A stretch of DNA of 24,558 nucleotides from a virus: positions 1-24,558 of IMG/VR virus record IMGVR_UViG_3300023242_000935. One strand, written 5' to 3'. The notes under the pieces are model-generated. The model searched no databases, had not been told where the DNA came from, and saw nothing but the letters and a program-made list of their open reading frames with translations. The position numbers were made by a program, and so were the translations under genes. Positions 1-24,558 of this stretch are shown here, one piece after another. Position 1 is the stretch's first letter. Every line of letters starts with the position of its first letter.

Positions 1-739
1 CCTCGCAAATGCCCTCAACCGCTAATTCGTCTAAGTCATTTATTGTATTTGCTGGAATTAATTTTTTGTAAATTTCTATCCAAGTGACTGTACCTCCCGC
101 AGCAGTAGTTGCTCCAAGTGCTTTGTCGCTTACAAAATTTCTTGTAATGGTTGCGATGTTTGACTTTAATAATAATCCGTCTTGAACAGCTTTTGGTGTT
201 ATTGCACCGTCTGTGTTTTGTCCTAATGCGTTGTAAAGCTTAGATACTCCATTAATTGCATTTGTCGACAAAGGAATTGTAAAACCTGACCCGTTTGAAT
301 TGGTCACTACTCTTGTTGCGGGTACATAAGCTAAATTTGTTGCGGACGCAACAATCTCAACCCAAACGCCATCTTTTCTTCCATAAGTTACTCCATTTTC
401 GGGAGCTTCTTCAATTAAAAATGTTAAAGCTGTATTTATATTGATTATCGCTTGATTAATTTCATTTGAAAAACTAGTAAATTGACCTAAAGTAACCAAG
501 TTATTCAAAACATTCTGTAAACCTATTACTTGTGCTATTATATGTGTATGGCCTATTAATGAATAATTGGCCAATGATGTTTGTAAATTATCTAAATCAA
601 CCTGTAATTGATTGGTAACAGTTACATTAGCATAGTTATCAATTATAAATTGAAAATTCTCATTAACTTTATCAAAAGCAATTTTCAATTTATCACCTAG
701 CCCACTATTTGGTGGTGTATTTATAATTGGTTGTATCAT
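1..739 (-). CDS. Tail fibre / receptor-binding appendage protein (3' part runs off the left edge)
   Basis: The frame starts at the ATG at 739-737 and stays open to position 1, giving 246 codons plus one base. The N-terminus carries a motif common in phage fibre proteins: N-T-P-x-N-S-G-x-G-D-K followed by AFDKVNENF (residues 7-29), which probably docks the fibre to the virion. Further on are a GHTH motif (about residue 64), typical of fibre stalks, and an APENGVTYGRKDGVWVEI stretch also common in fibres. The gene lies 5 nt after the shorter paralogue at 745-1152 and near the end of the late block. If the molecule is circular, the frame continues without a stop into 24558-24335, making a protein of about 320 residues. 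The receptor cannot be told. Family assignment is by motif only. Confidence 0.8.
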   Translation of the reverse strand, partial: MIQPIINTPPNSGLGDKLKIAFDKVNENFQFIIDNYANVTVTNQLQVDLDNLQTSLANYSLIGHTHIIAQVIGLQNVLNNLVTLGQFTSFSNEINQAIININTALTFLIEEAPENGVTYGRKDGVWVEIVASATNLAYVPATRVVTNSNGSGFTIPLSTNAINGVSKLYNALGQNTDGAITPKAVQDGLLLKSNIATITRNFVSDKALGATTAAGGTVTWIEIYKKLIPANTINDLDELAVEGICE

Positions 740-744
740 TATTA

Positions 745-1152
745 TTATTTTACTTTTGTTTTTAAACTTGCTATTTCCGAATTTATAATAGCAATTAAAT
801 TTGATTGTGATGCAATTAAACTAGCTTGAGCCAATACTGTACTGTTTAAACTAGCAACTGTACTATTTAAAGTTGTAATTTCTAATTCTAAATCTTTTAA
901 ATTGTTATTAATCGTAGATATATTAGTTGTAATCGTAGTAATTACAAGGTTTAATCCCGTGATAAATTCAAGTGGTTGCTCTTTTGGTAAATTTGCTGCA
1001 GTTATAAAATTTCTACCGTTTTCAATCTGTTTATTATTGGTTACAATTAGCCCATAAAGTTCAGTAAAATTCGCATTAACTTTATCAAAAGCGATTTTAA
1101 ACTTATCACCTGACCCACTATTTGCGGGCGTATTATTTATATTCTGTTTCAT
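745..1152 (-). CDS. Short coiled-coil virion appendage protein, paralogue of the neighbouring fibre
   Basis: This 135-residue protein has the same N-terminal module as the next gene: N-T-P-A-N-S-G-S-G-D-K, then KIAFDKVNANFTELYG (residues 7-34). The rest is a run of I, L, N, S and T with heptad-like spacing (about residues 65-133), as expected for a trimeric coiled coil. There is no receptor-binding head domain, so it may be a stalk, a spacer, or the remnant of a duplicated fibre gene. It sits between the head-tail adaptor gene (23 nt upstream) and the longer fibre gene (5 nt downstream). The DNA of the shared N-terminal part is very similar in the two genes, which argues for duplication in place. 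Confident that it is a virion appendage protein; its exact role is unknown. Confidence 0.65.
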   Translation of the reverse strand: MKQNINNTPANSGSGDKFKIAFDKVNANFTELYGLIVTNNKQIENGRNFITAANLPKEQPLEFITGLNLVITTITTNISTINNNLKDLELEITTLNSTVASLNSTVLAQASLIASQSNLIAIINSEIASLKTKVK

Positions 1153-1175
1153 AGTTTTGTTCTTTTTAATATATA

Positions 1176-1667
1176 TTACTTCTTTTTAATTGACCAACCG
1201 CCAACTAAGATTCTATCAGCTGTACAACTATTAGCATATTCAATTATATTAACTGTTTTTATCCATTTTTCAAAATCTGATTTATAATATTCAAACATTC
1301 TACGGGCCGATTGCACCAACATAGCAATTTCTTGGCGTGTAGCCGATGTAGTACCTTCCAAAGAATTTAATTTAGTTATTCCAGCATCGCTAACTTTATA
1401 AGCACCAATTGAAAGATATAATTCAGCGGCGGCATATATAACCATAGGTTGAATATAATCATCATACATTTCTAAATATACACCTGTCAAATCATTATTT
1501 CTAAAATCCTGTTGTATTTTTTCATACAACGGTTTTGTTAACACTTCTTTAATCAAAGTATTCTGCGCATCCTTTATAGCATAAGAGTATCGAGAAACAT
1601 CTATATTTCCCCCAAGGATTGTATTTTTGGTTAATTCGTCTGCTTTTAATAATATAACTGTTGCCAT
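1176..1667 (-). CDS. Head-tail adaptor (connector) protein
   Basis: A 163-residue, mostly helical protein resembling the adaptor family found next to portal genes in Bacteroidetes phages, which forms the ring under the portal in the neck. Features that fit are the early VSRYSYAIKDAQNTLIKEVL helix (about residues 24-43), the central IQPMVIYAAAELYLSI helix (about 72-87), the SATRQEIAMLVQSARRMFEYY helix region (about 108-128) and a C-terminal GGWSI. It follows the portal with only 1 nt between stop and start, so the two are translationally linked. The start at 1667 (MATVILLKADEL) matches the usual family beginning. The assignment is from position and overall pattern; I see no catalytic motif. 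Confidence 0.65.
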   Translation of the reverse strand: MATVILLKADELTKNTILGGNIDVSRYSYAIKDAQNTLIKEVLTKPLYEKIQQDFRNNDLTGVYLEMYDDYIQPMVIYAAAELYLSIGAYKVSDAGITKLNSLEGTTSATRQEIAMLVQSARRMFEYYKSDFEKWIKTVNIIEYANSCTADRILVGGWSIKKK

Positions 1668-1668
1668 T

Positions 1669-2763
1669 TTATTCTGTTTTATTTATTTGTAAATCTTCAA
1701 AATCTTGAAATTCGATTTTATTAACTGCTTTGTTTGATTTTAAAGCTAATTGTAACCCTGCTAATATAATTTTTCTGGTTGGGTAAATTTGCGAACGATA
1801 TAATATTTTCAAAGATGTTACCAATTGGTCAGCTGATGAATTAAAACCGCTTGGAATCGGTAATCCAAATAAAGCGGGGTCATTAACCTTGTGCGCTAAC
1901 ATAATTTTTTTTTCAGATTCCTTTGATAACCCTTCAAATTGTTGATAAGCATCTGTAATTTCTATATTTTCAACTGTTGTTTTTTCTTCTGTAGTTCTAT
2001 TAAACGCTATGATTATTCCACCAGCATTTGATGACCCTCCTACCTTTCCTATTATAGATTTTTCAGCTTCCTCTTGCTCTTGCTCACTAGGTTCGGTTGC
2101 TTGATACACATTTATGATTTTTCCAGCTGAAAAGTTGTTTTTGATATGGTTTATACAAAAATTTGACATCTCTTCTTCAGTTTCGGCCCACTGTAGCCCT
2201 GATTGATAATCGGGTAATGGAAATAATGGTTGCGGGCTTGGTCTATTTACTACAAGAATCTCACTTTCCCAAGCACCATCAACCATTTGACCATAACCAA
2301 AAGCTGGTACTGGGTAAGGTTTAAATTTAGTTTTCATTCTCCAATCAAAACAAAACCAATATGATTCAATGTCATCTGATAAATCTAATTGTTTACCTAT
2401 GGCTACTTTTTCTCGTGAAAGATGGTATAATTTAACTACTTTTTGTTCTTTACCTTTTGAATAAACTACTTGTACTGCATAACTACCGTGTTTTTTAAAA
2501 TCTAAAATAATTGCTCTCAGGTCTGCTTCGCTTATAACTGAATATAAAGCCTCATCCGTTAATCCGTTCCCTAAAATATAGTTGGAATAACCATCGATTA
2601 TTGAAGCGTTTGTCGGGCTCCCAAGATACCTATCATTAACATAATAGAAATAACTGTTATCTTGACCATTAGTTATGTACTTACTTGTTTGGCTAAGTAA
2701 AGCGCTAGTAATAGGCTTTACATAGTTGTTCATTTTTACTACTTGTATACTGTCTTTTCTCAT
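1669..2763 (-). CDS. Phage portal protein
   Basis: A 364-residue protein with the features of Bacteroidetes siphovirus portals. The portal is the 12-subunit ring at one capsid vertex through which DNA is packaged by the terminase and to which the neck attaches. An N-terminal part with SIIDGYSNYILGNGL (about residues 54-68) corresponds to the region where portals describe the 'unused/wing' entry, followed by YAVQVVYSKG, and a helical stretch with SNFCINHIKNN (about residues 200-210). The GLPIPSGFNSSADQL stretch (about 301-315) resembles the conserved segment before the stem and crown helices. It is short for a portal (often 400-500 residues). It is 4 nt after the gene at 2768-3178 and directly before the adaptor, but far from the terminase, which is unusual. 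Confidence 0.8.
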   Translation of the reverse strand: MRKDSIQVVKMNNYVKPITSALLSQTSKYITNGQDNSYFYYVNDRYLGSPTNASIIDGYSNYILGNGLTDEALYSVISEADLRAIILDFKKHGSYAVQVVYSKGKEQKVVKLYHLSREKVAIGKQLDLSDDIESYWFCFDWRMKTKFKPYPVPAFGYGQMVDGAWESEILVVNRPSPQPLFPLPDYQSGLQWAETEEEMSNFCINHIKNNFSAGKIINVYQATEPSEQEQEEAEKSIIGKVGGSSNAGGIIIAFNRTTEEKTTVENIEITDAYQQFEGLSKESEKKIMLAHKVNDPALFGLPIPSGFNSSADQLVTSLKILYRSQIYPTRKIILAGLQLALKSNKAVNKIEFQDFEDLQINKTE

Positions 2764-2767
2764 TATA

Positions 2768-3178
2768 TTACATTATAATTATATTGTTTATTTTAGGGGT
2801 CATAGTGTATTCTTGTAAATCATTTTGGTTAGTTGCAAAGAATTTACCCCTATAAATTTCATCTGTTTTATCTTCATTATATAAAGTACCCTCGAAACTG
2901 TCACTATTTTGAATATTTTCCAATACAAAAGTTATTTTTACAAAGTTACCATCTTCTTCTGCTATCACTTCAATTTCTAATAAAATATTGGTAAGCTCAT
3001 TTAACAGCACTAAAGTCATATTAGGATAAAAACGTCTTGGTATTAACCTTATAACATATGTATCGGGGGCTAATTCCATATTATCTGCGGTTATGTCCAT
3101 ATTATCTGCGGTTATGTCCATATTATCTGCGGTTATGACATCTTCATAACCGCCACCATCTAATCTTATTATATTCAT
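2768..3178 (-). CDS. Conserved phage protein of unknown function with an ITADNMD tandem repeat
   Basis: I recognise the general type: small beta-rich proteins encoded among structural genes of Bacteroidetes phages, with a pattern like 'Y-x-I-R-L-x-P-R-x-F-Y-P' (about residues 41-52) and a C-terminal 'Y-R-G-K-F-F-A-T-N-Q-N-D-L-Q-E-Y' (about 109-124). The function is not established. Residues 15-35 are three tandem copies of a seven-residue unit (ITADNMD, last residue E in the third copy), coded by near-perfect 21-bp DNA repeats. The gene is the first after a strong terminator-like hairpin and is preceded by a TTAACAA-N14-CTCTTTAT element, so it probably heads the transcript carrying portal, adaptor, fibres and lysis genes. 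A minor virion protein is the likeliest role, by inference. Confidence 0.6.
   Translation of the reverse strand: MNIIRLDGGGYEDVITADNMDITADNMDITADNMELAPDTYVIRLIPRRFYPNMTLVLLNELTNILLEIEVIAEEDGNFVKITFVLENIQNSDSFEGTLYNEDKTDEIYRGKFFATNQNDLQEYTMTPKINNIIIM
3076..3138 (-). repeat. In-frame tandem repeat, 3 x 21 bp
   Basis: Copies lie at 3076-3096, 3097-3117 and 3118-3138. They are identical except for the last base of the third copy. Each encodes one seven-residue unit of the 136-residue protein. Copy number could change by slippage without breaking the frame. Confidence 0.9.
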
Positions 3179-3181
3179 ACC

Positions 3182-3210
3182 ATAAAGAGGGTTTTTTATT
3201 TGTTTGTTAA
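3182..3210 (-). promoter_or_regulatory. Two-box late element upstream of the 136-residue protein
   Basis: On the minus strand TTAACAA (3210-3204) and CTCTTTAT (3189-3182) are separated by 14 nt. The same pair with the same spacing occurs at 5879-5907 and 15060-15088, and with 13 nt spacing and ATAACAA at 16887-16914. The second box ends 3 nt before the ATG. It may be a phage-specific promoter or a translational element. Confidence 0.45.
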
Positions 3211-3214
3211 ATAC

Positions 3215-3253
3215 AAAAAAAACCGCTCTAATTATAGTGCGGTTTTTTTTTTT
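3215..3253 (-). terminator. Rho-independent terminator after the tail tube gene
   Basis: On the minus strand, eleven A, then CCGC, a 12-nt loop region and GCGG are followed by eight T. The A/T runs extend the stem. The hairpin starts 17 nt after the stop of the gene at 3271-3813 and lies just before the next two-box element. Its symmetry would let it work on both strands, but only the leftward direction has a gene feeding into it. Confidence 0.75.
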
Positions 3254-3270
3254 GTAGTTAATTATAGTTA

Positions 3271-3813
3271 TTAACCTGGGATATTTGACGCTGAAGCTAA
3301 AGCTTTTAAAGCTGTAACGCTTACATCATTCAAATAAAAGATAGGGTCTTTTTCAACACCTGTAGCGGTTAAAGTGTAACCGTTTAATGAGTCTTTTGCA
3401 CCACCTACTTGAGCTGTACCCGCAACTTCATTGCCTTCTTCTGTTCCCATTAGGAATATCTGACCAGAGCTTAACTCAACAAATACCTGTGGCCTACCCC
3501 ACGCCATCATTTTAACTTGGTATTCCATTTCTTTATCCAATTTTGTTAAAATAAACGTAAGTACGGGACTGAAAGTAGTAGTTCCAGTGTCTCTATTTGA
3601 CGTAATAGCTTGGCTAAAACTGTTTCCTGTGTTTTTCAACGAGTATTTAAAAACTTCTGTTAAATCACCCAAATCGGTTAGTATATTACCTGAATCGGTT
3701 GAGGATGTAACAAAGTTATATTCGTCATAATTTGCTAAATAGATGGCTTTAAAACCTGATATGGCGTTTTTACAAACTAATGCATTTTTTCCTTTACTTA
3801 TATTGCAACTCAT
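3271..3813 (-). CDS. Putative major tail tube protein
   Basis: A 180-residue beta-rich protein. The N-terminus (MSCNISKGKNALVCKNAISG, then FKAIYLANYDEY) matches a common type in Bacteroidetes phages next to the capsid genes. The late segment GGAKDSLNGYTLTATGVEKD (about residues 137-156) resembles the end of tail tube proteins, where a conserved 'D-x-N-G-Y-x-L-x-x-x-G' strand precedes a final hairpin. The tail tube forms stacked hexameric rings around the tape measure. It follows the major capsid gene by 62 nt and is followed by a terminator, so head and tube may share one transcript. A capsid decoration protein is the alternative, but the strand pattern fits a tube better. Confidence 0.6.
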   Translation of the reverse strand: MSCNISKGKNALVCKNAISGFKAIYLANYDEYNFVTSSTDSGNILTDLGDLTEVFKYSLKNTGNSFSQAITSNRDTGTTTFSPVLTFILTKLDKEMEYQVKMMAWGRPQVFVELSSGQIFLMGTEEGNEVAGTAQVGGAKDSLNGYTLTATGVEKDPIFYLNDVSVTALKALASASNIPG

Positions 3814-3840
3814 TTTTCTATGTTTTTTAGTTTATAAATA

Positions 3841-3861
3841 AGGGGAGTATTTCATCCCCCT
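3841..3861 (-). terminator. Weak hairpin between capsid and tail tube genes
   Basis: On the minus strand AGGGG and CCCCT pair around an 11-nt loop, 14 nt after the capsid stop. The downstream sequence is TATTTATAAAC, not a clean T run. It may only partly terminate, or may protect the 3' end of the capsid message. It would help set a high capsid to lower downstream ratio. Confidence 0.4.
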
Positions 3862-3875
3862 ATTATTATTATAAT

Positions 3876-4763
3876 TTACGCTGGTCTTGCGTATACAATT
3901 TCTTGGCCAAATGAATAACCTACATTAGCTGAGTACTTCATTTTAGTTCTAAAGTCGCTTTCCATCGCTCTATCTTCAATTAACACTTCGTTTAAATCTG
4001 ATTCCAATCCCGTCAAGAAACCTACGTTTTTAACTCGATAAATTGCAATAGTATTTGCTGGCAAACCACCAATAGATTCCATTCTAACTCCTAAGTAATC
4101 TAATTCTTTTTCACCGACGTAAGTGTTTAATCCTTGGTCTGCGATAGCTCTTTTGTAAGATTTTGCTACATTTTTAGAAACTGCCATTACTAAATCTTCG
4201 TCATCTTCTACTGCGTCGATAACTGCGTCATAAGCTGCATCTAATTGAGCAATAACGTTTGCTTTAGTAACTGCTAAGATTGTTACATCTACTACTTGCG
4301 CATCTGCCGCCCATTGGGTTAACAAACCATTAAAAGAGTCTGCATCGTTATTTCCAACCCAAATTTGAGCATCAATGATGGTACCCATATTACCAACCAT
4401 TGCTTCTAAAAGAGCTTCTTGGATTGTTGATGGTAATTCTGATTCTGCTCCGAATAAATTCAAAGCACGAGCTTGAAAAGTTGCTGCAAAATCTTCTTTA
4501 CATAATTCATTTTTGATTTCAAGTCTTTTTAAAACTACTTCTTTATCTGTGTAATTCACTGAACCTGATGGTGAAAAACCACAGCTAGCAGCTGCTTGAG
4601 CCGAAGTGAAAGATAATTTAGGTAAAAAACCTGAACCTAATACGTTAGGTATAACTGTGATTGCATTTTTAGCAATTGTGTCTGATTTTTTGAACGCTTG
4701 AACGAAGATTTCGCCAGCTAATTCACCTGAATATCCGCTGTTTACTGTTACTGTTGTTGGCAT
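3876..4763 (-). CDS. Major capsid protein, HK97-fold type
   Basis: A 295-residue protein at the position expected for the capsid gene, directly after the protease/scaffold gene. The N-terminus (VNSGYSGELAGEIFVQAFKK, about residues 7-26) is typical for Bacteroidetes phage capsid proteins, as is the TDKEVVLKRLEIKNELCKEDF region (about 72-92), which would be the extended E-loop and spine strand area. The stretch AVSKNVAKSYKRAI (about 194-207) and the C-terminal GYSFGQEIVYARP fit the P- and A-domains. No long N-terminal delta domain is visible, so assembly probably uses the separate scaffold. It is one of the genes preceded by an A-rich leader (ten A in a row before TTATT-ATG), consistent with strong translation. 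The HK97 fold is inferred, not seen. Confidence 0.8.
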   Translation of the reverse strand: MPTTVTVNSGYSGELAGEIFVQAFKKSDTIAKNAITVIPNVLGSGFLPKLSFTSAQAAASCGFSPSGSVNYTDKEVVLKRLEIKNELCKEDFAATFQARALNLFGAESELPSTIQEALLEAMVGNMGTIIDAQIWVGNNDADSFNGLLTQWAADAQVVDVTILAVTKANVIAQLDAAYDAVIDAVEDDEDLVMAVSKNVAKSYKRAIADQGLNTYVGEKELDYLGVRMESIGGLPANTIAIYRVKNVGFLTGLESDLNEVLIEDRAMESDFRTKMKYSANVGYSFGQEIVYARPA

Positions 4764-4783
4764 AATAATTTTTTTTTTGTTTA

Positions 4784-5326
4784 TTAATTGTTTGTTATTC
4801 TTCTAATTGCTTCTAATGTTGATTCTTTACCAACTTTAGTTTGTTTTACTGATTGTGATTTTAATCTAAAATCTGCTGGAATATTTGAAAGTAATTCGTT
4901 TTCTCTTTTTAACTCCTCATTTTTAGCTTTTTCTTCTGCTAAGCTAATTGTCAATTCGTCAATTGTTGCTTGTAACGCCAAAGTTGGGTCAACCGCTTCA
5001 ATTTCTACTTTGGCTACTTCTGTTGTAGCTTCTTCTGTAACTTCTGCTACTTCGGCTTCTGTAATGTTAGCCTCTTCCATTGGAGTTAAAGTAGCTGATA
5101 CAATAACACCGTTTTCATCTGTTTGAAAAGATGTGCCCTCATACATAAAGGAAATATTAGCAGCTTCTATAACGTTTCCGTTTTCTTCTTCTCGAAATAC
5201 TGTCTGTCCCTCGGTAAATGAATCCGCAACTAAAATTCCAAACTCATCAACTTGAATTGACGCTAATTCTACTTTTTCCTCTTTTTTATCGGAAAACAAT
5301 TTAACTAATTCTTTTAAAATACTCAT
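4784..5326 (-). CDS. Nested in-frame scaffold protein (internal start within the protease gene)
   Basis: The ATG at 5326-5324 (M184 of the fusion) opens a 180-residue product starting MSILKELVKLFSDKK. It is preceded by AAACAAGAAAAA, the same type of A-rich leader seen before other starts in this genome. The residues after it form a complete scaffold-like unit (beta domain, acidic region, coiled coil, basic tail). In lambda, the scaffold Nu3 is likewise translated from within the protease gene C, so an excess of scaffold over protease can be made. The start is inferred from sequence context only; the same region is certainly also made as part of the fusion. Confidence 0.5.
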   Translation of the reverse strand: MSILKELVKLFSDKKEEKVELASIQVDEFGILVADSFTEGQTVFREEENGNVIEAANISFMYEGTSFQTDENGVIVSATLTPMEEANITEAEVAEVTEEATTEVAKVEIEAVDPTLALQATIDELTISLAEEKAKNEELKRENELLSNIPADFRLKSQSVKQTKVGKESTLEAIRRITNN

Positions 5327-5875
5327 TTTTTCTTGTTTTTTTTGTTTAATTTTTTGGATTTTTAAAAAGGAATCTATCGAAAAACCTTTTGCCTTACCCG
5401 TTACTATATATTCGCTCCAAAGAGCTTCTGATAATTTCATTGTGACTACCCAGCTGCCTTTTGGTACATTCTTCAATCCTAATGAATTTGACTTGTCGTT
5501 GCTTGGGTCATTTACTATCCAACTTTCAACTATCGATGTACCTTCTAACCATTTATCATCTTCGTGATTAAAAGTAGTATTTCTTTGGTAACCCTTTTTT
5601 AAGAAATCTTGGCTTATTGTTTCTATTGTATCGGCCTCAAATTTCAAATTATAGTATTCATTTGAATTGTTAAATTTTCTTTTAATCAATTGTTCGGGGG
5701 CTAACACCACACCTGTAATAGTCCTTTTAGCTATATTAGCTAACTTTATAGTTTCAATCATTTCTGATAACGCTATAAATTCAAATTGATTAGCTGGTAA
5801 ATCTACAATGGATATACCATAAACTTCGCCATTCTCATCTTCCTCGGTATAAACTGCTCGGTATAATTCTTCCAT
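4784..5875 (-). CDS. Prohead maturation protease (XkdF/S78-like) fused to a scaffold domain
   Basis: A 363-residue protein. Residues 1-175 resemble the XkdF-type serine protease that trims scaffold and capsid during head maturation: FNHEDD with H104, GTSIVESWIV (112-121), GSWVVTMKL (140-148) and KGFSIDSFL with S166 as the likely nucleophile. Residues 184-363 look like a scaffold: a small beta repeat domain (about 205-265), an acidic E/A/V-rich part (266-295), a coiled coil (about 298-330) and a basic tail that may bind the capsid shell. An internal ATG with an A-rich leader at residue 184 could make the scaffold alone. It precedes the capsid gene by 20 nt and has a two-box element just upstream of its start. 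The protease family assignment is quite sure, the catalytic residues less so. Confidence 0.75.
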   Translation of the reverse strand: MEELYRAVYTEEDENGEVYGISIVDLPANQFEFIALSEMIETIKLANIAKRTITGVVLAPEQLIKRKFNNSNEYYNLKFEADTIETISQDFLKKGYQRNTTFNHEDDKWLEGTSIVESWIVNDPSNDKSNSLGLKNVPKGSWVVTMKLSEALWSEYIVTGKAKGFSIDSFLKIQKIKQKKQEKMSILKELVKLFSDKKEEKVELASIQVDEFGILVADSFTEGQTVFREEENGNVIEAANISFMYEGTSFQTDENGVIVSATLTPMEEANITEAEVAEVTEEATTEVAKVEIEAVDPTLALQATIDELTISLAEEKAKNEELKRENELLSNIPADFRLKSQSVKQTKVGKESTLEAIRRITNN

Positions 5876-5878
5876 AGC

Positions 5879-5907
5879 ATAAAGAGTATGTTATATTGTT
5901 TTGTTAA
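5879..5907 (-). promoter_or_regulatory. Two-box late element upstream of the protease/scaffold gene
   Basis: On the minus strand TTAACAA (5907-5901), 14 nt, then CTCTTTAT (5886-5879), ending 3 nt before the ATG at 5875. It shares TATTTAACAAA upstream with the 3182-3210 copy. It lies between the tape measure stop (5912) and the protease start, so it would start or boost a head-gene transcript. Confidence 0.45.
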
Positions 5908-5911
5908 ATAT

Positions 5912-7639
5912 TTAATCTAAAAAGGTACTATTTCTAATTCTATTTCTGTCCAATTGTTGTTGAGAAGAAACATCTGAACCTATTACATATGCATTTACTG
6001 GTCTGTTTTCACGGTTGTTTAACGATTGGGCTAATTGATTAGATGTTGATTGCCCAACTATATTAAATGATGCTTCGGGGGCACTACCTCGGCCACCACC
6101 TGTTCCACCACCGCTACCACCAAGACCTCCACCTGTTCCACCACCACCTGAGAGTAAAGATTTAGCTCTTGATATGTTTGAAACCACTTGAGTCGCTGTT
6201 GATGCATATGAAATAACCCTTGCAACTGTTCCCGCACCTGGTAACAATGGAAATGCTAATTGAGCCGCAACACCTTCTGCATTAGCCAACGTACTTGCCT
6301 TACTTATCGCAACTGCACTATCTATACCAATTTGAGTTAACGCTATAGCTTTTGATATAGCTTGACCTGTTTTAGTTTTCGCTAAATTAGTGCTTTGGAT
6401 GTTGTTAATTATATTTGATAGATTTTGTTGGGAGCCTGCGATTGCTTCATCCTTTCTTATTTGAAATGCTAAGTCCTCTTCATCTTGTTTTCTCTTATCA
6501 AAAAATACCTTCGTGTCTTTTGCAACTATAGAGTCTAATCTTTCTTGCTCTTCTTCTTCCTCAATAACTCTATTTTCTTTAGCTTTTTCCTTTTGCTCAT
6601 CTTCAAACTTTCTGCCCGCATCTGCACCCGCAACAGCCGCATCGAATTGACGTTTAGCTTCATCTTCTCTTGCTTTTTTAGCTTCTGCGTTAAATTTGTC
6701 TCTTGCTTTTACTGCGTCTTCATCTGCTTTTTTCTGTATTGCGGCTAATCTGTTAACTCTATCTGTTTCAATTTCAACATTTGCAACTTTACCATCTAAA
6801 ACAATACCTTTGATTTGTTTCTGTCTATCATTCCATCTAGTAATTTCTTCCTCGGTAGCCTCACCACTTTTAATTCTAGCTCTTTCGGCATCGTTTAATG
6901 ATTGTAGTGTTAATAATATTGCATCCCTTTTAGCCTTTTCTAATTGAACCGTTGATTTACCAGCCGCTTTTGCTAATCTAATCTCACTGTCATACTTTTC
7001 AGTTATAGATTGCTCTTCTTTATTAAGGGCTTTTATACGTTTTTCTGCATTTATTGCTGCTTGTTTAGTAATGTCATCGTCTATAATTCCAAAGAATTCT
7101 AACGCTGAAACAACACCCCTAATAACACCTATCAACGGAAACATTACACTTATTAAAAATTTAGTACCCTCGCCTAAACCTTTAAATTTATCAATACTTT
7201 TTGATACGAAAGCTGTTACTTTATCAAAATTAGCTATAAGCAATCCTAAGCCAATTACCAATAATCCAACCCCCGTTAATGCCAAGGCAATTCTAAAACC
7301 TTTCATCGCCCCTGTTGATGTACCTACAACACCAGCATAAACGGTCTGTATTCCCGTTAATATTTTACCCTCTTTACCAAATAAAGCACTAGCTTCAACC
7401 GAATCTTTTAAAATCTGAGCATAACCATTGGTAAGTGTATTAAGAATTCCCATCGCTCCACCATTATCTAAAACACCTTGAGTGTTAGAGCTTTGGCTAC
7501 TAGTTAAATTATCAGTGCTTTGTGCTACTTTTTTTAAGTTATCATCAACTTGTTCAAGGTTGTTATCAATCTTATTTATACCCGCTGATGCGTTATCGTC
7601 TATACCAATTTCTAAAATCTTTTTAATTTTATCTGCCAT
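5912..7639 (-). CDS. Tail tape measure protein
   Basis: A 575-residue protein that sets tail length and is ejected with the DNA. It shows the usual mix: an N-terminal helical region (residues 1-60), a hydrophobic stretch at about 115-190 with ALALTGVGLLVIGLGLLIANF (possible membrane insertion), a long charged coiled coil rich in K, E, A, D, R (about 200-400), another hydrophobic part (about 425-485) and a glycine-rich linker (about 497-520). The end, PVNAYVIGSDVSSQQQLDRN (about 547-566), is a pattern I know from tape measure C-termini in Bacteroidetes phages. At roughly 0.15 nm per residue it predicts a tail of about 85 nm. It follows the chaperone genes, as usual, but the gene after it is the head protease, which is not usual. 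Confidence 0.85.
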   Translation of the reverse strand: MADKIKKILEIGIDDNASAGINKIDNNLEQVDDNLKKVAQSTDNLTSSQSSNTQGVLDNGGAMGILNTLTNGYAQILKDSVEASALFGKEGKILTGIQTVYAGVVGTSTGAMKGFRIALALTGVGLLVIGLGLLIANFDKVTAFVSKSIDKFKGLGEGTKFLISVMFPLIGVIRGVVSALEFFGIIDDDITKQAAINAEKRIKALNKEEQSITEKYDSEIRLAKAAGKSTVQLEKAKRDAILLTLQSLNDAERARIKSGEATEEEITRWNDRQKQIKGIVLDGKVANVEIETDRVNRLAAIQKKADEDAVKARDKFNAEAKKAREDEAKRQFDAAVAGADAGRKFEDEQKEKAKENRVIEEEEEQERLDSIVAKDTKVFFDKRKQDEEDLAFQIRKDEAIAGSQQNLSNIINNIQSTNLAKTKTGQAISKAIALTQIGIDSAVAISKASTLANAEGVAAQLAFPLLPGAGTVARVISYASTATQVVSNISRAKSLLSGGGGTGGGLGGSGGGTGGGRGSAPEASFNIVGQSTSNQLAQSLNNRENRPVNAYVIGSDVSSQQQLDRNRIRNSTFLD

Positions 7640-7751
7640 TTGTTAATATTTTAAGCCATTTCGGCATTTCGTTTATTCCTTTTGCTATTTTTATAAAGGG
7701 TGTTTGTTTACCTTTATGTTCTTTTAAGTATTCTATTGTTTTTGTTATCAT
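7629..7751 (-). CDS. Small 40-residue protein between chaperone and tape measure genes
   Basis: A short frame starting at ATG 7751-7749 and stopping at TAA 7631-7629. It begins MITKTIEYLKEHKGKQTPFI and is basic. Its start overlaps the stop of the frameshifted chaperone frame by 4 nt (ATGA), and its end overlaps the tape measure start by 11 nt. This coupling, and the lack of any other use for the 108 bases between the two, suggest it is translated. I do not recognise the family. It could also be just a coupling device that delivers ribosomes to the tape measure start. Confidence 0.5.
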   Translation of the reverse strand: MITKTIEYLKEHKGKQTPFIKIAKGINEMPKWLKILTNGR

Positions 7752-8020
7752 TTTTTAGCTATTTTTTGATTATCCAATTCTGTTTTTCTAATATAAAAGT
7801 TGATGAAAGTTAAAAATTCTAAAGCGGGGGATTCTGTAACGGCATTAATCAGTAGGTAGTTTTCATTTGATGCGACAAACAACATTTGATACCATCCAAA
7901 TTCTTCCGAAAAACCTTGTTCTTCACCACCTGAAAAATCTTCTTGTTTATGGCCCTCTTCAATTTCATTTACTTTATAGACATATTTAAACTGCTCAATA
8001 ACTCGTTGTTTAAATGGTAA
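7748..8020 (-). CDS. Tail assembly chaperone, frameshift extension (T domain of a G-T fusion)
   Basis: This 90-codon frame has no start of its own in a sensible place, but a -1 shift at the T run 8027-8019 joins it to the first 142 residues of the upstream chaperone, making a 232-residue product. The extension begins LPFKQRVIEQFKYVYK, has an acidic middle, and ends with FGWYQMLFVASNENYLL...ALEFLTFINFYIRK, a pattern seen in the second part of G-T chaperones, which recruit the tail tube to the tape measure. Location directly before the tape measure gene is the classic place. The stop TGA at 7750-7748 overlaps the ATG of the next small gene. The fusion is inferred from frame and position. Confidence 0.75.
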   Translation of the reverse strand, partial: LPFKQRVIEQFKYVYKVNEIEEGHKQEDFSGGEEQGFSEEFGWYQMLFVASNENYLLINAVTESPALEFLTFINFYIRKTELDNQKIAKK

Positions 8021-8445
8021 AAAAAAACCAGCATTCCTAAATAATACTCGTACGGTAGGTCTAAAAAGTGGTCGTTTGAACCCTCATACTTTTCTATATG
8101 ATATAGTTTTCTAAATTTTCCACTAATAGGTCGGTATAAAATACTCATTAGCTCGTGGATTAACGTTTCATCATTTTGTAAATTCTCAATATCAATCCAT
8201 TCACCCGCTGTAATATCGTCTAAATTAGGTATAAATCCATATTCTGTTCCCTTATGTATAAACCTTTGGGTGAACACTGGTACTTGTTCATTGTAGGGTT
8301 TTAAAAAAGCTTCCAATTCATCCAAAGTTAAATGCTCCAAATTAAACTGCTTAATAAAGGCTCTATTAGCCTCTAACTCATTATTTTCGTGTGTCTCGGC
8401 TATTTTCTTGATAGCGTATGAATCCTTAATTGTCATTTTTCTCAT
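7969..8445 (-). CDS. Tail assembly chaperone (G-like, unshifted product)
   Basis: A 158-residue, mostly helical protein upstream of the tape measure gene. In siphoviruses this gene makes two products: G without shifting, and G-T after a -1 shift; both coat the tape measure during tail assembly. Recognisable features are the helical N-terminus and a central segment GFIPNLDDITAGEWIDIENL (about residues 70-89), a pattern ('F-I-P-x-L-x-x-I-x-x-G-E-x-x-D-I') common in Bacteroidetes phage chaperones. The last 16 residues after the slippery run are unlike the rest and would be the G-specific end. The start at 8445 overlaps the stop of the previous gene by one base. Confidence 0.7.
   Translation of the reverse strand: MRKMTIKDSYAIKKIAETHENNELEANRAFIKQFNLEHLTLDELEAFLKPYNEQVPVFTQRFIHKGTEYGFIPNLDDITAGEWIDIENLQNDETLIHELMSILYRPISGKFRKLYHIEKYEGSNDHFLDLPYEYYLGMLVFFYHLNNELLSSLNMSIK
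7984..8026 (-). promoter_or_regulatory. Programmed -1 frameshift site: slippery T run with downstream stem
   Basis: In the frame of the chaperone the codons are GTT TTT TTT TAC. The heptamer T-TTT-TTT (8026-8020) lets both Phe tRNAs slip back one base. A stem of ATTTAAAC (8015-8008) with GTTTAAAT (7991-7984), loop 16 nt, begins 4 nt after codon TTA. The stem is AT-only apart from one pair, so its strength is uncertain. A +1 shift meets a stop within three codons, so only -1 is productive. Confidence 0.75.
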
Positions 8446-10523
8446 TAGTAAATATCTTTAAATAGGTTTAGGTCTGCGTCGCCTGTTACAATGTTAATTT
8501 TATAATCGTTTATTTTAAATCTTTGGTCTACAATTACCAATCTGTCATTCAATTTTATATCTTCAATAATTCTACTTGGCAAAACTGCCTTACATTCTAC
8601 CTTTCTTTGCTTGATATTATATATTGTATCAAACCATCCTTTCCAAAAGTTGAAGAATAAGCTTTTGCTAACCTCTCTTTGATGCCACGGGTCAAATTCT
8701 TGTCCAAAATTTAAGCTGGTTGTCACATCGTTGAAAACACTGTTATCGGTGTTACTTACTAACTTATAGCTATTCAATGTTGTGGGTGTACCATTGTTAA
8801 ATTTAAAGCTTAGCGGATTATCTGTAATATCTTGAATGCCATTAAAAAAAAATAATATAGGTTTCATAGTTTTATTTTCTTCTAATGTTATACCATCACT
8901 AGTAAGTTTAGATGCTTGTCCAATTAAGATATTTAAGGTAGGGTCAATACCATCTGATTCTGGTATACTAGCATCAAAAAGTCTTTCAAATAACATATTT
9001 TCAAATGGCACTTTTATTACTAATTCTTTTTTATCACTTATTTTTTTTGTACTACTTAAATCACCATAACCAATATTATTTAAATTAACGTCTTTAAACT
9101 TTTTACCCAATACATTTTCCGTTGCCTCAAATTTAAAATCTACATCCGAAAATATATCGGGTCTTTTTACCAGAATACTTGATTGGTCTACAAAAGCGGT
9201 GATATCAATAATTTTACCACCTAAATAGAAATTATCTATAGTATTTAGATAAAAATCATTATTAGTTATAGGTTGAATTACCAATTTAAAAAGTTTCATC
9301 ACCCCCTGTAAAAAATCTAAAACTTTAATCTTTGGTAAGTTATCACTGACGCTGTAATTGAACCCCTCACCTGAATCATTTGGCAATGTTATAGTAAAAG
9401 GGTCATCTCTATATCCTAACCTTAAAATAAAACTAAAGATAAATGCGGGAGGTGATGAAATATGAAACGTTAAATTTCTAGTTGTTGGGGTAGGTGAATC
9501 TAAAGCGCCAATATAAAGAAGTGTTGATGTACCATCCCCTCCATCAAAATCTATTGTTTTAATAGTATTTCCGTTATCCTTTATAATTAATCGGTATGGT
9601 ATATTAACTGTTAAAGTTGTAATATCTATTTTATAATTATGCCATAGGTGGTCTGTATCTTGAAATGTCCAGACATTAGTAGCATAATTATAACCTACAC
9701 TTGTTAAATTGTTTGGTAACGCATCATTTACTATTAACTGTCTCTCTGTAAAATTATCATCACTAGTTTTAAGAGCTATAAACAACTTTTGAAACATTCT
9801 GGAATCTAGAATTTGTCTTGAAAATGTAATACCGTATTTTTCTTCAATTGCATTAAATATGTTAATAACTTTTAAAGCTGATTTTAATTCTTTATTTAAT
9901 ATAGCTGTTGGTCCCAATGAAATGTCGGTTGCATCTGCTGTACCATAATTCCAATCCCTATTTGCGTAAGCTATCAACGGTGTAATTAAATTATTATCCA
10001 AATAACTGTTATCGTTGATAGTTTTTAATAGATTAGTTTGATTATAAGGAAAATCAAATTGGCTAAAATTACTTCTATTTTTAACTAAACTTGAACCCAC
10101 TAAATCAAACTCTAATAAATCAATTGTGTCGTTTCCAAATAAATCGCTTAATTGACTCACTTTTGAATAGAATCCAATCTTGTAGTTATCTGGCACGCTA
10201 TCCTTTATTTCAACGGATTCCAATTGTAGCTGTCCAATTTTAAAAGTAAAGGTATCTATTTCTAAAATTGCATTAACCCTTACATTAGCGTCAAAAGTAT
10301 TATCGATATCTAAATCATAATAGTGCTTAAATTTTCTATTATTACTTGGGGTTGCTGGTACTGTAAATGATAGCGAAAAATCACTGAAAATGCTTGATAA
10401 TTTCTCGATATCGTTGATTTTATTTACAACATTAACCGCTTCATCTTCAAATAAATCAATCTGTTCACCATTAAAAGGTAGATTAGGTGAGCTAATGTTA
10501 TCAATATATAATTTTATTTTCAT
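8445..10523 (-). CDS. Baseplate / distal tail protein
   Basis: A 692-residue, beta-rich protein of a type found in Bacteroidetes phages beside the chaperone and tape measure genes. The N-terminal part has a 'FSLSFTVPATPSNNRKFKHYY' region (about residues 49-69) that I associate with these baseplate proteins. The C-terminal part, about residues 620-692, has FFNFWKGWFDTIYN and ends with DQRFKINDYKINIVTGDADL. It probably forms part of the hub or distal tail ring, binding the tape measure end and the fibre-bearing protein encoded just upstream. It overlaps its neighbours by one base on each side, so the three genes form one translational unit. No enzymatic motif is visible. Role is inferred from context. 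Confidence 0.6.
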   Translation of the reverse strand: MKIKLYIDNISSPNLPFNGEQIDLFEDEAVNVVNKINDIEKLSSIFSDFSLSFTVPATPSNNRKFKHYYDLDIDNTFDANVRVNAILEIDTFTFKIGQLQLESVEIKDSVPDNYKIGFYSKVSQLSDLFGNDTIDLLEFDLVGSSLVKNRSNFSQFDFPYNQTNLLKTINDNSYLDNNLITPLIAYANRDWNYGTADATDISLGPTAILNKELKSALKVINIFNAIEEKYGITFSRQILDSRMFQKLFIALKTSDDNFTERQLIVNDALPNNLTSVGYNYATNVWTFQDTDHLWHNYKIDITTLTVNIPYRLIIKDNGNTIKTIDFDGGDGTSTLLYIGALDSPTPTTRNLTFHISSPPAFIFSFILRLGYRDDPFTITLPNDSGEGFNYSVSDNLPKIKVLDFLQGVMKLFKLVIQPITNNDFYLNTIDNFYLGGKIIDITAFVDQSSILVKRPDIFSDVDFKFEATENVLGKKFKDVNLNNIGYGDLSSTKKISDKKELVIKVPFENMLFERLFDASIPESDGIDPTLNILIGQASKLTSDGITLEENKTMKPILFFFNGIQDITDNPLSFKFNNGTPTTLNSYKLVSNTDNSVFNDVTTSLNFGQEFDPWHQREVSKSLFFNFWKGWFDTIYNIKQRKVECKAVLPSRIIEDIKLNDRLVIVDQRFKINDYKINIVTGDADLNLFKDIY

Positions 10524-13500
10524 TATAAAATGTTTTTTACTCTATTATGGCTTTCTGTAACTTCAAATGTGTATTGAATTAATCCATCATTATTACTTGT
10601 CTTAAATGTCTGCGATGTATTGTCTAAAGTTATAGGTATCATTTCATTATTTTCTGTTAATAACCAAATTTCTTCACTAAAAAACATCTCTTCAATTGCT
10701 GTATTCATATATTCAGGTAGAAAATTAGTGTTAATTGTGTATTTAATCTTACCCGTTGAGTTGAACTGTTTTGTTGTGTGTCTAGTATTGTTAAAATTAC
10801 CATTGAAATCAACAATACTTCTGTTAAATTTTTGTGATTCTTTCTCCAATTGTCTAATTACCTTTTTAGTGACGGGTAAAGATTCTGCTACTCCCCACTT
10901 GTTTTTATAAACCAAAGAATTAACGGGGTATTTACATTCGTCATATACCTCAAATGTAACGACTTTTTGAAATTCCCCCCCAAATACATCCTCATATAAG
11001 AATAAATATCTAACAAGTTTATTTACGCCTGTTAAATCAACTCTAAAGCTTTGTATGAAGTTGGTGTTTTGTGTGATATCTATATTAAAAGTTATAGGTA
11101 AATTCTCTTGAAAGTTTTTAACTTGTGTTGCGCTGATTAATCTATTAGCTTGAAAGTAAACTCTTTGAATTTGATTTCTGTTAATATATCTCTTGTCGCC
11201 CGTCATTAATATTTGAGGTAGATTTTGCTCTTCAATAGGATTTAAATAACCGTCGGTAACATATAAATTCTTCACGTAGGTAGCTACACTAACATCTGCT
11301 AAAAAAGTTTCATAATTAACCTTTACCCACTTACTAACGTTAGGTGATAATGGTTTAGCTATAAGTAAATCTTGGTTTAGAAATTCATTTGCGCTGAATT
11401 CTAAGTCTTCCTTACATAAATTACTAACGTTTATAAAAATCGTATCCTGTAAATTATTAACTTTTTGTTTTGTTTTTGAATACAAAATAGGGAATGTATC
11501 TGCATCAAATAAATTGCCCTCAAAGATTCGTATATCAAAAGTAACACTATCAAAATCTGTTTCATTAGCTTTTATAAAGTGAGGGCTTCTAACTACTATT
11601 TCATCGACTATATCTGTTATCAATAATGATTCATTTATAGATGTAATTTCAACGTGGTCGGGTGTGTCGTAAACGCTTTGTAAAACAATTTGTTCATCTT
11701 CAAACTCATATTCAACTGTAACTACATTGCCATCAATTGAGTGAGTTAAAGAGGCTAAATCGTGAAATAACATAAAGTTATCAAATGTGTTTTGTACAGT
11801 TTGTTGTAAATTTACTAGGCTGTTTGCCAATGTACCATCTGTATTTAGTAAAAATATTCCTCTTGGAACGGATATATTATTATAAAGTGTCCAAGGACCT
11901 CCAATAATATATAATTTATCATTATATACTGTTATATTTCTCACAAAAATAAATAAATTAGGTATACCACTACCCATCACAAAAGCTGTATTTCTAGTAC
12001 CGTCTAAATTTAAAGAAATTATTCTATTAGCTCCTATACCATCATAACTTGTGAAATAGCCTCCAACATATAGTTTATCATTATATATTTCTATCTCAAT
12101 TATTTCTATATCACTTATTTCATTATCAAAACCTGTACCATATAGAAAAGCCGTATTTATTGTACCATCTAAATTTAAAGAAATTATTCTATTAGCTCCT
12201 AAACCATCATAACTTGTGAAAGAACCTCCAACATATAATTTATCATTATATATTTCTATTTTTGATACTCTATCATTAAAACCACTACCCATCACAAAAG
12301 CCGTATTTCTAGTACCATCTAAATTTAAAGAAATTATTCTATTAGCTCCTATACCATCATAACTTGTGAAAGAACCTCCAACATATAATTTATCATTATA
12401 TATTTCTATTTTTAATACTGCACTATTAAAACCTGTACCATATAGAAAAGCTGTATTTCTAGTACCGTCTAAATTTAAAGAAATTATTCTATTAGCTCCT
12501 ATACCATCATAACTTGTGAAAGAACCTCCAACATATAGTTTATCATTATGTACTGTTATATTTCTCACAGAAGTCAAACTACCAGTTACACCACTACCCA
12601 TCACAAAAGCCGTATTTCTAGTACCGTCTAAATTTAATGAGATTATTCTATTAGCTTCTACACCATCATAACTTGTGAAAAAGCCTCCAACATATAGTTT
12701 ATCATTATGTATTTCTATAGTCATTATATCACTATTAAAACCTGTACCATATAGAAAATCCGTATTTATTGTACCATCTAAATTTAAAGAAATTATTCTA
12801 TTAGCTCCTATATCATCATAACTTGTGAAACTTCCAACAATATATAATTTATCATTATGTATTATAGAATCGTATATAATTCCTGAACTATTAACACCTA
12901 CACCAAAATTAACTAAAATATCATCTGCTAGGGGTATAGTTGTTAAAGTTTGTGTTGCAACGCCCCCCTCTTGAAATTGCGTAAATGCTCCACCTAAAAT
13001 AACATCGTTTGATTTTGCATTAGCCACAAAAATGATATTGTTAAATTCTAAGCTTGTATGTGTTGTTAAATCTGTGAATACATTATTAAAAACTGGGGAT
13101 TCATTTAATTCAGTTAGTTTTCCCACAAAAACAAAAGTACCATTTGGTTTAATTTTGATGTCCAAAACATAGTCACCACCTGTTGTAAATCCTAGCCCGA
13201 ATACATTACCATCAAATACGCCTGTTGAAAGTGTTCTAACGACTCTACCAACTGCGTTTCCATTGTATGTTGTAAAGTCACCACCAAAATATAATAAACC
13301 TGTACTTGTTTCGGCAACGGTTAAAACTCTTGCGTTAAAACCTACAGTAAAGTTAATTAAAGCTGTACCACTTGTGTTAATTTTAACTGCTCTATTAGTC
13401 GTTACTCCTTTATAAGATAAGAAAGCACCTACAACTATTAAACCACCGCTAACATTTAATATTTTATCCACTATTTGGCTGAATCCTGTACCACTATTAA

Positions 13501-14182
13501 AGTTTGAATTTATACTACCTGAAAAGTTTAAGCTGATTATTCTCTTAACACTCGTATTCAATGCTGCTAAAAATGCTCCACCTATATATAAGTTTAAACC
13601 GTCCACTTCAATAGCTGTTACAGATGCACTAAATCCTGGGGCTTGACCTGCTGCCATTATAGTATTTGTGAATGATGCAACGAAGTTACCTAAAGGATTG
13701 ATTTGAGCTAACCTATTGGTTAACACACCGTTGAATGTTGTAAAGTCACCACCAAAAACTACTACATTATTTGGCAAAGACTTAACAGCTCTCACCACTG
13801 CATTTGCTCCTTGGCCTAAAGGGTATCTTCTGTACACTGTATAATCTGGGTTTAATATAATAATTCTTTCTGAAACTTCATTATCATACGTGGTGAAATC
13901 ACCACCTATAACAATCTTGCCATCGGGTCTTGTTTCAATCGCTAATACATTCCCATTTAAATCTTTTAAAACATCGCTTATTGCTAGGGCTGTATTTACC
14001 AGCGCTATCCTTTCTATATTGCTTACAACTATATCATCATCGACAAAAGTTTTTTGATAGCTTGAGGTTGTCACCCCACCATCTGTAAATGTTAAAGGTA
14101 CACCGTTATTAATTATTTCAAATCCAAATTGGTCTCCACTTCTTGGGTCAATATGGTCTACGTTAATTGTTAATTTTCTCAT
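10523..14182 (-). CDS. Baseplate protein with an inserted 14-blade beta-propeller region (delta-60-type repeats)
   Basis: A 1219-residue protein with three parts. Residues 1-70 (MRKLTINVDHIDPRSGDQFG...) are a conserved tail-protein start. Residues about 75-790 hold 14 repeats of the form 'h-x-I-x-x-x-x-D-K-h-h-h-G-G-x-F-T-x-Y', then 'R-I-I-x-L-N-x-D-G-T': seven diverged (to about 425) and seven of which the inner ones are nearly identical (about 433-790). This matches delta-60-type propeller repeats. Residues about 800-1219 are a conserved baseplate domain containing YINRNQIQRVYFQANRLI, ECKYP, NKWGV and MFFSEEIWLL. The propellers probably project from the baseplate and bind a host surface glycan or protein. 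The start overlaps the previous gene's stop by 20 nt. The repeat count is by eye and the receptor role is inference. Confidence 0.75.
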   Translation of the reverse strand: MRKLTINVDHIDPRSGDQFGFEIINNGVPLTFTDGGVTTSSYQKTFVDDDIVVSNIERIALVNTALAISDVLKDLNGNVLAIETRPDGKIVIGGDFTTYDNEVSERIIILNPDYTVYRRYPLGQGANAVVRAVKSLPNNVVVFGGDFTTFNGVLTNRLAQINPLGNFVASFTNTIMAAGQAPGFSASVTAIEVDGLNLYIGGAFLAALNTSVKRIISLNFSGSINSNFNSGTGFSQIVDKILNVSGGLIVVGAFLSYKGVTTNRAVKINTSGTALINFTVGFNARVLTVAETSTGLLYFGGDFTTYNGNAVGRVVRTLSTGVFDGNVFGLGFTTGGDYVLDIKIKPNGTFVFVGKLTELNESPVFNNVFTDLTTHTSLEFNNIIFVANAKSNDVILGGAFTQFQEGGVATQTLTTIPLADDILVNFGVGVNSSGIIYDSIIHNDKLYIVGSFTSYDDIGANRIISLNLDGTINTDFLYGTGFNSDIMTIEIHNDKLYVGGFFTSYDGVEANRIISLNLDGTRNTAFVMGSGVTGSLTSVRNITVHNDKLYVGGSFTSYDGIGANRIISLNLDGTRNTAFLYGTGFNSAVLKIEIYNDKLYVGGSFTSYDGIGANRIISLNLDGTRNTAFVMGSGFNDRVSKIEIYNDKLYVGGSFTSYDGLGANRIISLNLDGTINTAFLYGTGFDNEISDIEIIEIEIYNDKLYVGGYFTSYDGIGANRIISLNLDGTRNTAFVMGSGIPNLFIFVRNITVYNDKLYIIGGPWTLYNNISVPRGIFLLNTDGTLANSLVNLQQTVQNTFDNFMLFHDLASLTHSIDGNVVTVEYEFEDEQIVLQSVYDTPDHVEITSINESLLITDIVDEIVVRSPHFIKANETDFDSVTFDIRIFEGNLFDADTFPILYSKTKQKVNNLQDTIFINVSNLCKEDLEFSANEFLNQDLLIAKPLSPNVSKWVKVNYETFLADVSVATYVKNLYVTDGYLNPIEEQNLPQILMTGDKRYINRNQIQRVYFQANRLISATQVKNFQENLPITFNIDITQNTNFIQSFRVDLTGVNKLVRYLFLYEDVFGGEFQKVVTFEVYDECKYPVNSLVYKNKWGVAESLPVTKKVIRQLEKESQKFNRSIVDFNGNFNNTRHTTKQFNSTGKIKYTINTNFLPEYMNTAIEEMFFSEEIWLLTENNEMIPITLDNTSQTFKTSNNDGLIQYTFEVTESHNRVKNIL
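11813..12886 (-). repeat. Homogenised propeller-blade coding repeats
   Basis: Seven tandem units of about 140-160 bp encode residues 433-790. The inner units share long near-identical blocks, for example around 12005-12080, 12180-12255, 12310-12390 and 12470-12545. Units alternate between endings coding AFVMGSG and FLYGTG. The similarity at DNA level means recent duplication or gene conversion. Confidence 0.85.
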
Positions 14183-14591
14183 TTTTTGCTAATTTTTCCC
14201 ACAATTCTTCTATTATATTATCACCTAATGTATTTATTTCTTTATCTAAAGTGCCATCGCCCTGTAAAAATGGCTGAGGTTTTATACCTTTTTTAAATAG
14301 TGAATTTTGTAGTGCATAAGGGTTAATCCCAACCGATGCACTATATCCTATTAGCGAACTAATAGGTGGCTTCTTTTTATTAAAGCTATAAGGGCTGCCT
14401 ACCCCTCTTTCTGTGCCGTTAATTCCTCTTTCGACAAAGTTTGCATATTCTAACATTTCAAAAGCTACGCCATCACCGTCGACTATACCACTTATAGAAT
14501 TTTTTAGGGTACCTGAGCTTTTAGGGGCATTCGTTTTTAAATATGCTTCATATCGCTCCTTAAATTTTTCTAATGACTTTTTCATTAACAA
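14163..14591 (-). CDS. HK97 gp10-like neck / tail completion protein
   Basis: A 142-residue basic protein. The pattern YLKTNAPKSSGTLKNSISGIV (about residues 18-38), then FEMLEYANFVERGINGTE (about 44-61) and KKGIKPQPFLQ (about 114-124) is typical of the HK97 gp10 family: an N-terminal helix, 'sGtLr-S', a strand with 'Y-A-x-x-v-E-x-G', and 'p-x-P-F'. These proteins sit in the neck and help join tail to head. It overlaps the upstream gene by 7 nt and the downstream gene by 20 nt. M3 (14585) is an equally possible start. Its distance from the portal and adaptor is unusual. Confidence 0.65.
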   Translation of the reverse strand: MLMKKSLEKFKERYEAYLKTNAPKSSGTLKNSISGIVDGDGVAFEMLEYANFVERGINGTERGVGSPYSFNKKKPPISSLIGYSASVGINPYALQNSLFKKGIKPQPFLQGDGTLDKEINTLGDNIIEELWEKLAKNEKINN

Positions 14592-15043
14592 ACTTCTATA
14601 TTGCCATTTGCCATTTCTAAACTAATATTGATGCTCCAACCATCTAAAGTATTTAACCCACTCATAAATAATGGCGTTGCCGCTGATACTCCTGTCAATT
14701 CAATATCAAATTCATTATTTTGCAACTTCAAATACGTCATTAAATCATTTAGTATGAAAAATGTTGTATTTAAATTATACAAAGCATTATCATTGCCCTC
14801 AAATTTAGTTGTTGTTTCTTCTTTTCTCATATCCCTTTGCGTTAGGGCCCCTATTTGTAATTCAAATATAACAGTAGTACCATTTGTATATGGTGCTTGA
14901 ATAGGGTTGATATAGCATAAAGGGTATATGTTCTTCTTCTGTAAGTCACTTGCTTCTGATAGTGCAAAGATAACTGTATGTACCATTGGATTAGCACTTA
15001 ATCTATCTTTAACTAATTGAATAACGTCATAAAATTCTGTCAT
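14585..15043 (-). CDS. Putative tail terminator protein
   Basis: A 152-residue protein with an N-terminal helix (FYDVIQLVKDRLSANPMVHT), several strands, and a C-terminal LDGWSINISLEM (about residues 132-143). The arrangement, together with its place next to the HK97 gp10-like gene, fits the tail terminator that caps the tube and joins it to the neck. Two features that support a structural role are the length (terminators are often 120-150 residues) and the absence of catalytic motifs. It follows the large terminase and is preceded by its own two-box element with a perfect 18-bp palindrome, so it may begin the tail transcript. Family assignment is tentative. Confidence 0.45.
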   Translation of the reverse strand: MTEFYDVIQLVKDRLSANPMVHTVIFALSEASDLQKKNIYPLCYINPIQAPYTNGTTVIFELQIGALTQRDMRKEETTTKFEGNDNALYNLNTTFFILNDLMTYLKLQNNEFDIELTGVSAATPLFMSGLNTLDGWSINISLEMANGNIEVC

Positions 15044-15059
15044 AGTATTTTGGTTTATT

Positions 15060-15088
15060 ATAAAGAGTACTCTTTATCTTATTGTTAA
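15060..15088 (-). promoter_or_regulatory. Two-box late element with an 18-bp perfect palindrome, upstream of the tail block
   Basis: On the minus strand TTAACAA (15088-15082), 14 nt, then CTCTTTAT (15067-15060). Here the second box is one half of the perfect palindrome ATAAAGAGTACTCTTTAT (15060-15077). The element ends 16 nt before the ATG, the only one of four copies with room for a leader. Confidence 0.5.
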
Positions 15089-16384
15089 TCTTGTTCTTAT
15101 TATTCCAACCTCAAAGTACATTCTCAACATAATAGCGTCCGAATAATCGGGGCTTCGGTTCAACATACTTTTGGTAGTTTCCTTATTTTGTATTTTCAAT
15201 TTACCATCTTTATCCAAATCCGATGCTTTAATTTGTTCAAATTCTTCTATTATTTCTTCTTTTTGTGCAGCTGAGATTGCAGCTGAAATATATAGGCTAT
15301 TTGATTGGGTCATTTCTGCAAGTTTATAGTAGCATTGTGTTTTAAGATTCTGATAATTTTCATTATTTAGTGCTTTTGAATTATTTACAAAACCAATACA
15401 TTTTAACATATCTGTTAATCCACCACCAACTCCATCATCATCAACTATTACTCGGGTTAAAGATACATTGTGCTTAACTCGTAACGCTATAATAGCTGTG
15501 TTTAAGGTAGTTATAGAGCTTTTGGCATAAGTGAATATTTCAATTACTTCTAAACCTCGCCAAACAATTATTACTGCTTTATCTTTTCCATATCTTGCGG
15601 GGTCAACCGTAATATAAGTTGGGGCCAGAAGGTTAATGTTAAATATATTTGAAAATAAATTTTCAATATTTTCATAATCAATTAAACTGGTTGGGTCGTC
15701 ATCTGTTTCCCACAACCCTAAATATAATCTATCTCTTAAGTTTTTAGGTAGCGAATTCAAATTGTCAATATACTTTTTTGGTAGATATGGATTATCCTTT
15801 GCCAATGAGGCGATAAACCTTCTTCCTGGTAAAATTGAGCCGTTCTTTTCTGGTTTATAAAAATCTGCATAAACAAAACCTTTGGATGGATTGCAAGTTC
15901 CAAAAATGACACCTTTCAAATTGTATTCTTCTAACTTATATCTGATTCGGGATTTAACAACACTCCAAGCAAGGCTTACTAATTGATTACATTCGTCTAT
16001 AAAAGCGCCTGATATTTCCAACGAACCTAATTCATCAAAGTTCTTATCTGATGGATAAAAAAATAAATCTTTCATTAATATTTCAGTTCCGTTATATAAT
16101 GTGATTATATTGCTCTGATGATTAATTTTAAAATGTATATCTGGTTTTACCCCTTGCATTTGACAAACTTCTAAAAAGGTATTTAGGGTTGTTTCTTTTA
16201 GGGTCTTTAATTTAGAACGACCCATCAGCCATCTTGTGCCAGGATATTTTAGTGAGTTTTTTAGCAACCAATAGCAACCTAATAAGGATTTAGCACCACC
16301 AGCACCACCACCAAATATAAATTCAGTAGTGGTGGAATCTTCTAAAATATCTAAAGCTTCTCGTTGCTTATGAGTTAATATCAC
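15074..16384 (-). CDS. terL: Large terminase subunit (DNA packaging ATPase and nuclease)
   Basis: A 436-residue TerL. The ATPase part has a Walker A-type GGGAGGAKS (residues 25-33), Walker B FIDE (128-131) and a coupling motif TCNPS (163-167). The nuclease part has the acidic residues D261 in VDPARYGKD, D315-D317 in IVDDDGVGGG and D413/D416 in SPDYSDA, which bind the metal ions. It packages DNA through the portal and cuts the concatemer. The start is GTG at 16384-16382: the frame has a TAA four codons upstream and no ATG until later, and the protein starts sensibly (MILTHKQREA). It is 13 nt after the small terminase gene. Confidence 0.95.
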   Translation of the reverse strand: MILTHKQREALDILEDSTTTEFIFGGGAGGAKSLLGCYWLLKNSLKYPGTRWLMGRSKLKTLKETTLNTFLEVCQMQGVKPDIHFKINHQSNIITLYNGTEILMKDLFFYPSDKNFDELGSLEISGAFIDECNQLVSLAWSVVKSRIRYKLEEYNLKGVIFGTCNPSKGFVYADFYKPEKNGSILPGRRFIASLAKDNPYLPKKYIDNLNSLPKNLRDRLYLGLWETDDDPTSLIDYENIENLFSNIFNINLLAPTYITVDPARYGKDKAVIIVWRGLEVIEIFTYAKSSITTLNTAIIALRVKHNVSLTRVIVDDDGVGGGLTDMLKCIGFVNNSKALNNENYQNLKTQCYYKLAEMTQSNSLYISAAISAAQKEEIIEEFEQIKASDLDKDGKLKIQNKETTKSMLNRSPDYSDAIMLRMYFEVGIIRTRLTIR

Positions 16385-16397
16385 GTATGGTATTTAT

Positions 16398-16883
16398 TTA
16401 TTTATTATCATCCTTATTTATAGTCTCTTCGACCCAAGTAATATCAATATTCTTTTGTTCTACTTCTGTTTTTTCTTTCCAACTTTCTGCTTTTCTGTTT
16501 CTTAACCAAAATTGTTGGTTTCTAAAATCACCTTGAATAATCTTTGTTTCTTCGACCATTTCAATTCTTTCCTTTTCTATCTTATTTCCATTTTCCCAAC
16601 TAACCTCTTTTAGTTTGATTGGGATTAAGGTCGTAATTACTCTATCGCTTGCTCCTTTATATAATGAATTAGCTACTTCCATATCTGCGTGAATTTTTCC
16701 ACTCTTGATGGAATCGAAGAATTTTGGATGTGCTAACTTCCAATTATTTATAGTTGATATATCTACGTCAAAAAAGCTTGCTATGTTTTTGTCAGTCGCC
16801 CCTAGCAAACAAAGCTTGTAAACTTGTTCATTATATTCCACCTTATATAAAGTTGGTTGTCCTGGTTTATTTGTTTTTTTCAT
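16398..16883 (-). CDS. terS: Small terminase subunit
   Basis: A 161-residue protein with a DNA-binding helix-turn-helix near the N-terminus: YKLCLLGATDKNIASFFDVD followed by ISTINNWKLAHPKFF (about residues 22-56). The downstream part (SIKSGKIHADMEVANSLYKGA, about 57-77) is the conserved oligomerisation region of this TerS type. It recognises the packaging site and regulates the large subunit, whose gene follows. The start at 16883 (MKKTNKPGQPTLYK) matches the usual short basic leader before the helical domain. A two-box element ends 3 nt upstream of the ATG. Where the packaging site lies is not visible. Confidence 0.9.
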   Translation of the reverse strand: MKKTNKPGQPTLYKVEYNEQVYKLCLLGATDKNIASFFDVDISTINNWKLAHPKFFDSIKSGKIHADMEVANSLYKGASDRVITTLIPIKLKEVSWENGNKIEKERIEMVEETKIIQGDFRNQQFWLRNRKAESWKEKTEVEQKNIDITWVEETINKDDNK

Positions 16884-16886
16884 ATA

Positions 16887-16914
16887 ATAAAGAGACTTTT
16901 TTTTTATTTGTTAT
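16887..16914 (-). promoter_or_regulatory. Two-box late element upstream of the small terminase gene
   Basis: On the minus strand ATAACAA (16914-16908), 13 nt mostly A, then CTCTTTAT (16894-16887), ending 3 nt before the ATG at 16883. It overlaps the stop region of the upstream gene (stop at 16904). It is the most divergent of the four copies: one base shorter spacing and A instead of T at the first position. Confidence 0.4.
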
Positions 16915-17365
16915 TGCGAACTACTATTAAGCGTTTAATCATAGTTCTGACTAATCCTGGGCAATTGCATCGTTCCAATTTAGTGCCAAACATACTATTA
17001 TATAATTTAAATAGGTCATCTACGTCTTTTGTTACAACAAGGCTTTCTGCTATTACTCTGTCCATTAACTCTTCTTCTTCTTCTGTTAATTGTCTTAAAT
17101 CTTTTTTCAAAAATGGAAACTCGTTTAATATTCTTTTTCTTCTAGCACATCCCTCACACTCTTCAAAACCTAATATTGATGTAACCCGTGAAATCAAATC
17201 ACCTAATCCGTTGATATTACCCTCTCTTCTGTCTTTATCGTCTAAAAAGACTGTGTTTAATTCATCAATTAGTTTAACCTGTGTTATTTTATAATCTTTA
17301 CCGTTCTTATTAACCCCATACCAATTTTCTTCTTTGAAATTGTATTCTTTATCGTTATAAATCAT
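16904..17365 (-). CDS. Cysteine-containing phage protein of unknown function, upstream of the terminase
   Basis: A 153-residue protein. Two parts resemble segments that I know from proteins encoded near terminases in Bacteroidetes phages. The first is GLGDLISRVTSILGFEECEGCARRKRILN (split here as 53-81), with C71 and C74 in a C-x-x-C-x-R-R arrangement. The second is DDLFKLYNSMFG followed by C-N-C and VRTMIKRL near the C-terminus. The four cysteines could bind one zinc ion. In other phages the two segments are usually found in separate small proteins, so this may be a fusion. It is 23 nt after the sigma-like gene and its end overlaps the terS control element. Function unknown. Confidence 0.6.
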   Translation of the reverse strand: MIYNDKEYNFKEENWYGVNKNGKDYKITQVKLIDELNTVFLDDKDRREGNINGLGDLISRVTSILGFEECEGCARRKRILNEFPFLKKDLRQLTEEEEELMDRVIAESLVVTKDVDDLFKLYNSMFGTKLERCNCPGLVRTMIKRLIVVRNNK

Positions 17366-17388
17366 ATTGTTGTTTTTTTTTGTTTTTA

Positions 17389-17937
17389 TTATTTTTTATT
17401 TTGTAATTCGTATTGTTGTTTTATTTGAATTTTAATTGATTTAATTTTATGCCAAATTGTTTGTCGGATTATGTTTGTTTTATCTTGAATCGCTTGATAT
17501 GTCATTCCATCATAAAAATAGGCTTTAATTAGTTTTTTTTCAAAACAACTAAGGTTAAAATCTTCAATAAATTTTATTTTTTTTAATCTATCTTCTTCAT
17601 TTTCTGTTTCATAATCTTCATATGTACGTTCCAATTGGTTTATTGATTCATCAAATTCTTCTTCATCATAATTAAATGGTTTATCAATTGAATAATCTAC
17701 TTCTTTTGCTAATTTTCTTTTAATTTTAAGTTTTTTTAGCCAGAATGCGTGTTTTATTGTGATAAACACATAACCATCTATATTTGCAACTATTTTATTA
17801 GGGTTTTTATTAAATTCTTCTAACACATTTAATAAAGCATCGCTTAACAGTTCATCTATCTCTGTGTTGGTGGGGTCCTGGTAAAAGCTACTGGCCATTT
17901 TTCTGTATTCGGCATACTTTTTATTTGTAATTTGCAT
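17389..17937 (-). CDS. Sigma-70-like factor, probable late-gene activator
   Basis: A 182-residue protein with the layout of a small sigma factor. Residues about 25-75 (EIDELLSDALLNVLEEF...IDGYVFITIKHAFWLKK) resemble region 2, which binds core polymerase and the -10 element. An acidic linker follows (about 80-118). Residues about 128-172 (LSCFEKKLIKAYFYDGMTYQ...IIRQTIWHKIKSIKIQIK) form a helix-turn-helix like region 4. Such genes lie just before the terminase in many Bacteroidetes phages. Being one gene away from terS, it is the best candidate to read the two-box element found before terS and three other late genes. It overlaps the previous gene by 17 nt. The residues are basic and lysine-rich at the C-terminus. 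Promoter recognition is inferred. Confidence 0.7.
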   Translation of the reverse strand: MQITNKKYAEYRKMASSFYQDPTNTEIDELLSDALLNVLEEFNKNPNKIVANIDGYVFITIKHAFWLKKLKIKRKLAKEVDYSIDKPFNYDEEEFDESINQLERTYEDYETENEEDRLKKIKFIEDFNLSCFEKKLIKAYFYDGMTYQAIQDKTNIIRQTIWHKIKSIKIQIKQQYELQNKK

Positions 17938-18115
17938 TATATTTCTCTATTTCTTTCTGTGATTTTTTCTTGACCTCTCCGTAGCTCATACTGTGTACTT
18001 TATCTCCTATGGTAAAATTTAATATACATTCATCGGTTAAAATTGCTAATTCTTCATCTGTAGCAATTGTCCTAAAATAGGTTAGGTAGGTGGTATAAAA
18101 TAGTTTTTTATTCAT
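17921..18115 (-). CDS. Small protein of unknown function (64 residues)
   Basis: Not recognised. It starts MNKKLFYTTYLTYFRTIATD and carries a lysine-rich C-terminal part (KKKSQKEIEKYN). It overlaps the FlbD-like gene upstream by one base and the sigma-like gene downstream by 17 nt, so it is translated in a coupled chain. Its place directly before the sigma-like gene would fit a partner of that factor, but nothing in the sequence proves this. Confidence 0.55.
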   Translation of the reverse strand: MNKKLFYTTYLTYFRTIATDEELAILTDECILNFTIGDKVHSMSYGEVKKKSQKEIEKYNANYK

Positions 18116-18315
18116 TATTTCTTTAATTTATCTATTAATTCTAGTAATTCTATTATAGCACTAATCTCTTCTTGTGATTCTTTCACGGGGCAACTATCAT
18201 CTTTTCCAAAGTGGATTATTGTTTGATTTGCAGCGTTTACGTAAATTGTCTTTAACTTGTCTAAATTTACTATTATTTTATTTTCGTTGAGCATTGTTAA
18301 ATTTATAAATTTCAT
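18115..18315 (-). CDS. FlbD-like small phage protein
   Basis: A 66-residue protein whose pattern resembles the FlbD family: MKFINLTMLNENKIIVNLD, then I-x-x-I, a 'T-I-I-H-F' strand and V-K-E-S-Q-E-E-I-S-A-I-I. FlbD-like proteins are short, of unclear function, and are common in phages of this group. It is coupled to the next gene by a one-base overlap and is 5 nt after the preceding gene. It has no DNA-binding motif. Likely a small host- or phage-directed accessory protein. Confidence 0.6.
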   Translation of the reverse strand: MKFINLTMLNENKIIVNLDKLKTIYVNAANQTIIHFGKDDSCPVKESQEEISAIIELLELIDKLKK

Positions 18316-18320
18316 AATTT

Positions 18321-18665
18321 TTATATTTGTGTTACTTTATTTTTGTAATAAATTGATATTGATTGGGCCAATAAAATTTCAATAATTTCTTTATTTTGGT
18401 TGGCCCCCATTACCATTAATGTAATGAACATATCTTTTATTTCTGTACAAGCTTCAAAAGCTTCTCTTTTTTCTAGAAAGTACAGTATTAAACCATATTT
18501 GCTAACATATTCAATGTGTCTTGTTGTATTTTTTGATATAGGTGAAAGTTTAATAGTTAGCATATCAAAAAATAGTTCAGTTTTTAGGTCTTCCACTATT
18601 TCATTTAAATCTGTTTGTGCGAAAATTGTTAACCATTCCGCAAACTTTTTTTGTTCTTTGTTCAT
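18321..18665 (-). CDS. Unknown helical protein (114 residues)
   Basis: Not recognised. It is predicted mostly helical: MNKEQKKFAEWLTIFAQTDL, then further amphipathic helices with hydrophobic stretches (LILYFLEKREAFEAC; MFITLMVMGANQNKEIIEIL). No cysteine pair, membrane segment or catalytic motif is evident. It is 9 nt after the nuclease-like gene and 5 nt before the FlbD-like gene, so it belongs to the same early/middle transcript. The leader contains the imperfect repeat ACAAGAATAT, which occurs twice just before the ATG. Confidence 0.55.
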   Translation of the reverse strand: MNKEQKKFAEWLTIFAQTDLNEIVEDLKTELFFDMLTIKLSPISKNTTRHIEYVSKYGLILYFLEKREAFEACTEIKDMFITLMVMGANQNKEIIEILLAQSISIYYKNKVTQI

Positions 18666-18674
18666 ATTCTTGTT

Positions 18675-19169
18675 TTATATTCTTGTTTTAGTGTTAATTA
18701 TTGTTAATTTATTATTTAAAAAAGTTACGTCTTTTTCTTTTGTTCCGTTGTCTTCTGCCGTTGTTGTGGGCAGAAGCATTGATAATGAAGATTCTTCAGT
18801 TAGGTTAGTTATGTCCCATATCATTATTTCATCATCTTCAGTTATGTTTATATAATGTATAACTACATTTATGTTAGGGTTTCTGGCGAGTGTTTTTGTT
18901 CTGACCTCTTTTAAGCTTATTAGCTTCTTTATTTCAAGCATCCAATCCTCATACCTATCATAAGTCTCTTTGCGGTCTTTAATCTCACCTATGCACAGTG
19001 TGTTGCCACTGTAGTAACTTACATCCCAAGGTGAATATTCATCTTTTGATTTTCGCTCAAACTTGCACCAAGGATTTCCAATGCAAAAACCTTGAAACTT
19101 TAAACGGCCATCATCATCCATTTCTTGATACTTTGTTGTTGTTTGCAAATCTGCTAATTTAATCGACAT
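18675..19169 (-). CDS. PD-(D/E)XK nuclease-like protein
   Basis: A 164-residue protein with the core of the restriction-endonuclease fold: D49 in SPWDVSYYSG, then E62-I-K64 in GEIKDR, i.e. D-x12-E-x-K, followed by a helix with Y70, W76 and K81 (YDRYEDWMLEIKKL). IHYINITEDDEIMIWDITNL (about 104-123) would be the last strands. In Bacteroidetes phages such proteins occur in early regions; possible jobs are processing of replication intermediates or DNA recycling. The metal-binding acid and lysine are all present, so it may be active. The last 40 residues are low in order and not family-specific. It has a promoter candidate directly upstream (19201-19230). Confidence 0.6.
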   Translation of the reverse strand: MSIKLADLQTTTKYQEMDDDGRLKFQGFCIGNPWCKFERKSKDEYSPWDVSYYSGNTLCIGEIKDRKETYDRYEDWMLEIKKLISLKEVRTKTLARNPNINVVIHYINITEDDEIMIWDITNLTEESSLSMLLPTTTAEDNGTKEKDVTFLNNKLTIINTKTRI

Positions 19170-19200
19170 AATATTTATATTTATTTTATTGTTATATTAA

Positions 19201-19230
19201 TAAATATAAAGATAAATTGAAAAAGTCAAA
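19201..19230 (-). promoter_or_regulatory. Bacteroidetes-type promoter candidate for the nuclease-like gene
   Basis: On the minus strand TTTG (19230-19227), 18 nt, then TATATTTA (19208-19201), one base off the TAnnTTTG consensus. A leader of about 30 A/T-rich bases precedes the ATG at 19169. The upstream box overlaps the stop of the sigma-like gene. Confidence 0.4.
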
Positions 19231-19744
19231 TATTTGTGAAAAATTTATTTAATTTTTTTAGTGCTCGCTTGTGAACCGCTGATACCCATTGGCGTTTGCA
19301 ACCCATTTGTGTTGCTATTTCATTGGTTGTTATTTCGTCGAAGTATATTTTATTTAGCACATATTGTTCATTTTCTTTTAGTGTTGACATTGCTTTGGTT
19401 ATTTTGTCCTTTATAACTTGTTTATCTTCGTCAATATCTGGTTGTAAATGGTCATCGTTAGCTATCATAGCTTGTAACCATTCTGCGTCATCATCTTCTA
19501 TCACCTTATCTAATTTAATACTTATATGTGAATGTTTTTTTGTTGCTGCTTTTTTCCATTTACTGCTGTTGTGGTTATTTATAAGCAAAACTAAGAATGT
19601 ACTAACAGCACTTTGTTCTTGATTGTAGCCAATTATAAATTTAATTAGAATGTCTTGTATGTCATCTTCGTCTAGTTTAAAAAATTTCTTATAGTTTTTA
19701 ATAAATTTTATTGCGGTAGCAATATTAGTATTTGGCTCTTTCAT
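19226..19744 (-). CDS. Sigma-70-like factor, first leftward gene
   Basis: A 172-residue protein with a sigma-like layout. Residues about 20-65 (KFFKLDEDDIQDILIKFIIG...FLVLLINNHNSSKWKKA) resemble region 2. An acidic, aspartate-rich linker spans about 80-108. Residues about 113-168 (ITKAMSTLKENEQYVLNKIYF...EIATQMGCKRQWVSAVHKRALKKLNKFF) form a clear region 4 helix-turn-helix. It is the first gene left of the control hub, so it is probably made early and could switch on the middle or late genes, including the second sigma-like gene. It differs from that one in almost every residue, so the two are not recent copies. Alternatively it is a plain DNA-binding activator. Confidence 0.7.
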   Translation of the reverse strand: MKEPNTNIATAIKFIKNYKKFFKLDEDDIQDILIKFIIGYNQEQSAVSTFLVLLINNHNSSKWKKAATKKHSHISIKLDKVIEDDDAEWLQAMIANDDHLQPDIDEDKQVIKDKITKAMSTLKENEQYVLNKIYFDEITTNEIATQMGCKRQWVSAVHKRALKKLNKFFTNI

Positions 19745-19828
19745 ATTTTTGATTTTACTTTATATATAAATATAACATAAAATCAAAAAAAACATAGTAT
19801 TGAAAAATAAAAAGAAAAAAACTTGGTT

Positions 19829-19937
19829 GTAGACTAAAATAATGAAATAGGATAGCTTAGGAGCTATTTAACCTTCTTTAAATAGTTTAGCTAACGCTGA
19901 GTCTACTTTTTTAAAGAACTGGGGCGTAGAACGCCCT
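19829..19937. ncRNA. Candidate structured RNA or cis element
   Basis: Three nested pairings: GTAGACT (19829-19835) with AGTCTAC (19900-19906); TAGCT (19853-19857) with AGCTA (19889-19893); CTATTTAA (19864-19871) with TTAAATAG (19878-19885), loop of 6. A separate GC-rich hairpin follows: GGGCGT (19922-19927), loop AGA, ACGCCC (19931-19936). The GC-rich hairpin stands out in the AT-rich surroundings. It could be a small RNA, a 5' leader element of the leftward transcript, or a DNA cruciform of the origin. The strand is not known, since the pairings work on both. Confidence 0.35.
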
Positions 19938-20213
19938 ATGTTCGTTTGTGATTTATGTTATACTTTTTTTGATATAGTTTTTTATTTAAAATCAAATAAC
20001 AATTGATATTGTTTTAACTTTATAAATGCTTAAATCACTTAAAAAGTATCAACGGCTGGTACTTCCTTTAGGTATTTAAATTATTAAATTGGTAGGTTTA
20101 TTCCTTTAGGTTGAAATAAAAATATTAACTTGAAATATGTTGCTTCGCAATTTGATTAAGTTGAAAGTGTTTTTTATTTATTACTTATTATAATGAGTTC
20201 TAACGAACTATAA

Positions 20214-20292
20214 TATAATTTTAATATGTTGATATAGTTTTTTATTTAAAATGTCTTAGGTTGAAGATATGACATAAATAATTTAATATTTA
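20214..20292 (+). repeat. 79-bp direct repeat, copy 1
   Basis: Identical to 20384-20462 at an offset of 170 bp. It includes the motif TTAGGTTGAAGATATGACA. A 22-base part (gatatag... to ...taaaat) recurs at 19971-19992. Both copies contain no gene. Confidence 0.9.
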
Positions 20293-20383
20293 CATTGTAT
20301 TCAATATTTATATTGAAGTATTTCTTTGTTTAAATAATTAAAAATATAATATATCAATTTTAAGCTTATCTAATAAACTATAT

Positions 20384-20462
20384 TATAATTTTAATATGTT
20401 GATATAGTTTTTTATTTAAAATGTCTTAGGTTGAAGATATGACATAAATAATTTAATATTTA
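20384..20462 (+). repeat. 79-bp direct repeat, copy 2
   Basis: Identical to 20214-20292. A second shorter direct repeat, TCAATTTTAAGCTTATCT, lies at 20354-20371 and 20484-20501, flanking this copy. Such repeats near an origin suggest past duplication or protein-binding arrays. Confidence 0.9.
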
Positions 20463-20754
20463 TATTGAATACAATATAAATATTTCAATTTTAAGCTTAT
20501 CTATTTAAATTTAATTACAAAAATATATAACTTTGCTATTATAGTTTATTGAAAGTAAAATAAATAATACCTACGGTTAATTGAATGATTGTTTAATTAA
20601 TTTTAAAAAATAAAATATTCAATTGAAAATTTTTCTATATATATAATATTTTATTAATTTTTCTATATATTATTATTTTCTATTCTTATTATTTTCTATT
20701 CTTATTTCTATTCTTATTATTCTTCTTATTTTTATTATTATATATTCTTATAAT

Positions 20755-20874
20755 GAGGTACTCACTCGAGTACGGTGAGGTACTCACTCGAGTACGGTGA
20801 GGTACTCACTCGAGTACGGTGAGGTACTCACTCGAGTACGGTGAGGTACTCACTCGAGTACGGTGAGGTACTCA
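20755..20874 (+). repeat. Iteron array: five perfect 22-bp direct repeats plus a 10-bp partial copy
   Basis: Units at 20755-20776, 20777-20798, 20799-20820, 20821-20842 and 20843-20864, then 10 bases of a sixth. Each contains a dyad GTACTC-ACTC-GAGTAC and the 8-bp palindrome ACTCGAGT. The units are about half G+C in a region of roughly one fifth G+C. There is no spacer between them. An AT-rich tract lies directly to the left, and a winged-helix gene lies about 470 bp to the right: the layout of an iteron-controlled replication origin. Confidence 0.85.
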
Positions 20875-20968
20875 TTTAATTATAGGTCAAAACACTATTC
20901 AATATAACAGCAGGGTAAAAGAGCCATTCAAATAATACTATTATTATAAATTTTCTAACTAATATCAC

Positions 20969-21052
20969 TATTTATAATGATTCTAAATAAGAGATAAATA
21001 CCAACAAAAACAACCCTTCAACAGTATTCCTTATTTAGAATGATTATAAATA
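20969..21052. repeat. 23-bp inverted repeat with one mismatch
   Basis: Arms 20969-20991 and 21030-21052, separated by 38 bp. The arms are complementary in 22 of 23 positions. It lies just before the promoter candidate of the rightward operon, so it may be an operator for it, a cruciform, or part of the origin. Confidence 0.8.
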
Positions 21053-21073
21053 ACACTATTCTAATAAAATAAA

Positions 21074-21103
21074 TTTACTTTTACAAGAGATGTTGTATAT
21101 TTA
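21074..21103 (+). promoter_or_regulatory. Promoter candidate for the rightward operon
   Basis: TTTA (21074-21077), 18 nt, then TATATTTA (21096-21103), the same second box and spacing as the leftward candidate at 19201-19230. It would start transcription near 21110. That places the ATG at 21090 upstream of the transcript and favours the ATG at 21144. Confidence 0.35.
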
Positions 21104-21143
21104 TAATAAACTAACAATAACAAATTTTAAAAAAAAAGAAAAA

Positions 21144-21341
21144 ATGATTAAAAAAACAAAACCAAACAGGTACCAACTTTTTCAGAACGAGGTATTAATT
21201 AAAGAAGCGCCAACTAAAATTCTATTGGCAGATGAAATAGGTTGTACTATCGTCTGGGTATATAAAGGTGCTGATGAAGAAGGTAATTTTAAATACCAAA
21301 ACAATAACTACAAAATTGTAGATAAATTAGAGTTAATATAA
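21144..21341 (+). CDS. Small basic protein at the head of the rightward operon
   Basis: Not recognised. With the ATG at 21144 it has 65 residues and starts MIKKTKPNRYQLFQNEVLIK. The start is chosen because it follows an A-rich leader (TTTTAAAAAAAAAGAAAAA), the type seen throughout; an in-frame ATG at 21090 would give 83 residues but lies upstream of the likely transcription start. It has a helical segment with TKILLADEIGCTIVWVYKG (about 23-41) that could hold a small helix-turn-helix, though without certainty. It is 2 nt before the winged-helix gene. A copy-number or switch regulator would fit the place but is a guess. Confidence 0.6.
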   Translation: MIKKTKPNRYQLFQNEVLIKEAPTKILLADEIGCTIVWVYKGADEEGNFKYQNNNYKIVDKLELI

Positions 21342-21343
21342 TA

Positions 21344-22171
21344 ATGGAAACGGAAAGAAAAATTGGAAAAATGGAAAAATTTCAGTCTGAAGTAAATAAA
21401 ATTGGGTTTATTAAATCATATCCATTTTTAAACTTTTTAGATATCACATTTAAACAGAGAGAATTAGTCGAATTAATACTCTCTTATCAAGAAAACGGAA
21501 AATCTTTTTATCTAAATCATACAGATATTGCAAGTATTTTGGGTGCTGAAAAACAGAGTATTAAAAATGCTATTTCAATTTTGAAGAATAAAAAATATAT
21601 AACCACAAACGTTACCTCTAATTATAACGGCAATGGCGGTGGTTCCTCTTCAACTATATTTGTTGATATTGATTTAATAATTTATAAAGTTAAATCAAGG
21701 TTAACACTTGAAGAAGTAGTTATCAACACAACGGCATCAACACAACCTATTGTAGAAGAGATAGTAGAACCTATAGTAGAAGAGTCACTCAATTTTAAAA
21801 CAGAAACAGAAACAGAAGAACCAGAAGAATCGATTGAAGATATTATTTTAAGAATTTCAAACAGAAGTAATAAAAACCAAGTAATAGATTCAATTGATAA
21901 CTTGGTAGTTAAACCAATTGTAATAGCAGCATCTAAAGTAGATGAAGCTAAAGAAACTCTTGAATCTATTTTAGATGCTGCTATTGATAAAAAGTCAGAA
22001 AAGTCAGAAAAGCCATCAATTGCAGAATTAACGCAGTACATTAAATTAAATACAAAATATACAAATAAAAATTTGCAAATTTTCAATTACATAATCGAAT
22101 TAGTTAATCAAGGCGAAATAACCACTTATAGTGAATTAAATAAAACAATTGAAAATTTAATAACCGAATAA
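21344..22171 (+). CDS. Winged-helix DNA-binding protein, candidate replication initiator
   Basis: A 275-residue protein. Residues about 30-110 look like a winged helix: FKQRELVELILSYQENGK, then NHTDIASILGAEKQSIKNAI as turn-and-recognition helices, and KKYITTNVTSN...SSSTIFVDIDLI as the wing. Residues about 128-165 are acidic and E/T/V-rich, probably flexible. The last third is helical (about 220-275). The combination resembles phage replication initiators of the lambda O or plasmid Rep type: DNA binding at iterons, then contact with host helicase loading. The iterons at 20755-20874 lie upstream, with the operon promoter between. No helicase, primase or polymerase is encoded in the window. A transcription regulator remains possible. 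Confidence 0.5.
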   Translation: METERKIGKMEKFQSEVNKIGFIKSYPFLNFLDITFKQRELVELILSYQENGKSFYLNHTDIASILGAEKQSIKNAISILKNKKYITTNVTSNYNGNGGGSSSTIFVDIDLIIYKVKSRLTLEEVVINTTASTQPIVEEIVEPIVEESLNFKTETETEEPEESIEDIILRISNRSNKNQVIDSIDNLVVKPIVIAASKVDEAKETLESILDAAIDKKSEKSEKPSIAELTQYIKLNTKYTNKNLQIFNYIIELVNQGEITTYSELNKTIENLITE

Positions 22172-22173
22172 TT

Positions 22174-22506
22174 ATGAATAACCAATTAATTGTTTTAAAA
22201 CGAGCAAACATAGAAAAAGATAAGAAATTGAAAGCGGAGCCATATATCATAATCATTAAATTGCCGTTTCAGCCACATAACTTGCGTTTAACCTACGCAA
22301 GTTATAAGAATGGTAGATTGGTACAGATAGATGAATTGGATGCGGCAGAAGAGCTAATATCAAGTTCAGAATTTAGAGGCAAAAGTTGCAAGGGCTTTTG
22401 CCCTACCGACATAAAGGATTTAAAAGTTTTGCTAAATCAACTAAAACCTATTGATTATCAAGCAAATAAAGAAATTGTAATAGAAGAATATTATAAACAA
22501 ATTTAA
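22174..22506 (+). CDS. Unknown protein (110 residues) in the rightward operon
   Basis: Not recognised. It begins MNNQLIVLKRANIEKDKKLK, 2 nt after the winged-helix gene, and is basic at first. It contains a hydrophobic strand (EPYIIIIKLPF, about residues 22-32), a pattern LTYASYKNGRLVQIDELDAAEEL (39-61) and two cysteines close together (about 72 and 76, SCKGFC). As it is co-transcribed with the initiator candidate it may take part in replication or early host takeover. Function unknown. Confidence 0.55.
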   Translation: MNNQLIVLKRANIEKDKKLKAEPYIIIIKLPFQPHNLRLTYASYKNGRLVQIDELDAAEELISSSEFRGKSCKGFCPTDIKDLKVLLNQLKPIDYQANKEIVIEEYYKQI

Positions 22507-22582
22507 AATAAATAAAAAGTTAACATATATTTAACATATTAAATATGACTTTTTCAAAACTTTGAGATAATTATAATAAAGG

Positions 22583-22613
22583 TTGCAAATAGATAAATAA
22601 AATAGTACCTTTG
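22583..22613 (+). promoter_or_regulatory. Bacteroidetes-type promoter
   Basis: TTG (22583-22585), 20 nt, then TACCTTTG (22606-22613), a full match to the TAnnTTTG box. A leader of about 30 bases made almost only of A, with T and C (repeats of AAAAC), precedes the ATG at 22652. It gives the unknown gene at 22652-22918 its own transcript, read by the host sigma factor. Confidence 0.75.
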
Positions 22614-22651
22614 TATAAATAAAAATAAAATAAAACAAAACAAAACACAAA

Positions 22652-22918
22652 ATGGAAAATTACACACAAAATGGAATAGCTAAAATTAAAGAAGCTAAAA
22701 GAATCTTAAAAAATACAAATGCGGAATGGATAAAAGACTGTTCAATTGATAATGCTATACACTTCACTTGTGGTGATATTTTTGAAGACTTAACACTAAC
22801 ACCAGCTAACGGTAGTTCTTTAATCATAGAGCCTTTGGACGGTTATAACAGATGGACCAAAGTAAATATATTAAATGAATTAAATAAAAAAATGGAAATG
22901 ATAGAAAACCTAGTATAA
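22652..22918 (+). CDS. Unknown small protein with its own strong promoter
   Basis: An 88-residue, slightly acidic protein. It starts MENYTQNGIAKIKEAKRILK and has two cysteines (CSIDNAIHFTCGD, about residues 30-42), an LTLTPANGSSLIIEPLDGYNRW stretch (about 47-68) and a helical end (NILNELNKKMEMIENL). I do not recognise it. A consensus host-type promoter, an A-rich leader and a terminator directly after it make it an independent single-gene unit, expected to be expressed at once after entry. That is typical of small host-interaction or exclusion proteins, but nothing in the sequence proves such a role. Confidence 0.6.
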   Translation: MENYTQNGIAKIKEAKRILKNTNAEWIKDCSIDNAIHFTCGDIFEDLTLTPANGSSLIIEPLDGYNRWTKVNILNELNKKMEMIENLV

Positions 22919-22951
22919 CTGACAAAAAATTATTACACAAATATAGATAAT

Positions 22952-22983
22952 AAAACCCCTCTTAAAATTTTACGAGGGGTTTT
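22952..22983. terminator. Bidirectional rho-independent terminator
   Basis: AAAACCCCTC (22952-22961) pairs perfectly with GAGGGGTTTT (22974-22983) around a 12-nt loop, with A-rich flanks on one side and T-rich on the other. It lies between the converging gene at 22652-22918 and the endolysin gene (stop at 22989), and stops both transcripts. Confidence 0.9.
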
Positions 22984-22988
22984 ATTTA

Positions 22989-23453
22989 TTATATTTTTGA
23001 CAATTGAAAATGCATTCCGTCTTTTCTTTTCCAAACTCCGCCCCATTCAAAACCGCAATCTGTAAAACATTTAACAAATTGCGGTGATAATTTTGGGACC
23101 ATATTTAATTGATTTTCTGCTTGGTTTACATCAACAGCAATGGCCCAACTATGTAAGCTCAATGATGCTAGTGCTCGTTTATTTCTTATAACAAATACGC
23201 CATCCCAAGTTTTTAACTCTTTAGTTAGTCCTCGGCAAATGATTGTTCTAAGTGCATTCCTTAACGGGTTAAGCATATCTTTGTTGACGAATATTCTTTT
23301 TGGAAATCCAATACTTCCTAAAGCAGAAAATCTAACGTGTTTAAACGATTCAATTATATCGTTTTCAACTATCCAAAGTTGAAAATGTTTGTTTTGGGTT
23401 GCCAATAAATTTGGGTCTCCGTATTTTTTTAAAGCTGCCGCTGATGTTACCAT
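22989..23453 (-). CDS. Endolysin, peptidase M15-type (peptidoglycan peptidase)
   Basis: A 154-residue zinc peptidase. The core motif SLHSWAIAVDVN (residues 99-110) supplies H101 and D108 as zinc ligands; the usual glycine at position 104 is alanine here. The end motif GFEWGGVWKRKDGMHFQLSK (134-153) supplies H148 and the E136/W residues near the active site. It cuts peptide crosslinks (L-alanyl-D-glutamate or D-Ala type bonds) of the cell wall to release progeny. There is no signal peptide, so it needs the holin encoded 8 nt upstream. It is the last gene of the leftward late block and is followed by the bidirectional terminator. Confidence 0.85.
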   Translation of the reverse strand: MVTSAAALKKYGDPNLLATQNKHFQLWIVENDIIESFKHVRFSALGSIGFPKRIFVNKDMLNPLRNALRTIICRGLTKELKTWDGVFVIRNKRALASLSLHSWAIAVDVNQAENQLNMVPKLSPQFVKCFTDCGFEWGGVWKRKDGMHFQLSKI

Positions 23454-23461
23454 AATTATTA

Positions 23462-23980
23462 TTATTTAATTTCTGTTTTTACTTTTTTATAAAAATCTAT
23501 TAATTTTTTAACGTGGTCCCATATGTTGAAGCCACATTTAGGTAAGTTCTCGTGAAAAATTGAAAAACCCTCAATTAAACAAAATAAAATAACACAAACA
23601 CTTGCTAGTTCAAATTCACTATCTGAAAAGGTTTCATATTTTACATTCTTAATTGCCAAAATCGTTTGAAATTGCATAATCAAGTAAGGTAAGCCAATGT
23701 AGGTTAAGGCTTTAATTATTGAACCTTTTGCTTTTCTTGATGAAAAACCCTCACCTTTACCAAAAAACCATAAATCATTTGAATTTGATTTTTTCCATTC
23801 AAAATAACTGCCTAAAATTCCCGTTATTAAATCTAAAAAAAACATTATTAGCAAAATATAGCATAAAGCAATAAAATCAACAACCATTGGAATCGCTGAA
23901 ACAGTTGGAATAGTAATGGCAAACCAAAGTGGCTTTTTATGGAGAAAAGACAAAAACATAAAATTTGGTAAAGTGTTCAT
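23462..23980 (-). CDS. Holin of the Bacteroidetes / phage_holin_4-like type
   Basis: A 172-residue membrane protein. Hydrophobic segments at about residues 14-32 and 34-56 (FIALCYILLIMFFLDLITGILG) and about 88-110, then about 122-140. The pattern 'FLDLITGILGSYFEWKK', then 'FSSRKAKGSIIKALTYIGLPYLI' and 'EGFSIFHENLPKCGFNIWD', is the known signature of this holin family. It opens the inner membrane so that the endolysin can reach the wall. The long tandem TTTA tracts before its ATG give an A/T-only leader. It is placed between the small membrane protein gene and the endolysin. Confidence 0.8.
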   Translation of the reverse strand: MNTLPNFMFLSFLHKKPLWFAITIPTVSAIPMVVDFIALCYILLIMFFLDLITGILGSYFEWKKSNSNDLWFFGKGEGFSSRKAKGSIIKALTYIGLPYLIMQFQTILAIKNVKYETFSDSEFELASVCVILFCLIEGFSIFHENLPKCGFNIWDHVKKLIDFYKKVKTEIK

Positions 23981-24018
23981 TTTAATTTATTTAATTTATT
24001 TATTTATTTATTTTATTA

Positions 24019-24333
24019 TTATAAAACATAAGCTATTAAAAAACCTAAATAAGCGAAAATTGTTGAAACGATTATATCGGTTATTGTGTCTTTTCGGCTA
24101 GGTTTTTCTTTTAAACCTTTTTGTTGAAAGTACTCAAATATTCCTGAAAATACAATTGATAAAATAATCACAATTATCGATTGTGGAATAAAGGCTGATG
24201 TTTGAAATTCCCAACCAAACCATTTATCGTTGTATTGTAAATCGTTCCAGCCTGTCCAATTGGTTATTTTTAAAATTACTGTTAATACTAAAGCTATTGG
24301 TAAAGCTAAAGTGTGTTTTTTACTTGTTCTCAT
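24019..24333 (-). CDS. Small membrane protein of the lysis region
   Basis: A 104-residue protein with three hydrophobic segments, about residues 9-24 (LALPIALVLTVILKI), 46-68 (AFIPQSIIVIILSIVFSGIFEYF) and 85-103 (DIIVSTIFAYLGFLIAYVL), joined by a loop with WNDLQYNDKWFGWEFQ (about 29-44). Proteins of this type occur in lysis modules of Bacteroidetes phages, where they may be antiholins or second holins, but the role is not established. It follows the end of the fibre gene by 1 nt (stop at 24335, start at 24333), so it is translationally coupled to it, and is 38 nt upstream of the holin start. Confidence 0.6.
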   Translation of the reverse strand: MRTSKKHTLALPIALVLTVILKITNWTGWNDLQYNDKWFGWEFQTSAFIPQSIIVIILSIVFSGIFEYFQQKGLKEKPSRKDTITDIIVSTIFAYLGFLIAYVL

Positions 24334-24334
24334 A

Positions 24335-24558
24335 TTATACTAAATTAGGGGTTATTTTAATTTCAAAAAGTGTTTTTCTAAAGTTGTCGGAAAGATTGCC
24401 TTTAACGGCAAAAAAGATATAATTATCAACAGCTGGATTAAAAGTATAATCTAAAAACTGATTTTGAGACACTTGCAATATACTTACCGCTTCGTCAGTT
24501 GTGCCTGCAAAAGCCGTTGAAATCCCTCGTAAATTTGTGCCTCTCAAGATTAACTCAC
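24335..24558 (-). CDS. C-terminal part of the tail fibre protein (5' part runs off the right edge)
   Basis: The frame is open at the right edge and ends at TAA 24337-24335, 73 complete codons before the stop. The first in-window candidate start (TTG at 24547) is not convincing, as the frame continues upstream. The sequence GTNLRGISTAFAGTTDEAV and the end NLSDNFRKTLFEIKITPNLV are typical of a beta-rich fibre end. The two bases at the edge complete the one base left over at position 1, giving the codon GGT and an uninterrupted join to the fibre gene at 1-739. So this is most likely the end of that same gene in a circular molecule. Confidence 0.8.
   Translation of the reverse strand, partial: ELILRGTNLRGISTAFAGTTDEAVSILQVSQNQFLDYTFNPAVDNYIFFAVKGNLSDNFRKTLFEIKITPNLV

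Follow-up and report, generated by a model that had tools for sequence, protein, structure and literature searches.

In the phages SPO1 (gp28, gp33/gp34) and T4 (gp55), late promoters are read by the host polymerase together with a phage sigma factor. ECF sigma factors of the Bacillus subtilis SigW/SigM type recognise promoters with an AAC/ACA-type -35 box and a CGT-type -10 box. Further late promoters have been described as TATG in phiKZ (PMC4666361) and as AACA-N6-TA/G in AR9, where the leaders measure 26-491 nt (PMC5312081). The middle and late mRNAs of the Thermus phage phiYS40 are leaderless (PMC3594737), and in TA-led leaderless genes of bacteria a -10-like box lies some 12 bp ahead of the start codon (PMC3160421). 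Late promoters that depend on a phage sigma are already known, and so are leaderless phage mRNAs. For their combination, a phage-sigma late promoter that abuts the ATG, we found no description in the literature searched, to which most subscription journals do not belong. The same literature yielded no account of late promoters in Bacteroidota phages, whose late gene control seems little described.

In this study we analysed a stretch of 24,558 nucleotides of DNA (the window) from a small virus of Bacteroidota. Its minus strand contains four copies of a two-box element, WTAACAA-N13/14-CTCTTTAT, each of them ahead of a late gene group. We consider it likely, with a probability of roughly 0.78, that the element serves the phage as a late promoter, that the enzyme using it is most likely host core RNA polymerase equipped with an ECF-like sigma factor encoded by the phage, and that most of the resulting mRNAs are leaderless. 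The first copy (16887..16914; ATAACAA at 16908-16914, N13, CTCTTTAT at 16887-16894) stands 3 nt from the ATG (16883) of the minus-strand gene for the terminase small subunit, terS (16398..16883; phrog_309, E = 5e-39). The second (15060..15088; TTAACAA at 15082-15088, N14, CTCTTTAT at 15060-15067) overlaps the stop region of the terminase large subunit gene terL (15074..16384, minus strand; phrog_2, E = 8e-33) and lies 16 nt from the first gene of the tail block (14585..15043, minus strand), which belongs to phrog_30964, a family whose members in P12024S and G003 likewise carry the element. The third copy (5879..5907; TTAACAA at 5901-5907, N14, CTCTTTAT at 5879-5886) is found 3 nt from the ATG (5875) of a protease/scaffold gene (4784..5875, minus strand; XkdF-type Peptidase_S78_2, E = 1e-12), and the fourth (3182..3210; TTAACAA at 3204-3210, N14, CTCTTTAT at 3182-3189) is found 3 nt from the ATG (3178) of a 136-aa gene (2768..3178, minus strand).

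All four copies were recovered at the minus-strand coordinates given in the initial annotation, and its observation that in three of them exactly 3 nt separate the second box from the ATG was confirmed; these three are the copies at terS, the protease gene and the 136-aa gene. The fourth copy had been assigned to the portal block; the copy is real, but it directly precedes the 136-aa gene, and the portal gene (1669..2763, minus strand; phrog_33693, E = 5e-59) comes after. In the same three copies CTCTTTAT starts at -11 from the ATG, which is not the case at the tail block. For the pre-portal gene, the one gene for which this comparison was made, the N-terminus aligns with homologous N-termini in relatives that begin at the annotated ATG, and therefore we take this ATG to be the true start.

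The element is unlikely to recur by chance. On the minus strand, CTCTTTAT is found only inside the four elements. In 2000 order-2 Markov sequences the mean number of [AT]TAACAA-N12-16-CTCTTTAT matches on the minus strand was 0.001, and two loose-form elements were found in 0/2000. Directly upstream of the fourth copy there is an intrinsic terminator (3215..3242, minus strand), a CCGC...GCGG hairpin followed by T8 with z = -5.0 against shuffles. The elements sit at unit starts and are absent before internal late genes such as the likely major capsid gene (3876..4763, minus strand; phrog_11320, 37% identical to P12024S gp02), whose role is inferred from synteny. The downstream units are taken to be late from their structural and packaging gene content.

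A generic sigma-70 promoter scan performed no better than on shuffles, and CTCTTTAT lacks the TAnnTTTG -7 element of Bacteroidota primary-sigma promoters (TTTG / TAnnTTTG). The claim that the element is unlike this host consensus holds, as true host-type promoters are found at early genes instead. The divergent early gene at 22652 on the plus strand has a textbook Bacteroidota promoter, TTG-N20-TACCTTTG (22583..22613, plus strand), with a predicted leader of ~34 nt. Leaders from host-type promoters in phages that carry the element are mostly 12-59 nt long. In G009, G010 and G011 the gene for the sigma factor is likewise preceded by a host-type promoter, and its leader measures 12-13 nt, as expected of a cascade.

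A search with the portal protein gathered 78 viral contigs, and in most of these relatives two boxes with the same geometry are found at the starts of the protease/scaffold gene, the gene before the portal and the first tail gene. The position of the third window copy is also occupied in relatives, and that of the fourth in most of them. The element is found at matching genes in G001-G005 and G009-G011, and many further contigs have it before the pre-portal and protease genes, while P12024S, a Nonlabens (Persicivirga) phage of the marine host IMCC12024, has seven copies, every one ending at an ATG (gp01, gp05, gp08, gp35, gp41, gp44 and gp45). The letters differ between lineages, for example ACAAA-N13-15-CGTTATA, and in the same layout CAACTCTTCCA/TTTTGTTTCCTAT is found three times in G007, GTTACA/AAGTATTAA three times in G006 and GGTGCCAAA/TAGTTT twice in L144. 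The expectation that related phages would carry the element was thus borne out for the architecture at the same genes and not for the exact letters of the window. Among the matches listed for exact TTAACAA-N14-CTCTTTAT in IMG/VR there were only single, chance-like ones, and at least two ATG-anchored copies with the window letters were found in no other IMG/VR contig except one that is 99.8% identical. An alignment of the portal against genome_contigs found no prophage. What the relatives share is the arrangement of the boxes, and each lineage has letters of its own.

In most copies the second box keeps a fixed distance to the ATG. Among the 302 genes of five non-redundant genomes, the second box starts at -12 in 14 cases and at -11 in four (18 in total), against 0.18 cases on average at any other offset; in five control genomes the count was 0/321. 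The first box often comes directly after an intrinsic terminator, and a T-run like that upstream of the fourth window copy precedes the element in many relatives.

As the initial annotation had noted, the window encodes two sigma-type genes. Members of the ECF family are expected to be proteins of about 140-200 aa that have region 2 and region 4 only and match TIGR02937. One of the two, s1 (19226..19744, minus strand), clearly matches this model (E = 5.5e-16, above the curated cut-off). The other, s2 (17389..17937, minus strand), matches nearly the full model at E = 2.4e-7, yet below the curated cut-off, and has no Pfam match; its AlphaFold model from single sequence (pLDDT 44.5) was too poor to use. 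We regard s2 as one candidate for the late sigma, and the profile of the sigma family from element-bearing relatives matches it over the full length. The second candidate is s1; a two-box element is also present in G006, and the single sigma detected in that contig is a relative of s1. No close relative was found for s1 among the viral contigs or for s2 in the phage collection. All ten portal-family genomes in the comparison that clearly have an element abutting the ATG (G001-G005, G007, G009-G011 and P12024S) encode an ECF-like sigma of one family, in most cases at no great distance upstream of the terminase genes. The family was not found in 11b, phi10:1, P12002L, G021 and G008, all without the element at gene starts, but since several comparison contigs are fragments, its absence from, for example, G008 is weak evidence. 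Among the control genomes, G022 encodes a protein distantly related to the family (26% identity) but has no recognised element.

The weak match of s2, together with an HTH protein encoded in the window (21344-22171), raises the question whether the promoter could be used without any phage sigma, by host polymerase that relies on an alternative sigma of the host or on a phage activator. We think this improbable, though it is the strongest of the alternatives. Element and sigma go together in most compared genomes, letters that vary by phage lineage are easier to reconcile with a reader encoded by the phage than with a common host reader, and a rigid -35/-10 spacing with a box at -12 is what sigma factors read.

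A role in translation or RNA processing, the other possibility raised in the initial annotation, fits less well. As a translation signal the element would be an mRNA motif at a set distance from the ATG that aids initiation without Shine-Dalgarno. This would explain the fixed position of the second box in most copies, and the hosts indeed lack Shine-Dalgarno signals and tune initiation by upstream bases (PMC6847099). However, 32 non-redundant pre-portal sites show information peaks not only at -12 to -9 but also at -31 to -27, with a weaker AT signal at -2/-1, and this profile is that of promoter boxes with a free spacer. The same boxes are also found 10-17 nt from the ATG, at the window tail gene and the protease genes of G005 and G006, and the placement at unit starts, often after a terminator and not before the capsid gene, also argues against a translation signal, which we find very unlikely. 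Still less probable is a cleavage or processing site within longer late transcripts, because, even if the shared orientation of the late genes makes co-transcription possible, there is a strong terminator ahead of the fourth copy, an Rfam search of the window gave no family match and the two-box spacing is promoter geometry.

A phage-specific late promoter with leaderless messages, as first proposed, is therefore the reading that we prefer, and it is supported by the geometry in relatives, the distance between box and ATG, the terminators and the sigma genes. In this reading TTAACAA corresponds to a -35-type and CTCTTTAT to a -10-type box, and host core RNA polymerase would recognise them by means of s2 or s1. 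The host sigma would read early and middle promoters, from which the phage sigma is made, and this would then turn on the four late units, namely terminase, tail, protease/capsid and portal. In three units the -10 box occupies -11 to -4 from the ATG, so that the first transcribed base is predicted at the ATG itself or no more than about 1-3 nt from it and the mRNA would be leaderless; the tail unit would have a short leader of roughly 12-15 nt. In Flavobacterium johnsoniae the -7 elements occupy positions -12 to -5 counted from the first transcribed base (PMC6847099); by the same measure, transcription from a box that lies at -12 from the ATG should begin with the A. Leaderlessness would be frequent and not universal, as one of the four window copies, at the tail gene, and some in G005, G006 and L144 stand off the ATG. 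Most F. johnsoniae transcripts have leaders (PMC6847099), and therefore efficient leaderless translation in such hosts is an assumption.

The proposed promoter shares features with each of the described systems. As in SPO1 and T4, phage-specific -35/-10-type boxes are found at late units and small sigma-like proteins are encoded ahead of the late genes, but the sigma of the window is ECF-like in size, the boxes are different and the -10 box sits next to the start codon. The likeness to bacterial ECF promoters lies in the AAC/ACA-type -35 box, the CGT-type -10 box of relatives, the similar spacing and the TIGR02937 matches of the sigmas; here, however, the promoter would serve phage late genes, it is anchored to the ATG and the window CTCTTTAT has no CGT. 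With phiYS40 it would share late phage messages without a leader, although the host belongs to another phylum and the absence of a leader is here a prediction from where the promoter lies. TA-led genes have their -10-like box at about the same distance from the start codon, but this is TANNNT, whereas here we find CTCTTTAT or CGTTATA plus a conserved -35-type box. The promoters of phiKZ and AR9 are also short and phage-specific, and AR9 shares the AACA tetranucleotide, but they are read by phage multisubunit polymerases, the spacing differs and AR9 messages do have leaders. No polymerase gene is annotated in the P12024S record; the window may be incomplete.

These results spell out a promoter code, name candidate sigma factors and predict the transcript start to the base, and with P12024S there is an isolated phage for tests. 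Orthogonal pairs of sigma and promoter for Bacteroidota would be useful laboratory tools. We lean slightly towards the wider view that in a whole group of Bacteroidota phages the structural genes are expressed from promoters anchored at the ATG, that their messages are leaderless, and that promoter code and phage-encoded ECF-like sigma have diverged in step, lineage by lineage. If this is true, late translation would bypass leader-dependent initiation in hosts with mostly leadered messages. If the messages are leaderless, it will be interesting to understand how Bacteroidota ribosomes, without Shine-Dalgarno pairing, handle such phage mRNAs late in infection.

The coordinates given in the initial annotation for four minus-strand copies of a two-box element, a proposed phage late promoter made of a -35-type box (WTAACAA) and a -10-type box (CTCTTTAT), were all confirmed when we re-read the sequence: 16887-16914 (terS), 15060-15088 (tail block), 5879-5907 (protease/scaffold) and 3182-3210 (a 136-aa gene ahead of portal). 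CTCTTTAT occurs only these four times on the minus strand, always following WTAACAA at a distance of 13 or 14 nt, and even a loose pair is expected by chance at a mean of 0.001 (2000 order-2 Markov sequences). Three of the copies (terS, protease and the gene before portal) stop 3 nt short of the ATG; the fourth lies 16 nt ahead of the first tail gene ATG and overlaps the end of terL. In this copy alone, the second box forms one half of a perfect 18-bp palindrome, ATAAAGAGTACTCTTTAT (15060-15077). A TTAACAA at 7640-7646, without a second box, abuts the ATG of a 575-aa gene, and the gene that directly follows the 3182-3210 element contains three perfect 21-bp repeats (3075-3137; protein ITADNMD/ITADNME) that are absent from aligned relatives.

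In order along the minus strand lie the ECF-like sigma gene s1 (19226-19744), small genes, a second such sigma gene, s2 (17389-17937), a phrog_32048 gene (16904-17365), terS and terL, followed by tail genes, protease/scaffold, a probable capsid protein, the 136-aa gene and portal. About five 150-bp repeats (11981-12863) lie within the gene of a 1219-aa tail-region protein. The early gene at 22652 (+), which is divergent, has a canonical Bacteroidota promoter, TTG-N20-TACCTTTG, and its leader is predicted to measure about 34 nt, so this phage appears to use host-type as well as phage-type promoters. Its relatives and this early promoter point to a Bacteroidota host. Between s1 and the divergent early genes, 1.3 kb of AT-rich non-coding DNA contains two long, near-identical AT-rich direct repeats (about 20220-20520) and a 22-bp palindromic unit, TGAGGTACTCACTCGAGTACGG, in 5.5 perfect copies (20754-20874), possibly a replication origin or control region. 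Adjoining these iteron-like repeats is an early gene (21344-22171) whose 275-aa product gives weak HTH matches of the Crp/ParB type and may act as a replication initiator or as a regulator.

TerL shares 54% identity with its counterpart in Flavobacterium phage 11b. In Nonlabens phage P12024S the protease and portal proteins are 32-37% identical to those encoded here, with gene order kept, and the capsid-like protein aligns at 37%. In both the window and P12024S, phrog_30964 is the first tail gene and the phrog_32048 gene sits just ahead of the terminase genes. P12024S has seven two-box elements, typically AAACAA-N~15-CGTTAATA, each ending at an ATG: gp01 (protease), gp05 (before portal) and five more genes, some of them matching window units. 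A portal-alignment search gave 78 contigs, several of them fragments. In most, protease and the gene before portal are preceded by an ACAAA-type box and, after N13-15, a box of the [CA]GTTATA type that ends a few nucleotides short of the ATG, often with a terminator T-run just ahead of the first box. The layout of the pair at these two genes is conserved in most relatives, with letters that are lineage-specific. The protease gene of one contig (L155) is preceded by TTAACAA-N14-CGTTATAG, where first box and spacer length are those of the window. L140, a near-duplicate record of the window phage (99.8% identical over 13.4 kb), has the 5879 and 3182 elements. A further contig, of 25 kb (G006, also L146), has the window's overall layout, circularly shifted: divergent early genes served by host-type TACCTTTG promoters, an s1-like sigma, terminase, tail, protease and portal.

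Across 32 non-redundant sites before portal, the information content has two peaks, -31 to -27 and -12 to -9, and a lesser AT signal at -2/-1; the core pattern is found in 18, and several others have a variant two-box element. For the gene before portal the start codon is right, since the N-termini of its products align across relatives from the ATG used here. Among 302 genes of five non-redundant sigma-bearing genomes, the second box starts at -12 in 14 and at -11 in 4, other offsets averaging 0.18 and never exceeding 2, and the pair is found at -12/-11 in 0 of 321 genes of five control genomes; as the pattern was built from the same relatives, these offset and control comparisons carry the weight, not the raw count. 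Leaders from host-type promoters in the same genomes mostly measure 12-59 nt, although two have a length of 0.

The letters are lineage-specific: CAACTCTTCCA-type/TTTTGTTTCCTAT boxes ahead of the ATG in three late genes of G007, two of which are protease and the gene before portal; GTTACA/AAGTATTAA at the tail, protease and pre-portal genes of G006; GGTGCCAAA/TAGTTT at two sites in contig L144; and GTAACAAA/TAGTTTAAT at three in G005. The element might, less probably, be a translation signal, given its place beside the ATG, but some copies in G005, G006, L144 and the window's tail block lie farther from it, which argues for a promoter.

One ECF-like family of about 136-178 aa is encoded by G001-G005, G007, G009, G010, G011 and P12024S, mostly a few kilobases ahead of the late genes. 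Neither a family member nor the element at gene starts was found in phages 11b, phi10:1 and P12002L or in G021 and G008; the member in G022 is distant (26% identity), and no element was recognised there. The alignment of s2 with this family is full-length (hhalign E = 2e-6), while that of s1 is confined to region 4. We keep s1 as a candidate late sigma beside s2 because G006, window-like in layout, shows an s1-like sigma only. The sigma genes of G009-G011 have an upstream TTG-N-TATATTTG promoter with a leader of 12-13 nt, consistent with a cascade from host sigma to phage sigma.

We found no earlier account of such promoters in the open-access literature searched. In F. johnsoniae the -7 element spans -12 to -5 (PMC6847099). 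If this geometry applies to the phage box at -12 in the relatives, transcripts would begin with the A of the ATG, and in the window about one base later; from such starts we infer leaderless late mRNAs. Leaderless late phage mRNAs have a precedent in Thermus phage phiYS40 (PMC3594737), while here they are predicted from sequence comparison. Messages of F. johnsoniae are mostly leadered, 87% of them by over 10 nt (PMC6847099), and therefore the phage arrangement, if leaderless, would be unlike that of such hosts.
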